Shown here piece by piece: positions 1 to 64,000 of a stretch of 64,000 bases of DNA. Both the position numbers and the translations under genes were made by a program. Position 1 is the stretch's first letter. Each line of letters starts with the position of its first letter. Location of the stretch: positions 1 through 64,000 of IMG/VR virus record IMGVR_UViG_3300042367_000196, one strand, 5' to 3'. The notes beneath the pieces are model-generated. The model was not told the DNA's origin and ran no database searches. It worked only from the letters and a program-made list of their open reading frames with translations. The DNA is from a virus.

Positions 1-44
1 TTTTTACCAGGAATATGGTAAAGATAATAAATTATTTGATTCAT
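1..44 (-). CDS. Partial CDS, N-terminus only, unknown
   Basis: An ATG at 44 opens a frame that runs off the left edge, giving only 14 residues (MNQIIYYLYHIPGK). It lies just downstream of the thymidylate synthase gene on the same strand, so it would be the next gene of that operon. The Y-x-Y-H-I-P-G-K start faintly recalls small GIY-YIG-like phage proteins, but this is far too short to assign a function. Confidence 0.35.
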   Translation of the reverse strand, partial: MNQIIYYLYHIPGK

Positions 45-61
45 TGTACATATATATTAAA

Positions 62-898
62 TTATTTTCCTACGCTTAATTCTGCTTTTATTGCTGGTAG
101 CGGATGATAGTCTCTTATCTCTATGTCTTCAATTTGAGGAATTATTAATCTTTTGTGAGCATCCATCTTTTTACTTATTCTAATACCTTCTTCTAGTTCA
201 AGTCTAGGCAATGATTTCTTAGTTCTTGATACATATTCTTTAGCTTGATCTATATGGTTATTATATAAGTGACAATCGCCTAGCTGACCTATAAGTCTAC
301 CTGGTTTCAATCCAGCACCTTTAGCTAATAATTCTAATAATAAACCATACATTGCAATGTCATAAGGTAAACCTAAGAATACATCAGCAGATCGCTGCAT
401 CCACATTAAATCTAATGTATCGTTATTTATATATACTTGAAAAGCATAATGACAAGGTGGTAAAACCATATCTTTCATTTCATGAGGAGCCCAAGCGCTA
501 ACAATTAAACGTCTTGAAGTTGGTTCTTTTTCGATGCTATACACTAATTCGTACAGCTGATCAACTCCTGCAAAATCACGCCATTGCTTACCATATACTG
601 GCCCTAACTGTTCGTCTGTTCTACCTGATCGTTCGTAGTCTGGTCTCCAGTACTTTACGCCGTTGTCTTCTAAAAACTTTAAATCAGTTCTACCTTGTAA
701 TATCCAAAGCAACTCAGTTCTTGCGGCTGTAAAAGATATTTTCTTACAAGTTAATAATGGAAAACCTAATTCCATATCATGAACAATTGTTTTACCAAAT
801 ACAGAAACTGTACCTGTTCCTGTTCTGTCGCCCTTAGATTTGCCTCTGTGCAATATCTCTGATATAAGCGCTTTGTATTCGTCTTCTATATTTGTCAT
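62..898 (-). CDS. thyA: Thymidylate synthase
   Basis: Makes dTMP from dUMP with methylene-tetrahydrofolate. The 278 residues match the usual ThyA length. The N-terminal phosphate-binding arginine lies in GDRTGTGT (about 23-30), the catalytic cysteine is C149 in LPPCHYAFQ, and the folate/dUMP loop QRSADVFLGLPYDIA follows. The dUMP-binding asparagine region and the GDCHLYNNH stretch are intact, so the enzyme looks active. The start ATG is 1 nt after the TAG of the upstream gene, so the two are translationally coupled. With ribonucleotide reductase at the other end of the window it forms the dNTP supply system. This is the classic ThyA type, not flavin-dependent ThyX. Confidence 0.97.
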   Translation of the reverse strand: MTNIEDEYKALISEILHRGKSKGDRTGTGTVSVFGKTIVHDMELGFPLLTCKKISFTAARTELLWILQGRTDLKFLEDNGVKYWRPDYERSGRTDEQLGPVYGKQWRDFAGVDQLYELVYSIEKEPTSRRLIVSAWAPHEMKDMVLPPCHYAFQVYINNDTLDLMWMQRSADVFLGLPYDIAMYGLLLELLAKGAGLKPGRLIGQLGDCHLYNNHIDQAKEYVSRTKKSLPRLELEEGIRISKKMDAHKRLIIPQIEDIEIRDYHPLPAIKAELSVGK

Positions 899-899
899 A

Positions 900-1247
900 C
901 TAAAATAATGATTGTTGTTGATCTTTAATAGGTTCTGTCTTAACCTCTTTATTAACTTCTACTTTCTTTATGTCCTTGATAACTTCTTCAACCTTGTGAT
1001 ACTTGTTATAATAATACAGATAAAATTTATATAATTGTTTCCATATTTCTATCTTTTCATAAGCAATAGGACTTTCAGCTACTTTACCATTAACATCAAT
1101 AGTAAGATACCATTCTTTACTACTCTTAGCTCTAGGTGCAACTTTTATACCGTTTCTAATGCACCACATAAATGCTGCTTGCTCTTTATCTGATGCAATA
1201 TAATTACCCATATCAATTACTTCTTTCTTTTTAGAGCCACTACCCAT
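900..1247 (-). CDS. Small phage protein with a C-terminal clamp-binding-like motif
   Basis: I do not recognise the family. It has 115 residues: a basic N-terminus, a tryptophan/tyrosine-rich middle (WCIRNG, EWYLTID, YKFYLYYYNKY) and a charged helical tail rich in lysine, glutamate and valine. The last five residues are QQSLF, close to the bacterial beta-sliding-clamp motif QL(S/D)LF and in the usual free C-terminal position. It sits between the primase-helicase and thymidylate synthase genes, with its ATG directly after the helicase stop codon. A second in-frame ATG at residue 13 could be the true start. Recruitment by the host replication clamp is my inference. Confidence 0.75.
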   Translation of the reverse strand: MGSGSKKKEVIDMGNYIASDKEQAAFMWCIRNGIKVAPRAKSSKEWYLTIDVNGKVAESPIAYEKIEIWKQLYKFYLYYYNKYHKVEEVIKDIKKVEVNKEVKTEPIKDQQQSLF

Positions 1248-2972
1248 TTATTCCCAAGGCATTTTTTCATCTGACATATCAGGTGATTCAATCGGTTGAA
1301 AGCTTCCTGAGTCTGGTAACCATCTGAAGTGAGCTTCAGCCCCATTCTCACCAAGGTTTTGAAACTTAACTTTTAATACTTTGCATTTAACAGTTTTGTT
1401 TTCATAGTCTCTATGGACTAACAATCCATGATAAGAGGCATCATACCATTCACCACCGCCTTTAATGTTGTACATTGTTGGCTCTTCAATTTTACCATCA
1501 GAACCTTTATACATTTTTGTTGGATGCGCTACTATAAATACAAGGACATCATACTTCTTAGCAAATACTTCTATCTTTTGTAAGTATTCCATTGTGTATT
1601 TATTAACATCTTCAGTCTTAGCATCAACATCTCTTACTTTATTGAATGGATCAATGACTAAGCATTTAATACCTTTTCGCTTAACAAGCTCCGCTGCTTT
1701 TCTTAATACTGATTCTAAAGTATATCGTTCCATGTCGATATGAAAGAAGTTTGAGTTGCAGTGCTCTGCTACTTGATTCCATCTATCGCCACCAATATCA
1801 TCTTTAGTTGGCATGCCTTGCCAAACTTTACGCATTAATTTGTGGGCATGGAGATAAGCTGGAGTATTTTCTGGTGAAGCGAATGCCGTTTTCCAACCAT
1901 AGTTCTGATTATAACCCACAACCATTTGGTCGACAAAATCACTTTTACCGGAAGACGGAATACCAGTGACAGTAATGAATTGACCAGTGTAAGTTGAAAA
2001 GATGCTATCAAAATTTGGAAGGCCAACTTGAAATCCGGGCTTAAACCCATTGCGAACAAAGTCCGTAACTTCATCTTCGAGATCCCTGAATGTAACAACG
2101 TTCTCGAGTGGAACCGGCTTTGATCTTGCAATTCTTTGTGATAATTTTTCTTTGCCATACTTTAATAAATATTCGTTTGCGTCTTTGCAGTCATCGAAGC
2201 TTGCAATATAACAAACTTCTGATCCTAACCTTCTAACTAACTCTGTTTGCAGAGCTTGTCCAGCTTCGTCAGAATCAACTGCTAATATTATTTTTGTTTT
2301 ATCTTCGAAATAATCTATACAGTTATCTAAGTAATCAAGATTATTATTATTAAGTGTTGCGCCATTAGGCACTGATATTGCATTGGTTATACCTGCTTCA
2401 TGTAACGCTAACACGTCCATTTCACCTTCAACAATCACACAATATTCATATCCTACGATGCTATTTATATTATAGAATACTTTTTCGGCTCCCTTAAATA
2501 ACTTAAAGTTTTTTCTGCCATCTCTATACTTGACATTAATTAATTGATCGCCAATGTAATAGTTAAAATTAATTGTGTTTTCTACTTTGCTAGTTTGAGG
2601 CATAAACTCTTGGCTCTCAGAAATTCCTAATTCATAAAGTGTTTCTTTAGAAATTCCTCTGTTGTTAAACCAATTTATTACTGGTTCACTGATTTGCATT
2701 TCCTCAACTTGCTCTTTCTGTGGTGGTTTTACATAAACTTTTTCACTTGTACCTTTTCTTTGATAGGTATGCATCTGAAAAGTTTTGTTACAGTTATGAC
2801 AAGTACCAATACCGCGCTCCCAATCATAACTAGCACATTTCGCTTTTTTGTGTTCGCCTTTTCTATCAGCAGAACATAGCGGGCATATACCTTGTGTCTT
2901 ACCCTCTTCAAGCTTGTATTGATTAAAATTGTCAATTTGAAATCCGTTGATCTCGTGTGTCTCTACATTCAT
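1248..2972 (-). CDS. Bifunctional DNA primase-helicase (T7 gp4-like)
   Basis: Replicative enzyme that unwinds DNA and lays primers at the fork. It has 574 residues. The N-terminal zinc-binding domain has a CPLC pair and a CHNC pair. A TOPRIM domain follows, with VIVEGEMDVLAL and LAVDSDEAGQAL. The C-terminal half is a DnaB/RecA-type hexameric helicase with Walker A GIPSSGKS, Walker B LVIDPFN and the sensor-like segment FIVAHPTK. The order matches T7 gp4 and mitochondrial Twinkle. It heads the replication operon and is followed without a gap by the clamp-motif protein and thyA. No phage DNA polymerase gene is seen in the window, so that gene may lie outside or the host enzyme may be used. Confidence 0.93.
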   Translation of the reverse strand: MNVETHEINGFQIDNFNQYKLEEGKTQGICPLCSADRKGEHKKAKCASYDWERGIGTCHNCNKTFQMHTYQRKGTSEKVYVKPPQKEQVEEMQISEPVINWFNNRGISKETLYELGISESQEFMPQTSKVENTINFNYYIGDQLINVKYRDGRKNFKLFKGAEKVFYNINSIVGYEYCVIVEGEMDVLALHEAGITNAISVPNGATLNNNNLDYLDNCIDYFEDKTKIILAVDSDEAGQALQTELVRRLGSEVCYIASFDDCKDANEYLLKYGKEKLSQRIARSKPVPLENVVTFRDLEDEVTDFVRNGFKPGFQVGLPNFDSIFSTYTGQFITVTGIPSSGKSDFVDQMVVGYNQNYGWKTAFASPENTPAYLHAHKLMRKVWQGMPTKDDIGGDRWNQVAEHCNSNFFHIDMERYTLESVLRKAAELVKRKGIKCLVIDPFNKVRDVDAKTEDVNKYTMEYLQKIEVFAKKYDVLVFIVAHPTKMYKGSDGKIEEPTMYNIKGGGEWYDASYHGLLVHRDYENKTVKCKVLKVKFQNLGENGAEAHFRWLPDSGSFQPIESPDMSDEKMPWE

Positions 2973-2997
2973 AGGAAAAATTTAATTTGATTTAGTT

Positions 2998-3050
2998 AAT
3001 GCGTATTAAATATAATGCGCTAAGATACAAAAAATAACTTAACGCATTAC
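2998..3050. promoter_or_regulatory. Inverted/direct repeat cluster before the primase-helicase
   Basis: The gap between the SSB-like gene and the primase-helicase holds the heptamer TAATGCG twice (2998 and 3014) and its complement CGCATTA at 3044. The arms 3014-3025 and 3039-3050 pair over 12 positions with one mismatch around a 13-nt AT-rich loop. It could be an operator, a processing hairpin or a weak terminator. No long T-run follows on the minus strand, so an operator or processing site seems more likely. Confidence 0.5.
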
Positions 3051-3080
3051 ATATAATATAAAATTTATAATACTATAAAT

Positions 3081-3398
3081 TTAGAAAGGCAAATCATCAA
3101 GTACTTCTGCTGGTGCTTGCGCTGGCCTAGCTTGTTGTTGTCCATCTGCTCTTGGTGCAACGTCTACATTTGCTCCGTTAGTCCAAACAACTTTTACATT
3201 TCCAAGATATACTTTAGCAGCTTTTGCCTCACGTTCTTCTTTAGACTGTTCAACCATTACTGGTCCTTGATTACCAAACTGGTCAACCTCGTCATTTAAT
3301 GTAATTGTAATTGGTAAATACTTTCCTTTTTTGCCGTCAATAATTTTGTGCTTAGGAATGTCGTTCAAGTTAATACTTGTTTTAATAATTGATGCCAT
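3081..3398 (-). CDS. Single-stranded DNA-binding protein (SSB-like)
   Basis: It has 105 residues. The N-terminal part is rich in beta-type sequence, compatible with a small OB fold. A Gln/Ala/Pro-rich linker (QQQARPAQAPA) follows, then an acidic tip EVLDDLPF. The terminal DDLPF is very like the DDDIPF/DDLPF tip with which SSBs dock their partners. It would coat single strands at the fork and during annealing. The genomic position supports this: exonuclease and ERF genes upstream, primase-helicase downstream, all on one strand. It is shorter than bacterial SSB but normal for phage SSBs. The fold itself is inferred. Confidence 0.75.
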   Translation of the reverse strand: MASIIKTSINLNDIPKHKIIDGKKGKYLPITITLNDEVDQFGNQGPVMVEQSKEEREAKAAKVYLGNVKVVWTNGANVDVAPRADGQQQARPAQAPAEVLDDLPF

Positions 3399-3412
3399 AG
3401 TGTTTAATTTAA

Positions 3413-4144
3413 TTAAAGTGTTTTAGTTAATAAATATTGTTGTGGATCAAAGTCCTCTGTTTTATAAAATAATTTGTAAGCATCTATTGCGAGCTTAACT
3501 TTATCTTCGCCGCCCTGTAGAAATCTATCAGAGCAGTCGAAGATACCAATTTGATGAGTCTTCTTATCTATAGCTATAAAAACTAAATCGTAACCAAACA
3601 ATTTCTTATAAATATAAGCTTGACTATCATAATTATATTTTTTTGCAGAGTAACTAAATCCTGATAAATCTGATGTTGTCTTTAAATCAACGATTAAGCC
3701 TTCATCGTGATTAATTATATCAGCTTTACCTTTCCACATTACCCCGTCTATTTCTACAATACCAGGTACTTCATACTCAACATTGAATCCTCGGATAAGA
3801 CTTTCGCATATTTTGTTACTTAACATTTTATCCTTCAGTAGTTCGATATTGTCAACTTCGTGTTGCAATAAACAAATCTCGCCGCCTGATAACTCCTTGT
3901 AAACGTTAGTGTTACGAGTCGTTGTGTTAATAATCTTATACTTATTTAACTTATCTGGTTCCAATATAGCGGTATGAAAATATCCGCCTATTGCAAAATT
4001 AGGATTTGGAGGCTGTGGTGCATTCATTAATAAAGGGTTAGTCAATAACGCATCTATATTTGAATTGCTTAAAAATTGCTTTCCAAAATCACCGTAGTAA
4101 TGTTCGTCTTCTTTTAGTTTATCTAAAATTTCTTTTTTATCCAT
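3413..4144 (-). CDS. PD-(D/E)XK exonuclease (RecE/DUF3799-like)
   Basis: Probable 5'-3' exonuclease that makes single-stranded tails for annealing. It has 243 residues. Visible nuclease motifs are HTAILEPD near the N-terminus, GKADI followed by IVDLKTT (the D...DxK core), and the downstream DSQAYIYKK (Q-x-x-x-Y). The gene overlaps the ERF gene by 8 nt, which is the typical exonuclease plus annealing-protein pairing of phage recombination modules. I judge activity likely because all core acidic and lysine residues are present. Confidence 0.85.
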   Translation of the reverse strand: MDKKEILDKLKEDEHYYGDFGKQFLSNSNIDALLTNPLLMNAPQPPNPNFAIGGYFHTAILEPDKLNKYKIINTTTRNTNVYKELSGGEICLLQHEVDNIELLKDKMLSNKICESLIRGFNVEYEVPGIVEIDGVMWKGKADIINHDEGLIVDLKTTSDLSGFSYSAKKYNYDSQAYIYKKLFGYDLVFIAIDKKTHQIGIFDCSDRFLQGGEDKVKLAIDAYKLFYKTEDFDPQQYLLTKTL

Positions 4145-4721
4145 TGATCATTTTTTTAAGAGCTTCAACAGCTTTAGGATCAACATCGTACTTGTTTAAT
4201 ATTGTATCTAATGTTGTTTGATCTTTAACATAAGCTTTAGCTTTTTCAAAAGTATCAGAGTCTAAAGTAATTTTTACTTTTTGTTTAGCGCTCGGTGGTG
4301 GCGTACCATGATCAGGATCTTGAGTGTCGTCAATCAAGAACAGATTACCAAGGGCATATTTTTTACCGTAACTTGATGCTGAACCAAACTTTTGAGGCAT
4401 TTGCATACCTTTTTGATCAAGATCGACGCCAACAATAGCTTCAGCTTGTATAGCATTAGTGCCATCACTAATTGTAGCGGTAGATTCTATAATTGGAAAA
4501 TCACTATAATCGTTTAACAGTCTTTCGCTAACTGTTACTGATACGCCAAGACGTAATAGGAACGGTTTGGTTGCTTCAAGAATATCTTCTGCAGATCTAA
4601 AGTTATACTTACCAAATGAATTAAATCTAGATTTCTTAGACTTAAACTCTGTTTGGATTATTGCTAACTTTTCATTAAGCGTAAAGTCTCTCTCTAACAC
4701 TTCTTCTTTTTTTGTTGCCAT
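4137..4721 (-). CDS. erf: ERF-family single-strand annealing protein
   Basis: Recombinase that anneals complementary single strands. It has 194 residues. Family hallmarks are the FGKYNFRSAEDI segment and the strongly conserved stretch QKFGSASSYGKKYAL followed by LIDDTQDPDHG. A flexible PPPSAKQK linker leads to a small helical C-terminal domain. It overlaps the exonuclease gene, and the SSB-like protein follows, giving a complete recombination set that could also process concatemers or ends. Confidence 0.92.
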   Translation of the reverse strand: MATKKEEVLERDFTLNEKLAIIQTEFKSKKSRFNSFGKYNFRSAEDILEATKPFLLRLGVSVTVSERLLNDYSDFPIIESTATISDGTNAIQAEAIVGVDLDQKGMQMPQKFGSASSYGKKYALGNLFLIDDTQDPDHGTPPPSAKQKVKITLDSDTFEKAKAYVKDQTTLDTILNKYDVDPKAVEALKKMING

Positions 4722-4738
4722 ATAATTAATTTAATTTG

Positions 4739-5488
4739 TTACAAATAATCTAATACTTGATCTGGATGAACATTTGCTATTAAACAATCAATTGCCTCTT
4801 TTTTAATTTGTGATACAATAACTGCTGCTGTTGGAACATTTAGACCAATATAAGCCGCAATGTCTTTAGCTGAATGTTTATTACAATCAAGACCGTATGA
4901 CATTCTTAGTACATCGTATTGACGCTTGTTTAAATGCTCTTGCATGATTCCTAATAGATAAACGTTAATCAGATCTATATTATATTTTTTAGCTTCATCT
5001 GGAAGCTGAAACGCAAAACTTGATTCTTCTGTTTGATCATCATCATAACTAGTAAACACACTGTTAAAGAATAAAGCAACTTTTGATTCATCATCTGGGT
5101 TACGCCTGATCTCATTTAACTTATGCTCTGGCAATTTAATATCCCCTCGATTAATATCGATGGCTCTACGTATTGCGCCCTTAATTCGTTTACTCAAAAA
5201 GCTTTTCAATGTTTGCTCTATGTTTTCAGAATCGTTTAATTGATTCCAATCTAACCTATCAACTGCTGACACTAAGCCTACTGATCCTTCTTGTATTAAA
5301 TCTGTAATATCTAATACTCCAGAAGCTTGTTGTGATGTTGAAAACTTTCTTGCTAGATTCTCTACAAGAGGAAGAAACTTAATTATAAGTTCGTCTCTAG
5401 TGTATGCACTCCATTCTTTATCATCTGGCATACTTTTTTTGACGTCTTCCTTGTAGGTAATATAATTTTTTACATTATATTTTTTCAT
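4739..5488 (-). CDS. Phage RNA polymerase sigma factor (sigma-70 family)
   Basis: It would redirect host RNA polymerase to phage promoters. It has 249 residues. Region 2 is clear: LVENLARKF, then DLIQEGSVGLVSAVDRLD, the core-binding and -10 region. Region 4 is at the C-terminus: KRQYDVLRMSYGLD followed by SAKDIAAYIGLNVPTAAVIVSQIKKEA, a helix-turn-helix. The linker between them (about 120-175) is acidic and lacks a recognisable region 1.1. Its own leader has a host-like -7 box. It is the obvious candidate for reading the eleven repeated promoter-like elements between 9.1 and 15.8 kb, but that link is inferred. Confidence 0.88.
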   Translation of the reverse strand: MKKYNVKNYITYKEDVKKSMPDDKEWSAYTRDELIIKFLPLVENLARKFSTSQQASGVLDITDLIQEGSVGLVSAVDRLDWNQLNDSENIEQTLKSFLSKRIKGAIRRAIDINRGDIKLPEHKLNEIRRNPDDESKVALFFNSVFTSYDDDQTEESSFAFQLPDEAKKYNIDLINVYLLGIMQEHLNKRQYDVLRMSYGLDCNKHSAKDIAAYIGLNVPTAAVIVSQIKKEAIDCLIANVHPDQVLDYL

Positions 5489-5505
5489 CTTAAATAGTTT
5501 ATTCT

Positions 5506-5513
5506 CAAAGATA
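5506..5513 (-). promoter_or_regulatory. Host-type -7 box (TAnnTTTG) before the sigma-factor gene
   Basis: On the minus strand this reads TATCTTTG, an exact match to the Bacteroidetes -7 consensus TAnnTTTG. It sits 18 nt before the sigma-factor ATG in an AT-rich leader. I see no exact TTTG -33 element at the expected distance. Transcription by host polymerase would let the sigma factor be made early. Confidence 0.5.
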
Positions 5514-5553
5514 CTACTATTTAATTTAACTTATGCTAAAATTTTGCTAAAGT

Positions 5554-5751
5554 TTATCTATTTTGTTTTATATTATTTTTCCACTCTATCCAAAAGCCGG
5601 TGGCCACCAATATGCTCATTCCGCATGATGCAATTATTTCGTGTATATCTTGATATATATTTAAAGTTAAATGCACATGCCCAACAACCCAAAAAGGAAC
5701 CGATAAATTACTTGATACCCAAGTTATAAAAAATATTATAAATCGTTTCAT
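5554..5751 (-). CDS. Small membrane protein, two predicted helices
   Basis: It has 65 residues with two hydrophobic segments, about 3-24 (FIIFFITWVSSNLSVPFWVV) and 38-55 (HEIIASCGMSILVATGFWI), ending in a basic tail. The start overlaps the stop of the upstream membrane-protein gene (ATGA). I do not recognise the family. With its neighbour it makes a pair of inner-membrane proteins between the phosphoesterase and sigma genes. Confidence 0.65.
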   Translation of the reverse strand: MKRFIIFFITWVSSNLSVPFWVVGHVHLTLNIYQDIHEIIASCGMSILVATGFWIEWKNNIKQNR

Positions 5752-6023
5752 ATAAAAAATGGTCTAATTGTTAATACTCCTACACTAAAACCTAAAGCAA
5801 ATGCAGACGCTATTAAAAATCTGCCAAAAAATGTTTTAACTTCTATTGTAAAGTGATTCATTGGTAAACATAAAAACGGGTTTATAAACACCATTCCAAC
5901 CATGCCATACCAATTCTTATCCATTAAAAATCTAAAGCTTGCAATACTATTTGCTTCTAATGCTATTGCTGACACAAAGACTATTAATAGTTTCCACCAT
6001 GTTATTTTGTCTTTTAATTTCAT
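5748..6023 (-). CDS. Small membrane protein, three predicted helices
   Basis: It has 91 residues with hydrophobic segments at about 10-30 (WKLLIVFVSAIALEANSIA), 40-55 (GMVGMVFINPFLCLP) and 67-90 (FLIASAFALGFSVGVLTI). A positively charged N-terminus suggests the N-terminus is inside. The gene overlaps both the upstream phosphoesterase and the downstream membrane gene by 4 nt, so the three are translationally coupled. The function is unknown. Confidence 0.68.
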   Translation of the reverse strand: MKLKDKITWWKLLIVFVSAIALEANSIASFRFLMDKNWYGMVGMVFINPFLCLPMNHFTIEVKTFFGRFLIASAFALGFSVGVLTIRPFFI

Positions 6024-6697
6024 AACTCAAATATATTACCATTACTAGTTAGTTTGCCAAACTTACCATCTGTTACTACTGATCCATTACTAAATATAGT
6101 TTGCTTGTCCCCAAATTTTAAAGTTCCTGCATTTATAATATCTTTATTACTATGTATATGTCCAAATAAAGATAATTTTGGTTCTATTTCAAATATTCTA
6201 TTTAATAATGATTTGTCACCACACATTTCCATTAAGTTATCCCTATCATAAGATTTATCAAGAGCTCCTTTTGGTGGGCCATGTGTAACCACAATATCAA
6301 CATAGTCCTCAATAGCTAATCTCCAAAATCTTTCTAATTTTGTTCTATCCTTCATAAATGCCCAATTACCAAATTGTGGTGTATGAGGAGATCCAAAGAT
6401 TTTAATACCATCAATAGTTATATAATCATTCTCTAAGTATATAATACCATTATCTTCAAAATCTTGTTTTGTAACTAATCTTTTTTCAATAGACGTGTCA
6501 TGATTACCTGCTACATAAATTTTGTTTTTAATTGACAGTTCTTTGTACCAATCAATAAATTCTCTAACTTCAGGCTCATTATTATACGGATCTCTAGGAT
6601 TGCTGCAATCTCCAGAATGTATTACTGTATCAATTCCATTAGGAATTTTTAATAAATCATGATATGTATGTGTATCTGATATGTGCCAAATTTTCAT
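6020..6697 (-). CDS. Calcineurin-like metallophosphoesterase
   Basis: It has 225 residues with the full metal-binding series in order: SDTH near the N-terminus, HSGDC, AGNHD, VVTHGPP and FGHIHS. This is the complete MPE active site, so hydrolysis of a phosphoester bond is well supported. The substrate is not evident: it could be a nucleotide, DNA end or signalling nucleotide. It overlaps the helix-turn-helix gene upstream and the membrane protein downstream by 4 nt each. Confidence 0.92.
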   Translation of the reverse strand: MKIWHISDTHTYHDLLKIPNGIDTVIHSGDCSNPRDPYNNEPEVREFIDWYKELSIKNKIYVAGNHDTSIEKRLVTKQDFEDNGIIYLENDYITIDGIKIFGSPHTPQFGNWAFMKDRTKLERFWRLAIEDYVDIVVTHGPPKGALDKSYDRDNLMEMCGDKSLLNRIFEIEPKLSLFGHIHSNKDIINAGTLKFGDKQTIFSNGSVVTDGKFGKLTSNGNIFEL

Positions 6698-7308
6698 AAG
6701 TCTCTATTTAATAATTCTTTTTCTTTTTTAAGATCTGCGCCCATGTTTCTATGTATGGTTCTTGTTGAACAACCTAAACGTTCTGCTAGTTTTGCAATAG
6801 TTATTTTTTCGCCAGCATCGATCGTGTATAGCATTGCATCGTATATCTCTGATTCAGATAATTTCTTTTTGCCAACTATTTGACCGACTATTGATAACTT
6901 CTCATTTACATTTAATCTACAGTTATCTTTGAATATAACCTTACGTAACTTATTTGGAGGCGGTGTATCTAAGTCTTTCATACTAACCTCATAAACAATG
7001 CTATTAATTAAGCCGTAAGGCATATCAAATGTAACAAACCCATTAGTCTTATCAGATATAAATTTAGCTATCTGTAAGAAGCTATCTTGATCTAGCTGAT
7101 GGTTTAAATACCACAACACATATAGATGCCATTTAAGAGACTTATAAGTATTTATTAAAGCTTTACTTCTGAATAAAGAATAACATTCAAATGTACCATT
7201 CTCATAATAATAACCCCAATCATAAATAATAGTAGGTTTATCTGTGATAGGATTGCGATGGTATATTATCCTGTGTTTATGTAAATATTCTATTCTTCTG
7301 TGTGACAT
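6694..7308 (-). CDS. Helix-turn-helix DNA-binding protein, probable regulator
   Basis: It has 204 residues. The C-terminal 45 residues hold a plain helix-turn-helix, GEKITIAKLAERLGCSTRTI, ending in a charged helix. The N-terminal 120 residues are rich in Tyr, Trp and His (IIYDWGYYYENG, LKWHLYVLWYLNHQ) and match nothing I can name. Its start codon is embedded in a promoter-like element found at two other places in the window, which would suit autoregulation. It could also be a replication-origin protein. Confidence 0.72.
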   Translation of the reverse strand: MSHRRIEYLHKHRIIYHRNPITDKPTIIYDWGYYYENGTFECYSLFRSKALINTYKSLKWHLYVLWYLNHQLDQDSFLQIAKFISDKTNGFVTFDMPYGLINSIVYEVSMKDLDTPPPNKLRKVIFKDNCRLNVNEKLSIVGQIVGKKKLSESEIYDAMLYTIDAGEKITIAKLAERLGCSTRTIHRNMGADLKKEKELLNRDL

Positions 7309-7348
7309 TAGCTGTTTATTATATTTAATTAAGACCCTATTGTCGCAT
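7302..7348 (-). promoter_or_regulatory. Second-class promoter-like element, copy 1 of 3
   Basis: Minus strand: TGCGACAATAG, 24 nt of AT-rich sequence with a TATAAT-like core, then GCTAATGTCAC. The ATG inside it is the start codon of the helix-turn-helix gene. The other copies are at 13806-13852 and, in the opposite direction, at 16237-16282. Confidence 0.6.
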
Positions 7349-7375
7349 ACTGTATTTCAGTTTTCGCTTTCGCTT

Positions 7376-7447
7376 TTACAATGTACACCAGATTAATTCT
7401 TGATCATCATTATTTATATGCAACTCTTCGTTATTATTTTTTTCCAT
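7376..7447 (-). CDS. Possible 23-residue ORF
   Basis: An ATG overlapping the end of the upstream gene opens a 23-residue acidic frame beginning MEKNNNEELHINNDD. It fills an otherwise empty gap before the regulator gene, and the overlapping start suits the tight packing here. Nothing else supports it. Confidence 0.25.
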   Translation of the reverse strand: MEKNNNEELHINNDDQELIWCTL

Positions 7448-7709
7448 TTAATAACTTATCTATTTGTTCTTGTAATCCCTTAATGGCTTCGAAGTTATCT
7501 GTTTTTATACACCTATCTATTTGGTCTTCAAGGTCTTTTATTTGTGCTTCAATACTAACGTCAGCATTATTATATTCTATAGTTATGTCATAATCCGGCC
7601 CTGCATTCTTAGCTAGCTCTTCCATAAACTTAGCGTCATACGCTGCTTGCTTTATTATTAGTTTATCTACAATAATGTCCGCTAATCTGTGCATTTCTTT
7701 TTCCGTCAT
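7434..7709 (-). CDS. Small helical protein with a UVR-like hairpin
   Basis: It has 91 residues, almost all helical by composition. Residues about 55-88 (IKDLEDQIDRCI, then NFEAIKGLQEQIDKL) resemble the UVR motif of UvrB/UvrC/ClpA-type proteins: two antiparallel helices around a D-x-F-E-A turn. It is the last clear gene of the unit that begins at 9095. The family is otherwise unknown. The UVR resemblance is by eye only and could be a generic helical hairpin. Confidence 0.65.
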   Translation of the reverse strand: MTEKEMHRLADIIVDKLIIKQAAYDAKFMEELAKNAGPDYDITIEYNNADVSIEAQIKDLEDQIDRCIKTDNFEAIKGLQEQIDKLLNGKK

Positions 7710-7712
7710 AAT

Positions 7713-8018
7713 TTATTTTTTATAAGTATATTCATTAGTTAATAAGTCGTATAGGCTTTTTATGTCATAAGCTATTTCGTTTTTGTTTTCGTCCCAAGCT
7801 TTTAGATCTTCACGTGTGCCAAAATCTTTTTCATACATAAACCAATCAATCCAATCAGCACCTTCATCACCAAAGATAATTTTTAATAAGTTTTCTATGA
7901 TAGAATGTAAGCCATCAGTAACCTGTGTTATGTCTATTCCGTGAGAGTACAGTATATTTGCATGGTCATGCGTCTTTTGCAAATTTAGTATTATTCTTTC
8001 AAAGTTTTCGTATGTCAT
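7713..8018 (-). CDS. Conserved small phage protein, unknown
   Basis: It has 101 residues: helical, acidic, with a distinctive centre DEGADWIDWFMYEKDFG and a C-terminal DIKSLYDLLTNEY. Proteins with this W-I-D-W-F-M-Y-E centre recur as hypothetical proteins in marine phages, as I remember them, but no function is known to me. It lies 3 nt upstream of the UVR-like gene, in the same unit. Confidence 0.65.
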   Translation of the reverse strand: MTYENFERIILNLQKTHDHANILYSHGIDITQVTDGLHSIIENLLKIIFGDEGADWIDWFMYEKDFGTREDLKAWDENKNEIAYDIKSLYDLLTNEYTYKK

Positions 8019-8029
8019 AGTTTTTTTTA

Positions 8030-8218
8030 TTAATTTTTATTTGGATCATCAGTTAACTCAGCTGCTAACTCAATTATATATTGATCTATAGTTACTGGTT
8101 GCCAGCCACTTGCAATTAGCATGCCTTTAAATGCGTCAAATATTTGGGTAAGATCAACGTCCATGTTATGAAATTCCGTTGTAAACATTTCATATTGTTT
8201 TTCTATTCTAATTATCAT
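8030..8218 (-). CDS. Small protein, unknown
   Basis: It has 62 residues and a regular sequence with DLTQIFDAFKGMLIASGWQ and an acidic end AELTDDPNKN. The ATG lies one base after the previous gene's stop region. It is unrecognised; the amphipathic helices suggest a small soluble, perhaps oligomeric, protein. Confidence 0.62.
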   Translation of the reverse strand: MIIRIEKQYEMFTTEFHNMDVDLTQIFDAFKGMLIASGWQPVTIDQYIIELAAELTDDPNKN

Positions 8219-8220
8219 GA

Positions 8221-8403
8221 TTAATTATTTTCGTTGTGATATATAGTTCTTGTAATTTGTTCTAAATAAAAGTCACTAAGGTCCCATTCGTTCGTTAAAG
8301 ATTCTTTAATAAACCTTAATTTGTTAGCTATAAAAACGTTTTCCAATACGTCCAAAGTGTATATACATTTGTCAAGTTCTTCAATTATTTGTGATTTATT
8401 CAT
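8221..8403 (-). CDS. Small protein, unknown
   Basis: It has 60 residues, highly helical and acidic (EELDKCIYTLDVLENVF, LSDFYLEQITRTIY). The start overlaps the end of the upstream gene by 8 nt. No recognisable domain is visible. It belongs to the co-directional string of small genes running from 9095 down to 7434. Confidence 0.6.
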   Translation of the reverse strand: MNKSQIIEELDKCIYTLDVLENVFIANKLRFIKESLTNEWDLSDFYLEQITRTIYHNENN

Positions 8404-8653
8404 AAGTGTAACAGTCTGCGGTTAATAAATGATCTCCAAATTCTAATTCTATAACTGGTGTAGCCCAATAACTACTTTTTATACCAGCAATTCGTGTATC
8501 TTTTTTTAATTTTACTAAATATTTATTGTTAGACCATATAGTTTCAGCTGTCCAGCTCCAATCTTCTTTCATGCCGAGGGACACATGTTTAAGATCTTGG
8601 TCTTTATATTTTTCTATTAATTCTTTAGCTTTTTTATAATTATATACTTTCAT
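8396..8653 (-). CDS. Small phage protein, unknown
   Basis: It has 85 residues. A basic helical N-terminus (YNYKKAKELIEKYKDQ) is followed by a Trp-rich, beta-type part (KEDWSWTAETIWSN, SSYWATPVIELEFGD). The family is unrecognised. It starts 1 nt after the stop of the 146-residue protein and overlaps the next gene, so it is in the middle of the operon. Confidence 0.62.
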   Translation of the reverse strand: MKVYNYKKAKELIEKYKDQDLKHVSLGMKEDWSWTAETIWSNNKYLVKLKKDTRIAGIKSSYWATPVIELEFGDHLLTADCYTYE

Positions 8654-8654
8654 T

Positions 8655-9095
8655 TTATTTGTCTTTTAAGTGAGCTTTACCAATTTCGTAATATTTTTTG
8701 TAGCCGTCAACAGCATCAGCCATTTTGTATTCGTCAGGCATGCATTGTGGTGGATCGCAAAAATCGACAGCGTGTATAGCAGACGGTATTTTAGACAATA
8801 CGTCGCGACACTTTTCAATAGTTAAATGCTTTTTGCCATAGCGTCTAGTATATTCAGCACCAAGAGCTAGCATATATTCGTAGCACCATAAATAGTTTGC
8901 GCGTGATGATCGTACCCATACGGCAGATGGATGGTTCATGTGTGTTTTCTTATAAGGTACATCATCAGGATTACCAGATAAGTGATGAGCTGTACAAAGT
9001 AATTGTGCCGCCTCTAATATCATTTTAACAACATGTTTGTTGTAGTGTTGTCGTGCTGCTTTTACAGGGTCACGATCTAAATAAAATATATTCAT
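8655..9095 (-). CDS. Conserved phage protein of unknown function (His/Cys/Trp-rich)
   Basis: It has 146 residues: an N-terminal FYLDRDPVKAARQHYNKHVV, then MILEAAQLLCTAHH, a NHPSAVWVRSS segment and a C-terminal FCDPPQCMPDEY followed by GYKKYYEIGKAH. The many ordered His, Asp, Cys and Tyr residues look enzymatic. The C-terminal Y-K-K-Y-Y-x-x-G-K-A faintly resembles the end of T4 endonuclease V, so a DNA-repair glycosylase is possible but unproven. It is the first gene after promoter-like copy A. Confidence 0.68.
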   Translation of the reverse strand: MNIFYLDRDPVKAARQHYNKHVVKMILEAAQLLCTAHHLSGNPDDVPYKKTHMNHPSAVWVRSSRANYLWCYEYMLALGAEYTRRYGKKHLTIEKCRDVLSKIPSAIHAVDFCDPPQCMPDEYKMADAVDGYKKYYEIGKAHLKDK

Positions 9096-9109
9096 GATTA
9101 AATTGTTTA

Positions 9110-9143
9110 GTTACATTATTATTATCGTTTTGCTATCGTATTT
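9110..9143 (-). promoter_or_regulatory. Repeated promoter-like element, copy A
   Basis: Minus strand: AATACGA, 9 nt, GATAATA, then AATGTAAC. It lies 15 nt before the 146-residue protein start and probably drives the small-gene operon down to about 7.4 kb. It is one of eleven copies with the same 9-nt spacer. Confidence 0.72.
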
Positions 9144-9156
9144 GATATGCGTTAGT

Positions 9157-9287
9157 AGTCAGGGCAGGATTCGAACCTGCATTTATACCACCATATAACT
9201 TACTGATTCCACAGACGAGCCACGTGTTACTCTCATTATATGTGCGTTACCACGCCAGAGACATCCCTAGCCTTCCGCCACCTGACT
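9157..9287 (-). tRNA. tRNA-like gene, 131 nt, with an enlarged middle
   Basis: The two ends pair perfectly: AGTCAGG at 9287-9281 with CCTGACT at 9163-9157, followed by A as discriminator and no encoded CCA. Immediately inside is a perfect T arm, GCAGG-TTCGAAT-CCTGC, and before it a TTATA/TATAA hairpin like a long variable arm. The part between is about 45 nt too long for a normal class II tRNA, and I cannot place the D and anticodon arms with confidence. It may be an intron-bearing tRNA, a decayed tRNA or a tRNA mimic. It lies between the GP88-like gene and promoter-like copy A. Confidence 0.55.
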
Positions 9288-9394
9288 TATGTTGATTTGC
9301 AACCCGGTTAAATTCTTTATTTGCAATTCGACTACAACCAAACTTAGCGGAATAAATTTACATAGCCCCAGAAATCAACGTTGTGTTGTTAGAA

Positions 9395-10000
9395 TTAATG
9401 AAATATTAATCCTACTTTGTTAGTGTTGTTAAACCATTTTGTAGCCATAAGATCAACGCTTGATGCGTCAGTATATCCAGCCTCTTGCAATGCAAATGAG
9501 GTAGAGAATATTTTAGTATGTCTATGTTTTAATGGGTTGATCAAACTTTTTTGTTTGCCTGAATCGCTGAAGATTACGTCGTAATTATCTGGCAATGAGG
9601 TGTTTAAAAACATTTCGATCATATTGGTGTAACTGTAAAACCGCACGTTCGGATTGTGTATAGCAATCTCGATCCACTTATCAAGATATGCTTTTGAATA
9701 GTAATCACCGCTATCGTGTACCCGTACGTAATCTGGTTTTTTTGATTGAATCTCAGCATTCATAGCGGATATGAAATCGTCAGTCTTAGTTAGTTCGTAA
9801 CGCTTTTCAAACGCAGGTTTTACGTTGCCCCAAATATATGCGCCTTTCTTAGCATAACAGAATTTAACGCATTCGTCAGCCATAGGGCATGTTAATTTAC
9901 CGCTTGCCGACTTGTATGCGGGAATACCAAAGTTAAATACTCTAAGAGATAAAGCTTTACTAGTCTTTTTTAATTTGCTGTTTTGTGTAAGTAGGTTCAT
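9395..10000 (-). CDS. GP88-like phage protein with a cysteine motif
   Basis: It has 201 residues and resembles the gene product 88 family of phage proteins. Features are an early CPMADECVKFCYAKKG block with three cysteines, KRYELTK, the VRVHDSGDYYSKAYLDKW segment, and FYSYTNMIE further on. The cysteine cluster could hold metal or an iron-sulfur centre, and the barrel-like pattern has been compared with radical-SAM proteins, but the biochemical role is unknown. It forms its own unit behind promoter-like copy B; the tRNA-like gene lies just downstream. Confidence 0.65.
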   Translation of the reverse strand: MNLLTQNSKLKKTSKALSLRVFNFGIPAYKSASGKLTCPMADECVKFCYAKKGAYIWGNVKPAFEKRYELTKTDDFISAMNAEIQSKKPDYVRVHDSGDYYSKAYLDKWIEIAIHNPNVRFYSYTNMIEMFLNTSLPDNYDVIFSDSGKQKSLINPLKHRHTKIFSTSFALQEAGYTDASSVDLMATKWFNNTNKVGLIFH

Positions 10001-10008
10001 ATTATTTT

Positions 10009-10040
10009 GTTTAATTTATTATCAATTTGTTGTCGTATTA
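10009..10040 (-). promoter_or_regulatory. Repeated promoter-like element, copy B (divergent 3' part)
   Basis: Minus strand: AATACGA, 9 nt, GATAATA, then AATTAAAC instead of AATGTAAC. It lies 9 nt before the GP88-like start. It begins ten bases past the stop codon of the upstream 91-residue gene. Confidence 0.65.
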
Positions 10041-10049
10041 ATTATGCGA

Positions 10050-10325
10050 CTATTGCACATTAAGTGTAACTCCGTATGCTTTAACTTTTAGTAGGCGATC
10101 GATGTTAATTGTGCGCCAGCCGTCGTCTTTCATTGAGAATACAACAATGTTATTGCGCGATTCTGCATTATACTTTAAGCCGTTACCGTTAACGTACTTG
10201 CGCACGCCAAGTCTCGCGACCATTTTACGTTCTGCACCGTTGTCTTTAATAAATGTTACGCTAAATAACATTCCGTTGTTGCCAACAAATTCTCTAAAAT
10301 CTTGTACTGTTTTAATTGTTTTCAT
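10050..10325 (-). CDS. Small beta-rich protein, possible SH3-like barrel
   Basis: It has 91 residues: MLFSVTFIKDNGAERKMVAR, LGVRKYVNGNGLKYN, NIVVFSMKDDGWRTINIDRLL. The alternating pattern and the G-x-x-R-K-M start resemble small SH3-barrel phage proteins (DUF2693-like) common in Bacteroidetes phages. That assignment is by eye. It is the second gene behind promoter-like copy C. Confidence 0.6.
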   Translation of the reverse strand: MKTIKTVQDFREFVGNNGMLFSVTFIKDNGAERKMVARLGVRKYVNGNGLKYNAESRNNIVVFSMKDDGWRTINIDRLLKVKAYGVTLNVQ

Positions 10326-10336
10326 ATATATAATTT

Positions 10337-10690
10337 TTATTGGTTATCAGGTGTAAAATAATCGTCTAGTTCAGATATAAAGCATCTTTTAAATTCGTGG
10401 TCGTCAAAGGATGTATTCATTTCAAGTGAATAGCTATCGCCGTATGATCCATGCAATTCAGGTTCGCAGCTTATAAATTCATCCCAAGAATACTCGTTTA
10501 ACATTTCTTTTACTGAATTAAGAATGTGATCTTTAGTAAAGCCAGTCGTTGTTACTTCAGGCAAATCAGCGATGCATGATTGCAAGGTTGTTAGCAAGCT
10601 AAGTACATCATCTTTAGAAAAGATACTGCTAGCGGAATTGTTTACTTTTGAAATTTGTACTTCAAATAATGTTTTTTCGTCTTGTGTCAT
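10337..10690 (-). CDS. Small acidic protein, unknown
   Basis: It has 117 residues and is acidic, with a helical first half (KTLFEVQISKV, LLTTLQSCIADL) and a C-terminal half rich in Ser, Asp and aromatic residues (EYSWDEFISCEPELHG, ELDDYFTPDNQ). It is the first gene behind promoter-like copy C. The family is unrecognised. The strong acidity is the kind seen in DNA-mimic or inhibitor proteins, but that is speculation. Confidence 0.6.
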   Translation of the reverse strand: MTQDEKTLFEVQISKVNNSASSIFSKDDVLSLLTTLQSCIADLPEVTTTGFTKDHILNSVKEMLNEYSWDEFISCEPELHGSYGDSYSLEMNTSFDDHEFKRCFISELDDYFTPDNQ

Positions 10691-10707
10691 AATTTTTATT
10701 TTGTTTA

Positions 10708-10742
10708 GTTACATTTATATTATCAATTGGTTGTCGTTTTTT
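10708..10742 (-). promoter_or_regulatory. Repeated promoter-like element, copy C
   Basis: Minus strand: AAAACGA, 9 nt, GATAATA, TAAATGTAAC. It lies 18 nt before the 117-residue protein start, in the gap after the 84-residue gene. Confidence 0.75.
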
Positions 10743-10752
10743 GTATGCAAGA

Positions 10753-11007
10753 TTAATCAAGTAATACCATATATGCTTCAGGGTTAGCTTTACGGAACCA
10801 CGTTAATGCTTTAATCATATCCTTTTGAGCTAAGCCGGTCATTTGGCAACCCATAATAAAGTCGTACATACTTAATTCAGCTGGTGTTAAATCGTATGAT
10901 TCACCGCTAAACGGATTTGTTACAGTTTCGCCATTTGTGTATAGCACGCCGTTAAACCACTTTGGTAACGGTTGTTCATTGGTTTTGTTTTTTCTTAAGT
11001 CTATCAT
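10753..11007 (-). CDS. Conserved small phage protein, unknown
   Basis: It has 84 residues with a well-ordered sequence: PLPKWFNGVLYTNGETV, NPFSGESYDLTPAELSMYDF, then a helical end. The N-P-F-S-G-E-x-Y-x-L-x-x-x-E-x-S-M-Y-D-F pattern is one I associate with a widespread hypothetical family of phage proteins. The function is unknown. It is the last gene of the unit starting at copy D. Confidence 0.65.
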   Translation of the reverse strand: MIDLRKNKTNEQPLPKWFNGVLYTNGETVTNPFSGESYDLTPAELSMYDFIMGCQMTGLAQKDMIKALTWFRKANPEAYMVLLD

Positions 11008-11018
11008 GTTTTTAGGTT

Positions 11019-11231
11019 TTATTGTTCGTCTTTTTCTATTAAATCAAAAATGTATTTCCACACTTCTAATTCTGTTTTTGTACCGTCAAGTACGTTTTTA
11101 ATTTCTTCAATAGATACTCCGCCAGTGCGACCACATTTAACGTCGTCAGCTAATGCTCTAATATCCATCTTTATTGTTACTACTTTTGCAAACGCTTTTT
11201 GCATCGCTCTCTCTTGTATGTCTCTATTCAT
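11019..11231 (-). CDS. Small helical protein, unknown
   Basis: It has 70 residues and is amphipathic helical (QERAMQKAFAKVVTIKMD, EEIKNVLDGTKTELEVWKYIF). Its start overlaps the stop of the 32-residue membrane peptide gene (ATGA-type), indicating coupled translation. No family is recognised. Confidence 0.6.
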   Translation of the reverse strand: MNRDIQERAMQKAFAKVVTIKMDIRALADDVKCGRTGGVSIEEIKNVLDGTKTELEVWKYIFDLIEKDEQ

Positions 11232-11326
11232 AATTTTTTATTTCTCCAAAGGTTTAGTATATAAAATAACATACCGACAGCCGTTACAATTACTAATGCA
11301 ACTAGGTTTGATATTAATTTATTCAT
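11228..11326 (-). CDS. 32-residue single-span membrane peptide
   Basis: MNKLISNLVALVIVTAVGML opens a 32-residue peptide with one clear transmembrane helix (about 5-24) and a basic end (LWRNKKL). Its start overlaps the upstream gene and its stop overlaps the downstream start, exactly the packing of real genes here. The role is unknown. Confidence 0.55.
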   Translation of the reverse strand: MNKLISNLVALVIVTAVGMLFYILNLWRNKKL

Positions 11327-11435
11327 TCGCTAACTCTAATATTTTTTCATAGGCATGCGCCATTCTCTCGTGATCGAAGTAATATTTGTTTCGTATTTTA
11401 AACATCCACTCGTCAAATTTTTGTATTTCCGCCAT
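11319..11435 (-). CDS. 38-residue ORF, unknown
   Basis: It encodes MAEIQKFDEWMFKIRNKYYF and a helical end HAYEKILELANE. It fills the gap exactly between the 68-residue gene and the membrane peptide gene, overlapping the latter by 8 nt. Its regular composition and packing argue for a real gene. Confidence 0.55.
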   Translation of the reverse strand: MAEIQKFDEWMFKIRNKYYFDHERMAHAYEKILELANE

Positions 11436-11446
11436 AGTTATATTTT

Positions 11447-11653
11447 TTAGTATAAGTATTCATTTAATAGTTCATAAATTTCGTCTTGGTCGCGCTCACT
11501 TAAGATTGGTAGTATATCAACTTCGTTGTAGTATACCGCATCTATAATAGTATCAGGATATTCTGGTGGGTTATCATAGGTAGCCATTACATAAGTACCA
11601 ACAGTATTGTATTCAACCTCAATTTCTTCGCCTCTGTATTTTAATCGTGCCAT
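11447..11653 (-). CDS. Small acidic protein, unknown
   Basis: It has 68 residues: a beta-type N-terminus (RLKYRGEEIEVEYNTVGTYV) and an acidic end (DILPILSERDQDEIYELLNEY). The ATG comes 12 nt after the previous gene. The family is unrecognised. It is the second gene behind promoter-like copy D. Confidence 0.6.
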   Translation of the reverse strand: MARLKYRGEEIEVEYNTVGTYVMATYDNPPEYPDTIIDAVYYNEVDILPILSERDQDEIYELLNEYLY

Positions 11654-11665
11654 AGTTATATTTGT

Positions 11666-11977
11666 TTAAGATAATAATTCTACTTTTGCTAATAATTCTT
11701 TTGTTGCATTGTCAATCATTTTTTGTTTGATAGTTAATTCTAATCCACCTACAAGACCTTTATTCATGACATACAATTTAGTGTGCTTAAATTCTTTAAC
11801 ACGGTATTCTTGGTTGTATAATTCAAAGCCGTCGGGTATGTGCAAGTACTCACCGCTGTAGTCGCCGTTTTCTTTAAGAAAATCTTTTATTTGATTAGTT
11901 ATTTTGGTTGAAAATTCTCTAATCTTTTGATTTACTTTTTCTTCAATTAATTTGTCTAATTTACCTGTTGTATTCAT
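11666..11977 (-). CDS. Small protein, unknown
   Basis: It has 103 residues. The helical N-terminus resembles a coiled coil (KLDKLIEEKVNQKIREF, TNQIKDFLKENG). A beta-type middle (LHIPDGFELYNQEYRVKEF) and a lysine-rich helix at the end follow. It is the first gene behind promoter-like copy D. No recognisable domain is visible. Confidence 0.62.
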   Translation of the reverse strand: MNTTGKLDKLIEEKVNQKIREFSTKITNQIKDFLKENGDYSGEYLHIPDGFELYNQEYRVKEFKHTKLYVMNKGLVGGLELTIKQKMIDNATKELLAKVELLS

Positions 11978-11993
11978 AGTTATATTTTTATTT

Positions 11994-12027
11994 GTTACAT
12001 TAATATTATCAATTAAGTGTCGTTTTT
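11994..12027 (-). promoter_or_regulatory. Repeated promoter-like element, copy D
   Basis: Minus strand: AAAAACGA, 9 nt, GATAATA, TTAATGTAAC. It lies 17 nt before the 103-residue protein start. Confidence 0.77.
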
Positions 12028-12038
12028 ATTTTGCGACG

Positions 12039-12146
12039 TTATTCTTCGCACATTTCTTCAAATGAACAGTGCTCTAAACAATCCGCACACAACTCGTCAA
12101 ATATGTGATGTCTTGATGCACCACAACAATCGCTATATTCTTCCAT
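12039..12146 (-). CDS. 35-residue cysteine-rich, probable zinc-binding peptide
   Basis: It encodes a 35-residue peptide with DCCGASRHHIFDELCADCLE followed by H-C and a further C. The CC...C-x-x-C-x-x-H-C spacing is that of a small zinc ribbon and is far from random composition, which supports it as a real gene despite its size. It is the last gene of the unit that starts at copy E. The function is unknown. Confidence 0.6.
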   Translation of the reverse strand: MEEYSDCCGASRHHIFDELCADCLEHCSFEEMCEE

Positions 12147-12149
12147 AAT

Positions 12150-12314
12150 TTAATCGTTAAAAAGTTCTAAAATTGCATAACCTAAGTTACGCTCGTCATC
12201 AGTTAATTCTTCGCTGTGTTCGTAAAGCCACTCGTCAAGGCTCGCTGGTGTATAGCAAAATTGATTCATAAACAACCTTGCAATATTGTGTAATTTTTCT
12301 TCGTTAGTTACCAT
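12150..12314 (-). CDS. 54-residue acidic protein, unknown
   Basis: It encodes MVTNEEKLHNIARLF, then TPASLDEWLYEHSEELTDDE and a helical end. It starts 1 nt after the previous stop codon and ends 3 nt before the next start, so it fits the gene string. The family is unrecognised. Confidence 0.6.
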   Translation of the reverse strand: MVTNEEKLHNIARLFMNQFCYTPASLDEWLYEHSEELTDDERNLGYAILELFND

Positions 12315-12315
12315 A

Positions 12316-12489
12316 TTAATCTCTATTTACAATTTCAAAATCTACATCAAAGAAGTCATCACTATCCAACACTAGTTCAGCGTTGTTATAATCGTATCTT
12401 ACAAACTCAAGTGCTTGTTCTTCACTTTGAGCTTCAACCGTTACTATTCTAATAAGTGTTTCGCACACTTCTACATTATATTCTTTCAT
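12316..12489 (-). CDS. DpnD/PcfM-like small protein
   Basis: It has 57 residues from the ATG at 12489. A longer frame exists but would need TTG and an overlap. The sequence MKEYNVEVCETLIRIVTVEA, then SEEQALEFV and LDSDDFFDVDFEIV follows the pattern of the short DpnD-PcfM family: beta strand, E-A-x-S-E-E-x-A helix, acidic end. No biochemical function is known to me for that family. Confidence 0.62.
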   Translation of the reverse strand: MKEYNVEVCETLIRIVTVEAQSEEQALEFVRYDYNNAELVLDSDDFFDVDFEIVNRD

Positions 12490-12496
12490 ATTAATA

Positions 12497-12784
12497 TTAT
12501 TTAGCAAACCAAGTTAATAATTCATTTACAGTTTCAAATACGTAACATTCGGCTCTCATTAAGTTAATTGAGTGAAGTACATAGTCTCTTTTAGTAGCGT
12601 GAGCATAAGCGTTCTCAAGCGATAACGAACCATTATTATTTAATGCAACAAAATTCTCGTCTCTCGTTTTAATAATTATAGCCTTTGTTTTTGCATCCTC
12701 CCACAATATACCTACGTGAGTATTGTTCCACACTTCTTTTATATCGGCCGTACACGGCATGTTTTCGGTTATAACTTTTCTCAT
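12497..12784 (-). CDS. Small protein, unknown
   Basis: It has 95 residues with a mixed pattern: ADIKEVWNNTHVGILWED, KAIIIKTRDENFVALNNNG, then a helical Tyr/Cys-containing end (SINLMRAECYVFETVNELL). It is not recognised. It starts 1 nt after the 64-residue gene, so the two are coupled. Confidence 0.6.
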   Translation of the reverse strand: MRKVITENMPCTADIKEVWNNTHVGILWEDAKTKAIIIKTRDENFVALNNNGSLSLENAYAHATKRDYVLHSINLMRAECYVFETVNELLTWFAK

Positions 12785-12785
12785 A

Positions 12786-12980
12786 TTAATTGTTTTTTAG
12801 TTGGTAAATTATTTCTCCTTGTAAATCTTCGATCACTCGTTGTATATGGTACGATTCACGTGCTTGTTTGTCGTCGCCGATACGTATAGCATCCGCTAAC
12901 ACATCTGTATGTTCTTCAAACAAATGGTCTAAAGCCACTTGAATTATGTTTGCATCTCGTTTAGTTATATTTAAGTACAT
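12786..12980 (-). CDS. Small helical protein, unknown
   Basis: It has 64 residues, helical and acidic: MYLNITKRDANIIQVALDHL, then EEHTDVLADAIRIGDDKQA and RVIEDLQGEIIYQL. The pattern of two to three amphipathic helices suggests a small oligomeric protein. The family is unrecognised. It is in the middle of the unit behind copy E. Confidence 0.6.
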   Translation of the reverse strand: MYLNITKRDANIIQVALDHLFEEHTDVLADAIRIGDDKQARESYHIQRVIEDLQGEIIYQLKNN

Positions 12981-12995
12981 AGCGTTTATATTTTA

Positions 12996-13259
12996 TTAGT
13001 TATTTTCGTAAGCAAAGTGAGCCCAAATTGCTTGATTAATTCGATCAAGTTCGGTAGTACCGTTTAAATAATTTTCAATTGAATTATAGAATTTAGTTAA
13101 ACTTTTATCTATACTATTAAAGTTAGACTCAAAGTATTCTAAGTCGTCACCTTGTATGTAGTTTAACCCTACAATATCACCGTCTTCACGGACAACCAAT
13201 ACAAAACGGTCATCGCTTTCACACCAATAAATTTCTCTACTTTTAACTAGCTTATTCAT
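12996..13259 (-). CDS. Small protein, unknown
   Basis: It has 87 residues. The N-terminal beta-type half (REIYWCESDDRFVLVVRED, GDIVGLNYI) is followed by helices with aromatic residues (LEYFESNFNSIDKSLTKFY) and AIWAHFAYENN at the end. No domain is recognised. It is separated by 1 nt from the 63-residue gene. Confidence 0.6.
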   Translation of the reverse strand: MNKLVKSREIYWCESDDRFVLVVREDGDIVGLNYIQGDDLEYFESNFNSIDKSLTKFYNSIENYLNGTTELDRINQAIWAHFAYENN

Positions 13260-13260
13260 A

Positions 13261-13452
13261 TTACTTTGTTTTATAGGTTAATGATTTTAATTTATCTAAT
13301 GTTTCTTTTTCAATAGAGCGCATATAACCAACCGTCATGATAGGTCGTCGATCGCTACGTTCCGCTTCAACTATATCGTTGCATATTAAGTTAATATAAT
13401 CTTGCAACCCTCGCTCAAGTAAGTGAGCTTCAAATCCGTTAAACTTTTTCAT
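13261..13452 (-). CDS. Small basic protein, unknown
   Basis: It has 63 residues: a helical start (FNGFEAHLLERGLQDYINLI), a basic centre (EAERSDRRPIMTVGYMRSI) and a lysine-rich end. It lies 3 nt from the first gene of the unit. The function is unknown. Confidence 0.6.
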   Translation of the reverse strand: MKKFNGFEAHLLERGLQDYINLICNDIVEAERSDRRPIMTVGYMRSIEKETLDKLKSLTYKTK

Positions 13453-13455
13453 AAA

Positions 13456-13653
13456 TTACTTTTTTTGATTAGTTACTAATTTATACCAATACTCGCCGCC
13501 GTCTTCACTGTTACTCAAGTTAAACCACCCGTACACATCGAAAGATGATGCCGTAATTATATAGGCAATCCATTCAACACCGTTTTGTCTAATAGTTTCG
13601 TTAATAGCTTTGGTTTTGTCTTCTCTACTTAATTCTCTAAAATCTAAATTCAT
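13456..13653 (-). CDS. Small protein, unknown
   Basis: It has 65 residues: LDFRELSREDKTKAINETI, then GVEWIAYIITASSFDVYGWF and an EDGGEYWYKL end. It looks like a helix followed by a small aromatic beta part. It is the first gene behind promoter-like copy E and heads a unit of eight small genes. The family is unrecognised. Confidence 0.6.
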   Translation of the reverse strand: MNLDFRELSREDKTKAINETIRQNGVEWIAYIITASSFDVYGWFNLSNSEDGGEYWYKLVTNQKK

Positions 13654-13673
13654 AGTTATATTTGTTTTAATTT

Positions 13674-13707
13674 GTTACATTTTTATTATCGATTAGGTAT
13701 CGTTTTT
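13674..13707 (-). promoter_or_regulatory. Repeated promoter-like element, copy E
   Basis: Minus strand: AAAAACGA, 9 nt, GATAATA, AAAATGTAAC. It lies 21 nt before the 65-residue protein start. Confidence 0.77.
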
Positions 13708-13805
13708 AGTTTGTTAAAAGTATGCACTTTGTTTACACTAAAATAATTGATTGAATGTGTAGCCCTCTCCTCCTCAACGTCTAATTCTTAACTTTTACGA
13801 AAAGA

Positions 13806-13852
13806 GTGACATTAGCTAGTTAAATATATATAGTAAGGGGCTATTGTCGCAC
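13806..13852 (-). promoter_or_regulatory. Second-class promoter-like element, copy 2 of 3
   Basis: Minus strand: GTGCGACAATAG, 24 nt with an AT-rich core, GCTAATGTCAC. The embedded ATG opens only a 5-codon frame (MSLFS). Any transcript would run through about 100 nt of non-coding sequence containing a purine-rich GAGGAGGAG before reaching copy E. A small RNA or leader peptide is possible. Confidence 0.55.
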
Positions 13853-14025
13853 TATTTATACCTCAATTCTAGTCTTTTCATGATTTTCCCAAACTCCTCA
13901 AGATCCATTGGATTAAGTAATAACTTAGAACCCACTATTCGATGAGTGAATTGTATCTTCTTTGATTTAGTTAATTCTTGGTGGATAAAGGGACTAAAGT
14001 TTTTTTGGATTTTTAATACTATCAT
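13852..14025 (-). CDS. 57-residue basic protein, unknown
   Basis: It encodes MIVLKIQKNFSPFIHQELTK, then RIVGSKLLLNPMDLEEFGKI and RLELRYK. It is basic with a helical end. It is the only gene behind promoter-like copy F, with its ATG 19 nt from the element. Its stop codon lies at the edge of the second-class element. The family is unrecognised. Confidence 0.6.
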   Translation of the reverse strand: MIVLKIQKNFSPFIHQELTKSKKIQFTHRIVGSKLLLNPMDLEEFGKIMKRLELRYK

Positions 14026-14043
14026 TTTACTTTGTTTTTATTT

Positions 14044-14077
14044 GTTACATTTATATTATCAAACTTTAATCGTTTTT
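14044..14077 (-). promoter_or_regulatory. Repeated promoter-like element, copy F
   Basis: Minus strand: AAAAACGA, 9 nt, GATAATA, TAAATGTAAC. On its upstream side the sequence continues into a TATGCTATACGC motif and a GC-richer stretch with no start codons on the minus strand. Confidence 0.77.
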
Positions 14078-14235
14078 GTTATGCTATACGCTACACACCT
14101 AAAAATGCTATACACGAGTTTAGGGTGAGATCCCCCCGAAACTATGGCGTAGGGCGGAGTCCACTCTTTCGACCTTATTTCAGAGCCAGACCCAAAGTAT
14201 TATCAAAAAATACTCGTATTACCTATGTTTGCTAT

Positions 14236-14250
14236 ACACCCTTCGGGTGT
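14236..14250 (-). terminator. Short GC hairpin, possible terminator or processing site
   Basis: ACACCC-TTC-GGGTGT forms a perfect 6-bp stem 16 nt after the stop of the 83-residue membrane protein gene. No T-run follows on the minus strand, so a processing or pausing role is as likely as termination. It lies inside a GC-rich patch with CGAGCGTAGCGAG repeats. Confidence 0.4.
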
Positions 14251-14265
14251 GCTCGCTACGCTCGC

Positions 14266-14517
14266 TTATTCGTTAGGTTCCATTGGACCGATATAAATCG
14301 TATCATTTTCAATAAACTCTAACTTTACAGTTGATCCCATGTTTGGTATCGATTCCTCATCATCATTCCACACAAATACTTGTTGTTTTTGAGTGTTTTC
14401 GAGACGTGTAATCTCATTTTCCATTGCAGTGATCGTAGTCATTCCGATTGTTAGAATAACTCCACCAGCGAAGCTTAAACAAGCTAATATTAGTGCATCA
14501 TTTCTTAGTTCTTTCAT
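14266..14517 (-). CDS. Small single-span membrane protein
   Basis: It has 83 residues. A charged N-terminus is followed by one transmembrane helix (about 8-30, LILACLSFAGGVILTIGMTT), a short coiled-coil stretch (MENEITRLENTQKQ) and a soluble acidic, beta-type C-terminal part (VFVWNDDEESIPNMG). It overlaps the end of the upstream 47-residue gene by 20 nt. The function is unknown. It is the third gene behind copy G. Confidence 0.62.
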   Translation of the reverse strand: MKELRNDALILACLSFAGGVILTIGMTTITAMENEITRLENTQKQQVFVWNDDEESIPNMGSTVKLEFIENDTIYIGPMEPNE

Positions 14518-14641
14518 TGTTTTTTTCGTTTTGAATTTGTTTATGTGTTTTACCTTGTAATCTTTGGTTCATGTAGTCTTCGAATGATGGACTACACTGT
14601 CGGATTAGAGCCGATCTTCTTAGTTGTGAATTACTCCTCAT
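14498..14641 (-). CDS. 47-residue basic ORF, unknown
   Basis: It begins MRSNSQLRRSALIRQ and ends with a lysine/glutamine-rich helix (QGKTHKQIQNEKNN). It starts inside the end of the 35-residue gene and runs into the start of the membrane-protein gene. The continuous gene-to-gene overlap supports it. It is not recognised. Confidence 0.5.
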   Translation of the reverse strand: MRSNSQLRRSALIRQCSPSFEDYMNQRLQGKTHKQIQNEKNNERTKK

Positions 14642-14738
14642 ATTCTTTTTCAATTGTTATTAGTATGTTAATGTATTCGTTTAATTCTACGTCGTCAATA
14701 AGACTTTTGATTTTGTTTAATTTTTCTAGATTTGTCAT
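14631..14738 (-). CDS. 35-residue acidic helical ORF
   Basis: It encodes MTNLEKLNKIKSLIDDVELN and EYINILITIEKEYEE, a single amphipathic helix. It is the first gene behind promoter-like copy G, with its ATG 15 nt from the element. Its length is low but its position matches that of every other first gene. Confidence 0.5.
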   Translation of the reverse strand: MTNLEKLNKIKSLIDDVELNEYINILITIEKEYEE

Positions 14739-14752
14739 TTGTATTTGTTTTA

Positions 14753-14786
14753 GTTACATTTATATTATCGATTGTTGATCGTTTTT
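14753..14786 (-). promoter_or_regulatory. Repeated promoter-like element, copy G
   Basis: Minus strand: AAAAACGA, 9 nt, GATAATA, TAAATGTAAC. It precedes the unit of three small genes ending at 14266. Confidence 0.77.
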
Positions 14787-14806
14787 CTTGTGTGTATAGT
14801 AACGGC

Positions 14807-15160
14807 TTATTCGGCCGTCACTTCCACTTCAAGTTGTTCGATAGTCGCCAAGTGTCTAACATTAGCCGGCATATCGGTTGATTGTGACCAATACTCACGT
14901 TTAATCCAACATGGCATGATACTTAGTTTAGGTAACATCACTTTAAGTACTTCATCATGATTGTAAGTTACTTTTTGATTTTTGTTGTTAACAAAGGTTA
15001 TTGTTTGATTACGACCTAACCAAGATTTTCGGACTACAAAGTTGGCTCTTTGGATAGGTGGATAAATTAGAGCCTTTTGTTCATCACTTAAGTTGGCGAT
15101 GGCCTCAACTAATAATTCTTTGTTTGATTTAACTACTTCAATTGTTTTTTGATTTTTCAT
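14807..15160 (-). CDS. Small protein, unknown
   Basis: It has 117 residues. A helical N-terminus (KSNKELLVEAIANLSDEQKAL) is followed by a basic, Trp-containing middle (VVRKSWLGRNQTITFVNNK), a HDEVLKVMLPKL helix and an acidic tail ending EQLEVEVTAE. It is the only gene behind copy H. The family is unrecognised; the basic centre could bind nucleic acid. Confidence 0.62.
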   Translation of the reverse strand: MKNQKTIEVVKSNKELLVEAIANLSDEQKALIYPPIQRANFVVRKSWLGRNQTITFVNNKNQKVTYNHDEVLKVMLPKLSIMPCWIKREYWSQSTDMPANVRHLATIEQLEVEVTAE

Positions 15161-15196
15161 AATTTTAATTATTTAAGTTATTTATTTATTTAATTT

Positions 15197-15230
15197 GTTA
15201 CATTGTTATTATCAAAGTCTTGTCGTTTTT
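15197..15230 (-). promoter_or_regulatory. Repeated promoter-like element, copy H
   Basis: Minus strand: AAAAACGA, 9 nt, GATAATA, ACAATGTAAC. It lies 37 nt before the 117-residue protein start. Confidence 0.75.
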
Positions 15231-15283
15231 ACTTTGTAAGTTTTTTAAGTTATTTTATTTTTTATATTTATTATTTTTTATTT

Positions 15284-15317
15284 GTTACATTATTATTATC
15301 AAACTCCCGTCGTTTTT
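15284..15317 (-). promoter_or_regulatory. Repeated promoter-like element, copy I (no gene of its own)
   Basis: Minus strand: AAAAACGA, 9 nt, GATAATA, ATAATGTAAC. Only about 50 nt of AT-rich sequence without an open frame separates it from copy H. It may be a tandem second promoter for the same gene, or what is left after loss of a small gene. Confidence 0.72.
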
Positions 15318-15384
15318 GGTATGCTATACGCTTCGCTCGTGCTAGCGCACGGCTCCGCCTGTCAATTCCGCCTAGGCAGAGTAA

Positions 15385-15406
15385 AAGATCCCTGTCACAG
15401 GATCTT
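15385..15406 (-). terminator. Stem-loop terminator after the 63-residue gene
   Basis: AAGATC...GATCTT with an inner CTGT/ACAG pair forms a nearly perfect 10-bp stem with one bulge. On the minus strand it is followed by TTTTA. It lies about 20 nt downstream of the 63-residue gene, where a terminator is expected. Confidence 0.55.
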
Positions 15407-15424
15407 ATTGAGATATGAATTCAG

Positions 15425-15616
15425 TTAATTAAATACTGAATTTCTTATTGATTCTAGTTCAGTCACAAAGAATCCATTATCTATCTCTTCTTCAGTATAT
15501 TCAATATCTTCTGAGAAACTAGAATAACAATATTCTTTCATATATTCTAATAATTCTTCTTTTGATAGATCTTTAAGATTATTAATATAAAGTTCTGTTT
15601 TAATTAAATTCATCAT
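15425..15616 (-). CDS. Small acidic protein, unknown
   Basis: It has 63 residues: LYINNLKDLSKEELLEYMKE, a CYSSFSEDIEYTEEEIDNGF centre and FVTELESIRNSVF. It is acidic and mostly helical. Two adjacent ATG codons allow a start one residue later. It is the single gene behind promoter-like copy J and is followed by a stem-loop terminator. The family is unrecognised. Confidence 0.6.
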   Translation of the reverse strand: MMNLIKTELYINNLKDLSKEELLEYMKEYCYSSFSEDIEYTEEEIDNGFFVTELESIRNSVFN

Positions 15617-15632
15617 AGTTATTTTATTTTAA

Positions 15633-15665
15633 GTTCATTAATATTATCAGTTATATTTCGTTTTT
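15633..15665 (-). promoter_or_regulatory. Repeated promoter-like element, copy J (variant)
   Basis: Minus strand: AAAAACGA, 9 nt, GATAATA, TTAATGAACTTAA. The 3' part ATGAACTT differs from the usual ATGTAAC and is shared with copy K. It overlaps the stop codon of the 45-residue gene. Confidence 0.7.
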
Positions 15666-15788
15666 ATTCTGTAACTTCTTTAATAATATTTTTAATTCTT
15701 CCTCTAAGTTTTCATAACCACTTACTTCATCTATTCTTTTATAGATCAATTCTTTTATTAACCAGATTTCTTTTAATTCTAATTTCAT
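15651..15788 (-). CDS. 45-residue helical protein, unknown
   Basis: It encodes MKLELKEIWLIKELIYKRID, then NLEEELKILLKKLQ and NKNEI: a charged helical hairpin. It is the first minus-strand gene after the divergent region and the only gene behind copy K, with its ATG 15 nt from the element. Its end runs into copy J. The family is unrecognised. Confidence 0.58.
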   Translation of the reverse strand: MKLELKEIWLIKELIYKRIDEVSGYENLEEELKILLKKLQNKNEI

Positions 15789-15802
15789 ATTATATTTTTT
15801 AA

Positions 15803-15835
15803 GTTCATATATATTATCAATCTCTCATCGTTTTT
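15803..15835 (-). promoter_or_regulatory. Repeated promoter-like element, copy K (variant)
   Basis: Minus strand: AAAAACGA, 9 nt, GATAATA, TATATGAACTTAA. It is the outermost leftward copy and precedes the 45-residue gene. On its upstream side comes TATGCTATACACGC and a GC-rich patch, as at copies F and I. Confidence 0.72.
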
Positions 15836-16236
15836 ATTATGCTATACACGCTACGCGTCGCTGCGCTCCGCTCCGCTTGTCGTGTGTTCGTTATGTTATG
15901 CTGTCGTACTATTATTATAATGTGCTGCTCAACGCTGTGTGCTGCGCCGTGTCCTGCTGCTGTCAATGTACTGTGCATGCCAATCTCCAGAAACCTCAAA
16001 CAAATTCACGTGTTGCATCACGCTCATATCCCATAGCTATAACACAAAACCCAAAACCGTTTCAACTAAATTCTAAAAACGGAGGGGGGGTGCCTTTTTA
16101 GATTAGCTTCCCACTTTCAACTTTCGTTTTAAAATGCTATACATAGCCCGTTACTTCTAAATATCTGATGCAATTTTTTTCAATACCCCTTTATATTGTT
16201 ATTTTTGTTATTTTTTGCTAATATTTTGGCTGCCTA

Positions 16237-16282
16237 GTGCGACAATAGGTAGTTATATTATCTAGTAGTAGGCTAACGTCAC
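16237..16282 (+). promoter_or_regulatory. Second-class promoter-like element, copy 3 of 3, facing the late genes
   Basis: Plus strand: GTGCGACAATAG, 23 nt with a TATATTAT core, GCTAACGTCAC. It is the only copy on this strand and lies 58 nt before the first late gene, so it is the best candidate for the main late promoter or its regulator site. Confidence 0.6.
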
Positions 16283-16339
16283 ACTTTTAAGAACTTATCG
16301 ATGTGCGTAATCATACAGGTATGACTAATTTACGATAAA

Positions 16340-16723
16340 ATGGGTAAAAATGGAATTGGACCGCAAGGTTTAGGCAATAAATCGCACAATGGTTTTTGGA
16401 TTGGATCACCAGCTAAGCAGAAAAAGCAGACATATAAAGAAGCTACAGATAAATTTGAGGAATTTAACCAGGCAACTGACACTGTAACTATGCGTAGAGG
16501 TCCCCATATCACTGCGGCAATGGAAGGAGCTAGTGATGAGACATATTTAAGGTTTAAAGGGCAACAACCGGTTAAAACTAAATACACACAGAGTGGTGAT
16601 GGTAGTATTACTGCTTATAGTTTACGAAAAAAAATAACGTCTCCGGCTAAAGCGTGCTGGTCAGGTTACGAACGTGTGCCTGGTACAAAAAAAGGCGCGC
16701 AAGGTAGCTGTAGAAAAAAATAA
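16340..16723 (+). CDS. Small basic virion-region protein with SPAK motifs
   Basis: It has 127 residues, the first gene of the late operon. It is basic, with GSPAKQKKQ near residue 25 and TSPAKACWSGY at the C-terminal side. The ending C-W-x-G-Y...V-P-G-T-K-x-G-x-x-G-S-C-R-K-K recurs, as I remember it, in marine phage proteins. The function is unknown. The S-P-A-K motifs link it to the group at 27.8-30.5 kb. Confidence 0.7.
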   Translation: MGKNGIGPQGLGNKSHNGFWIGSPAKQKKQTYKEATDKFEEFNQATDTVTMRRGPHITAAMEGASDETYLRFKGQQPVKTKYTQSGDGSITAYSLRKKITSPAKACWSGYERVPGTKKGAQGSCRKK

Positions 16724-16728
16724 AAAAT

Positions 16729-16974
16729 ATGCCACAAAAATTATCGCCTACGGCGAGGAGAGATAAAGCAGCAAGAGATTTAGCTTTTGCTAAAACGCCT
16801 GCACGTAAAGCTAAAAAGGCCGATGCTCAACGTAGAAGAAGAGCAGCCGGGTCTGCAGCTAATGGTAAAGATTGGGATCACAACGATCAAAGATGGGAAT
16901 CGCCTAAGCAGAATAGAGGTAATGATGGCCAAGGCACAAAAAAAGAATCAGGTAACAACTATAAAACAAGATAA
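16729..16974 (+). CDS. Small, very basic protein
   Basis: It has 81 residues with an Arg/Lys-rich N-terminal half (LSPTARRDKAARDLAF, KTPARKAKKADAQRRRR) and a polar, Asn/Gly-rich tail. The composition suggests nucleic-acid binding. T-P-A-R-K repeats the S/T-P-x-K/R theme. It starts 5 nt after the previous gene. The family is unrecognised. Confidence 0.65.
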   Translation: MPQKLSPTARRDKAARDLAFAKTPARKAKKADAQRRRRAAGSAANGKDWDHNDQRWESPKQNRGNDGQGTKKESGNNYKTR

Positions 16975-16976
16975 AG

Positions 16977-18458
16977 ATGCCAAGAATAAGAACATACGGT
17001 ACTGACTCCGTAATACAAGATGCAGACCTATTATTAGGGTCTGACTCGTTATACCAATTTGAGACCGTTAACTTCTCGGTAGGAGCAATTAAATCTCATA
17101 TATTAACATCGACAGCATTGGCATACGTTCCGTATACAGGAGCAACCGGTGATATTAATATAGGGGCTAATTCTATATATACATTAGGTGGCGCAAAGTT
17201 ATGGGATGATGGTACCGTTGAAGGTATGACCTTCCAATTTGTCAACGCATCAAACTCGTATATAAGTGCGTCTGCTACTGCGACTAGAAACTGGCAATTA
17301 CCTAATCAGTCTGGTACAATAGCCTTGTTAAGCGATATTAGTGCTGCTAATACTTTAAACGACGTACTAACAAGTGGAAACTCATCATTGATTGCCGCAA
17401 ATGTTGGATCAATAGGATTAACTGATTCATTTAATAGCTATGCGTATGGTCGCGTTGAGGGCAGCAAGAGCAGAATTAATTTTTTCGGTTCCACCTCAGG
17501 ATATTTAGGGTATATTGGACTAAATACTTTGTCTTTATTATCGCCAGCAGGAGGATTCCAAATATCTATAAAAGGGCCTGATGCTTTAACGGCAAATAGG
17601 ACAGTTAAGTTCCAAGATAAAGATGGGGTTGTTGCTTATATGGATGATATTCCGCCTGGACCAATAACAACTCCTACATTGAATGATGTTTTAACCGCAG
17701 GTAATACATCTGTTGTAGATGCAAATGTTGGTAATGAATTTGGTATATACGACCCAGTTGGACTTGACTATGCAAAGATAAGTGTAGCTGATAGAGCTTT
17801 CACGTTTACAGACTGGCAACTTGATAAATCAGTATATTTTGAACAAGGTTTATTAGCACTATATAAAACAAACGCAATAAACGGAACTCTACGCGCAACA
17901 TTACTTACAGCTAGTAGAGATTATAACTTACCTAATGCTTCTGGAACTATTGCTTTAACAGCAGATATACCGGCTGCACAAGTAAATTCAGATTGGAACG
18001 AAACAAATACAGCTAGTAAAGCTTTTATATTAAATAAGCCTTCTATCATGACTACGCCAGTTGATACAACGTACTTGGTACAAGGAGGAACAGCTGGGGT
18101 GCAACCTACTTTTAATGGGCAACCATTATTTACTGCAAGTTATGTACAAACAGGCGATTTAATATTTTTTCGTATTAATGTAGCTATGACAAACATTACT
18201 AGCTTTGGAACAGGGCAATATTATATGACATTGCCATTTAACGCAAAATATGATATGATAGTTTCTTCAGGGCACTTAAATGACAATTCAGCAAACGACA
18301 ACTACCAATTGTCGGGTGAAATTACTGCAGGATCTAATGTAATGTGGTTATACTATATTGGATCAAATTCGCAATTAGCAGCGTTTGATTATAATTCACC
18401 TAAAGTATTGGACTTGAATGACTATTTCCACATTTCAGGCTCATACATTAAACAATAG
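16977..18458 (+). CDS. Tail fibre/adhesin-like virion protein
   Basis: It has 493 residues of Gly/Ser/Thr/Asn-rich beta sequence with repeated fibre-like phrases (AATRNWQLPNQSGTIALLSD, then a matching YNLPNASGTIALTAD; TLNDVLTSGNSS and TLNDVLTAGNTS). The N-terminus M-P-R-I-R-T-Y-G-T-D...LLGSDS resembles the start of the next gene, which suggests a shared virion-attachment module. The C-terminal part is a separate beta domain. It probably forms part of a receptor-binding apparatus. Confidence 0.75.
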   Translation: MPRIRTYGTDSVIQDADLLLGSDSLYQFETVNFSVGAIKSHILTSTALAYVPYTGATGDINIGANSIYTLGGAKLWDDGTVEGMTFQFVNASNSYISASATATRNWQLPNQSGTIALLSDISAANTLNDVLTSGNSSLIAANVGSIGLTDSFNSYAYGRVEGSKSRINFFGSTSGYLGYIGLNTLSLLSPAGGFQISIKGPDALTANRTVKFQDKDGVVAYMDDIPPGPITTPTLNDVLTAGNTSVVDANVGNEFGIYDPVGLDYAKISVADRAFTFTDWQLDKSVYFEQGLLALYKTNAINGTLRATLLTASRDYNLPNASGTIALTADIPAAQVNSDWNETNTASKAFILNKPSIMTTPVDTTYLVQGGTAGVQPTFNGQPLFTASYVQTGDLIFFRINVAMTNITSFGTGQYYMTLPFNAKYDMIVSSGHLNDNSANDNYQLSGEITAGSNVMWLYYIGSNSQLAAFDYNSPKVLDLNDYFHISGSYIKQ

Positions 18459-18463
18459 TAGAT

Positions 18464-19174
18464 ATGGCAAGGATAAGCACGTATGCAATAGATAACAATA
18501 TAGATGGGCAGGATAAAGTGCTTGGATCAAACAGCGAAGGCCTTATCACAAAGAACTATACTTTTGATGGAATCGTTGCTTGGTTTAATGCAACAGGAGC
18601 TGTAGCTATAAATGAACAAAATAATTATTTTTTCCAGAGTGTCGCTACTGATACAGGACGATCTCAGGGAACAATAAGTTTTAATAATTTCGGCGGAGTA
18701 GGAACCGCATTCTCTGCAATAACAACATTTAAACTTGCTGAGCAATCATTAGCAGGTTATACACTTGAAGATTATTTGCCGGTATTAGTTGGCAACGAGG
18801 TCTTGATTGGGCAATTGGATAACTTGAATAATTTCGGGATATATAAAGTTGTCAGCATCGTAAGAGACTTGGTTGAAACTACGTTTTTTAACGTAATATT
18901 ACAATACATAGAAGGACACGGATCTTTAGAGCTAGATAAGTTTTATGGATTGTCATTACATGCTAGTTTAGATAACGCTGATAAGAACTATGTATTCGTT
19001 CAAAGCGTACCCGCGACAGTATGGACAATAACACACAATCTAGGAAAATTTCCTTCAGTTAGCGTTGTGAATATAAATAATGTTACCATGTACGGTAATG
19101 TGACGTATTTAAACGAGAACGAATTACAAATAGAGTTTTCAGCTGGTTTTTCTGGCAAAGCATATATGAACTAA
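18464..19174 (+). CDS. Short tail fibre-like protein
   Basis: It has 236 residues. The N-terminus M-A-R-I-S-T-Y-A-I-D...VLGSNS is paralogous to that of the gene just upstream. The C-terminus carries VWTITHNLGKFPSVSVVNIN followed by YLNENELQIEFSAGFSG, a small beta domain seen at the ends of phage fibres (W-x-I-x-H-N-L-G-K-x-P). It probably binds or caps a fibre. Confidence 0.72.
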   Translation: MARISTYAIDNNIDGQDKVLGSNSEGLITKNYTFDGIVAWFNATGAVAINEQNNYFFQSVATDTGRSQGTISFNNFGGVGTAFSAITTFKLAEQSLAGYTLEDYLPVLVGNEVLIGQLDNLNNFGIYKVVSIVRDLVETTFFNVILQYIEGHGSLELDKFYGLSLHASLDNADKNYVFVQSVPATVWTITHNLGKFPSVSVVNINNVTMYGNVTYLNENELQIEFSAGFSGKAYMN

Positions 19175-19195
19175 GTAACCAAACAAAAATAGACA

Positions 19196-20728
19196 ATGGC
19201 AATTAATTTTTTAAATAGTGTTAATCTCAACCAAAACGAGCTAATAAAAGCTAGGGTTGAGAATCAGCCGAATAACACGGCAGCTGGAACCGGAGTAGAA
19301 GGGCAGCTTTACTACGATACAACATTAGACATCCTAAAGATATGGGCAAATGGCGCATGGACTGAAGTAGGTGGCGGTGTATTAAGTGTATCTACGAACA
19401 ACAGTACATTCGTTAACCTTACAAACGTAGGTACAGCGGTTAACCCATCTCTTACTGCTTCATTAAGTGCAACAGGCACACCTGACGCAACAAAGTATTT
19501 AAGAGGTGATAATACTTGGTCTGCAATATCTGGTATATACGACTGGAATTTTGAAGGAGATACAGGTACACCAGAAAATGTAGTTTCTGGAGAAACAGTA
19601 AAATTTGTCGGTGGCACACTAATTGGCACTGCAGCTAGTATAAATAATACATTAACAATTAATCACGATTCTGTATCAAGATCGGATTCAACCTCATCTG
19701 CATCGCCAGCTTTTGGTGGTACATTTACTGTTGTAGATAGTGTAACGAGTACTGCTCAAGGACACATTACTTCTTTAAACTTAAAGACAGTTACGTTACC
19801 TACACCAACTCCGTCTACAATAACATTAACAGGAGAAGTTACTGGATCAGGTACAACATCAATTTCAACTACCGTAGCGAACAATGTATTAGATATTGAT
19901 AACTTTACATTAGCTACAATTGTAACTGCTTCTGAAGGCATTGCAAATAACAATAACGATACAACATTACCAACAAGCGCGGCTGTTAAAGCGTACGTTG
20001 ATTCTTCTGTAGCTGGTGGATTAGTATACCAAGGTGGATATAACGCAGCAACAAATACTCCCAACTTGGATTCGCCACCTACAATTGCAGGTATCAAAAA
20101 AGGTTGGACATATACTGTTACAGCAGACGGTACATTCTTTACAGAACAAGTTAGAATTGGCGATGTATTAATTGCTGAAATTGATGCACCTACTACATTA
20201 GCAGATTGGACTACTGTTCAAAATAATATTGACTTAGCTAGTTTAACTCAAGTTGGTATTGGTAATGTAAATGCAAGTACTGGTATTGATGTTACATATT
20301 CTAACGGTACTGCGACTGTAACGAATACTGACAGAGGTTCTCAACAAAACATATTCAAAAATATTGCGGTATCGGGTCAATCAACTGTTGTTGCTGATAC
20401 TAATAATGATACTTTAACACTTGCTGCTGGAAACGGTATATCTATCATCACAGCAGACTTAACTGATACGATCACAATATCAGCATCAGAAGTTGGAAGA
20501 TCATTTACAAATACAAACCCTACAACAAGTGCAACTTATACTATAAACTCTGCAACACACGGTTTAGGAACAGACTCATCTGTTATAATGGTACAGCTTG
20601 TTCAAGTTTCTACAGGAGAAACAATATTCAGTGATGTTACAAGAGGAGCATCTGGTTTAATAACAATAACATTTTCAACTTCTCAAGCAGCTGGCTCAAT
20701 AAGAGCGTTGTTACAAAAGATTGGATAA
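19196..20728 (+). CDS. Tail fibre protein
   Basis: It has 510 residues. The N-terminus INFLNSVNLNQNELIKARVE and the GQLYYDTTLDILKIWANGAW box resemble fibre N-terminal modules of marine phages. A long Thr/Ser/Val-rich fibrous body follows, with TNNDTLTLAAGNGISI-type repeats near residue 400. The C-terminal beta domain ends VTRGASGLITITFSTSQAAG. It is part of the four-gene fibre cluster. Confidence 0.77.
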   Translation: MAINFLNSVNLNQNELIKARVENQPNNTAAGTGVEGQLYYDTTLDILKIWANGAWTEVGGGVLSVSTNNSTFVNLTNVGTAVNPSLTASLSATGTPDATKYLRGDNTWSAISGIYDWNFEGDTGTPENVVSGETVKFVGGTLIGTAASINNTLTINHDSVSRSDSTSSASPAFGGTFTVVDSVTSTAQGHITSLNLKTVTLPTPTPSTITLTGEVTGSGTTSISTTVANNVLDIDNFTLATIVTASEGIANNNNDTTLPTSAAVKAYVDSSVAGGLVYQGGYNAATNTPNLDSPPTIAGIKKGWTYTVTADGTFFTEQVRIGDVLIAEIDAPTTLADWTTVQNNIDLASLTQVGIGNVNASTGIDVTYSNGTATVTNTDRGSQQNIFKNIAVSGQSTVVADTNNDTLTLAAGNGISIITADLTDTITISASEVGRSFTNTNPTTSATYTINSATHGLGTDSSVIMVQLVQVSTGETIFSDVTRGASGLITITFSTSQAAGSIRALLQKIG

Positions 20729-20745
20729 TCTAATAAAAATTTAAT

Positions 20746-23700
20746 ATGGCTCAAAAGTTTTTAACCGAAATAACTTTGCAAGCTTTAAATAATGCCACAA
20801 CGGACACGGATAAATTTCTTGTGTCCGATAGTGGCACTATCAAGTTTAGAACTGGCACAGAAGTGTTGTCCGATATAGGAGGAGCGGCAGATGCTAATGT
20901 TGTTCACAAAACAGGCAATGAATCAATAGCCGGTGTAAAAACATTTACTCAAGGTAACACAACATTTAGCAACGCTTCCAATAATACATTAGCGTTTACA
21001 ACTGGATCTGCGTCAACAGCAGAATTTGCAATAAATACAACATTTACGCAATTTACAAGTTACGGAAGTTTTGGTTATTTATTTAATGGCTATTCTGGTG
21101 GGCTAATGACTAACTTGCTCACTTTAGATCAATCTGGTAATGGTGTTTTTACTGCAAACGTAAGAGCAACCTCTTTTACCGATAAAGACAATACTTCGTA
21201 CTACTTAAATCCAGCCGCTTTTTCGAACTTATATGATATAACAGCAAATACGTTTGTAAAGTCCGGCGGAACATCAGCTCAGTATTTAATGGCAGATGGT
21301 AGTGTATCTACGGGTCCTTCATTAGCTGGATATGTTCCAACATCGCGAACATTAACTATAAATGGAGTAACATACGATTTGTCGGCAAATAGAAGCTGGA
21401 CAGTATCAGTTACTGAAACAGACACGCTGCAAACAGTTACTTCAAGAGGAGCAACTACTAATTTAGCTATAACGGCTCCAAATTATATATTTAGCGGAGC
21501 AAGCACAGGGGCTATAGGATTAGTTACATCAACAAGTGCATTTGGAACACGAAGCACGGATGGAACAACTTACGGATATGGTGTTAGTACCAATATATCT
21601 GGTGGATTAGATATAATGGCTAATCAATCTGGGCAACCAATACGATTCTGGTGTGGCACAACAAATGTTACGCCAATACAAAGAATGATAATATCTAACG
21701 GCGATGTTACAGCAACTGATTCGTTTAGGGCTCCTATATTCTATGACTCAAATAATACAGTATATTATGTAGATCCAACAGCAACAAGTAATCTAGTAGG
21801 TTTAACTGTTGCAAATACAATAACTGGAAATATATCTGGGAATGCAACTTATGCAACTAATAGTACGAGGTTATATGCTTCGGATGGTACTTATGTATAT
21901 GGCGGTGCAAACCCGTATTACATGAGTATGAACTATAATAGCTCTGCAAATAGATGGAGACTATCAGTTACTCCAGCTACACCTACTAATGTTGAAGTAG
22001 CTTATGCAGATTCATCTGGCTCTGCTTACGGTTCTAATAGTCTTTACATTACTGGTTATGGCTCGTCTAATATGACATATTACCAAGGGGCTGGAACATT
22101 TGCTGGATATTCAGGATGGGCTGGTTATCTTATATCAAACCACGGCGATGGAGCCACATATTATAATCAAACTATTATTACTCCTTTTTGGGGTAGACCA
22201 CAATATTCTAGACAGCAGGGAAATACAACAATATATGGACCATACACATTTTGGACAAGCGAAGATACTATAACATCATCATATAATATATCTGCCCCTG
22301 TATTTCAGGATTATAATAATACGGGTTATTATATAGACCCTGCTAGTTCAAGCAACATAGATTCTATAACTACAACTAGAACAAGAGCAATAAGATCGCA
22401 ATCAGACGGAGATTATACAACAGCCGCTTTGTGGACAGAGTCTTATAGTACAACTACAACCGGTATTGCTTTTCATATTAGTGGCACAGTAGGTAAGTTT
22501 TTAGAAATGAGAACAAATGGGGTGTTATATTGGAATGGCGATATTCTATTAAACTCAAGCAATTACACTTCATACGCTGTACCAGCAACAAGAACGCTTA
22601 CAATCAATGGTACAACTTACGATTTGTCAGCAAATAGAAGCTGGACCGTTAGTGCAGGCGCAGCTGATTTTAATACACTTACCAACAAAACTGGAGGCAC
22701 TGGCACATATCAAACATCAGGAGACTTTAGAGCACCTATATTTTATGACTCTAACGACACAACATATTATTTAGATCCTAACAATACAACAACAGCCGCT
22801 AATTTAGCAGGAAAGGTTCAGATTAACTATGGGGCATCGTCTGGTACGCCAATATTTCAGGCCACTGGTTCTTACGGAACAATGTCATTAAACACCTATT
22901 ATGGAGTATTCCATACATCCGGTGATTTTTATATAGGTAATCCAGCTGGGGGCGCTGCTAACTTAACTGGAGCACAAGCCAATTTTAATCTTTTTTCAGA
23001 TAGAAATAACTCTGCTTATTACGCGGATCCTTCAGCTACATCAAACTTTGTTGGATTAACTGTAGCAAATACAATAAGTGGAAATATAACAGGAAATGCT
23101 GGAACTGTATCGACTATTACTAATAGAACAAATCTAATGGTAAATAGTTTAGCTGCACCTGCTCTTATTGATAGTTTAACCACAGCTAATTTCAGAAGTA
23201 CTTTATTTGGCACAACATCTAATGGCTATCAAATATCAACAGCAAGATGGAATACTACACCGTCTGTATTAAGTGGATTAACTCCATATAGTACAATGAT
23301 AGCTTGGGCCGGAAGCGATACACAAGGGTTTTTAGCAATGGACTATAGCTCGCCAGCAGCTAGAGTAGGGGGCGGTAATGGGAATAATATAAACTGGACA
23401 AGGAGAGTCCTTTTAGAAGACGCTTGGACTAATAGCAAATACTTTAGCTCAGGCGGAGAAATATATGCTCCTGTGTTTTACGACGCCAACGACTCAAGTT
23501 TTTACTTTGATGGTGCAAATACCGGTGATTCTATCAGGGTAGCAGGCGATATTGTCGCATATTATTCCGACGAAAGACTTAAAGATAAAAAAGGAAATAT
23601 TGAAAACGCATTAGAAAAAGTATTATCTTTGAATGGTTTTTATTATGAGCCAAACGAAACCGCACAAGCTTTTGGATATAAAAAGAAATTAGAAGTTGGT

Positions 23701-23880
23701 GTATCGGCACAAGAGGTTGAAGCTGTATTACCAGAATTAATTAAAGATGCTCCAATAGGTAGAGGATATAAAACTTTAGATTATGGTAAATTAACACCAC
23801 TATTGATAGAAGCAGTAAAAGAACAACAAAAACAAATAGAAGAATTAAAAGAATTAGTAAACAAATTAATAAATAAATAA
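20746..23880 (+). CDS. Long tail fibre with C-terminal S74-type intramolecular chaperone
   Basis: It has 1044 residues. The body has at least six copies of a repeat built on AP(I/V)FYDSN(N/D)T-x-Y-Y-x-D-P, several followed by N-L-x-G-L-T-V-A-N-T-I-x-G-N. The last 100 residues are a peptidase S74/endosialidase-type chaperone: YYSDERLKDKKGNIENALEK, FYYEPNE, VGVSAQEVEAVLPELI, LDYGKLTPLLIEAVKEQQK and a final coiled coil. This domain trimerises the fibre and is usually cleaved at the serine of SDERLK. It is probably the main receptor-binding fibre. Confidence 0.9.
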   Translation: MAQKFLTEITLQALNNATTDTDKFLVSDSGTIKFRTGTEVLSDIGGAADANVVHKTGNESIAGVKTFTQGNTTFSNASNNTLAFTTGSASTAEFAINTTFTQFTSYGSFGYLFNGYSGGLMTNLLTLDQSGNGVFTANVRATSFTDKDNTSYYLNPAAFSNLYDITANTFVKSGGTSAQYLMADGSVSTGPSLAGYVPTSRTLTINGVTYDLSANRSWTVSVTETDTLQTVTSRGATTNLAITAPNYIFSGASTGAIGLVTSTSAFGTRSTDGTTYGYGVSTNISGGLDIMANQSGQPIRFWCGTTNVTPIQRMIISNGDVTATDSFRAPIFYDSNNTVYYVDPTATSNLVGLTVANTITGNISGNATYATNSTRLYASDGTYVYGGANPYYMSMNYNSSANRWRLSVTPATPTNVEVAYADSSGSAYGSNSLYITGYGSSNMTYYQGAGTFAGYSGWAGYLISNHGDGATYYNQTIITPFWGRPQYSRQQGNTTIYGPYTFWTSEDTITSSYNISAPVFQDYNNTGYYIDPASSSNIDSITTTRTRAIRSQSDGDYTTAALWTESYSTTTTGIAFHISGTVGKFLEMRTNGVLYWNGDILLNSSNYTSYAVPATRTLTINGTTYDLSANRSWTVSAGAADFNTLTNKTGGTGTYQTSGDFRAPIFYDSNDTTYYLDPNNTTTAANLAGKVQINYGASSGTPIFQATGSYGTMSLNTYYGVFHTSGDFYIGNPAGGAANLTGAQANFNLFSDRNNSAYYADPSATSNFVGLTVANTISGNITGNAGTVSTITNRTNLMVNSLAAPALIDSLTTANFRSTLFGTTSNGYQISTARWNTTPSVLSGLTPYSTMIAWAGSDTQGFLAMDYSSPAARVGGGNGNNINWTRRVLLEDAWTNSKYFSSGGEIYAPVFYDANDSSFYFDGANTGDSIRVAGDIVAYYSDERLKDKKGNIENALEKVLSLNGFYYEPNETAQAFGYKKKLEVGVSAQEVEAVLPELIKDAPIGRGYKTLDYGKLTPLLIEAVKEQQKQIEELKELVNKLINK

Positions 23881-23885
23881 AAGTT

Positions 23886-24257
23886 ATGCAATACACTTGG
23901 GAAGTAACAGACATGAAAACACTTAACGCTGATGGCGTTGAAAATGCTGTAGTACAAACTTATTGGAAAAAAACAGGAACTAACGACAAAGGAGTAGAAG
24001 GAGTGTTCTCTGGAGCAACACCATTTCCTATTTCTTCAATCAATCCTGAAGATTTTATTCCTTACGATCAGTTAACAGAGGAAATTGTTCTTGGATGGAT
24101 TCAAGCGGTTGTTGTTGGATCTTATGAGGAGCACGTTAATGCTCAAATTCAAAAGCAAATTGACGCTAAGAATATTCAAGATCCAGGATTACCTTGGGCT
24201 ACACCTCCGACACCTGTTGTACCACCAGAACCAAATACAGACGCTCCAATAAAGTAA
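23886..24257 (+). CDS. Conserved marine-phage structural-region protein, unknown
   Basis: It has 123 residues: MQYTWEVTDMKTLNADGVEN, then VVQTYWKKTGTND and GVFSGATPFP, helical ANAQIQK-type stretches and a Pro-rich tail. The T-W-E-V-T-x-M-K-T and V-V-Q-T-x-W-K-K-T-G pattern recurs in hypothetical proteins of cyanophages and other marine phages, as I remember it. The function is unknown. It lies 5 nt after the long fibre gene. Confidence 0.7.
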   Translation: MQYTWEVTDMKTLNADGVENAVVQTYWKKTGTNDKGVEGVFSGATPFPISSINPEDFIPYDQLTEEIVLGWIQAVVVGSYEEHVNAQIQKQIDAKNIQDPGLPWATPPTPVVPPEPNTDAPIK

Positions 24258-24261
24258 TATT

Positions 24262-24696
24262 ATGCCGGAACCATTACCATCACCAGGATCACCAATATCT
24301 ATAAACCAGATCCGTAATTATTATGGTCAATCGACTGGATCGTTACGAGCGTTAAGTAATATTGCTGGGCTTTCAACTCCTGATGCAATGTCAGAGTTTT
24401 ATTCAGGTGGAGGTGGGCTAAATTTGTTTTTCATTAGCTTTGGCGTTAATGACCCAAATAAAATTTGTATTGACAATCCATCAGGCTGTACTCCAACTTG
24501 GCATAATGGATCAAGCGCTTTGCCGGATTTAGGCGATACAGTTTATACGGACGCAAGTGGAACAACACGATTATCTCCATTTAAAAGCAATGTATTTTTT
24601 GGTATGACTCTTACAGAATGTGAATCCACATATTTATGGTTTAAAATAGCCAGTGACGGGTCAGGTGTTGTAATTGATCTAGGATCGTGTTTTTAA
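24262..24696 (+). CDS. Small tail/fibre-associated protein
   Basis: It has 144 residues. The N-terminus PSPGSPISINQIRNYYGQST with SLRALSNIAGL is the type seen in short virion baseplate or fibre-linked proteins (P-I-S-I-x-x-I). A GGGG linker then leads to a Cys-containing beta domain. It has four cysteines (C-I-D...G-C-T, ECES, SCF). The role is inferred from position only. Confidence 0.65.
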   Translation: MPEPLPSPGSPISINQIRNYYGQSTGSLRALSNIAGLSTPDAMSEFYSGGGGLNLFFISFGVNDPNKICIDNPSGCTPTWHNGSSALPDLGDTVYTDASGTTRLSPFKSNVFFGMTLTECESTYLWFKIASDGSGVVIDLGSCF

Positions 24697-24715
24697 TAAA
24701 GTAAATTAATATATA

Positions 24716-24916
24716 ATGAGTAATAAAGAAAAAGTAGATTTATTCCTTAGCAAATGGGTAAGCAGAAAGCTAACTGTTTTTGCGATTGCATCAGCAGGTT
24801 TGTTTTCAGCTAAGCTTGATGGAGACAACTGGACAATAGTAGCTACAATGTATATCGCTGTAGAAGGAGCAACCTCAATCGTAGAACGTTTAATGAAAGC
24901 TAAAACACAACAATAA
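24716..24916 (+). CDS. Holin-like membrane protein
   Basis: It has 66 residues. Two hydrophobic stretches (about 18-33 LTVFAIASAGLFSAKL and 38-55 WTIVATMYIAVEGATSIV) are separated by a short polar turn, with a charged N-terminus and a basic C-terminus. The size and topology fit a small holin. The next gene, overlapping at TAATG, is a u-spanin-like protein, which strengthens a lysis role. Another holin-like gene lies next to the amidase at 60 kb. Confidence 0.6.
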   Translation: MSNKEKVDLFLSKWVSRKLTVFAIASAGLFSAKLDGDNWTIVATMYIAVEGATSIVERLMKAKTQQ

Positions 24917-25404
24917 TGAAAAAAATATTATTAATACTATTATTGATACTTACAAGTTGTGGTTCACGCAAGGTAGCTATTGAGAAAACAAGTATAAAGA
25001 AAGACAGTGTTGTTGAAACAAAGGTAGCTGTAGTAACTTTAGAGAATAAAGAGAAGACCGATTCTACAAATATAATCACAACAACTGATACTGACGAAAT
25101 AGTTATCACTCCAATTGATACATGCAAGGATATTGTAGTTGATGGCAAGATTTATAAAAACGTCATTTTAAGGATCAAAAAAACGAAGTCTAATACTTCA
25201 TATACAAATAAAAAGAAAGAGTCAGAAACAAAGCTTAAAGACTCCGTGGCGACTATTAAAGCTGTTAAGACAGAGCAATCAGAATCAAAATCCAAACATA
25301 TTCACAAATCAGCTAGCTATAGCTGGATTATTTGGTTACTTTTATTAATATTAATATTATACGTATTATGGCGAAACAGACGACGGTTGCTAATAGGATT
25401 GTAA
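24916..25404 (+). CDS. Probable unimolecular spanin (u-spanin)
   Basis: It has 162 residues. The N-terminus is a lipoprotein signal with lipobox ILTSC (C15). The middle is a polar, Lys/Thr/Ser-rich periplasmic stretch. The C-terminus has one strong transmembrane helix (about 135-152, WIIWLLLLILILYVLW) and a basic cytoplasmic tail RNRRRLL. Lipid anchor plus C-terminal inner-membrane anchor is the architecture of u-spanins, which fuse inner and outer membranes at the end of lysis. This also indicates a Gram-negative host. It overlaps the holin-like gene. Confidence 0.72.
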   Translation: MKKILLILLLILTSCGSRKVAIEKTSIKKDSVVETKVAVVTLENKEKTDSTNIITTTDTDEIVITPIDTCKDIVVDGKIYKNVILRIKKTKSNTSYTNKKKESETKLKDSVATIKAVKTEQSESKSKHIHKSASYSWIIWLLLLILILYVLWRNRRRLLIGL

Positions 25405-25502
25405 AGAATGTATCAAGACCAGGGGTTCATGCTAAAACTAAAACCTCAAAAATGAAAAATTCAAAACTTTACAAGAAGGCTTATAAAGGCCAAGGCAAAT
25501 AA
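25368..25502 (+). CDS. 44-residue basic protein, conserved-looking
   Basis: It encodes MAKQTTVANRIVKNVSRPGV, then HAKTKTSKMKNSKLYKKAYK and GQGK. It is extremely basic. It overlaps the end of the spanin gene in another frame. I recall similar short H-A-K-T-K-T-S-K...K-Y-x-G-Q-G peptides in Bacteroidetes phages, without function. It may bind DNA or RNA. Confidence 0.65.
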   Translation: MAKQTTVANRIVKNVSRPGVHAKTKTSKMKNSKLYKKAYKGQGK

Positions 25503-25570
25503 AATTAAATATAGTTACTTACCACGTAATAATGTAATTATAAAAATCAAATACACTTAAATATAATAAA

Positions 25571-27163
25571 ATGGAATTTAATTTACCAAGTCAAATTGTA
25601 AAAGACTTAAACTTCGGTGACGAAGCTAAGAGCAGAATAATGAATGGCGTCGAAAAATTAGCAAACGCAGTAAAGAGCACATTAGGTGCGTCTGGTAAAT
25701 GCGTAATATACGAGGACGCTATGGGTAGACCGGTGATAACAAAAGACGGTGTAACCGTTGCAGAAAGCGTAGTCTTAATAGATCCGGTCGAAAATATAGG
25801 AGCAACTTTAATTAAAGAAGCTGCCGCAAACACAGTAAGGGAAGCTGGAGATGGTACTACTACCGCAACAGTTTTAGCTTATTCGCTATTAAAAAATCTT
25901 AGTGATTATAATGGCGAAGAAAAAGCAAGAGATATAAGACAAGGCATATCTGATTGTTCAGAGGAAATTATGACTTATTTACAAGGCATTAGTGTTCCAG
26001 TTGAAGGGGATATGTTAAAACAAGTTGCTTACATTAGTTGTAATAACGATAAGGAATTAGGAGATAAAATTGGTGAAGCTTTTGAAAGAGTAGGACACAA
26101 CGGTGTTGTATTAATGGAAGATTCAGAAACTAACGAAACTTATGTTGACTTTGTTGAAGGTACTCAGTTTGAGTCTGGTTTAAAATCACCGCACTTAATT
26201 ACTGACAAAGATAAAGGGACAGCTGTATTGGATAATCCATACGTGTTAATAGTTAGTTCACCAATTCCAAATATAAGAAGAATTCAAAGCATATTAGAGC
26301 ACATCGTTAAAACAAAACGTAGCTTATTAATTATTGCTTCTGTAGAACAACAACCTTATGCTACGTTATTAGCTAATAAAGTAAAAGGTAATATTAAAGT
26401 AAATATTGTAGATTTACCAGGATTTGGTCCAACTAAACAAGACGCGATTGAAGACTTAGCTATCTTAACTGGAGCTAAAGTCATTAACGAAGAGTTAGGA
26501 GACGACTTAGATCTTATTGATATAGAAGTATTAGGAGAAGCAATTAAATCCGTTACGGACTCTAAAAACACAATTTTGCAGATTCAAAACGTTAATGAAG
26601 ATCTTGACGAAAGAATAAAAGACGTTGAAGCAAAAATTGCTAAAGAAACAAACGGATATATTAAGAAAAAATTAGAACAGCGTTTATCAACATTAACTGG
26701 TAAAGTTGGTGTTATATATGTTGGAGCAGATTCAGCTGTTGAGCTTAAAGAAAAGAAAGACAGGGTTGATGACGCATTGCATGCAACTAAAGCAGCATTA
26801 GCCGAAGGTATTGTTCCAGGAGGAGGAGTAGCTTTATTAAATGCTTCACAAATTATATATCCACATAACGATGGTTATAAACTTTTGTTAGATGCAATTC
26901 AAGCACCTTATTATACCATATTAAAAAATGCAGGTTACGATGATACCCTTAATCCAAAAGATTTCGTAGAGTCTAACCCAGAATTAGAAGATAGAGATTG
27001 GGAAGGCGTTGGTGTTGATGCAACTTGCGGTTGTTATAAAAATATGGTTGACAATGGTATTATTGATCCAGTATTAGTTACAAAGTCTGCATTAAAGAAT
27101 GCAATTAGTGTAGCCACTACAATAACGTCAGCTGATTGTATAATTTCAAATATGAGAAGCTAA
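25571..27163 (+). CDS. groL: Phage-encoded GroEL chaperonin
   Basis: It has 530 residues and the full chaperonin layout. The equatorial domain has DGVTVAESVVLIDP and the ATP-binding GDGTTTATVLA. The apical domain has EGTQFESGLKSPH. The second half has ALAEGIVPGGGVALL, and VDATCGCYKNMVDNGIIDP matches the nucleotide-pocket D-A-x-x-G region. It lacks the GGM tail of bacterial GroEL and ends SNMRS, so it is shorter than the host protein's usual 545 residues. It would fold newly made virion proteins in the cytoplasm. The GroES gene overlaps its stop codon. Confidence 0.93.
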   Translation: MEFNLPSQIVKDLNFGDEAKSRIMNGVEKLANAVKSTLGASGKCVIYEDAMGRPVITKDGVTVAESVVLIDPVENIGATLIKEAAANTVREAGDGTTTATVLAYSLLKNLSDYNGEEKARDIRQGISDCSEEIMTYLQGISVPVEGDMLKQVAYISCNNDKELGDKIGEAFERVGHNGVVLMEDSETNETYVDFVEGTQFESGLKSPHLITDKDKGTAVLDNPYVLIVSSPIPNIRRIQSILEHIVKTKRSLLIIASVEQQPYATLLANKVKGNIKVNIVDLPGFGPTKQDAIEDLAILTGAKVINEELGDDLDLIDIEVLGEAIKSVTDSKNTILQIQNVNEDLDERIKDVEAKIAKETNGYIKKKLEQRLSTLTGKVGVIYVGADSAVELKEKKDRVDDALHATKAALAEGIVPGGGVALLNASQIIYPHNDGYKLLLDAIQAPYYTILKNAGYDDTLNPKDFVESNPELEDRDWEGVGVDATCGCYKNMVDNGIIDPVLVTKSALKNAISVATTITSADCIISNMRS

Positions 27164-27420
27164 TGCAAGCAGTAAACCATTTTATAGTTATACAGAAGAT
27201 TAAAGAAGCGCCTAAAACAATTGGTGGTATGGAAATTACCGAAAGCCAAAACAATGACGTTAGGTACTTAAAGGGTAAAGTAATAAGTGTTGGAAACAAA
27301 ATTGATTTCTTAAAAGAAGGAGATATTATTAGATACGACAAACATGCTGGTCATGGTATCGAATGGAACGATGAACTTTACTTTGTTATAAATATTGGTG
27401 ATGTAGTTATTGTAGAATGA
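27163..27420 (+). CDS. groS: Phage-encoded GroES co-chaperonin
   Basis: It has 85 residues from the ATG at 27163, which overlaps the GroEL stop codon (TAATG). An upstream TTG in frame is less likely. The mobile loop PKTIGGMEITES holds the IGGM-type GroEL-contact tripeptide. The beta-barrel segments LKGKVISVGN, GDIIRYDKHAG and ELYFVINIGDVVIVE match the Cpn10 plan. It caps the phage or host chaperonin. Having both partners in one phage operon is unusual. Confidence 0.88.
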   Translation: MQAVNHFIVIQKIKEAPKTIGGMEITESQNNDVRYLKGKVISVGNKIDFLKEGDIIRYDKHAGHGIEWNDELYFVINIGDVVIVE

Positions 27421-27857
27421 GAATCACACCAAGAGATTTAAGAGATATGAATTTATTTAAGTATTATAGGCTCGTTCGTAAATGGGCCTGTAAAACTTAC
27501 GATCTCACAGATGCCGATTTGGAATTATTGATTTATTTAGATTGCAAAGTGCATTTTACACGTAATGATTTCATAGATGGTGCTTATACATATTCTTGGG
27601 ATAAAGCCCGATGGGAAAGATTAAGGAGAAAAGGTTGGATTGATATATGGAGAGCTAGGAATAGAACGACAATGAAATACAATGTTTACCAGACTTCTCA
27701 AAAGTGCAAAAGATTAATAACAAGAATGTACGGTATATTATTAGGTGAAGAAGATTTACCTACATCAACAAAAAGTAAATTTTATAAAAACAAAACATAT
27801 ACAGATAAAGTTTTCAATAAAGCTATTGACGATATGATTAGAGATAACGAAAGATAA
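27417..27857 (+). CDS. Conserved phage protein, possible winged helix
   Basis: It has 146 residues, basic: LRDMNLFKYYRLVRKWACK, LTDADLELLIYLDCKVHF, then WDKARWERLRRKGWIDIWRA, NRTTMKYNVYQTSQKCKRLI. The D-x-E-L-L-I-Y-L start, helix, turn and W-I-x-x-W wing look like a MarR-type winged helix-turn-helix. It overlaps the GroES stop codon. The role is unknown; it might regulate late genes. Confidence 0.65.
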   Translation: MRITPRDLRDMNLFKYYRLVRKWACKTYDLTDADLELLIYLDCKVHFTRNDFIDGAYTYSWDKARWERLRRKGWIDIWRARNRTTMKYNVYQTSQKCKRLITRMYGILLGEEDLPTSTKSKFYKNKTYTDKVFNKAIDDMIRDNER

Positions 27858-27868
27858 AAACAAATATT

Positions 27869-28024
27869 ATGGCAATTAAAAAGAAAGTTACAGAAAAAGC
27901 TACAGGAGAAAAATACAAATCAAAAGCAGCTATGGCTAAACACGAAAAAAAAGAAAGCAAAGCTGAGCAAATGAAAGAGTATGGGAAAGTTAAAAGAACT
28001 CCTGCTAAAATGAAAAAATGCTAA
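27869..28024 (+). CDS. 51-residue lysine-rich protein with TPAK
   Basis: It encodes MAIKKKVTEKATGEKYKSKA, then MAKHEKKESKAEQMKEYGKV and ends RTPAKMKKC. About a third of it is lysine. It belongs to the S/T-P-x-K/R protein group. It starts 11 nt after the winged-helix-like gene and 1 nt precedes the next ATG. Confidence 0.62.
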   Translation: MAIKKKVTEKATGEKYKSKAAMAKHEKKESKAEQMKEYGKVKRTPAKMKKC

Positions 28025-28025
28025 T

Positions 28026-28319
28026 ATGGCTTTCTCATTAAACCCTAAGTCAGACTTACTAAAAAACACTGGCAATTTTAATATGGTGAAAAGCCCTGCT
28101 AAAATTGCACCATTAGTTGCTGCTGCTGCCGGAGGTGGTGGAGCCGCTGCTGCTGGAGGTGCCGCCGCTGGAGGTGCCGCTGCTAGTGCTGGAGATGTTG
28201 GCAAAATAATGAATATGGTAGGTAAAGCTAAAGGTGGTTCATCTGAAGGGAAACCAACTAAAGAAAAATCAAAACCAAAATTTTATACAGAAGACGACGA
28301 TAGTTATTATGGCGAATAA
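28026..28319 (+). CDS. Ala/Gly-rich protein with SPAK motif
   Basis: It has 97 residues. MAFSLNPKSDLLKNTGNFNM is followed by VKSPAKIAPLV and then a 35-residue run made almost only of Ala and Gly. A lysine-rich stretch and the acidic end EDDDSYYGE follow. The Ala/Gly run could insert in a membrane or form a flexible virion part. Its stop overlaps the start of the metallopeptidase gene. The family is unrecognised. Confidence 0.62.
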   Translation: MAFSLNPKSDLLKNTGNFNMVKSPAKIAPLVAAAAGGGGAAAAGGAAAGGAAASAGDVGKIMNMVGKAKGGSSEGKPTKEKSKPKFYTEDDDSYYGE

Positions 28320-28671
28320 AAAAGGCTTTATTATGTCTCCTAAGAGTGTTCTATTTGGGTTGCATGAGGCTACATCAGATTTTGGAACACCAGTAATAAA
28401 AAAGGATAACTTAGATCCTGGCATAGAAGCTGAAGCTAATAGAGACGGTACTATTTTTGTTAATAGTAAATTATCGGATAATAAAATTAAAGCTGCCGTT
28501 AAACATGAGAAAGTCCATTTAAACCAAATGGCTCAAGGAAGACTACAGTACTCAGACAGTTCCGTTATATGGAAAAGAGATACAAAGTCTCCTGCAAAAG
28601 TTTATAGAAGAGCAGATATGAATGAAGGGCATCCTGATTTCGAATGGGAAAAAGAAGCATATAAAAAATAA
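28309..28671 (+). CDS. Small zinc-metallopeptidase-like protein
   Basis: It has 120 residues from the ATG at 28309; a longer GTG frame would lie inside the previous gene. KAAVKHEKVHLNQM contains H-E-x-x-H, and about 40 residues later DFEWEKEAYKK offers the third-ligand glutamate of a gluzincin-type site. A KSPAKVYRRADMN stretch in between ties it to the S-P-x-K group. It could process head or ejection proteins, but no substrate is visible. Activity is inferred from the motif alone. Confidence 0.62.
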   Translation: MANKKGFIMSPKSVLFGLHEATSDFGTPVIKKDNLDPGIEAEANRDGTIFVNSKLSDNKIKAAVKHEKVHLNQMAQGRLQYSDSSVIWKRDTKSPAKVYRRADMNEGHPDFEWEKEAYKK

Positions 28672-28676
28672 TAACT

Positions 28677-28991
28677 ATGGCATTTACAATTAGAGGTTCA
28701 GTTAACGCTTTGGATAATAAAAGCAAAGTAGAAAACAAAAACGGTTTTCAAGAAGTTTCAGCCCCAGGTCCTAGGCAAGGAGTTGGCGGGCAAAGTGTGT
28801 CTTTGTTAGAGGCGCAAAAAAAAGCGTCTAGTAGAGCTCAGGGTAATACAGAAAAATGTACACCTATAACTCAAAAAGCTTCCCCTTTAAAAATAAACAC
28901 TACATTAGTACAAGGCGCAGGTGACGCAGCAGCAAGATTTGTTGATGTTCGTGGAGCTATGGGTAGAGGTATTAGTGAAACATATAATTAA
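28677..28991 (+). CDS. Small virion-region protein with SPLK motif
   Basis: It has 104 residues, polar and low-complexity: MAFTIRGSVNALDNKSKVEN, APGPRQGVGGQSVSLLEAQK, KASPLKINTTLVQGAGDAAA, RFVDVRGAMGRGISETYN. It begins M-A-F like the gene at 28026. Its family is unknown. It is part of the continuous string of small late genes. Confidence 0.6.
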   Translation: MAFTIRGSVNALDNKSKVENKNGFQEVSAPGPRQGVGGQSVSLLEAQKKASSRAQGNTEKCTPITQKASPLKINTTLVQGAGDAAARFVDVRGAMGRGISETYN

Positions 28992-29005
28992 AACAAAAAA
29001 AAGAA

Positions 29006-30172
29006 ATGGCAAAAAACATTCCAATTACGGCTAGAGTAAGCAGAGGCTTATTTGGGCAGAAAGCAACAGAGCCTGTATTAAATGTGGGCCAAGCCGGTGT
29101 ATATGGCAATAACGTAACTAAAGGAGATCCATCACCTGCAAAGATGATGACAAAATCGCCTTTAAAGCAAGTTAAGTCTGAGAGCGCTGGTGATAAAATT
29201 CCAAAAGGACAAGCATCCCCTGCAAGAATGATGAATTCACCTTTAAAGCAAGTTAAGTCTGAAGGTGCTGGTGATTTAATTTTAAAAGGACAAGCTAACG
29301 CTTCTATTGGCTCAAAAGGTCCAGACAGAGTGCTAAAAGGCGAGTCAAAAACAACATATACGCCTCCAGTACACACAAAAGCAGGTGATTTAGCTTATTC
29401 TAAAATGACTAAAGCTCAACAAAAAGCAGCTGACAAAAAGTATATAAAAGAAAATACAAAGACCACTACAACTCCAGATCAAATTGTACCAGGAGAAGAT
29501 ACGACTAAAAAAGTTCCTCTTAGAACCTATAATGAAGGGTCCGCTAAAACATCTTTTTGGAGACGTCAAGACGATAGAGCGGTAACGCATACATCAAGAA
29601 AAAAGAAAAAAGCTGATATACAATTAGCTAAATTAGAAGCTAAAGAGCAAGGTTTAGAAGGTAAAGCTAAAAGAGATTATATTAGTAATGCTAAAACTAA
29701 AGCTAAAAAAGAAATGTGGGAATCTAGACAAGCTGGATATAAAGGGAGCAGAGAAGCCGCTGTTCTACAATCTGAGCAATCAACTAGAGTGCATGACAAA
29801 TTTCTGGGAGCACATGTTAATAGAGACAAAGAAGAAGTTCTTGATATATCTAGAACAAAGGCGTCTAAAGAGGCTGATTATGAAATCCAAACAGAAATGG
29901 AGGCGGGTACATATAAAACGCCTAGAGCAAGAGCCGCTACTACTGGTGGAAACATAAATCCAGCAACCGGCAAACCTGCAGGCGGATTAGCTGACACTAA
30001 GAGCACTGATGTTAAAGCTGCGGAAGCTCCTAAAAAAGAAGAACCTAAAAAAGATGAAGTATCTACAGTAACTGAAAAAGAATTATCTTTAGACACTGAT
30101 CCAGTTGGAATGAAAACAGCAAAAGGATTCTTCGCTAAGAAATCACCTTTAAAAATGAAATACTTTAAATAA
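29006..30172 (+). CDS. Lysine-rich protein with tandem SPAK/SPLK repeats
   Basis: It has 388 residues, strongly basic. Residues about 40-95 hold a tandem duplication: SPAKMMTKSPLKQVKSESAG and then SPARMMNSPLKQVKSEGAG. The protein also ends with KKSPLKMKYFK. The centre is a long charged helical region rich in KAKK and KEAD. With five S-P-x-K/R sites it is the richest member of the group. It resembles a DNA-binding or condensing virion protein, which is inference. Its stop codon overlaps the next ATG. Confidence 0.65.
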   Translation: MAKNIPITARVSRGLFGQKATEPVLNVGQAGVYGNNVTKGDPSPAKMMTKSPLKQVKSESAGDKIPKGQASPARMMNSPLKQVKSEGAGDLILKGQANASIGSKGPDRVLKGESKTTYTPPVHTKAGDLAYSKMTKAQQKAADKKYIKENTKTTTTPDQIVPGEDTTKKVPLRTYNEGSAKTSFWRRQDDRAVTHTSRKKKKADIQLAKLEAKEQGLEGKAKRDYISNAKTKAKKEMWESRQAGYKGSREAAVLQSEQSTRVHDKFLGAHVNRDKEEVLDISRTKASKEADYEIQTEMEAGTYKTPRARAATTGGNINPATGKPAGGLADTKSTDVKAAEAPKKEEPKKDEVSTVTEKELSLDTDPVGMKTAKGFFAKKSPLKMKYFK

Positions 30173-30459
30173 TGGCATACGATCAACCAAACTCTCCTTT
30201 CAAGAAACTAAAACATACCACTAAGGGTAAAGGCCGTCATTTCTTATCAGCAAAGGAGGGTGCTGGTATGACGCAAGCTGGTAGAAACGCATATAACAAA
30301 GAGACTGGTGGTAATTTAAAAGCTCCTCAGCCTCAAGGTGGACCAAGAAGAGATTCATATTGCGCTAGATCAAAAGGTCAAATGGAGATGCATAATATAA
30401 ATTGTTCTAAAACACCAGATAAAAGAATCTGTGCCGCAAGACGCAGATGGAAATGCTAA
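30172..30459 (+). CDS. DUF6321-like small basic protein
   Basis: It has 95 residues. A basic start with NSPFKKLKHTTKGKG is followed by GGAGMTQAGRNAYN-type sequence, then GGPRRDSYCARSKGQMEMHN and a Cys/Arg-rich end KRICAARRRWKC. The G-P-R-R-x-S-x-C-A-R...R-R-W-K-C pattern is the one I know as DUF6321, found in phage structural regions. Three cysteines suggest metal binding. The function is unknown. Confidence 0.68.
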   Translation: MAYDQPNSPFKKLKHTTKGKGRHFLSAKEGAGMTQAGRNAYNKETGGNLKAPQPQGGPRRDSYCARSKGQMEMHNINCSKTPDKRICAARRRWKC

Positions 30460-30463
30460 TGTT

Positions 30464-30628
30464 ATGGATAAAGGATTAGGCGATACAATAGCAAGAGTTA
30501 CAAAAGCAACAGGAATAAAAAAAGCAGTGGAAACCGTAGTTAAAGTTATTAATATAGATTGCGGTTGCCCAGGAAGACAGGATATGCTTAATAAAGCATT
30601 CCCATATAAACAAAAACCAAATAAATAA
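30464..30628 (+). CDS. Small Cys-containing protein, unknown
   Basis: It has 54 residues from the ATG at 30464. A GTG frame inside the upstream gene would add 11 residues. MDKGLGDTIARVTKATGIKK and AVETVVKVINIDCGCPGRQD are followed by KAFPYKQ. The A-T-G-I-K-K-x-V...D-C-G-C-x-x-R...L-N-K-x-F-P pattern recurs in phages, as I recall it. It may be a zinc-binding structural part. Confidence 0.65.
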   Translation: MDKGLGDTIARVTKATGIKKAVETVVKVINIDCGCPGRQDMLNKAFPYKQKPNK

Positions 30629-30643
30629 TTAAATCAAATCAAA

Positions 30644-30907
30644 ATGAAAAAAGTAGAAGAAACAGGAGTTGAAAAAGTAACAGCAGAAGAGTTAACAGCA
30701 TTAAACGAGAAGATCAATGCAATGAACAAATTGCAAATACAAATCGGTGGTTTAGAAGCACATAAGCACGATATGCTTACCGCTTTATCAACTTTAAATA
30801 TTGAGATGCAAGGAATTCAAAAAGACCTTGAAGCTAAATACGGATCTGTTAATATTGACTTAGCTACAGGCGAAATTACTTATGTCTCAGATAATCAGGA
30901 AAATTAG
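30644..30907 (+). CDS. Small coiled-coil protein
   Basis: It has 87 residues, mostly a heptad-like helix (ELTALNEKINAMNKLQIQIG, then LSTLNIEMQGIQKDLEAKYG) with a short beta-type end DLATGEITYVSD. It probably dimerises. It lies a few genes before terminase. The next gene starts inside its end, 26 nt of overlap. Confidence 0.62.
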   Translation: MKKVEETGVEKVTAEELTALNEKINAMNKLQIQIGGLEAHKHDMLTALSTLNIEMQGIQKDLEAKYGSVNIDLATGEITYVSDNQEN

Positions 30908-31103
30908 TATAGGCAAAGACTATAAAAATGACGCCATGCACTACGCCTTAAATCAGGAAGTGTATGGCGGTCATACTATAGTTAATATAATAGAAGAGGA
31001 AGATAAGTACTCTATCTATATTGCTAAAGGGGATATTATCATGCCTTGGAAAGATTTTAACAAGAACATGTCAATATCGGTAGAATACGATCTATCTTAC
31101 TAA
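30882..31103 (+). CDS. Small protein, unknown
   Basis: It has 73 residues: RKISIGKDYKNDAMHYALNQ, then HTIVNIIEEEDKYSIYIAKG and DIIMPWKDFN. It is mixed beta/alpha and well ordered. The K-I-x-I-G-K-D-Y-K-x-D-A-M-H-Y start looks like a defined family of phage hypothetical proteins. The function is unknown. Confidence 0.62.
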   Translation: MSQIIRKISIGKDYKNDAMHYALNQEVYGGHTIVNIIEEEDKYSIYIAKGDIIMPWKDFNKNMSISVEYDLSY

Positions 31104-31105
31104 AT

Positions 31106-31696
31106 ATGAGAAGTGTTTTTAGCTACTTGGTTTCTCCTAATGGCAAAAGAACAACAGGAGAGATAGATATTAACGGTAATAAATTACTTCTAAATAGTGA
31201 ACTTCAAAATCACGAATATACGAATCGTATAGGCACTGTATTAAATATACCATTGGTAGGAGATACCGTTATAAAACCAGGTGATGACGTTATTGTACAT
31301 CACAATGTTTTTAGAAGGTTCCGAGACATTAAAGGTAGAGAAAAAGACAGTAAGAATTTTATCGAAGAGGATTTGTATATTGTACAGCCTGATCAAGTTT
31401 ACGCTTATAAGAGAAATGGGAAATGGAAAGCATTAGATGGTTTCTGTTTTATAAAGCCATTAAAATCAAAAAATATGTTTTCGCTTGATAAAGAAAGACC
31501 TTTAATTGGCATAGTCAAACACGGTAATGATTCTATTGAAAGCGGAACTCTAGTAGGATTCAAACCTGGAATGGAATATGAATTCATTATAGAAGGGCAG
31601 AGGTTATACCGAGTACCCACCAATTTAATTACAATTGAATATGAATATCAAGGAGACGAAGAGGAGTATAATCCAAGCTGGGCAGAAGGCAGTTGA
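31106..31696 (+). CDS. Beta-rich protein with GroES-like features, unknown role
   Basis: It has 196 residues. A central stretch reads NRIGTVLNIPLVGDTVIKPG, DDVIVHHNVFRRFRD, and later FCFIKPL and PLIGIVKHG. The I-G-x-V-L-x-I-P...K-P-G-D-x-V-I-V-H-H pattern resembles the barrel of Cpn10/GroES, but the protein is twice that length and carries no clear mobile loop. It lies just before terminase and overlaps its small subunit by 56 nt. It could be a second co-chaperonin-like protein or a virion part. Confidence 0.6.
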   Translation: MRSVFSYLVSPNGKRTTGEIDINGNKLLLNSELQNHEYTNRIGTVLNIPLVGDTVIKPGDDVIVHHNVFRRFRDIKGREKDSKNFIEEDLYIVQPDQVYAYKRNGKWKALDGFCFIKPLKSKNMFSLDKERPLIGIVKHGNDSIESGTLVGFKPGMEYEFIIEGQRLYRVPTNLITIEYEYQGDEEEYNPSWAEGS

Positions 31697-31916
31697 AGAA
31701 TTAATAAAAGTAGCACAAGAAAAGATTGTAGACTCAGGCGATGATATAAGCGCTGACAGACTTAAAAATGCTGCTGCTACAAAAAAGCTTGCCATATTTG
31801 ATGCCTTTGAAATACTAAGCAGAATTGAAGAAGAAGAGCGTATATTAGAAGATAGACCTAAGGAAGACAAAGAAGAGAAAAAAGTAACTGGCTTTGCTGA
31901 AAAAAGATCTAAGTAA
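31641..31916 (+). CDS. Probable terminase small subunit
   Basis: It has 91 residues from the ATG at 31641 (a TTG lies two codons earlier). It is helical and charged: IIQAGQKAVEELIKVAQEKI, then ISADRLKNAAATKKLAIFDA, FEILSRIEEEERI and an acidic/basic tail. The size, helical content and position directly before the large subunit (stop and start overlap) support the call; the S-A-D-x-L-K-N-A-A-A-T-K-K-L-A segment is typical of marine phages' small terminase. It would select and hand over DNA for packaging. Confidence 0.68.
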   Translation: MNIKETKRSIIQAGQKAVEELIKVAQEKIVDSGDDISADRLKNAAATKKLAIFDAFEILSRIEEEERILEDRPKEDKEEKKVTGFAEKRSK

Positions 31917-34129
31917 TGTACGAGCAATCATTATACAAAATTATAACACCCATACGAGAAAACACTATAATAAGACTTAATAAATCTAAAAAGTGGGATT
32001 ATGGGTATAATAAAGAACATGATGTTGTAGTCATAAGTAAGACTGGGGAAATTGGTGAAATATACCAAATACAAGGCTTAAAGATAGCTTTGCCAAAAGC
32101 TCCAACTAAAATAGATACAACAACTAACAAATGGACGCCTGAGGATTATCCTAAGGAGTTAAAAGTTATAAAAGATATATTCGACTGGGATAAACAATCG
32201 GACTCGTTTAAAGACAAATGGGGACTTTATATAGATGAGCAGTTTAATAGAAGAGAAGCTGGCCACTGGTTTAATAACAACGGAATACCTACTTATATAA
32301 CAGGATCTCATTATATGTACCTACAATGGTCCAAGATTGACGTTGGTCAACCTGACTTTAGGGAATCAAATAGATTATTCTTTATATTTTGGGAGGCCTG
32401 TAAAGCAGATACAAGATGCTACGGAATGGCATACCTTAAGAACAGACGTTCTGGTTTTTCATTTATGGCCTCTGGTGAAATTGTAAATTTAGCAACAATA
32501 TCAAGTGACTCGCGTTACGGTATATTGTCAAAATCAGGAGCTGATGCTAAAAAAATGTTTACAGATAAAGTAGTGCCAATATCGGTTAACTATCCTTTTT
32601 TCTTTAAACCAATTCAAGACGGTATGGACCGTCCGAAAACAGAATTAGCTTATCGTGTTCCCGCTTCTAAATTAACAAGAAAGAAATTAGAAGGAAATAA
32701 CAAAGTAGATATACTTGAGGGATTAGATACAACTATTGACTGGAAGAATACTGGAGACAATAGTTATGACGGGGAAAAGCTAAAGCTTTTAGTTCATGAC
32801 GAAAGCGGTAAATGGGAAAGACCAAACAATATTTTAAATAACTGGCGCGTTACTAAGACGTGTGTACGACTAGGTAGTAGAATTGTTGGTAAGTGTATGA
32901 TGGGTTCAACATCAAATGCTTTAGATAAAGGAGGAGATAATTTTAAAACTTTATATAACGATTCTAATGTAGAAAACAGAAATGCTAATGGTCAAACAAG
33001 ATCTGGTTTGTATTCTTTGTTTATACCAATGGAATGGAATTATGAAGGTTTTATTGATGAATTTGGACATCCAGTATTTAATACACCGACAAAGCCAACA
33101 TTTGGACCAGGTGGAGATCAAATAGAAATAGGGGTTATAGAGCATTGGAATAATGAAGCTGATGGATTAAAAGGAAATCAAGATGCATTAAATGAATACT
33201 TTAGACAGTTCCCTAGAACAGAAGATCACGCATTTAGAGATGAGGCACAAAACAGTATATTTAATTTAGCAAAAATATACGAACAAATAGATTATAACGA
33301 AGATCTTAAAAATAGTGCTGTTATAACAAGAGGAAGTTTTCAATGGGAAAACGGCGTAAAAGACACAAGAGTATTATTTTCGCCAAACCCACAAGGAAGA
33401 TTTTTAATAACCTGGACGCCCCCTGCTCAATTACAAAATAGGCAAGTAATCAAGAATGGTTTGAAATGTCCTGGTAATGAGCACATTGGAGCATTTGGTT
33501 GTGACAGTTACGATATTTCAGGAACAACAGATAATAGAGGATCTAAAGGAGCATTGCACGGATTAACTAAATTTAGTCTTGAAGATGCGCCACCGAGCAC
33601 ATTCTTTTTAGAATATGTATCTAGGCCTCCAACAGCAGAAATATTTTTTGAAGATGTATTAATGGCTTGTGTATTTTATGGCATGCCAATATTAGCAGAA
33701 AATAATAAGCCAAGACTTTTATATTATTTTAAAAGAAGAGGTTATAGAGGCTACTCTATGAATAGACCTGATAAAGTTTGGAATAAACTTTCCGTAACTG
33801 AGAAAGAAATTGGAGGAGTGCCAAACTCTAGTGAAGATATGAAACAAGCGCATGCGGCAGCTATTGAGATGTACATCGATAGATATGTTGGCCTTAAAGA
33901 AGATGGTGATTACGGAACAATGTATTTTACCGATACTTTAAACGACTGGGCAAAGTTTGATATAAATAATAGAACAAAATATGATGCTGCTATTAGTTCT
34001 GGCTTAGCTATTATGGCTTGTAATAAAGAGTTATATAGACCTAATGCAATAGTACAAAAAGCACCAATAAACTTAAATATTGCAAAATATTCGCAGAGCG
34101 GATTAATATCAGAAATAATAAAAAGATAA
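31916..34129 (+). CDS. Terminase large subunit
   Basis: DNA-packaging motor. It has 737 residues. The ATPase part has a deviant Walker A, KNRRSGFSFM (about 175-184), the Walker B LLVHDE (291-296) and the coupling motif GSTSN (330-334). The nuclease part has GAFGCDSYDISG with acidic residues at 530 and 533. The R-R-S-G-F-S form of Walker A and the long N-terminal extension match terminases of crAss-like and other Bacteroidetes podoviruses. The gene sits between the small subunit and portal, the usual order. Confidence 0.88.
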   Translation: MYEQSLYKIITPIRENTIIRLNKSKKWDYGYNKEHDVVVISKTGEIGEIYQIQGLKIALPKAPTKIDTTTNKWTPEDYPKELKVIKDIFDWDKQSDSFKDKWGLYIDEQFNRREAGHWFNNNGIPTYITGSHYMYLQWSKIDVGQPDFRESNRLFFIFWEACKADTRCYGMAYLKNRRSGFSFMASGEIVNLATISSDSRYGILSKSGADAKKMFTDKVVPISVNYPFFFKPIQDGMDRPKTELAYRVPASKLTRKKLEGNNKVDILEGLDTTIDWKNTGDNSYDGEKLKLLVHDESGKWERPNNILNNWRVTKTCVRLGSRIVGKCMMGSTSNALDKGGDNFKTLYNDSNVENRNANGQTRSGLYSLFIPMEWNYEGFIDEFGHPVFNTPTKPTFGPGGDQIEIGVIEHWNNEADGLKGNQDALNEYFRQFPRTEDHAFRDEAQNSIFNLAKIYEQIDYNEDLKNSAVITRGSFQWENGVKDTRVLFSPNPQGRFLITWTPPAQLQNRQVIKNGLKCPGNEHIGAFGCDSYDISGTTDNRGSKGALHGLTKFSLEDAPPSTFFLEYVSRPPTAEIFFEDVLMACVFYGMPILAENNKPRLLYYFKRRGYRGYSMNRPDKVWNKLSVTEKEIGGVPNSSEDMKQAHAAAIEMYIDRYVGLKEDGDYGTMYFTDTLNDWAKFDINNRTKYDAAISSGLAIMACNKELYRPNAIVQKAPINLNIAKYSQSGLISEIIKR

Positions 34130-34130
34130 T

Positions 34131-36560
34131 ATGGCTAAAGGAGTAGTAAATAGTTTTTTCCCGAGTCAGGTAGTAAGTGACCAAGAAAAAATGTCACCAG
34201 ATTACGGACTTCAAGTTGGTAGGGCAATCACTAACGAGTGGTTTTCTGCTAACTCAGGAACTACTAGATATAGAAGTAACCAAAATACATTCCATGCTTT
34301 AAGATTATATGCACGAGGTGAACAGCCTACGCAGAAATATAAAGATGAGTTATCAATAAACGGGGATTTGTCTTACTTAAATTTAGACTGGAAACCTGTG
34401 CCTATTTTATCTAAATTTATAGATATAGTAGTTAATGGTATTGCTGATAGAGCATTTGATTTAAAAGCGTATTCACAAGATCCATACGGAGTAAGCAAAA
34501 GAACAAAATATTTAGAATCAGTTATTAGAGATTTACAAACGGCAGAGTTAAATAATTTTGCTAAAGAAAACTTCGGTATTAACTTATTTGAAAACCCACC
34601 AGAAAGATTACCTGACTCTCAAGAAGAACTTGATTTGCACATGCAACTATCCTATAAACAGGGCATTGAAATTGCAGAAGAAATTGCGATTAACACTATA
34701 TTTGATGGTAATAAATATGATCTTACAAAAAGAAGAGTATATTACGACATTGCGACTTTAGGTATTGGAGCAGTTAAAAATAGCTTTACAGAATCAGAAG
34801 GTGTTAAAGTAGAGTATGTAGATCCTGCCTATATGGTTTATTCTTACACAGAAGATCCATATTTCCAAGATATATATTATGTAGGAGAAGTTAAATTCGT
34901 TCCTTTAAACGAGATTAAAAAACAATTCCCACATTTAGATCAAGCTACAATGGAACAAATCCAACAGCAAGGATCACAGAATTATGGTGTATGGGATAAT
35001 AACGTAAGTAACTATAACAATAATAGAGACTCAAACGTGGTTCAAGTATTGTACTTTAATTTTAAAACTTACATGAATGAAGTTTACAAAGTTAAAGAAA
35101 CAGCTACTGGTGCATCTAAAATTATATTAAGAGATGATCAATTTGACCCGCCTGTTGAAGCTTATGAAGCACAGTTCGGTAAAATGTCAAGATCACTTGA
35201 AGTATTATATGAAGGTGTATTGGTTTTAGGTACTGATATATTATTAAAATGGGAGCTAGCTAAAAATATGATGCGTCCTAAGAGCGATGAAACTAAAGTT
35301 AAAATGAACTATAGTATTACAGCTCCTAGAATGTACCAAGGTAGAATTGAGTCGCTAGTTAGTAAATGTACTGGCTTTGCAGATATGATTCAAATTACCC
35401 ATTTAAAAATGCAACAAGTATTACAAAGAATGATCCCTGATGGGGTTTATTTGGATGCTGACGGTATTAATGAAGTTGATTTAGGTAATGGTACAAATTA
35501 TAATCCACAAGAAGCATTAAATATGTTCTTTCAAACTGGATCGATAATTGGTAGATCATTTACACAGGATGGAGATATGAATCCTGGCAAAGTGCCTATT
35601 CAAGAAGTTCCTACAGGAAATGGTGGTGCAAAACTACAAACACTAATACAGACTTATAACTATTATCTGCAAATGATAAGAGACGTTACAGGTCTTAATG
35701 AAGCTAGAGACGGAAGTACGCCAGATTCTAGAGCATTAGTTGGTGTTCAAAAATTAGCAGCAGCAAATTCAAACACAGCAACAAGACATATATTAGATGC
35801 AGGTTTATTCTTAACAAGAGAAACAGCAGAGTGTTTATCACTTAGAATTTCTGATATATTAGAATTCCACCCAGCTAAAGAAGCCTTTATACAAAAGATT
35901 GGCGGATTTAATGTTGGGACATTAGAAGAACTTAATGATTTATATCTACATGATTTTGCTATTAATTTGGAATTAACGCCAGACGAAGAGGAAAGAGCTA
36001 TGTTAGAAAATAACATTCAGGTTGCATTGTCAGCAGGACTAATTGATTTATCCGATGCTATCGATATTAGAGAAGTTCGAAATATCAAATTAGCAAATCA
36101 ATTACTTAAGTTAAGACAGAAGAAAAGACAAGAAAGATTACAAGCAGAAAAGCAAGCAAACATACAAGCACAATCTCAAGCTAATATTGAAATGCAACAA
36201 GCAGCTGCTCAGACCGAAGTTCAAAAAGATCAAGCATTATTCCAAACAAAATCGGAACTTGAAAAATTAAAAGGGCAAATTGAGCAACAAAGAATTCAAG
36301 TTGAGGTTGAAGCTAAAAAGCAACTTATGGAATTAGAGTTCCAATATAACATGCAATTAAAAGGCATGGAAGTTGATGCAGCTAAGTCAAAAATAAAAGA
36401 AGATCAAGACAGAAAAGATCAAAGAGCAAAACTGCAAGGTACATTACAAAGTGAATTAATTGACCAGCGACAAAAGAATACTGGTCCTAAAGACTTTGAA
36501 TCGTCAGGAAACGACGTAATGGGCAGCGGATTTGACTTAGGTTCTTTCGAGCCTAGGTAA
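34131..36560 (+). CDS. Portal protein
   Basis: It has 809 residues and would form the ring through which DNA enters the head. The N-terminal two thirds are a typical portal core (FHALRLYARGEQPTQKYKDE, DWKPVPILSKFIDIVVNGIA, later YYLQMIRDVTGLNEARDGS, which is close to the G-L-N-E-x-R-D-G-S of large Bacteroidetes phage portals). The last 150 residues are a long Gln/Glu/Lys coiled coil, ending FESSGNDVMGSGFDLGSF. It is one base behind the terminase stop region. The length is at the upper end for portals. Confidence 0.85.
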   Translation: MAKGVVNSFFPSQVVSDQEKMSPDYGLQVGRAITNEWFSANSGTTRYRSNQNTFHALRLYARGEQPTQKYKDELSINGDLSYLNLDWKPVPILSKFIDIVVNGIADRAFDLKAYSQDPYGVSKRTKYLESVIRDLQTAELNNFAKENFGINLFENPPERLPDSQEELDLHMQLSYKQGIEIAEEIAINTIFDGNKYDLTKRRVYYDIATLGIGAVKNSFTESEGVKVEYVDPAYMVYSYTEDPYFQDIYYVGEVKFVPLNEIKKQFPHLDQATMEQIQQQGSQNYGVWDNNVSNYNNNRDSNVVQVLYFNFKTYMNEVYKVKETATGASKIILRDDQFDPPVEAYEAQFGKMSRSLEVLYEGVLVLGTDILLKWELAKNMMRPKSDETKVKMNYSITAPRMYQGRIESLVSKCTGFADMIQITHLKMQQVLQRMIPDGVYLDADGINEVDLGNGTNYNPQEALNMFFQTGSIIGRSFTQDGDMNPGKVPIQEVPTGNGGAKLQTLIQTYNYYLQMIRDVTGLNEARDGSTPDSRALVGVQKLAAANSNTATRHILDAGLFLTRETAECLSLRISDILEFHPAKEAFIQKIGGFNVGTLEELNDLYLHDFAINLELTPDEEERAMLENNIQVALSAGLIDLSDAIDIREVRNIKLANQLLKLRQKKRQERLQAEKQANIQAQSQANIEMQQAAAQTEVQKDQALFQTKSELEKLKGQIEQQRIQVEVEAKKQLMELEFQYNMQLKGMEVDAAKSKIKEDQDRKDQRAKLQGTLQSELIDQRQKNTGPKDFESSGNDVMGSGFDLGSFEPR

Positions 36561-36592
36561 TAATAATACTAACATTTATATAATATTTTATC

Positions 36593-37774
36593 ATGGAAGA
36601 AAACAACGAATTAGAGCATAAAGAAGAAATCGTTATTAGTAACGGTGCTTCTGTTGCCGAAGACGGTACAATTAAGTTAGATTTTGGACAAATAAATAAA
36701 CCACAAGCTAATGCCATTCAAGAGCAAGAAACAAATGAAGTGGATGTTCCTGAACCAACCGGAAATAGCCAAGCGTTGGATGAAGGAGTACCACAACGGG
36801 AAGAGCCCATTCAAAATGAAGAGTCCGTTATTGAAGAAATAATTGATGAAGAATTACCAAGTAATGCACCAGCTGCAGCTGTAAATTTACAGGATGAAGT
36901 AAGAGAAGCAATTGCTGATAATAAACAGAATGGTATTGAGCTGCCTGAAAACATTCAAAAAGTAATTGACTTTATGAGTGAAACAGGTGGATCATTAGAA
37001 GATTATGTTAAATTAAATACTGACTACAGCAAATTAGATAATTATAATCTTTTAAAGGAATACTATCAAAACACAAAGCCACATTTAGATAGTGACGAAA
37101 TTGATTTCTTAATGGAAGAAAATTTTGCATTTGATGAAGAAGTGGATGACGAGCGCGATATTAGAAAGAAAAGAATCGCTCAAAAAGAAGAATTACAAAA
37201 AGCAAGGAAACATTTAGAAGGTTTAAAATCACAATATTATAGTGAAATTAAAGCTGGAACTAAATTGGCTCCTGAACAACAAAAAGCGGTTGAGTTCTTT
37301 AACCGTTATAACAAAGAGAACGAAGAAGCTACTAGATTAGCTGAAAAACAAAAACAAACATTCTTACAAAAAACAGATCAAGTTTTTTCCAATGATTTCA
37401 AAGGTTTTGATTTCAACGTAGGAGACAAAAAGTATAGGTTTAATATTAAGAATGCAGCCGAAGTGAAAAATTCACAAAGCGATATTCATAATTTTATCAA
37501 GAAGTTCTTGAACGAAAATAATGAAATGTCAGATGCTAGTGGTTATCATAAAGGTTTGTTTACAGCTATGAATCCAGACGCTATTGCACAACATTTTTAT
37601 GAGCAAGGTAAAGCCGATGCAATAAAAGAGAGTACAACCAAAGCCAAGAACATCGATATGGGTACACGAGGTGTACATCAAGATGTTAAAACGATTAATG
37701 GTTGGCAAGTACGCGCTGTTGATGGTGGAGCTTCTGATTCAAAATTGAAAATCAAAACTTTTAGAAAAATTTAA
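36593..37774 (+). CDS. Probable scaffolding protein
   Basis: It has 393 residues. A very acidic, Gln/Glu/Pro-rich first 110 residues is followed by charged helices with coiled-coil character (IAQKEELQKARKHLEGLKSQ, then NKENEEATRLAEKQKQTFLQ) and a globular end. The composition and position between portal and major capsid protein fit an internal scaffold. No protease motif is seen here. The call rests on context and composition. Confidence 0.68.
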   Translation: MEENNELEHKEEIVISNGASVAEDGTIKLDFGQINKPQANAIQEQETNEVDVPEPTGNSQALDEGVPQREEPIQNEESVIEEIIDEELPSNAPAAAVNLQDEVREAIADNKQNGIELPENIQKVIDFMSETGGSLEDYVKLNTDYSKLDNYNLLKEYYQNTKPHLDSDEIDFLMEENFAFDEEVDDERDIRKKRIAQKEELQKARKHLEGLKSQYYSEIKAGTKLAPEQQKAVEFFNRYNKENEEATRLAEKQKQTFLQKTDQVFSNDFKGFDFNVGDKKYRFNIKNAAEVKNSQSDIHNFIKKFLNENNEMSDASGYHKGLFTAMNPDAIAQHFYEQGKADAIKESTTKAKNIDMGTRGVHQDVKTINGWQVRAVDGGASDSKLKIKTFRKI

Positions 37775-37786
37775 AATTAGAAAATT

Positions 37787-39268
37787 ATGGCAGCACCTGT
37801 ACCAGGTTTCGCAACCACGCCTGCAACATTGGCGAATTTAGCACACTTGACTCCACGTCCAGTTAAAGGACTTTTTGGAGACAACTATTTGTCTTTATCC
37901 GATATGGATTGGGCATCACAATTTTTACCTGAAGTATATGAGAAAGAAGTAGAGCGTTACGGTAATCGTACAATCTCTGGTTTCTTACGTATGGTAGGAG
38001 CAGAAATGCCTATGGCATCAGACCAAGTTGTTTGGTCAGAACAAGGAAGATTACACATTGCTTATGACACGGTTAGATCTAACTCTCCTTCTGGAACAGG
38101 TGGACAAACTATCTCGATTCCTAACCCAGGAGCAGATAATAAAGCGCCTATTTTAGGAGCTGGTATGACTCTTGTTATTGCAAAAGGTAATGTAACTAAC
38201 AAAGCTTACGTTAAAGATAACGGAACTGTAGCTGGTGGTCTTACTACTTATGCTATTTCTGTATACGATAATGCTAACACCAACTTAACAGCGTCTTTAC
38301 AAGGAGCTACAAGTGCTGCGCCACTTAGCTGTTTCGTTTATGGTTCTGAGTACTTAAAAGGATCTGAAGCTGCTGGAAATTCAGTTGACGCTTCTTTCAC
38401 ACCATACTCAAACCAACCAATCATCTTAAGAGACAAGTATACTGTTAACGGTTCTGACGTAGCTCAAATCGGATGGGTAGAAGTTACTACTGAGATTGGA
38501 ACTGGTGGTTACTTATGGTATTTAAAATCAGAGCACGAAGCTCGTATTCGTTTCGAAGATTACTTAGAAATGTCTATGGTTGAGGCTGAAAAAGCTGCAA
38601 CTCCATTTGCTGCTAACGCTTCTCAAAACCCTGGTGGTGGTACTATCGCAGGAACTCAAGGATTATTCTCTGCATTAGAAGAAAGAGGTCTTGTTTACAA
38701 TGACCCTAACTTTGGAGCTGCAGGTGGTGTAGGTCTTGCTGAATTTGATACTATCCTTGCTGAGTTAGACAAACAAGGAGCAATTGAAGAAAATATGTTA
38801 TTCTTAGATAGAGCAACTTCTCTTTCTATTGATAATATGTTAGCTGCTCAAAACTCTTACGGAGCTGGTGGTACATCTTACGGTGTATTTGACAACTCTG
38901 AAGATATGGCATTAAACTTAGGATTCTCAGGATTCCGTAGAGGTGCTTACGATTTCTACAAAACTGACTGGAAATATTTGAATGATTCTACAACTCGTGG
39001 ACTTATCAATGATATTAAAGGAGTGTTAGTTCCTGCTGGAACTTCTACAGTTTATGACCAACAATTAGGACAAAACATTTCAAGACCTTTCTTACATATC
39101 CGTTACCGCGCTTCTGAAGCTGATGACAGACGTTTGAAATCTTGGGTTACTGGTTCTGTTGGAGGAAACTACACAAGTGATTCTGATAAAATGAATGTTC
39201 ATTTCTTATCTGAAAGAACTATGTGTACTCAAGCTGCAAACAACTTCGTATTGTTCAAAGCAACCTAG
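37787..39268 (+). CDS. Major capsid protein
   Basis: It has 493 residues and would be the shell subunit. The sequence begins APVPGFATTPATLANLAHL and has an HK97-like mix: an N-terminal helical arm (SQFLPEVYEKEVERYGNRT), LRMVGAEMPMASDQVVWSEQ, a long helix EHEARIRFEDYLEMSMVEAEKAA and a C-terminal RPFLHIRYRASEADDRRLK. It uses CGT arginine and C-ending codons (TTC, AAC, GAC) far more than its neighbours, and a strong stem-loop terminator follows. Both point to very high expression. Assignment is by position and the crAss-like sequence flavour. Confidence 0.85.
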   Translation: MAAPVPGFATTPATLANLAHLTPRPVKGLFGDNYLSLSDMDWASQFLPEVYEKEVERYGNRTISGFLRMVGAEMPMASDQVVWSEQGRLHIAYDTVRSNSPSGTGGQTISIPNPGADNKAPILGAGMTLVIAKGNVTNKAYVKDNGTVAGGLTTYAISVYDNANTNLTASLQGATSAAPLSCFVYGSEYLKGSEAAGNSVDASFTPYSNQPIILRDKYTVNGSDVAQIGWVEVTTEIGTGGYLWYLKSEHEARIRFEDYLEMSMVEAEKAATPFAANASQNPGGGTIAGTQGLFSALEERGLVYNDPNFGAAGGVGLAEFDTILAELDKQGAIEENMLFLDRATSLSIDNMLAAQNSYGAGGTSYGVFDNSEDMALNLGFSGFRRGAYDFYKTDWKYLNDSTTRGLINDIKGVLVPAGTSTVYDQQLGQNISRPFLHIRYRASEADDRRLKSWVTGSVGGNYTSDSDKMNVHFLSERTMCTQAANNFVLFKAT

Positions 39269-39289
39269 TATTACTTTTTAGTGTAGTAG

Positions 39290-39332
39290 TTACCCTCGTT
39301 GAATCTACGGGGGTAATTATTACCTTTTTTTA
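39290..39332 (+). terminator. Rho-independent terminator after the capsid gene
   Basis: TTACCCTCG (39290-39298) pairs with CGGGGGTAA (39308-39316) in a 9-bp stem with one G-T pair and a 9-nt loop. A run of seven T's follows shortly after. It lies 22 nt after the capsid stop codon. Confidence 0.8.
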
Positions 39333-39362
39333 CCCTTATAAATTTTTTAATTATATTATATC

Positions 39363-40214
39363 ATGGCAACAGCAAAAAAGCCTACAGCAGAGACTGTAGA
39401 AGAAAATGTACAATATGACGTACAACCAACACCAGTTCACGAAACAAAAGAGCCTGTAAAGCAAGCTCCAAAAAAAGATGAATGGGTTGTAAAAGATAGG
39501 TTATATGAATTAACAACTGGAAAAAAACCGTTGATCTTCACATTACCAACAAGACATAGCGAAGTAAAATCTTTATTATGGTTTGATCCTGAAAAAGGTT
39601 ATCAAAGAGAATTAAGATACTGCACAAACCAAAGATCTTGCTTTGTTGACGAACAAGAAGGACAAGCAATCTTAGGTAGAATTGTTTTTAAGAATGGAGA
39701 ACTAAGAGTTCCTAAAGAACAAGTAGTATTACAAAAACTATTATCATTATATCATCCAGCAACGCATAGCGGAATCATTAGAGAATACAAACCAGAAGCT
39801 ATTGCAACAAACGAAGTTGATTGGATTGAATTTGAACTAGAAGCTTTAAATATGGCTAAATCAATGGATATTGACGAAGCTGAAGCAATCATGAGAGTAG
39901 AGTTAGGATCAAAAGTTTCTGAATTATCATCTAAAGAATTAAAAAGAGACTTACTAGTATTTGCTAGAAATTATCCAGAACAATTCATGCAATTAGCTCA
40001 AGATGAAAATACACATTTAAGAAATGTAGGTATTAAGGCTACAGAGATGGGAATTATCGCATTAACACCTGATCAACGTACATTTACTTATGGGGTAGGA
40101 GGAAGAAAACTTATGACGGTTCCTTTTGACGAACACCCTTATTCTGCATTGTCAGCTTTCTTTAAGACTGACGAAGGAATGGAAGTGTTTAAAGCAATAC
40201 AAAAAAGACTTTAA
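39363..40214 (+). CDS. Structural-region protein, unknown
   Basis: It has 283 residues. A Lys/Pro/Glu-rich flexible start (PTPVHETKEPVKQAPKKDEW) is followed by VVKDRLYELTTGKKPLIFTL and LLWFDPEKGYQRELRYCTNQ, a long helical acidic part (EALNMAKSMDIDEAEAIMRV, then LSSKELKRDLLVFARNYPEQ) and a beta-type end. It is bracketed by two terminators, so it forms a short unit after the capsid gene. It could be a head-stabilising or decoration protein; nothing specific is recognised. Confidence 0.65.
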   Translation: MATAKKPTAETVEENVQYDVQPTPVHETKEPVKQAPKKDEWVVKDRLYELTTGKKPLIFTLPTRHSEVKSLLWFDPEKGYQRELRYCTNQRSCFVDEQEGQAILGRIVFKNGELRVPKEQVVLQKLLSLYHPATHSGIIREYKPEAIATNEVDWIEFELEALNMAKSMDIDEAEAIMRVELGSKVSELSSKELKRDLLVFARNYPEQFMQLAQDENTHLRNVGIKATEMGIIALTPDQRTFTYGVGGRKLMTVPFDEHPYSALSAFFKTDEGMEVFKAIQKRL

Positions 40215-40236
40215 AGATTACCCATTATAGTAGTTA

Positions 40237-40260
40237 GGCTGCCTTATGGGTGGCCTTTTT
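40237..40260 (+). terminator. Rho-independent terminator
   Basis: GGCTGCC-TTATG-GGTGGCC forms a 7-bp stem with two wobble pairs, directly followed by five T's. It lies 22 nt after the 283-residue protein gene. Confidence 0.75.
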
Positions 40261-40290
40261 ACTATAAATAATAAACCAAAATAACACATT

Positions 40291-41043
40291 ATGGCCGTAA
40301 GCGTAGATACAGTTTATCAAAGAGTATTAGGTATACTCAACAAAGAGCAAAGAGGTTATGTTACCGCACAGGAATTTAACTTGTATGCAAATCAAGCTCA
40401 ATTAGATATATTTGAGCAATACTTTTATGATATTAATCAATTTGGTAGATTGCATGGAAACGATACAGAGTTCTCTGACATGCTTAATATACTTAATGAA
40501 AAAATAAATATATTCGAGGTAAGTGCTCCTATGAACTATAACTTAGCGACGGGTTATTGGGAAGCTCCTTCAAACCTTTACCGTATGGGTACAATAGTAT
40601 ATGCAAATGTAACTACACATTTATCTTTATACCCTGTTCCAAACACAACGGTAACAACTACAACTTTAGTAGAAGCAGAGAGAATCAACCATAATGAATT
40701 CCTATATATAAATCAATCTCCATACACAAAACCATCAAACACAAGACCTGTATTTGTAGCTAGTGATAAAGGCTATAAAGTATATGGCAATACGGCTTTA
40801 ACACAGGGTGTTTCGTGTAATTATATTAAGAAGCCAGCAAAGGTACAATGGGCCTATACGATAGTATTCCAAGAACCATTATACAACGCTGCTAACTCTG
40901 TGGATTTTGAGCTACATCCATCTGAGGAAACTGAATTAGTTATAAGAATACTTGAATTATCTGGATTATTAATTAAAGATTATCAAATGTATCAAGTAGC
41001 TAACTCTGAAGAGCAACAAACTATTCAACAAGAAAAATCTTAA
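40291..41043 (+). CDS. Head-tail connector/ring-type protein
   Basis: It has 250 residues. The N-terminal helices VDTVYQRVLGILNKEQRGYV and EFNLYANQAQLDIFEQYFYD are those of a connector-type protein; a beta-rich centre follows, then a helical end. It lies 3 nt before the next connector-like gene. The pattern resembles the ring proteins of crAss-like phages, as I remember them. Exact position in the virion is inferred. Confidence 0.68.
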   Translation: MAVSVDTVYQRVLGILNKEQRGYVTAQEFNLYANQAQLDIFEQYFYDINQFGRLHGNDTEFSDMLNILNEKINIFEVSAPMNYNLATGYWEAPSNLYRMGTIVYANVTTHLSLYPVPNTTVTTTTLVEAERINHNEFLYINQSPYTKPSNTRPVFVASDKGYKVYGNTALTQGVSCNYIKKPAKVQWAYTIVFQEPLYNAANSVDFELHPSEETELVIRILELSGLLIKDYQMYQVANSEEQQTIQQEKS

Positions 41044-41046
41044 TAA

Positions 41047-41973
41047 ATGGGATTATTAGATCAAACACCAGAAGAGTACTACTTAGGTCCCGACGGGATA
41101 TGGAATAGTAACGACGAAGAATATGGAAATTATCAGTTTGTACCAATAAACGACATCATAACAAATTTTATGGTGATGTTCGTTGGTGAGGATAAAATAA
41201 TTTCAAAAATAAAAAGAACTGATGTACAGTTTCACGCAATGCGGGCAATACAAGAATTTAGTTTTGATCTTTTGCCACAAGATAAAGCAATTGAAATAGA
41301 AGTTCCACCAGGACTATATATGATATTGCCACAAGACTATGTTAACTATACTAAAGTATCGTGGACTGATCAATACGGAATTGAAAGACCAATATATAGA
41401 ACTGATATAACAAGCAATCCCGCGGCTTATATACAGGATTCACAATTTGAATATACATTTGATTCAAATGGAAATGTCCCACAAGCAAACGAATCTGAAA
41501 CACTGAAGAGATGGGATAAGTCCGCTTACTCCGCAAACACTCCATTACCTGTAAATGGTTCATGGACCTGGAACAACAATCCAGACTTAATTGGTATGTA
41601 TGCTTATGGGCGTAGATATGGAATTCAACCGGAAATGGCGCAAGCTAACGGTACTTTTTACATTGATAAACTAAATGGTGTTATTAGATTTAGCTCAGAC
41701 TTAAGAGAGAAGATTGTTACACTAAGATATATAAGTGATGGTTTAGCAGTAGATTCAGATATGACTGTACACAAATTTGCAATAGACGCAATATATAAGT
41801 ACATCATATATGCAATATTATCCGTAAGAGCCAACACTCCAGAATATATGATAGCTAGATACAAAAAAGAATTATCAGCGGCTAAAAGAAATGCGAAGAT
41901 TAGATTATCAAATATTAAGAGCGCATTAATATCACAAATCATGAAAAATCAATCCAAGTGGATTAAACATTAA
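41047..41973 (+). CDS. Connector/ring-type structural protein
   Basis: It has 308 residues. It has the ordered segments RTDVQFHAMRAIQEFSFDLL and VPPGLYMILPQDYVNYTKVS, a W/Y/P-rich centre, NGVIRFSSDLREKIVTLRYI, and helical ending segments (ARYKKELSAAKRNAKIRLSN). The D-V-Q-F-H-A-x-R-A-I-Q-E-F-S-F-D line is a strong family mark in marine and Bacteroidetes podoviruses. It would join the portal to the tail. Confidence 0.72.
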   Translation: MGLLDQTPEEYYLGPDGIWNSNDEEYGNYQFVPINDIITNFMVMFVGEDKIISKIKRTDVQFHAMRAIQEFSFDLLPQDKAIEIEVPPGLYMILPQDYVNYTKVSWTDQYGIERPIYRTDITSNPAAYIQDSQFEYTFDSNGNVPQANESETLKRWDKSAYSANTPLPVNGSWTWNNNPDLIGMYAYGRRYGIQPEMAQANGTFYIDKLNGVIRFSSDLREKIVTLRYISDGLAVDSDMTVHKFAIDAIYKYIIYAILSVRANTPEYMIARYKKELSAAKRNAKIRLSNIKSALISQIMKNQSKWIKH

Positions 41974-41978
41974 TATAT

Positions 41979-44900
41979 ATGGCAGAGTTTATACATACCT
42001 TTACATCAGGTAAAATGAACAAAGATTTAGATGTTCGTCTAGTTCCTAATGGTGAATATAGAGATGCACTAAATCTTAATCTAGCTAACTCCGACGCTAG
42101 CGATGTAGGAACTTTACAAAACGTTCCTGGATCATTGCAGCTAAGAGGAAAAGTTGGTACAGGAAATACTTGGGCGGGTTCTTATATAGATGCAATGACT
42201 AATCCTGTTTGTATTGGATCATATAGAGACAGTATAAACGAAAGAATATATTGGTTTATAGCTTCAGATCCAAATCCATCAACAGGCGTTAGAATAAGTG
42301 CTATTGCTGAGTACGATCAAACTACAAATGTAATAAGCCCTATATTAGTTGACACACACGACATATTAAACTTTACCCCTAATTATTTAATTACGGGTAT
42401 TAATATTATAGATAGATTTTTGTTTTGGACAGACGATCAAACTGAGCCAAAAAAAATTAATATACAAAAATTTAAAACAGGTTCTGTAGACTTTGTAACA
42501 CATACAAAGGTACCATTATACATACCTGCTTCTGGTACAATGCCAGAAACCTATTCAACTAACTTAACAGGTCAACCAGATTTCATTGAGGCAGATGTTA
42601 CGGTTATAAAGAAATCACCGTTAGCGGCGCCAACTTTAGATTTTTCTGCAAGTAAATACGGAGACAATGTTCCTGGTACTGGTATAACTCCTGTATCTAC
42701 AACTTTGCCAACCCTAGCTACTATAAATTTTACTTATGTGCCTGATACTATAAACTCACCTACAGAATCGATTCCGCTAGACACTTACGGAGAGTATCTT
42801 GTAAACGTAACAACTCCTGGGTTTTATGCAAATAGTAGTTTAAATAATCCATTATTACCTAATTATACCAATCCAACAACTATCTGGGACGGTCATATCA
42901 CATTTAATGTAAATACGGTGCCTCAATGGGGTGCAGGTGATCTTATAATTTTAAAAGCTGATTTTACAAATGAGTTTTTTGAAAGATATGATTATCAAAT
43001 AAGTATAAAAGTTACCTCTGTTGTTAACACAACAATAACCGGGCAAATACAAGCCATTTCTAATGATATTAGTAGATTTATAAATTCTGCAAATCAAGTT
43101 CAAGTTTTTACTTGGGAATGCTTATTAGTAGAGGAAGCACCTATGTTTGAGTATGTATTTCCTAGATTTGCTTACAGATGGAAATATATAGACAATGAAT
43201 ACTCTTGTTATTCTCCATTTTCAGATGTTGCATTTGAGGGTGGGCAGTTTGAATATATCGCTTCAGATGGTTATAACATAGGTATGACAAACAGAATTAG
43301 ACGTTTGATTATAAATAATTTAAACTGGGGTAGTCAGGAAGTACAGGAAATAGACATTCTATATAAAGAAACTACATCCCCAGTTGTATACATTGTAGAC
43401 ACTCTAAAGAGATCAGATTTTGTGACGCCTCCTAATAGTTTTCAAGTTGAGACTGAATTAATTGGAGCTGTTGTTGAGTCAAACCAATTGCTAAGACCTT
43501 GGGACAATGTTCCTCGTAAAGCAAAAGCACAAGAAATTGTAGGTAATAGAATAGTATATGGCAATTATTTACAAAACTATAATACACCAACAGTTGATTT
43601 AACCTTAACATTAACGCCAAATAATCATCCAGCCGTAGCGGACCCATCAAAAATTAAACTACCGGTTCCGTCGGTTAAATCGATAAGAACTTATCAAGCG
43701 GGAGTTGTATTTATAGACGAATATGGCAGAGAAACACCTGTTTTTACAAGTAAATTTGGTAGTACAAAAGTTGATATAGCTAATTCAGATAAAGCAAATA
43801 AGCTAACAATATCAACAACAGGAGCTCCTCCAGGTTGGGCAACTCATTATAAGTTTTTTATAAAAGAAAATTCAAACGAATATTATAATCTAGCGTTAGA
43901 TAAATTTTATGATGCCGAGGACGGCAACGTATGGTTATCATTCCCTTCGTCGGAAAGAAATAAAGTAGATGAAGAAACGTATTTAATATTAAAAAAACAG
44001 CACGATACAAATGTAGCTGTCACTACATTTAATCGTTATAAGATATTATCTATTGAAAACGAAGTTCCTGAATTTATATCTACATTTGATAAAGTCGTTT
44101 CAAGCTCTGTTGTTACGCTTGATCAGCCAATAGAAATAGGATATATAACAATAACTTTTACTGGACCAGACCCTACTTCTAATCCATTCTTTGGGCCTAA
44201 ACTTAATGGTAACAAAATTGTATTAAGTGTTGGTGGATCTAGAACAGACGAATATCCTGTTGCTGTTGCTAAAGTATTAAGTACTTCTGGTGGCAATGCC
44301 GCTTATGAGGTAACTTTAACTAGATTCCTTGGCTCTGATGTTGGATTTTTACAATCCGTACCTGTTGGTGCGTCTATTGATGTAACAATATATGAAGAAG
44401 ATACTGTAAACAAACCTGAATTTGAAGGTAGATTTTTTGTAAAAATAAATAGGGATTTTGCTTTTGATACGAATATAATATCGTCATTTGCGGCAATGGC
44501 TCCAAGATATGGTATAACTACGGAAATAAGAGTAAACCCAGCTAGGTGGCCTTGGAATGGTGCTGACCCCGTTTTTGTATTTAGTGATAATGGTTCAGAC
44601 TTTAGGGACTCTGGTTGTAGCAGTCAAAAATTTAGTAGTCGATTAATAGGCTGGTCTGGTGGCGTTGGAAATCGTGTATTACAATCTGACGGTACAGTAG
44701 CAGCTAAATTTCCTGCATGGCAACCACCAACTAGAGGCAGTAATAAATTTGGTGTAATGGCACTTAGAGTGGAAGGTTTTGGTAGTTATATAAATCCATT
44801 TTTTGGCAACATAAGATCTAACGGAAATAGACCGTCTGGATCGGGGGCTTCTCCTAATGGTAAATTATCGCAAGGTGCTCTTATTCGCTTCCAATGTAAT

Positions 44901-47027
44901 CAAGCTACCGGGCCTTATGCGGGAGTTAAATCACAAGTATACACCGTTACTTATGCTTTGGCTAGTGCCAGCGCAAGAGGGGAAAGAAGAAAAGTAGGTT
45001 TTGGAGGATGTTTTGATGGTAATGATATTCGTAATTATAGATATGCAATATACGTTGAATTAAATAAACCTATATCAGAGGAATGGATGCCTTTGGTTAA
45101 TGATTGGACAACTTTAGAAAATAGACAAATATCTATTGAAGTAGTGGAGCAAGTTACGGATGGTGAAAATAAACTTTTAACTTCAACAAATCCTGCTGTT
45201 TTTGAAACTGAGCCAAAAGAAAAAGTAGATTTAGATCTTTACTATGAAGCATCGGACTCTATTCCTATAACTAATTACAATGTACCTAATCAGACATTAA
45301 CTTGGTTTAACTGTTATTCATACGGGCAAGGCGTTGAATCAAATCGCATTAGAGATGACTTTAATGCTCCGACTATAGACAAGGGTTCAAAAGTTTCTAC
45401 TGTTCTTGATGAGCCTTATGCGGCAGAAAGAAGAGGTAGTGGATTTATATTTTCACAAATATATAATTCAACTTCAGGTATAAATAGATTAAATCAGTTT
45501 ATACAAGCTGAACCAATTACAAAAGACCTTAACCCAATATATGGTACAATACAAAAACTTCACTCTAGAAATACAGACTTACTAACTTTGTGTGAAGATA
45601 AATGTTTGAGAGTATTAGCAAATAAAGATGCTTTATTCAATGCTGATGGTAATACAAATGTAACATCTAATCAAGCTGTTTTAGGGCAAGCAGTACCATA
45701 CGATGGAGAATTTGGGATTTCTAAAAACCCAGAATCATTTGCGTCTTATGGATATAGAGTATATTTTACTGACAAAAACAGGGGAGCGGTTATAAGATTA
45801 TCAATGGACGGAATAACAAATATTGCAGACACTGGTATGGCTTCATTTTTTGCGGATAACCTAAGAACATCGACAGTTGCAATAGGTAGTTACGACGATG
45901 ATGAAGACCTATATAACTTAACATTAAATCGATTAGATTCTAATTGGCAAAAAATACTTAGCAATGATGCTAACTATCAATTAGATCCTGATTGCGAAAA
46001 TGGACCAGCATCAGTTGTAACAGAAACAACAATATCTTTTAAAGAATCTGCTGAAGGCTGGACAAGCCGTAAAGACTTTATACAAGAGTCAGGCATTACT
46101 TTAAATAATATATATTATACCTTTAAAAGAGGTTTAGTTTGGGAGCACGGCGCTAACCCGTTGTATAATAATTTTTACGGTATACAATATGACAGCTCCT
46201 TCAATGTATTAATTAATGAAGAACCTCAAGTTGTAAAAGGCTTTAGCACATTAAATTATACCGGAAGTAAATCTAGATATTTCCAATATCAAGTAGGCCC
46301 TAAATGGTATTCAATAGATGAGATAAATGCTAATCAAACTATACCTACTGCTATTACTCAAAAAACAGCTGGTTGGTATACAAGTTTTATTAGAACAGAT
46401 CTTGAAGCGGGAGAAGTTAAAGAATTCCAAAAGAAAGAAGGTAAGTACTTTAACTACATAAAAGGAACCTTAATAGGTTGTGATCCTAAAGGTATTGGTG
46501 TTGGTAGTCCAATAGAAATCATTGCTGAACCACAAGATTACATTTTATTGGTTTCAATAGATCCAAAATGTAGTATGACTAATGACCCAAATACTGCTCA
46601 AGGAGGATTAACATTGTATTCTGGATGGTATGATTGTAATGCTCAATATAATAATCAGTTTTACTATAATAATGAAACAACACCATTCCCAACAGCGGAT
46701 GATGCTGCTTGTGGTGCAGGAACATTTTTTGCAAATATGGAGGGTAACTATTTACTTGGAGGATGTGCGTTTGTTCAGCAGTTTAATTATTTTACAAATG
46801 TTGGAATAGTGGTTGGGGCGCAGCTTTACGATCCGTTTACATTAAATCCAATAAATAATAGCGGATATTTCTTATATACTGGAAATCTTAATTACGGCCC
46901 TGATATACCAGCATACCTTGATCCTACTAATACCGAATATCAAATACCAGATGATTGGTCTATGATTATAATTACAAACGGTATAATAACTCAAATAATA
47001 CAGTATAATACATTATCGTGTCCTTAA
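41979..47027 (+). CDS. Large tail/stabilization protein
   Basis: It has 1682 residues. The N-terminus FIHTFTSGKMNKDLDVRLVP, NGEYRDALNLNLANSDASDV and GTLQNVPGS is a strong, conserved opening of large tail proteins in Bacteroidetes and marine podoviruses. The rest is a long beta-rich body with many Asn, Thr and aromatic residues. It contains WDNVPRKAKAQEIVGNRIVY and FISTFDKVVS-type sections that recall beta-propeller modules. A Cys/Asn-rich C-terminal part may contact fibres. It is the largest tail part of the window and follows the connector genes by 5 nt. Confidence 0.75.
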   Translation: MAEFIHTFTSGKMNKDLDVRLVPNGEYRDALNLNLANSDASDVGTLQNVPGSLQLRGKVGTGNTWAGSYIDAMTNPVCIGSYRDSINERIYWFIASDPNPSTGVRISAIAEYDQTTNVISPILVDTHDILNFTPNYLITGINIIDRFLFWTDDQTEPKKINIQKFKTGSVDFVTHTKVPLYIPASGTMPETYSTNLTGQPDFIEADVTVIKKSPLAAPTLDFSASKYGDNVPGTGITPVSTTLPTLATINFTYVPDTINSPTESIPLDTYGEYLVNVTTPGFYANSSLNNPLLPNYTNPTTIWDGHITFNVNTVPQWGAGDLIILKADFTNEFFERYDYQISIKVTSVVNTTITGQIQAISNDISRFINSANQVQVFTWECLLVEEAPMFEYVFPRFAYRWKYIDNEYSCYSPFSDVAFEGGQFEYIASDGYNIGMTNRIRRLIINNLNWGSQEVQEIDILYKETTSPVVYIVDTLKRSDFVTPPNSFQVETELIGAVVESNQLLRPWDNVPRKAKAQEIVGNRIVYGNYLQNYNTPTVDLTLTLTPNNHPAVADPSKIKLPVPSVKSIRTYQAGVVFIDEYGRETPVFTSKFGSTKVDIANSDKANKLTISTTGAPPGWATHYKFFIKENSNEYYNLALDKFYDAEDGNVWLSFPSSERNKVDEETYLILKKQHDTNVAVTTFNRYKILSIENEVPEFISTFDKVVSSSVVTLDQPIEIGYITITFTGPDPTSNPFFGPKLNGNKIVLSVGGSRTDEYPVAVAKVLSTSGGNAAYEVTLTRFLGSDVGFLQSVPVGASIDVTIYEEDTVNKPEFEGRFFVKINRDFAFDTNIISSFAAMAPRYGITTEIRVNPARWPWNGADPVFVFSDNGSDFRDSGCSSQKFSSRLIGWSGGVGNRVLQSDGTVAAKFPAWQPPTRGSNKFGVMALRVEGFGSYINPFFGNIRSNGNRPSGSGASPNGKLSQGALIRFQCNQATGPYAGVKSQVYTVTYALASASARGERRKVGFGGCFDGNDIRNYRYAIYVELNKPISEEWMPLVNDWTTLENRQISIEVVEQVTDGENKLLTSTNPAVFETEPKEKVDLDLYYEASDSIPITNYNVPNQTLTWFNCYSYGQGVESNRIRDDFNAPTIDKGSKVSTVLDEPYAAERRGSGFIFSQIYNSTSGINRLNQFIQAEPITKDLNPIYGTIQKLHSRNTDLLTLCEDKCLRVLANKDALFNADGNTNVTSNQAVLGQAVPYDGEFGISKNPESFASYGYRVYFTDKNRGAVIRLSMDGITNIADTGMASFFADNLRTSTVAIGSYDDDEDLYNLTLNRLDSNWQKILSNDANYQLDPDCENGPASVVTETTISFKESAEGWTSRKDFIQESGITLNNIYYTFKRGLVWEHGANPLYNNFYGIQYDSSFNVLINEEPQVVKGFSTLNYTGSKSRYFQYQVGPKWYSIDEINANQTIPTAITQKTAGWYTSFIRTDLEAGEVKEFQKKEGKYFNYIKGTLIGCDPKGIGVGSPIEIIAEPQDYILLVSIDPKCSMTNDPNTAQGGLTLYSGWYDCNAQYNNQFYYNNETTPFPTADDAACGAGTFFANMEGNYLLGGCAFVQQFNYFTNVGIVVGAQLYDPFTLNPINNSGYFLYTGNLNYGPDIPAYLDPTNTEYQIPDDWSMIIITNGIITQIIQYNTLSCP

Positions 47028-47053
47028 ACAAACAATTATTAAAATAATATAAT

Positions 47054-49084
47054 ATGCCATCAATAAACAATTATAGCTTCTCAAACGTGACATATATAGT
47101 GCCAGAGGGTTCAAACGTCTCTAGCTTATATCCTACTGCGGTTATAACTCTTACTCCAGAACCTGGATATACGTTAAACGCTAATGATTTTTCACTTGAT
47201 ACTAGCTCATACTTTCCAGAGTTACAATCTGTTTCTTTTGCACAGTCAGGCCTTAATGTTATATGTACTGCTGTGTTTGCAACAAATTTTGTTATGCCTT
47301 CTACCAATGTTCCTATCCCATTATGTGTTATAGGTGGTGGTAAAGTAGAAAAAAGAGAAGTTAGTGGTAGAGTATATAATATTATAGGAGCCAACGTTGA
47401 GGGAGATATTGATCCTGTTGAGAACCATTTTTACACATATTACTCAGAAACTGGTGCTCTTGATGAAACTAAAATAGTGTTTACAAAAACATTTACTGCT
47501 CCAACCGGCTATTATTTATCAGCAGAAATATTTATGACGCAAGGTAATGCAGGAAATTATACAATAGAGAGATTGCCTACTTATGACATAGATGGAAACT
47601 TAATAGCTATAACATGGAATGCGCATTATTTATTCCCTAACTACGATGTTGCTGGCGATGAATGGACCTTAAAAGTGGCAGGCTCCGAAATATATGTTGC
47701 TCCACAGTTTGTTACATCGTATACAATAGATACTATTAATGTTAACCCTGTTGGAGAAGTGCGGGATATGTTTATATATGGGGATGAAGGTGCTGTATTT
47801 AGTATTGTTATGACGGATTCTTCTAGTAATGTTTATAATATAGTAACAAACGGAATAATTAATAGCACAGGTATTTATACCGCTACAATTACATTCCCAG
47901 ATATTACATTAGGTACGATTAATGAGGTATACGAGATTGTATTATCAGGGGACATAGACCCAAACATGGCTTTACCTACAACAATAGAGCTTATTCAAAA
48001 TTTAGAGCAACCTATAATAAGCTTAACAGCTTCATCATCTTATGGTATAACAGGTTTCACAACTGTAAGCGCACAAGGAAATGCTTTTGAAGCACCTTCA
48101 AACTTATTTATAAACGCAAACTGGACGTTAACATCAGCAAATGAAGACATAAGTTATTCAGGATTTACAGATATAACAGACTTTAAATTTACACAACCAA
48201 CAGCAGCTGATACTGAGGTTGCTACTTCTGTTGTAAACTCAAATACAGTAACATTAATTAATGCAACAGGCGTACAAATAGGAGATAGGTTTAATGTTAC
48301 AGGACAACCATTAGCTCCATTTTCACACGAGGTTACCAATATTTCCGGTAATACTCTTACAGTTTCTCCTCCAGTTACAGTGGCGGCGGGTATAGATATA
48401 TTTACATATAGAACTAACGGTAACGTAATAAACAATCCTGTTGTTGTAGCTACTCAAATAGATCCTACGACAATTAATTTAGATGTTACTGTTCAAGTTC
48501 AAAATTTTGGTGACGAAGATGTTACGTTTACATTAAATCTTGATGAAATTATAGAAGTAGACATTGTTCCTATAACATGCGGTTCTACCGTTAATAGTGG
48601 TGGAGATGGTATTACTGATTTGGTTATACCTCTTGAACCAACTGGCGGCTTGCTTACATTCTTATTAAATGGACAAGGTATTGCTGATAAGTTTGAAATA
48701 ATTCACGGTGGTCCAAGTGGCACAAAAGTCGCTACATCTAGCATGACTCCTGGTGGAAATAACGGTCCTTTTGATAATGTATATGGTACGGAACCTAGCA
48801 ATGTTGTACCTACTGAACCACAAGTCGCATCAATTCCTCAATTTATTGGTACAAACAAAGGTCCAATACCTAGTGGCCAAATTGAATTTACAGATAATAT
48901 AGGCTATACAATAAATAATATGACAATTGGCGGTATAGATTATCAACAAATTATATGGTGGGCTTATGACGCTGCCGACTACGCTACCAGCCCGATAGCT
49001 ATTCTAAGAATAACTGGTACAGTGGGCACAGGATGGGATGTGTTAAGAATTTGTTGTCCAGATAGTAATTGCATACCAGCGTAA
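47054..49084 (+). CDS. Tail-associated beta-rich protein
   Basis: It has 676 residues, almost all beta-type, rich in Thr, Ile, Val, Asn and Gly, with Ig-like spaced strands (PSINNYSFSNVTYIVPEGSN, TVSPPVTVAAGIDIFTYRTN). The C-terminal end has two adjacent cysteines (LRICCPDSNCIPA). It follows the large tail protein and probably belongs to the same tail structure, perhaps a surface adhesin. No named domain can be fixed. Confidence 0.65.
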   Translation: MPSINNYSFSNVTYIVPEGSNVSSLYPTAVITLTPEPGYTLNANDFSLDTSSYFPELQSVSFAQSGLNVICTAVFATNFVMPSTNVPIPLCVIGGGKVEKREVSGRVYNIIGANVEGDIDPVENHFYTYYSETGALDETKIVFTKTFTAPTGYYLSAEIFMTQGNAGNYTIERLPTYDIDGNLIAITWNAHYLFPNYDVAGDEWTLKVAGSEIYVAPQFVTSYTIDTINVNPVGEVRDMFIYGDEGAVFSIVMTDSSSNVYNIVTNGIINSTGIYTATITFPDITLGTINEVYEIVLSGDIDPNMALPTTIELIQNLEQPIISLTASSSYGITGFTTVSAQGNAFEAPSNLFINANWTLTSANEDISYSGFTDITDFKFTQPTAADTEVATSVVNSNTVTLINATGVQIGDRFNVTGQPLAPFSHEVTNISGNTLTVSPPVTVAAGIDIFTYRTNGNVINNPVVVATQIDPTTINLDVTVQVQNFGDEDVTFTLNLDEIIEVDIVPITCGSTVNSGGDGITDLVIPLEPTGGLLTFLLNGQGIADKFEIIHGGPSGTKVATSSMTPGGNNGPFDNVYGTEPSNVVPTEPQVASIPQFIGTNKGPIPSGQIEFTDNIGYTINNMTIGGIDYQQIIWWAYDAADYATSPIAILRITGTVGTGWDVLRICCPDSNCIPA

Positions 49085-49098
49085 AACAAAAAAATAAT

Positions 49099-49428
49099 AT
49101 GGCACTTATAACATTAACATTTGCAAATCCTTTACCAGAGGGAATACAAGTTGGAGATATTGCTTGGTACTTAGATGTTTCAACCAATATAAATATACAA
49201 ATGGGTCCAATAGTTTCAATAACTAATAACCCAACAGTAGTTGTGATTAATGCAGGGCCGGGAGTTGTACCTCCTAGTCCGGCTGATTTCATGTTTTATG
49301 TAAAGAATCCTATAGGATATTTAGGACAATTAAAAGGATATTATGCTGAAGCTCAATTTAGAAACAATTCACCAGAAGACTCTGAATTATTTTCTGTTGG
49401 AGCTGAAGTCTTTGAAAGTAGCAAATAA
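49099..49428 (+). CDS. Small beta-rich tail protein
   Basis: It has 109 residues from the ATG at 49099; a TTG frame would overlap the previous gene. MALITLTFANPLPEGIQVGD, then IAWYLDVSTNINIQMGPIVS and FMFYVKNPIGYLGQLKGYYA. It ends EFRNNSPEDSELFSVGAEVFE-like. The Y-L-G-Q-L-K-G-Y-Y-A-E-A-x-x-R-N-N-S line is typical of short tail proteins in related phages. The role is inferred from position. Confidence 0.66.
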   Translation: MALITLTFANPLPEGIQVGDIAWYLDVSTNINIQMGPIVSITNNPTVVVINAGPGVVPPSPADFMFYVKNPIGYLGQLKGYYAEAQFRNNSPEDSELFSVGAEVFESSK

Positions 49429-49460
49429 TACGTAATAATAATCTATAAAACAATATAATT

Positions 49461-50093
49461 ATGATACCAGGTTTAGGCGGCATGATTGCTGGCGGCGTAC
49501 AAGGTTTAACAGGTATAGCTGGTGGTATAATCGGTAGTGGCGCAAGAAAAAGAGAACAAAGAGCAGCACAAAAAGAGTTTAATACACGTAAAGCTCAATA
49601 TGAAATGCAGGACACATCAAACCTGTATAAAAACATGGAAAATGTTTATGAGGACTTGACTGTTAATCAAAAAGAGGCCCAATTTATAGCGCAACAACAA
49701 AACCAGGGCATGGCTAACATAATGAATTCAATGCAAGGCGCTGCGGGTGGATCCGGCATTGCTGCATTGGCTCAATCATTAGCTAATCAACAATCACAAA
49801 ACGCACAACAAGCTGCGGTATCTATTGGTAGCCAAGAAGCTGGTAATCAAATGGCAGAGCGTGGAATGGCTGCAAAGTTAGATGTAATGGAAAGAGAAGG
49901 TGAACAAGCTTCAAGAGACGCGGAAAGAGAAAAAGTAGAGACATTATTAGGTATGTCACAACAAAGATTGGGTGCTGCAAATGCTGCAAGAGCCGCTGCT
50001 ACTAAATCTATTGTAGGTGGTGTTGGTAATCTTGTTGGCGCTGGAGCAAGCTTACTTGATGCTAAGCAAGGAATGAATATGGCTACAGTGTAA
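49461..50093 (+). CDS. Probable internal virion/ejection protein
   Basis: It has 210 residues. A Gly-rich hydrophobic N-terminus (IPGLGGMIAGGVQGLTGIAG) is followed by a long Ala/Gln/Glu helical region (AAQKEFNTRKAQYEMQDTSN, then ALAQSLANQQSQNAQQAAVS) and a second Gly-rich hydrophobic end. Such a layout is like T7 gp14-type ejection proteins. The two downstream genes fit the same ejection set. Function inferred. Confidence 0.66.
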   Translation: MIPGLGGMIAGGVQGLTGIAGGIIGSGARKREQRAAQKEFNTRKAQYEMQDTSNLYKNMENVYEDLTVNQKEAQFIAQQQNQGMANIMNSMQGAAGGSGIAALAQSLANQQSQNAQQAAVSIGSQEAGNQMAERGMAAKLDVMEREGEQASRDAEREKVETLLGMSQQRLGAANAARAAATKSIVGGVGNLVGAGASLLDAKQGMNMATV

Positions 50094-50117
50094 TGAAAAA
50101 TAATATATTACAATAAT

Positions 50118-51356
50118 ATGGGAAATAATACATTGATAAGAGGAGCTGCAGATATGGAAGAAGAATATGTAGATGCAGGTGAATCATTTGCTGGCGGATA
50201 TAAAACTGCTTCGAGAAAATCAAAAAGTAGCGGAAGTGCTTGGGGTGCATTACCTCAAACTGTTAGAGATAATGATAAATACCAAGAGATAATTAATAAG
50301 CACATGAACGACATGAAGACCGATATGGATCTTACTGCGTTCTCTAATGCTGAGACTGCCTCTATTCGTAATTTTCTTTTAGCAGAAAGAAGTAAGTATG
50401 CCGAAGCAGCTAAAAAAATAGCAACTATAGATGATAGATCTTCTGAAGAATATTTGTCTCTTGTCGATGAAATGAATAGCGTTAATAATAGTTTTGTTAA
50501 TTTATCAAAACAATTACAAGCTTATAAGAAAAACAAAGTAGAGTATGCTCAAGACCAATTAAACAATTCATTGTCTAAAGGAATGGACCCAGAGCAAAAT
50601 CGTCAAGCAATGATTATGTACGGTTTCTACGATGCAAACAAAGACAAAAAATCAGATTCTAACTATGACGTGCCGTTCCAAATACTTGAGAACGGTAATC
50701 TTGGTTTTAATATAGACGGTAAGACTATATCATATAATGAAGTTCCTGCTCCTATATATAAAGATTATAAGTTAGCAAACTCTATTCTAAAAACAAACGA
50801 ATCTGTTTATAAAAGTGGTCAACCAATGACTAAGACAGAATCAGATATGTATCGTTTGCAATTAGAAGAAGCATTGCAGGATCCTAATTCACTAAGATCA
50901 ATTGTATATGATTTTGACAGTGAGCTTGGTATGAGAGACATCGGAAATATGTGGGACTCTAATAAAAATAAAGACGGTGCCGTTGAAGAGGTTAGAGCTA
51001 TGGTAATTAATAGATTACTTAAGGCTCGTGTGGATGTTGCTAGCGAAGGAGCTGCTGAAAAAGAAAGAAAGAAAGCCGCAAACAAAAAATCTTCAGGAAG
51101 ATCTGGCGGTGGAAGCAGCGATAGTGGAGGACAACCTGATTATGCGCCACCAACCAAAGGATCAGATGGTAAATGGTATTCATATAAGATAGGCAAGAAT
51201 GGATTAGCAGATGGACAAAAATTTGTTGTACCTGCGCCTGCTGGTCAAACAGAAACCGCCCCTGCAAAAACTGCTCCAGCAAAGACAACCAAGAAAGAGG
51301 TTAAAAAAGAAAGTCCAGGATTTTTCTCTAGAGAATACTGGCTTGGGACAAAGTAA
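50118..51356 (+). CDS. Probable internal virion protein
   Basis: It has 412 residues, mostly charged helix (DNDKYQEIINKHMNDMKTD, KQLQAYKKNKVEYAQDQLNN) with a Ser/Gly linker (KKSSGRSGGGSSDSGGQ) near residue 325 and an Ala/Pro/Lys/Thr-rich stretch (TETAPAKTAPAKTTKKEVKK) near the end. It lies between the small ejection-type protein and the giant internal protein. I do not recognise a domain; the role is inferred from context. Confidence 0.62.
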   Translation: MGNNTLIRGAADMEEEYVDAGESFAGGYKTASRKSKSSGSAWGALPQTVRDNDKYQEIINKHMNDMKTDMDLTAFSNAETASIRNFLLAERSKYAEAAKKIATIDDRSSEEYLSLVDEMNSVNNSFVNLSKQLQAYKKNKVEYAQDQLNNSLSKGMDPEQNRQAMIMYGFYDANKDKKSDSNYDVPFQILENGNLGFNIDGKTISYNEVPAPIYKDYKLANSILKTNESVYKSGQPMTKTESDMYRLQLEEALQDPNSLRSIVYDFDSELGMRDIGNMWDSNKNKDGAVEEVRAMVINRLLKARVDVASEGAAEKERKKAANKKSSGRSGGGSSDSGGQPDYAPPTKGSDGKWYSYKIGKNGLADGQKFVVPAPAGQTETAPAKTAPAKTTKKEVKKESPGFFSREYWLGTK

Positions 51357-51383
51357 ATTTAATAAGAATAAAAACAGGATAAT

Positions 51384-54300
51384 ATGACTCCATTTTTAAC
51401 GAAACAAGAATTAGAAAAAAAACGCAAAGCAAAAGAATCTCTTTTACCAAAAATTAAAAAAGAGGCTGGAGAAACTGAAAAAGCGTTTTTGGACCGTTTG
51501 TTAAAAAACGCTCCAATTGTTAAAACAATTGAAGTCCCAAGACAAAGAAAGTTTACTGGCGTACCTGAAGTTAGTTTAGGTGGAGTAGTAGAAAAGAAAA
51601 TAAAAAAACAAGAAGAGAAAAAGATATTCCCTAATAAAAAGGTTGTTGAAGAAGAACCTGTAGAGAGAACTATAACCGAAAAAGTGATGCAACCAGGAGA
51701 AGACATAATTCCTGGTTTCAAACATTTTATTACCGATATAATTGATTCTAACGAAGTATACCGAATGCAAGATGATATTTTTGGCTTGGAATACGGTGAA
51801 TCAATTTCAGAAAAAGAAAACTTAGATACATACGAGGAGTTACTTAGTAATGAAGATATAAAAGGTAAATTAAGGAATCGCGCTTTAGCTAACTACAAAG
51901 CACTACATCCAAACCAAAAAATAGATGACTACTTTGTTGATGTAATGGTTAACGATGTAATCGCAAATAAAATTCAAGAAGAACAGGAGACCGAGGCTAA
52001 ATGGAAAAAAGAGTATGCAGACAAAAGCATATTGGCTGGAAAATATGATAATGTATTAAATTTAGGTATAGACACCCATATAAAGCAAGTAAGTCCTGAG
52101 GAACAATTTATAATAAAAGGTCTTGCCGAGGCTCGCAAATTGCAAAAAATTGTAGATAATCCTAATGTTAACCAAGATGAGTACGCTAAGGCTTTTTCTA
52201 AATTAGGAACCTTGGATAAAAATGTAAAAAACGCATTAAAGGAATATGATAGTAAATATTCTTTTCATTTTGACAATGTAACCGGCCGTCGTCTTACCAA
52301 AGAGGAAGTAGATAACAGAATCAAAGCCGGAGAGGGTAATACTATGACTGACCAAGAAAAGCAGATTGCTAAGATGAGGACTGCTCATAAAAATTCGGAT
52401 TTAGAATCATTAGAAAGAGGTTACTTTTCGCATTTATATAAATACAATAATTACATAAGTAAACTAAATAAAACTTATGATTTAAACCCAAGTGATATTG
52501 TACTACGTAATTCATTAGCAACTAAAGGTTATAAGTTTAAACCAGGTACGAATATTTTTACCGGCGTTAAATTAAAAGACCTTATACCTTTTGTAGGTAG
52601 CAGTAAAGGATATGATAAGTCAATAGAAAAAGCTTTTGTTGATGCTGCTCCTCCTGGGAAAGGTACCCAAGTCAGACAGCTTATGGTTCCGTATTTAAAG
52701 GATCTTATTAAAGAAAAGACGCCTTTAATGTTAGAAAGGGAAGCTTATAAGCTATCATACTTAATGAATATCGATCCTAAAAGCATGAGCCAAGGTTATG
52801 GGGAAAGATTTTTAGAAAGTGTTTCCGATGCAACCATCGGAGTAAAGGCAACACGTGATCTTTTCAAAACAAGTTCAAGAACAAAATTAGACCAAATAAA
52901 AGAAGTGTTTAATGATGCAGGTGTTAAACCTACTAAGGAGCAAGAGGATAATTTTAGGAGAGATGATGTAATGAAAATCACAGAAGGGGTTGGAACATTT
53001 TTACCGGAGTTGCCTAAGTTTGCTATTGCAAATGCTATTTCCGGTGGAATATTAGGATCAACTGCTTTTGGGGCTAGAATGGCTGCTTTAGGTAGATCAA
53101 CAAAACTAATGGATAAAATAGTATATAATGGTTTCAATGCTTTAAAAGAAGAGGCTATATTTAAAACTGTTACTGCTGGCGAATCCCAAACTGGTGGAGG
53201 AGCTGGATTTTATTTAGGGGGAAAACTCGTTGGTAAATTAGGTAAATTTTCACCAATAAATTTAACTGGTAGATCAGCCGCATTTAGACCTTTTGTACAA
53301 AAAGTTATTCAACCTGGTGTAGGTATGTCTGTTGGTTCAGAAGGCGCAGCTATTGTCGAATCAATATACAAAGACGTTAAAGATAATAAATCTTTTAAAA
53401 TGTCTATGGAAGACCTTTATGGGAATAGCGATGAGACTACTTCTCGTATGATGGTTAATCTTGCTATAGGTGGATTAATAGGTGCTAAAGATTTAAAGCT
53501 AGCTACTGATTTTAAATCTATAGCCGCAAAAAGGGACATGGTAGATAATCTTAATGTTGAAATAGAGAACCTTGAAGCAGAGAATAATCCAAAGAATAAA
53601 AAAACAATAGAACAAAAAATAAATCTAATGAACTCGCTTAATTTAGAATTAAATTTTGCGGATCAAGCGTTTAATGATTTAGATGTATTAAGCTTAAAAC
53701 AAGAAATTAAAAAAGCTAAAGCAGAAATTGAGTCTGGCAAACTAGACGAAAGACAAAAGTTAGAAGCTGAAAATTTTATAGCAGAAGGCGGAGCAAAGAT
53801 TGACGCTGTAAGAAGAAACCTTATAAGAGACTTTAACGCAAAAGCTAAAGCAGGAGCATTCGGCAAAGATACAAAATTAGTTGTTGTTGATGGTGAAGAG
53901 GCTATGGGTAACGGTAATAAAGCTGAGTTTAAGCCTAACGGAGAGATTTGGGTAAACATAGAGAAATTTAGAAAAGGAGTATTAGGCCATGAAGTAGGAC
54001 ACGCTATGGTAAAAGCTGCTTTTGAAAAAAATAAAGATTTAGCGCAAAAAATGAAAGATGCTATACAACCTGTTGTAGAGAAAGCATTACAAAGTAGAAG
54101 ACAATTAGGAGGTAGTTTAGAAAAAACAATAGACAAATTTTATTCTGAAGCAGAATTAACAGGGTCAAAAAGACCGGAGGAATATATCATGAATGTGGTA
54201 GAATTACTTCAAGAGCCAAGTCTTAGAGACGCAATGCTTAATACTGATATACTGCCCACGTTTAGAAGAGCTCTAGGCGAAATTGGAAATAAAATAGGGT

Positions 54301-57300
54301 TTGATTTTACTTCAAATAAAGCGCTGGACGTAGGCGAAAAAAATGCAGACAGAGCAAGTGATTTATTAGAATTTCTTTATGAATTAGGGACTAGTGCAGA
54401 GGGTAGAAGTGCAAGTGCTTTAAAAAATAAATTTAAGAAATTTGATAATATTTTAATAGACGGTAAAAAGCTTATTAATGAAAAAACCGGCGAAGAAATA
54501 ATAACAGAAGAAAAAGCTATTGGTGAAATTGAATCAATGGCATCAAAAGAAATAAGCGAAAACGAGAAAAAAGATATATTTTCTAAAGCTACTAGAGCTT
54601 ATGAAGATGCCATGAAATCAGGAAGCTCGCCAGAAATCGCGGGGTTAATGGTTGGCATGGAGATGGAGCCTCTTATTAAAAAACAAGTTGAAAGGTACCT
54701 TATTTCAAAAGGTATCACTATGTCACGCGATCAAATTCAAGATATTGTTGATTCATTGACCACTGATTCAGGTACAGGTACCTTTGGTGTGCCGAGTTTA
54801 ACACAAGGATGGACAAAAGGTCAAGAAATTATAAAATATATAAATACAGAAAACCCTACTAGAGAACAGATAAACAACAAAGCAAAGGAATTAGGTATAC
54901 AGGATAGAACGTCTGCTGGAAGTGAGTCAAGCACTATTGATAAGTATATTAAGATGGCTAAAGGAGAAACCGAACAGGCTCAATTAACTTCTTACATATT
55001 TGGTAACTTGCCAAAACGTATATTACAAACTTTACAAAAATCTGAGTTTTCCGATTCGTTTAATACGTTTTCGATGGAGGATGTTAAGAACATCGATAAA
55101 TTAGAAGAAAGTGCAGGTATAAGTGGGGCTAGCGGCAGCAATGAGCAAGGTTATATTGATATATCATCTCCAGAGAAATACACTAGAGACTCTCAAAAAA
55201 ATGCAGAAACAATATTAGAACTGCCTGCTCCTTTGGTAGAAAAAATTAATACTGATGCTAACAAGTTTTTAAATTCTCAAAAATTAGAGAACTTAGATGC
55301 TAAATCTATTGGTACTGTTCCATTAAAAGACGGAGGTAAAGCTAAGGTAGCTATGCTTGAAAGTGATAAAGCAAGAATAACTTATCCTGACGGAAGAGTT
55401 GAGACTATTAAAGCTAGATCACCAAAATTAGTAGAGCAATACTTAGGAGCCGCGGATAAATCATTTGAAAAAGATTTTAATTTTAAAGAAGGTTTATCTG
55501 AGGATTTTAAAAATTCGTTATTCAATGATTTGTCTAAACATGCTGGTAATATTATTGACAACAAAAGAGCCACCCCTGAATATGCAAAATTCATAGATAA
55601 TGCTTTCCCTTTGTTTAAAACATTTTTAAGCCAATATTCCGTAAACAAAAGATTTGCTGATTTTAAAGAACCTTATATAGATCCAGCGACCGGAAAACAA
55701 GCAAGAGAAAAAACTGCTGCTGGAAATCCTATTTTTACAAAAAAGAATATAACTTTAGCTGAATGGAGAAAATACTTTTTAGGTGATGGTACACAACGTA
55801 TCGACGGTAAAAGAAGATCTATTATAGAAGCATTAGCTGTTGAATTAGGGTTTGATGCAACAATGAACGTGCTTGGCAAAGAAGCTATGCGTGAACAATT
55901 AGAGCTAAGACAAGGTGAGTTAAGTGTAAAATTAGTAGAAAATTATGTAGCTGTTATTGGTAAGCAAATAGACCGCGGTATTGAAACCATGGCTTCTAAA
56001 GATCTTAGAGAAAGAGTGCAAGAAAAGTTTGGTCTTAGTAAAGAAGTAGCTGATTTTAGAATAGTTAGATCTTTGTTTGACGAAAACAACAATATAAGAT
56101 CAAATGAAGAAATATGGGCGTCACCTATTGGCAGGTTTGTATGGGAATTACAAGAATATAATGCTGAAAATAGACTTGCTAATGATATTGAAGCCCGTAT
56201 AGCTGCTGATAAGGAAAATGCAAATTTTAAACAAAAGTTAAAAGCAGACGGGATTAAATTTGATTATGAAAATATAAAAGACTTTGTAACAATAAACAAA
56301 AAGTCAGAAAAAGAATTAAAAGAGTACGAAGAAGAATTTGTTAAACCTTTTGCCGCATTAGTGCCTAGAGAAGTATCAGAATTTACTACAGCCGCAAATA
56401 CTAAACTTGGCAATAATGAATTGTCATTATATGGAGGTAATTCTATTTTAGCACCGTTTCTTTCATATACGAGTAGACAAGATATAAAAGGAGAGTTGCT
56501 TAATCGTACAAGATTTGAAGAAGTAACTAAAGATGCAAAAACAAATATAGAACTATCACCTGAATTAAAAAATGAATGGGAAGAGCTTATAAAGCAAGCT
56601 AGAGCTAACAATAAAAAAGGTAAGGGAATAACAATAATAACAAAATCTAAAGACCATCAAAAGAAAATAGATGTAATATCAAAATCTAATTTAGACCCAA
56701 AAGAAAAAATAAATCTAATAGATAATCTGCCTTCAAGAGAAGAGGCTATTATAGATACAGCTATTAAAAACAAGCTTTTTGAATTAAAGTTAAAGACTAT
56801 TAAAGAGATGGCTCAGTCTTTAGACCAGTCAAAAGCCGGAGATCCTGCAAGAGAAAGGCTAGCTAAGCATGTTGCCGCTATGGTTTTAAATAATGACAAG
56901 TTTGGCCCTAGAAAATATTCAAGTGAAATTTACTATGATCTTAGTATGCCTGCTGATGCCAAAACCAAAAACGAACATTTAACAAGCAAAGCGCGTTTTG
57001 GAGCAGATCTTGTTGGTGCTATAAAAGAAAACAAGCTTACCGACGAGAAAATAACAGAGCTGCTAACATATTTCGAAAGCGCTCTTGGTAATAAAGAGGG
57101 TCAAATATTTGCCGATATACATCTTGGAAAAACAGCTGACAACGCAAAATTTTATAAATTAGCTATTGCTCAAATGGCTAATATAACTGTTGAAAAATCA
57201 AAATATAAAGAAGCTCTTGAAAATGTATATAATTGGACTACAAAAAAAACGGCATGGCAAGAGCTTATTGAAAGTGATTTAGCTAAAGAATTTTCTATTA

Positions 57301-59717
57301 AAGACGAGACTTCCGAGCCAATGGCTTCAAAAGACCTTTCTAAAGATCTTAGTGAAATGATTGAGCGTAAAAAAGGCCTGCCAGCGGGAGAGGAAATATC
57401 GGCTGCTAAAGCTGCAATACTTGGCAGGAAGAAAGGAAACTTTGAATTCTTTGTGCCTGCTAATGCTGAGGATTTTGCTGGTATGCTTTATAAATTTTAT
57501 GGCAAAGGAGAACAAGGTAACAAAGATATGGAGCTAATGAAAAAAGCTTTATTAGATCCATACGAAAGAGGCGAAAATGCGCTTAGTTCATACAGACAAA
57601 AACTTACTACCGATTTAAAAGCAATGGATGCTCAATTAAATGAGTTAGGTGGTAAGGTAACTAATGAGTCTAAAGAAGCTTTAAAGAAATCTGGTTTTGA
57701 CGCTGATCAAGCAACAAGAGTATATATATGGAATAAGAAGGGTGAAAAAATACCTGACATAACAGATACTGAAGTTAAAGAACTTTCAGATATTGTTGCA
57801 AATGATGCTCGTTTAAGAAGTTATGCGGATGGCGTTATGTCTCTTGTTGATTTTCCAGCCCCTACAGATTCATGGTATGGAAGTAATCTAAAATACGATT
57901 TATATAAATACAGTACAGAAGGTGTGAGAAAAGATTTCTTAGCTGAATGGAAAGAGAATATGGATGCAATGTTTACAAAAGAGAACTACATTCGTATGGA
58001 AGCTGCTTATGGAAAAGGATTTGTAGAAAACTTTAAGTCATTAACAAAAAGAATGGAAACAGGTAAGTTTAGACCTGAAAACATTAATAGAGCGGCTCAA
58101 AAAGGATTAGATTGGATCAACGGATCTGTTGGTGTTATCATGTGGATGAATATGCGTTCCGCACTACTTCAAACTACATCGGCGATAAACTATATAAACT
58201 GGGGAGACAATAATATATTAGCCGCTGGTAAAACAATAGCTAAGCCTGTAGAGTTTGCTAAGACTTTTAAAGAACTAATAAATTCTGATTTCTTAAAGCA
58301 ACGTAGAAACGGGTTAGAGATAAATATCGAAGATGCCGAGATTGCAAGAGCGATTGAAAAGGGAGGTAATGCACCTCAACGTATATTTGGCCAATTGATA
58401 AAGGCCGGTTTTAAACCTACTCAAATGGCAGATAGTTTCTCTATTGCAATTGGTGGTACACCTTTTTACATGAATAGAACTAAAACTTACCAAAAAGAAG
58501 TGATTATTGATAGCAATGGTAATGAAGTTAGAAAGTATACCGATGCTGAAGCAAAGAAAAAAGCATTTGATGATTTTAGAGCATTGTCAGAAGAACACCA
58601 ACAGTCAAGTAGACAAGATCGTGTTTCTAATGTGCAACTTGGGGTTTTAGGTAGATTAATATTTGCATTCAACAATACTCAGATGCAGATGGCACGTTTA
58701 CAAAAGAAAGCCACTCTTGATATAATAAATAAAAGAGGAGATATGAAAACAAACGTATCTAAGCTTGTATATTATGGAGTGGTACAAAGTGCGATCTTTA
58801 CCGCTTTACAACAAGGTGCTTTTGGAATGATGTTTGGCAAAGATGAAGATGAACTAAAAGAAGGTGAAGCTGAGCACATTGCTAAAAAGAAAGAAGAGAA
58901 AGTTGTTGGTATGTTAAATAGTATGGTAGATGGTACTTTAACCGGTATTGGATTAGCTGGTAAACTAGCTGTAACTGCTAAAAATACTTTATTGAAATAC
59001 CAAGATGAAAGCGCTAAAGGATATAAAGCAAACTACGGTAAAGTTGTTAATGAAGCTTTAAGTATATCTCCACCTTTGTCAAGTAAAACTAAAAAAGCCG
59101 CTAGTGCTTTTGAGGATATAAAAAGATTAAGCACCAAGAAAGGACAAAAAGAAGTTGAAGAGTCTGGTGCATTCAATAATCCTTATAACATGCCTAGAGC
59201 AAAATTAGTGGCCGCTGCAACAAATATACCAGTAGACAGGGTGTTAACAAAGCTTGATAACTTAATTACAGCTATAGATGATGAAAATATTCAAGGTTGG
59301 CAAAGAGCTGCGTTATCTTTAGGATGGGATAAATATAGTTTAGGGATGTATGAAGACGAATATTTGGATCCTACTGAACAAGCCGCCGCTGATGCAAAAG
59401 AAAAAGCTGAAAAATCTGCAGAAGCAAAAGCTACTAGAGATGCTAAAAAAGCGCTAGAGCAAGCAGAATATGACGCTTTACCACAAGTAACAAAAGATAG
59501 CCTTGACTTAGTAAAAATAAAAGCAAAAGAAAAAAAATCTAGGGATAAATACATAGAGGAGCAAGTTAGAAAATCAAAACTAACACCTGAACAGTTGGAG
59601 TACGAGAAGTATTTAGCGAAAGAGAAAAGAAAAAAGTCTAAAGAAAAGGCAAGGATTACAAAAATACGAAACCAAAAAATAAAAGATTCTATAAATTACG
59701 CTAATACAAGAAGGTAA
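51384..59717 (+). CDS. Giant internal virion protein (polyvalent protein) with metallopeptidase-like domain
   Basis: It has 2777 residues, by far the largest gene. A zinc-peptidase-like section has LGHEVGHAMVKAAFE (HEVGH at 869-873) with PEEYIMNVVELLQ some 70 residues on as a possible third ligand. The body is charged and mostly helical. The end (about 2430-2490) has a conserved-looking F-A-F-N-N-T-Q-M-Q-M-A-R-L-Q-K-K and a hydrophobic stretch YYGVVQSAIFTALQQGAFGM, then a 150-residue coiled-coil tail rich in Lys, Ala and Glu. This matches giant proteins packaged in Bacteroidetes podoviruses and ejected with DNA. An eight-residue phrase E-x-M-A-S-K-(D/E) recurs at M1052, M1536 and M1980. No phage RNA polymerase signature is seen. 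Confidence 0.78.
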   Translation: MTPFLTKQELEKKRKAKESLLPKIKKEAGETEKAFLDRLLKNAPIVKTIEVPRQRKFTGVPEVSLGGVVEKKIKKQEEKKIFPNKKVVEEEPVERTITEKVMQPGEDIIPGFKHFITDIIDSNEVYRMQDDIFGLEYGESISEKENLDTYEELLSNEDIKGKLRNRALANYKALHPNQKIDDYFVDVMVNDVIANKIQEEQETEAKWKKEYADKSILAGKYDNVLNLGIDTHIKQVSPEEQFIIKGLAEARKLQKIVDNPNVNQDEYAKAFSKLGTLDKNVKNALKEYDSKYSFHFDNVTGRRLTKEEVDNRIKAGEGNTMTDQEKQIAKMRTAHKNSDLESLERGYFSHLYKYNNYISKLNKTYDLNPSDIVLRNSLATKGYKFKPGTNIFTGVKLKDLIPFVGSSKGYDKSIEKAFVDAAPPGKGTQVRQLMVPYLKDLIKEKTPLMLEREAYKLSYLMNIDPKSMSQGYGERFLESVSDATIGVKATRDLFKTSSRTKLDQIKEVFNDAGVKPTKEQEDNFRRDDVMKITEGVGTFLPELPKFAIANAISGGILGSTAFGARMAALGRSTKLMDKIVYNGFNALKEEAIFKTVTAGESQTGGGAGFYLGGKLVGKLGKFSPINLTGRSAAFRPFVQKVIQPGVGMSVGSEGAAIVESIYKDVKDNKSFKMSMEDLYGNSDETTSRMMVNLAIGGLIGAKDLKLATDFKSIAAKRDMVDNLNVEIENLEAENNPKNKKTIEQKINLMNSLNLELNFADQAFNDLDVLSLKQEIKKAKAEIESGKLDERQKLEAENFIAEGGAKIDAVRRNLIRDFNAKAKAGAFGKDTKLVVVDGEEAMGNGNKAEFKPNGEIWVNIEKFRKGVLGHEVGHAMVKAAFEKNKDLAQKMKDAIQPVVEKALQSRRQLGGSLEKTIDKFYSEAELTGSKRPEEYIMNVVELLQEPSLRDAMLNTDILPTFRRALGEIGNKIGFDFTSNKALDVGEKNADRASDLLEFLYELGTSAEGRSASALKNKFKKFDNILIDGKKLINEKTGEEIITEEKAIGEIESMASKEISENEKKDIFSKATRAYEDAMKSGSSPEIAGLMVGMEMEPLIKKQVERYLISKGITMSRDQIQDIVDSLTTDSGTGTFGVPSLTQGWTKGQEIIKYINTENPTREQINNKAKELGIQDRTSAGSESSTIDKYIKMAKGETEQAQLTSYIFGNLPKRILQTLQKSEFSDSFNTFSMEDVKNIDKLEESAGISGASGSNEQGYIDISSPEKYTRDSQKNAETILELPAPLVEKINTDANKFLNSQKLENLDAKSIGTVPLKDGGKAKVAMLESDKARITYPDGRVETIKARSPKLVEQYLGAADKSFEKDFNFKEGLSEDFKNSLFNDLSKHAGNIIDNKRATPEYAKFIDNAFPLFKTFLSQYSVNKRFADFKEPYIDPATGKQAREKTAAGNPIFTKKNITLAEWRKYFLGDGTQRIDGKRRSIIEALAVELGFDATMNVLGKEAMREQLELRQGELSVKLVENYVAVIGKQIDRGIETMASKDLRERVQEKFGLSKEVADFRIVRSLFDENNNIRSNEEIWASPIGRFVWELQEYNAENRLANDIEARIAADKENANFKQKLKADGIKFDYENIKDFVTINKKSEKELKEYEEEFVKPFAALVPREVSEFTTAANTKLGNNELSLYGGNSILAPFLSYTSRQDIKGELLNRTRFEEVTKDAKTNIELSPELKNEWEELIKQARANNKKGKGITIITKSKDHQKKIDVISKSNLDPKEKINLIDNLPSREEAIIDTAIKNKLFELKLKTIKEMAQSLDQSKAGDPARERLAKHVAAMVLNNDKFGPRKYSSEIYYDLSMPADAKTKNEHLTSKARFGADLVGAIKENKLTDEKITELLTYFESALGNKEGQIFADIHLGKTADNAKFYKLAIAQMANITVEKSKYKEALENVYNWTTKKTAWQELIESDLAKEFSIKDETSEPMASKDLSKDLSEMIERKKGLPAGEEISAAKAAILGRKKGNFEFFVPANAEDFAGMLYKFYGKGEQGNKDMELMKKALLDPYERGENALSSYRQKLTTDLKAMDAQLNELGGKVTNESKEALKKSGFDADQATRVYIWNKKGEKIPDITDTEVKELSDIVANDARLRSYADGVMSLVDFPAPTDSWYGSNLKYDLYKYSTEGVRKDFLAEWKENMDAMFTKENYIRMEAAYGKGFVENFKSLTKRMETGKFRPENINRAAQKGLDWINGSVGVIMWMNMRSALLQTTSAINYINWGDNNILAAGKTIAKPVEFAKTFKELINSDFLKQRRNGLEINIEDAEIARAIEKGGNAPQRIFGQLIKAGFKPTQMADSFSIAIGGTPFYMNRTKTYQKEVIIDSNGNEVRKYTDAEAKKKAFDDFRALSEEHQQSSRQDRVSNVQLGVLGRLIFAFNNTQMQMARLQKKATLDIINKRGDMKTNVSKLVYYGVVQSAIFTALQQGAFGMMFGKDEDELKEGEAEHIAKKKEEKVVGMLNSMVDGTLTGIGLAGKLAVTAKNTLLKYQDESAKGYKANYGKVVNEALSISPPLSSKTKKAASAFEDIKRLSTKKGQKEVEESGAFNNPYNMPRAKLVAAATNIPVDRVLTKLDNLITAIDDENIQGWQRAALSLGWDKYSLGMYEDEYLDPTEQAAADAKEKAEKSAEAKATRDAKKALEQAEYDALPQVTKDSLDLVKIKAKEKKSRDKYIEEQVRKSKLTPEQLEYEKYLAKEKRKKSKEKARITKIRNQKIKDSINYANTRR

Positions 59718-59900
59718 ATGAAGCCAATAACTTTAACAATCAAGGAGAACAGATCAAATATTACTTTTCCTAAAGGCATGGAAATCTCTGTCAGTGCTAA
59801 TGGTTCTGGCAGAGCCGTTCCAAAACAAAATCAAGATCCAGCAAGCAGCTGCTGCGGAAAAAAAGGTAAGTGTAACTGCAAAAACAAAAGTAAATCATGA
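59718..59900 (+). CDS. Small cysteine-rich tail-end protein
   Basis: It has 60 residues: MKPITLTIKENRSNITFPKG, then beta-type ISVSANGSG and a C-terminal SSCCGKKGKCNCKNKSKS with four cysteines. The C-terminal C-C-x-x-x-x-x-C-x-C looks metal-binding. It starts directly after the giant gene's stop, and its end overlaps the holin-like ATG. The function is unknown. Confidence 0.65.
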   Translation: MKPITLTIKENRSNITFPKGMEISVSANGSGRAVPKQNQDPASSCCGKKGKCNCKNKSKS

Positions 59901-60073
59901 AAAATTTTATAGATGATCTTAAAGTTTATGCACTTAATTCAGGAGCACTAATGATTTCATTCACCCAAGTAGAGAATGTATTGAAAATACTATTATTAAT
60001 AATCTCCATAGCGTATACGTTAATGAAGATGAGACTTGCCATCAAAAACAAAAAAGATGAGACCGATAAATAA
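59897..60073 (+). CDS. Holin-like single-span membrane protein
   Basis: It has 58 residues. MKNFIDDLKVYALNSGALMI is followed by one hydrophobic helix (about 28-45, VLKILLLIISIAYTLMKM) and a basic/acidic tail KNKKDETDK. It overlaps the amidase gene by 17 nt. Short proteins with A-L-x-x-S-x-x-x-x-E-x-x-L-K-I-x-L-L-x-x-S-I-x-Y-T next to the endolysin are common in marine phages, so I call it holin-like or another lysis partner. Confidence 0.62.
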   Translation: MKNFIDDLKVYALNSGALMISFTQVENVLKILLLIISIAYTLMKMRLAIKNKKDETDK

Positions 60074-60491
60074 AATAATTTTGCATTGTACCGCCACGCC
60101 AGAGGGTAGAGAGACGACTGTTGATGACATCAGAAAATGGCATAAAGCTCAAGGATGGAGCGATATTGGTTACCATTATGTTGTATATCTTGACGGGACA
60201 ATACATAAAGGTAGGCCAATTGATAGAGTTGGTGCACATACACAAGGGCATAATGCTGGATCTATAGGTATAGTCTATGTTGGTGGAATTGATAAAATGA
60301 GTCTGAAACCAAAAGACACTAGAACCATAAAACAAAAAGAAGCATTGTACGAGTTTCTTATGGAGCAGATGCTAATATATAAAGGCGCAACATTGCATGG
60401 TCATAACGAGTTTGCGGCGAAAGCTTGCCCGAGTTTTAATGTTCAAAAAGAATATGCCGATATAATAAAATTCTACAAAAAGACTAAATAA
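60057..60491 (+). CDS. N-acetylmuramoyl-L-alanine amidase (T7 lysozyme-like endolysin)
   Basis: Cuts the bond between muramic acid and L-alanine in peptidoglycan. It has 144 residues from the ATG at 60057; a TTG seven codons earlier is less likely. Amidase_2 marks are in order: ILHCTATPEG (first zinc histidine), DIRKWHKAQGWSDIGYHYVV, HTQGHNAGSIGIVYVGGID, HGHNEFAAKACPSFNV (second histidine, catalytic lysine, zinc cysteine). The match to T7 lysozyme is close along its length. The gene has no signal peptide, so a holin must release it. No T7-type polymerase is present that it could inhibit. Confidence 0.93.
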   Translation: MRPINKIILHCTATPEGRETTVDDIRKWHKAQGWSDIGYHYVVYLDGTIHKGRPIDRVGAHTQGHNAGSIGIVYVGGIDKMSLKPKDTRTIKQKEALYEFLMEQMLIYKGATLHGHNEFAAKACPSFNVQKEYADIIKFYKKTK

Positions 60492-60493
60492 TA

Positions 60494-60526
60494 AAAAAAG
60501 GGACCACATTTGTGAATCCCTTTTTT
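60494..60526. terminator. Bidirectional terminator between late genes and RNR genes
   Basis: AAAAAAGGGA (60494-60503) pairs with TCCCTTTTTT (60517-60526) in a 10-bp stem, giving a T-run on both strands. It lies between the amidase (plus) and the ribonucleotide reductase alpha gene (minus), so it should end both convergent messages. Confidence 0.85.
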
Positions 60527-60546
60527 ATTTTCAAAAGTGTATAGCA

Positions 60547-62274
60547 TTAACCGTCGCAGGACAAACAACCCTCATCCATTGCTTTTGCTGCAATATCTCC
60601 TCTTAAAACACTCTCTGTTCTTGTGTAGTATAAAGTCTTAACTCCTTTTTTCCAAGCGTCCATGTGAACTGTATTAAGCCACTTTGGTGTTGCTTCACTT
60701 GGGAAAGCTAAATTCAAACTTACCGATTGATCAATATACTGTTGTCTTATACCGGCTTGATTAACCAATTCTAACTGATTAATTTCTTTAAACGTTTTAA
60801 AAACCTCTTTAACAGGTATATCGTGATTACCAACTAAAACACCTTCAAGTTCGTCTATATCTTGTATTGATCCTCCATCAGCTAATATCTTATTCCATAT
60901 TGCATCAGTGTTTAAATCGTTGTCTTCAAGAACTTGTTCTAATGTTGGATTCTTTCTAATGAAAGTTCCTTTAGCGCTTTGTTCTGTAAAAACATTAGCC
61001 GCCCAAGGCTCTATTCCAGAAGATACGTTACCACTAAGCTTACTATTTGAAACAGTAGGAGCAATAGCACGTAAATGGGTATTGCGCATACCAGAGCCAA
61101 CACACCACAAAGGCTCACCGTAAACCTCAGCCAAAGCTCTACTGGCTCTTTCACTTTCGATCTTAATTTGCGAAAATATTTTCCTAGTCTCAAACTGAGC
61201 AAGTAAACCTTCAAAAGGAATACCCTTCTCTTGTAAGTATGTGTGCCATCCGAGTACTCCCAAGCCCAATGCTCGTCCTTTTTGTGCAGATCGAACAGAA
61301 TTTTCGAATCCGCGTAATCCCTTTGCACGTTGAATAAATTCTTCCATAACTCCATCAAGAAACCATGTGGCGTCATATACAAGATTAGTGTCTTTCCATT
61401 CTTCATATTTAGCTAAATTTAATGATGATAAGCAACATACAAAACTGTGACTCTCATCTGTATGCAACGTAATTTCACTGCATATATTTGTCATGTGGAC
61501 TTTTAATCCGTTATCCTTGTATGCTTTAGGATTAGCTTTATTAACATTTCCTTTAAACATGATATACGGCTCTCCAGTTGCTTTTCGCTTTCTAAGAAGT
61601 TTGCTCCATCTATTCCTAGCTTCTGCATCTCCTTGTTCAAGCTTACGCATAAATTTATCACCAACAACTGCGCATTGATGTAGATTAAGCGCTTGTCTGT
61701 TAACATCGCCTTTTGGCTCTCTAATTTCAAGCCACTCTTCAAAATCTCTGTGTTCAATGTTAATATTAACCGAGGCAGCTCCTCTGCGGACGCTTCCTTG
61801 ATTTGTTGCAAGAATTGTTGAATCATATATCTTGCAGAATGGGACGACTCCATCTGATGTTCCATTACCTGTTATTTTACTGCCAGCGGGTCTAATTTGA
61901 TTAACACCGATACCAACTCCACCGCCGTGCTTAGCGAGTAGCATCATCTCTAAATTTTTCTGTCCAATGTCTTGAATGCTATCGGCTACATCAATACCAA
62001 AGCAACTAATTGGTAATCCTCGATCTGTGCCTGTATTAGACAACACTGGTGAAGCTAAACATAGCCAACCATTCCAAATGTATTCAAAAAACTTTTCTGC
62101 TAGTTCTGGCTTGTATAAACGTCTCGCTACTGTTGTAGCAACTCTCATATAAGCATCTCTTGGTGTTTCATCAAACACTAAATATCCTCCAGTAATAGTT
62201 TTCTTATACACTTCTGTATCACCCCAAGTAGGATAATCTACTCCTTTAACCCATTCATCATTCCATGTACTCAT
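60547..62274 (-). CDS. nrdA: Ribonucleotide reductase class I, alpha (large) subunit
   Basis: Reduces ribonucleotides to deoxyribonucleotides. It has 575 residues, shorter than bacterial NrdA because the N-terminal ATP-cone is absent. Key sites are intact: LPISCFGIDV (first redox cysteine), MTNICSEITL (Asn, radical Cys, Glu), FVCCLSSLNLA (second redox Cys), LYYTRTESVL with the radical-transfer Tyr pair, and a C-terminal CLSC tail for reductant. Loss of the ATP-cone suggests it is not inhibited by dATP, helpful during phage replication. The beta subunit gene is upstream in the same operon. Confidence 0.95.
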   Translation of the reverse strand: MSTWNDEWVKGVDYPTWGDTEVYKKTITGGYLVFDETPRDAYMRVATTVARRLYKPELAEKFFEYIWNGWLCLASPVLSNTGTDRGLPISCFGIDVADSIQDIGQKNLEMMLLAKHGGGVGIGVNQIRPAGSKITGNGTSDGVVPFCKIYDSTILATNQGSVRRGAASVNINIEHRDFEEWLEIREPKGDVNRQALNLHQCAVVGDKFMRKLEQGDAEARNRWSKLLRKRKATGEPYIMFKGNVNKANPKAYKDNGLKVHMTNICSEITLHTDESHSFVCCLSSLNLAKYEEWKDTNLVYDATWFLDGVMEEFIQRAKGLRGFENSVRSAQKGRALGLGVLGWHTYLQEKGIPFEGLLAQFETRKIFSQIKIESERASRALAEVYGEPLWCVGSGMRNTHLRAIAPTVSNSKLSGNVSSGIEPWAANVFTEQSAKGTFIRKNPTLEQVLEDNDLNTDAIWNKILADGGSIQDIDELEGVLVGNHDIPVKEVFKTFKEINQLELVNQAGIRQQYIDQSVSLNLAFPSEATPKWLNTVHMDAWKKGVKTLYYTRTESVLRGDIAAKAMDEGCLSCDG

Positions 62275-62563
62275 CTAAATCTATTTTATATTTACTATCT
62301 AATTTTAATTCGTCAATAAGCTCGTGACAAATTTTTGTGTTGTATATGTTCCATGCTTTCTGATCGAGCTCAGGTTTGTGAACTTTCATTCTTTCAAATA
62401 ACTCATCTACCTTGCATAATAAAGGCCTGTCTTCATATATAGAACAGGTTTTATTATCTTTTTCTAGGTGTTCACAAGCGCCGTCCCCCCTATCTGGCAT
62501 AAGACCTTTTGCTCCGATTGTCATACAACACGCACCGCAACCGGAACATAAGAATTTACTCAT
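62258..62563 (-). CDS. YkgJ-type cysteine-cluster protein
   Basis: It has 101 residues. FLCSGCGACCMTIG and later TCSIYEDRPLLCKVDE reproduce the YkgJ/CxxCC family: C-x-x-C-x-x-C-C, then C-x-I-Y-x-x-R-P-x-x-C. Two more cysteines (ACEHLE and ICHELI) complete it. Such proteins bind zinc or an iron-sulfur cluster; their role is not established. It sits between the two reductase subunit genes and overlaps the alpha-subunit start by 17 nt, so a role in redox or metal supply of the reductase is plausible. Confidence 0.75.
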   Translation of the reverse strand: MSKFLCSGCGACCMTIGAKGLMPDRGDGACEHLEKDNKTCSIYEDRPLLCKVDELFERMKVHKPELDQKAWNIYNTKICHELIDELKLDSKYKIDLDEYME

Positions 62564-62813
62564 TAGTTAATGATTTGTCTACGAAGTTAGCAAGCTCTTC
62601 AACAGCTTTCTCTTCAGCATACTTAGGATCCATTCTGTTTTTCAACTCAGCAATCGCTTCAGCATAACCCGGCATAAGTTCAATAGTCTTTATTATACCT
62701 ATGTTCAACGTAGATAAATGCTGATTCTCTTCCATAAGATTCAATACAGCTTTCTTTAATACTTCGATCTTTTTTTCTAGTTGATCTACTCTACTTTGTT
62801 TTTGTGCACTCAT
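62556..62813 (-). CDS. Small coiled-coil protein, unknown
   Basis: It has 85 residues. The first 35 residues form a coiled coil (RVDQLEKKIEVLKKAVLNLM), a short middle with LMPGYAEAIAELKNRMDPKY follows, then an acidic end. It overlaps the YkgJ-type gene by 8 nt. The family is unrecognised. Confidence 0.62.
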   Translation of the reverse strand: MSAQKQSRVDQLEKKIEVLKKAVLNLMEENQHLSTLNIGIIKTIELMPGYAEAIAELKNRMDPKYAEEKAVEELANFVDKSLTNE

Positions 62814-62834
62814 AATTAAATTGTTTTTTTATTA

Positions 62835-63803
62835 TTACCATATATCTTCAAAGTCTTCGTTTTCGCCAGCTTTCGAATAATCTGTCGGCCTAATTGCGAA
62901 AAAATCAGTATGAGTAACCCCCCCGGTAAGATGGTAGAACCAATCAAGATTAGCTGCTGCTTCCTTGTTAAACGGGAAATACGATCCCAAGTCGACATAA
63001 CCAAGCTCATATAGTTTTTCATTAGTTCTTTTTCTTATAAATTGAATTAGATCATAAGATTTGATACCTTCTATCTCTCCGGCTTCAAACATTTTGTCTA
63101 TATATTTTGTCTCTAATTCTATCATTGTTTCGGCAGCAGCAACAACATCAGCCCTGCAAGCTTCCAATAGATCTTTATCTTCGTCGCACATGTGACGGAA
63201 TAATTGACAGCCCATTTTACTGTGTAATGATTCATCTCTTACACTCCATTTCATTTGTTGACCAATGCCTTTTAGCAGATTACGTAATTGAAAAGAATAT
63301 AACACTGCAAAAGCAGAATAAAGACTGACACCTTCAGCAAACGCGGAGAATATTGCCAACGATTTACCAATTGCAACAGTATCACTACTATTAGTAGCAA
63401 CCAAATTATTAAAACGCCTAGCAGTTGCTGGCTCATGCAAAAATGCTTCATAATTTTCTAGTCCTAATGTTTCATTCAAATAACTATAAGCTACAGCATG
63501 AACAGTTTCTTGTGATCCAAACATCATAGCCATTTGTTGAATCTCGTGTTTTGGAAACCACTTTACAACTTTTTGTGTCCAATAATCTGAAACAGCACAT
63601 TCAGTTTGAGCAAAGCCTAATAAGATATTTCCTACTAGACTTTTCTCTTTACTGGTTAACTTTTCGTTCCAATCTTTAATATCACTTTGCATTGATATTT
63701 CAGTATGCAACCAAAAAGCCTGAGCTTGTTTCAACCAACCCTCCGTATAATATTCAGGATATTCAAACGGTTTGTACGCGACGCGCTCATTAAATAATCC
63801 CAT
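62835..63803 (-). CDS. nrdB: Ribonucleotide reductase class I, beta (small) subunit
   Basis: Holds the metal-radical cofactor used by the alpha subunit. It has 322 residues, all-helical. Metal ligands can be placed: E68 (QTECAVSDYW), E99 and H102 (SQETVHAVAYSYL), a glutamate in FAEGVSLYSAF, and E and H in VRDESLHSKMG. The radical tyrosine position is Y106. The first ligand is glutamate rather than the aspartate of E. coli NrdB. The C-terminal EDFEDIW tail binds the alpha subunit. The start overlaps the stop of the 46-residue gene (TAATG). Confidence 0.93.
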   Translation of the reverse strand: MGLFNERVAYKPFEYPEYYTEGWLKQAQAFWLHTEISMQSDIKDWNEKLTSKEKSLVGNILLGFAQTECAVSDYWTQKVVKWFPKHEIQQMAMMFGSQETVHAVAYSYLNETLGLENYEAFLHEPATARRFNNLVATNSSDTVAIGKSLAIFSAFAEGVSLYSAFAVLYSFQLRNLLKGIGQQMKWSVRDESLHSKMGCQLFRHMCDEDKDLLEACRADVVAAAETMIELETKYIDKMFEAGEIEGIKSYDLIQFIRKRTNEKLYELGYVDLGSYFPFNKEAAANLDWFYHLTGGVTHTDFFAIRPTDYSKAGENEDFEDIW

Positions 63804-63943
63804 TATTTATCAATCTCTATTGCTATGTCTATAAATGGTAAGTAAATCACCCATGTTGTATAATCTTTTTCCTCATACGCTCTGAAACCAAATAATATTC
63901 CAGGATATAATCCTATTGCTATTGTGTACCCTTTTTCTTCCAT
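63803..63943 (-). CDS. 46-residue protein, unknown
   Basis: It encodes MEEKGYTIAIGLYPGILFGF, then RAYEEKDYTTWVIYLPFIDI and AIEIDK. It is beta-type and aromatic. Its stop overlaps the beta-subunit start and its ATG overlaps the stop of the gene at the edge, so it is embedded in the reductase operon. It is not recognised. Confidence 0.65.
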   Translation of the reverse strand: MEEKGYTIAIGLYPGILFGFRAYEEKDYTTWVIYLPFIDIAIEIDK

Positions 63944-64000
63944 TATTTATACATATTTATTACTTCCATTAATTCTTTATACTTAACTTTTCCTTTTACC
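63943..64000 (-). CDS. Partial CDS, C-terminus only
   Basis: The frame enters from the right edge and ends VKGKVKYKELMEVINMYK before a stop that overlaps the next ATG. Only 18 codons are visible. It would be the gene upstream of the 46-residue protein in the reductase operon. A thioredoxin or glutaredoxin would be usual there, but nothing in this fragment shows it. Confidence 0.5.
   Translation of the reverse strand, partial: VKGKVKYKELMEVINMYK

Follow-up and report, generated by a model that had tools for sequence, protein, structure and literature searches.

The window analyzed here is a stretch of 64,000 nucleotides from the virus record IMGVR_UViG_3300042367_000196. Its minus strand carries a gene for a phage sigma factor, a gene for a helix-turn-helix (HTH) protein and repeated copies of a promoter-like element. 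For each copy below, the boxes are given in 5' to 3' order, "exact core" refers to AAWACGA-N9-GATAATA, and +1 is the predicted start of RNA.

4739..5488, minus strand: phage sigma factor, 249 aa, regions 2 to 4, FliA-like (PHROG 351, 1e-17; Pfam Sigma70_r2); proposed reader of GATAAT
6694..7308, minus strand: 204-aa protein with C-terminal helix-turn-helix (PF08279 HTH_11, E 9e-6, 25.9 bits against a cut-off of 25); proposed reader of both upstream boxes
9114..9152 (core 9120-9142), minus strand: putative promoter copy 1; ACGCATA, AATACGA, N9, GATAATA; +1 9114; exact core; profile score 32.5
10011..10049 (core 10017-10039), minus strand: putative promoter copy 2; TCGCATA, AATACGA, N9, GATAATA; +1 10011; exact core; score 29.5
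10712..10750 (core 10718-10740), minus strand: putative promoter copy 3; TTGCATA, AAAACGA, N9, GATAATA; +1 10712; exact core; score 38.3
11998..12036 (core 12004-12026), minus strand: putative promoter copy 4; TCGCAAA, AAAACGA, N9, GATAATA; +1 11998; exact core; score 37.3
13678..13716 (core 13684-13706), minus strand: putative promoter copy 5; TAACAAA, AAAACGA, N9, GATAATA; +1 13678; exact core; score 42.3
14048..14086 (core 14054-14076), minus strand: putative promoter copy 6; TAGCATA, AAAACGA, N9, GATAATA; +1 14048; exact core; score 29.3
14192..14230 (core 14198-14220), minus strand: core-only copy 7; AATACGA-N9-GATAATA without flanking conservation; no near downstream ORF; below the profile threshold of 5; absent from the original prediction
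14757..14795 (core 14763-14785), minus strand: putative promoter copy 8; ACACACA, AAAACGA, N9, GATAATA; +1 14757; exact core; score 36.5
15201..15239 (core 15207-15229), minus strand: putative promoter copy 9; TTACAAA, AAAACGA, N9, GATAATA; +1 15201; exact core; score 34.3
15288..15326 (core 15294-15316), minus strand: putative promoter copy 10; TAGCATA, AAAACGA, N9, GATAATA; +1 15288; exact core; score 27.0
15636..15674 (core 15642-15664), minus strand: putative promoter copy 11; TTACAGA, AAAACGA, N9, GATAATA; +1 15636; exact core; score 33.8
15806..15844 (core 15812-15834), minus strand: putative promoter copy 12, the most upstream; TAGCATA, AAAACGA, N9, GATAATA; +1 15806; exact core; score 24.4

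The original prediction had described eleven copies of AAWACGA-N9-GATAATA, all of which were recovered by exact match with a spacer of 9 (11/11). Its count was understated, as the window holds 12 exact cores (the eleven and 14198-14220), and its positions mark the downstream end of each copy; the 23-nt cores occupy the intervals listed above. All 12 cores are minus-strand and fall within 9120-15834; a search of the whole 65,997-bp record, as had been suggested, found none elsewhere and none on the plus strand, and 100 shuffles yielded 0 against the 12 observed. The downstream sequence N3-ATG(T)AAC, also described at the outset, is present in ten copies (as ATGAAC, without the T, in 15812 and 15642) but not at 10017, which reads aattAAAC; it is likewise absent at core 14198. 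Both boxes of the two-box architecture first proposed are real, but a third one, also conserved and placed 3 nt before AAWACGA on the upstream side, had been overlooked; it is degenerate in the window (TNGCATA/TTACAAA-like) and clear in relatives. The predicted +1 lies 11-25 nt before the first ATG in nine copies, 41 nt before it for copy 15207 and 85 nt for copy 15294, which stands in tandem with 15207. For core 14198-14220 the distance is 142 nt, and judging by its sequence this core-only copy is weak or degenerate.

The element was compared across 77 loci, namely the window and 76 relatives recruited through the sigma gene at 4739-5488. This recruitment, together with longer patterns, was the remedy for the noise of short patterns: a scan of viral contigs with AAAACGA-N9-GATAATA alone gave mostly single matches, probably by chance. 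The phage family carrying the element is large, uncultured and marine, and its hosts are probably Bacteroidetes. In the 77 loci the family profile gave 370 sense-strand matches and 0 antisense matches, with clearly bimodal scores. The layout in relatives is TTACAAA at -38, 3 nt, AATACGA at -28, 9 nt, GATAAT at -12 and a purine at +1. Both spacings are essentially invariant: the spacer between AATACGA and GATAAT is 9 nt in 293 cases, 8 nt in 0 and 10 nt in 1, and the gap between the two upstream boxes is 3 nt in 242 cases and 2 or 4 nt in 0. The conserved C residues of these two boxes are 11 bp apart, or one helical turn. Both contain TAC(A/G)A, and a direct-repeat relation between them is only suggestive (permutation p = 0.06).

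The element is very probably a promoter. First, it has an initiator signature: position 29 of the element, the predicted +1, which lies 7 nt after GATAAT, is A or G in 370/370 sites, with G at 56% compared with about 5% at nearby positions, and T occupies -1 in 72%. Second, its placement is strongly biased. A start codon is found no more than 60 nt from the predicted +1 for 82% of elements versus 21% of random positions, and up to 17 copies per phage stand before small, probably early genes. Equal frequency inside genes, named earlier as an outcome that would speak against a promoter, was not found, with 22% of cores within ORFs versus 87% of random positions. The conservation of ATGTAAC immediately after the -10 in the clade of the window could be accounted for by a repeated RNA element or operator that has nothing to do with initiation, but the fixed geometry from -10 to initiating purine, the placement before start codons and the tight tie to the sigma factor make such an element most improbable.

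The geometry also bears on which polymerase would use the promoter. The distance from the first base of GATAAT to the predicted +1 is 12 nt, which is the geometry of a sigma -10 and argues against a phage RNA polymerase (virion-carried, crAss-like or single-subunit) as the reader. For such an enzyme, AATACGA resembles the T7 promoter core TAATACGACTCACTATAG, a resemblance that was weighed and then dropped, and the giant last structural protein (2777 aa) is encoded at the place that in crAss-like phages belongs to large virion proteins, their RNA polymerase among them. However, this protein has no D.D.D motif and no family match. No cellular-type RNA polymerase domain (RNA_pol_Rpb1_1) was detected in 6 family records, in a search whose controls worked; no single-subunit polymerase match was obtained either, in a search whose positive control also gave no signal. 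We regard a phage polymerase as very unlikely.

Instead, the element is probably read with the phage sigma factor, and co-occurrence strongly supports a link between the two, whichever of them is taken as the starting point. When records of at least 50 kb were selected by the motif only, the sigma factor was found in 30/34 and the HTH protein in 29/34; the four records lacking sigma are 50-53 kb long, with the motif close to contig ends. Motif copies were all on a single strand in 33/34 of these records; in those with a detected sigma gene, that gene is on the same strand. Conversely, among sigma loci with at least 5 kb upstream, the motif was present in 45/46. The exception, L248, was rejected as a promoter-less locus; its upstream genes are reversed and a copy lies at the opposite contig end, which points to a rearranged or chimeric contig. 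The sigma-less relatives elemo, Panino, phi38:1 and MW202828 have neither motif nor sigma (4/4). In these comparisons the element is restricted to phages with this sigma factor, which has regions 2 and 4. Contigs selected through the portal were dropped as a sigma-negative set because they are mostly late-module fragments, uninformative on sigma absence. The sigma gene itself begins 0-97 nt after an element copy in 8 loci. In the window, the last copy and the sigma gene downstream of it are about 3.6 kb apart; we count this against our preferred explanation, which does not account for the first expression of sigma. Full-length matches to the sigma factor were absent among 50,697 annotated phage records.

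The predicted structure of the sigma factor (pLDDT 79) belongs to a protein whose profile aligns at full length with FliA 1rp3 (residues 27-239), compared with mainly region 2 for SigA. Mean pairwise identity is 82% in region 2.3-2.4, 63% in the whole protein and 58% in region 4.2, and the high conservation of region 2.3-2.4 is in step with the near-invariant GATAAT. Phage sigma and host core might read all three boxes unaided, with region 4 at -38/-32 in a long-spacer Bacteroidetes geometry and a spacer contact at AATACGA, while the HTH protein does something else. The tight co-occurrence of motif and sigma, the presence in sigma of a region 4 that might read the upstream box alone, and record G090, where a complete sigma and good promoters occur and no HTH gene is recognizable in 57,963 bp, all fit this explanation. 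However, AATACGA at -28/-22 falls within the spacer, where sigma-70 family factors are not known to make strong base contacts, and the region 4.2 helix is one of the more variable segments of the sigma factor, whereas the upstream boxes hardly vary. We consider a sigma factor acting alone a less likely, although serious, contender; the HTH gene of G090 might lie in the missing part of that genome.

The HTH protein as a partner of the phage sigma is favored by gene order. It was found beside sigma in 70/76 loci, the remaining six being truncated, and its gene usually lies directly upstream of the sigma gene, and in most relatives the two overlap at stop and start or abut. Its predicted structure (pLDDT 89, pTM 0.78) gave no significant match in a PDB fold search with the whole protein, and among families it matches HTH_11 only and not the OmpR/PhoB family. 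Elemo matches the HTH profile at residues 51-114 (E 1.7e-5), outside the HTH, and this was not counted as the same gene. Comparing motif variants with sigma or HTH columns revealed no convincing residue-to-base pairs beyond clade structure. The element travels with the phage sigma and, with one exception, the neighboring DNA-binding protein, which probably indicates a private phage transcription system.

As originally predicted, the element fits neither sigma-70 spacing (TTGACA-N16-18-TATAAT) nor the Bacteroidetes sigma A pattern (TTTG-N19-TAnnTTTG). Its upstream box lies near the -33 position of sigma A promoters, but it lacks both TTTG and TAnnTTTG, and exact host-type promoter matches occur in the window no more often than expected by chance. 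FliA (sigma-28) promoters, TAAAGTTT-N11-GCCGATAA, have a -10 containing GATAA. The element shares this GATAA core at the same position, and the phage sigma aligns with FliA over regions 2 to 4; however, the element lacks GCC at -15 to -13, and of GCCGATAA its -10 has only GATAA. It also differs in its spacing and the rigidity of that spacing, and TTACAAA-N3-AATACGA stands in place of the TAAA(GTTT) that FliA promoters have some 11-15 nt ahead of the -10 extension. Flavobacterium psychrophilum has sigma A, sigma 54 and ECF factors only (PMC9723704).

Known activator systems offer parallels for the upstream boxes. In T4 middle promoters (MotA/AsiA), a phage activator box beside the -10 replaces the -35, the MotA box being 12 +/- 1 bp from the -10 and centered at -30 (PMC2988021). 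Box position and spacing of the element resemble such activator-dependent promoters, and the HTH protein or another phage activator could recruit the host primary sigma to a weak -10, leaving the phage sigma for late genes. However, T4 uses one 9-bp box with host sigma-70, whereas here there are two boxes at a spacing of exactly 9 and a phage sigma. The element also lacks TAnnTTTG, which the flavobacterial primary sigma uses (PMC9723704), and both GATAAT and the phage sigma are FliA-like. Nor is there an obvious late promoter motif for the sigma to serve: in 80 relatives, the gap after the capsid gene contained terminators and a TTATATTATATCATG leader and no clear promoter. Recruitment of the host sigma is thus unlikely. 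The pho box of PhoB class II promoters is likewise a pair of boxes, with a period of 11 bp (PMC4415409) and placed immediately before the -10; however, the boxes of the element are only partly alike, and the HTH protein lacks a receiver domain and matches HTH_11 rather than an OmpR-type winged helix. SPO1 late promoters (CGTTAGA-N17/18-GATATT) are served by gp33/gp34, in which a phage sigma-like protein needs a second phage protein, but they have normal spacing, no third box and a firmicute host.

Taken together, we lean towards a model in which host core RNA polymerase carries the phage FliA-like sigma (4739-5488) and works with the HTH partner. Region 2 of the sigma would recognize GATAAT at -12 to -7, and RNA would start at the purine 7 nt downstream, producing short A-rich leaders ahead of about ten small-gene units. 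The HTH protein (6694-7308) would most likely dock on (T)TACAAA at -38/-32 and AATACGA at -28/-22, the nearer box being locked 9 bp from the -10, and may touch sigma or polymerase as a class II activator, replacing or working alongside sigma region 4 at the -35 position. The element probably acts early to middle in infection. The binding site for another regulator overlapping a promoter, which had been offered as an alternative, is likely to exist but is not a true alternative, as the likeliest picture combines both. More tentatively, it is quite possible that a FliA-like sigma and an unrelated HTH partner from one small operon act as one rigid unit on a 32-bp three-box promoter with no spacing tolerance, fully separating the early genes from the host sigma A code.

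In the open literature searched, no description of the element as a promoter was found. Likely readers can be named from the element, the start sites of hundreds of phage genes can be predicted from it to the exact base, and it offers a means to delimit early genes in uncultured phages. Sigma, partner and promoter form a compact set that is likely orthogonal to the host promoter code, and phage takeover of the unusual Bacteroidetes polymerase would become a directly testable question.

Relatives are abundant in public viromes, at least about 600 by a portal scan and at least about 600 by a capsid scan. A motif scan of bacterial genomes returned 34 stretches, mostly single copies that are probably due to chance; the two contigs with several copies belong to Flavobacteriaceae and Sphingobacteriales bins.

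The exact pattern AAWACGA-N9-GATAATA occurs 12 times in the window, always on the minus strand and between 9120 and 15834, and it was found in none of 100 dinucleotide shuffles; the rest of the record (65,997 bp, of which the window covers 64,000 bases) gave no further match. All eleven copies of the original prediction are confirmed among these 12, and the one absent from its list (14198-14220) consists of the core only and is missed by the family profile. This profile was built from 76 related loci, which were found with the sigma gene (4739-5488, minus strand) as query and are 48-86% identical. In the related loci the element occurs on the sense strand only, and the profile gives 370 sense and 0 antisense sites, with almost none at intermediate scores. 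It also revealed an additional box, TTACAAA, which was not visible from one genome.

Parts of the element in the family profile, with positions counted from the inferred start
Box 1: TTACAAA, -38 to -32
Box 2: AATACGA, -28 to -22
Box 3: GATAAT, -12 to -7
Further positions: A at -6, T at -1, purine at +1

The consensus differs from phage to phage (AAAACGA in the window clade; AACACGA, AATACGT, AATACAA or GATATTA elsewhere), but the architecture is constant. The gap between AAHACGW and GATAAT is 9 in 293 cases, 10 in one and 8 in none, and that between boxes 1 and 2 is 3 in 242 cases and never 2 or 4. Because ordinary sigma-70 promoters tolerate a spacing change of one or two bases, the readers of the three boxes are probably fixed together as a single unit. 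All 370 sites have A or G at position 29, seven bases downstream of GATAAT; G reaches 56% there compared with about 5% around it, and T directly precedes this position in 72% of sites. Equal frequency inside genes had been named as an observation that would speak against a promoter. This test does not refute the promoter reading, since the cores avoid ORFs (22% inside, compared with 87% of random positions) and the inferred starts cluster before start codons (within 60 nt in 82% of cases, compared with 21%). The element resembles a promoter with a definite start and, as judged from its sequence, is a real, family-wide promoter class of the phage sigma/activator kind, with an unusual rigid three-box design. 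The open literature, to which our search was confined, yielded no paper describing it. Within 14090-15900 (minus strand) of the window, repeated GTATAGCAT and AGCGTAGCG/AGCGAGC runs lie directly upstream of several copies and form part of a degenerate upstream box. Directly upstream of the copy at 9114-9152 lies a tRNA-like gene interrupted by a long insert (9156-9287, minus strand; Rfam tRNA, 32.1 bits), for which ARAGORN gives no call.

The association with the phage sigma factor holds in both directions. Among the sigma loci that extend 5 kb or more upstream, 45 of 46 carry copies, the sole exception being a contig with reversed upstream genes. Conversely, motif scans made without use of sigma selected 34 records of at least 50 kb, 30 of which encode sigma; the four remaining records have lengths of 50-53 kb and carry the motif near contig ends. 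The copies are all on one strand in 33 of these records, and the remaining one (G091) has copies on both strands near one end. The relatives elemo, Panino, MW202828 and phi38:1 have neither a recognisable sigma nor a family-profile hit, and the sigma protein, searched against 50,697 annotated phage records, gave weak matches only. In one record, G076, the sigma gene (55767-56520, minus strand) is interrupted by stops/frameshift, through assembly error or decay, and 10 promoter copies are kept. The sigma gene starts 0-97 nt downstream of a copy in eight loci, pointing to autoregulation there. For loci L221, L224, L228, L229, L231 and L232, the sigma mRNA may be leaderless, since 0-2 nt separate the inferred start from the start codon downstream.

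A 204-aa ORF (6694-7308, minus strand) stands out among the minus-strand genes of the window, being present in 70 of 76 sigma loci and 29 of the 34 motif-selected records and absent from the sigma-less relatives. The six sigma loci without it have no more than 1.25 kb of sequence upstream of the sigma gene. The gene usually ends at, or overlaps, the sigma start; in the window, the two are separated by three inserted genes. The encoded protein has a C-terminal helix-turn-helix (HTH; PF08279, 25.9 bits, cut-off 25) with invariant recognition-helix residues R183, T184 and R187, and the protein's AlphaFold model is confident (pLDDT 89); a PDB search with this model found no significant neighbours. 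On comparison of these sequences, the HTH gene belongs to the sigma/motif set. Record G090 has sigma and good window-like AAAACGA promoters, but its 57,963 bp contain no HTH gene; the contig breaks inside the early region, so the gene could be in the missing part of the genome.

FliA promoters have the -10 sequence GCCGATAA, and their GATAA core is shared by the element at -12. The sigma profile matches FliA (1rp3) across regions 2-4 (residues 27-239), and against SigA/RpoD mainly region 2 is covered. Mean conservation is 82% in region 2.3-2.4, compared with 63% for the whole protein, as expected if this region reads the invariant -10 GATAAT. Region 4.2 is 58% conserved and varies more than the upstream boxes, which makes the HTH protein appear the better candidate for reading them. 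The two boxes lie on the same face of the DNA, the nearer one 9 bp from the -10, and a protein bound there would act in the manner of a class II activator. Both upstream boxes contain TAC(A/G)A at a C to C distance of 11 bp; with a permutation p of 0.06, this direct-repeat relation is suggestive only, and residue-to-base covariation analysis was uninformative. The class II activator PhoB, with its two 11-nt units (PMC4415409), shows the same kind of geometry of two boxes ending upstream of the -10, and the T4 MotA box lies 12 +/- 1 bp from the -10 (PMC2988021), near the 9 bp seen here. The sigma factors used by Flavobacterium psychrophilum are limited to sigma A (TAnnTTTG), sigma 54 and the ECF type (PMC9723704), and host-type promoters occur in the window at chance level. 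No phage polymerase was found, the single-subunit RNAP search being run without a positive control.

The window encodes a portal (PHROG 6547), GroEL, ribonucleotide reductase, primase-helicase, Erf, an exonuclease and a muzzle-like protein with a match to the C-terminal domain of the crassvirus muzzle. Portal identity is 42-52% with Flavobacterium elemoviruses, Maribacter phage Panino and MW202828, and 37% (partial) with Cellulophaga phage phi38:1. Gene content and portal identities indicate a podovirus-like phage related to Pervagoviridae and elemoviruses, and its host is most probably a marine flavobacterium. The minus strand carries replication and small genes and the plus strand structural genes, diverging near 16.2 kb. 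The last structural gene (51384-59717, plus strand) encodes 2777 aa, compared with 3694 aa in its elemovirus counterpart, and shows neither a family match nor a D.D.D motif. A 40-60 nt repeated element with inverted-repeat ends, GCGACAATAG...TATATTA...TAGTAGTAGGCTA.CGTCAC, lies at about 16240-16290 (plus strand, in the divergent region) and about 13790-13860 (minus strand), and after the capsid gene in the related loci L410, L413, L414 and L416; it is a possible late promoter or operator. The sigma-less MW202828 (L292/L293) has an annotated repressor and contains a palindrome similar to GTGTCGT..ACGACAC at least 14 times, which looks like an operator set.
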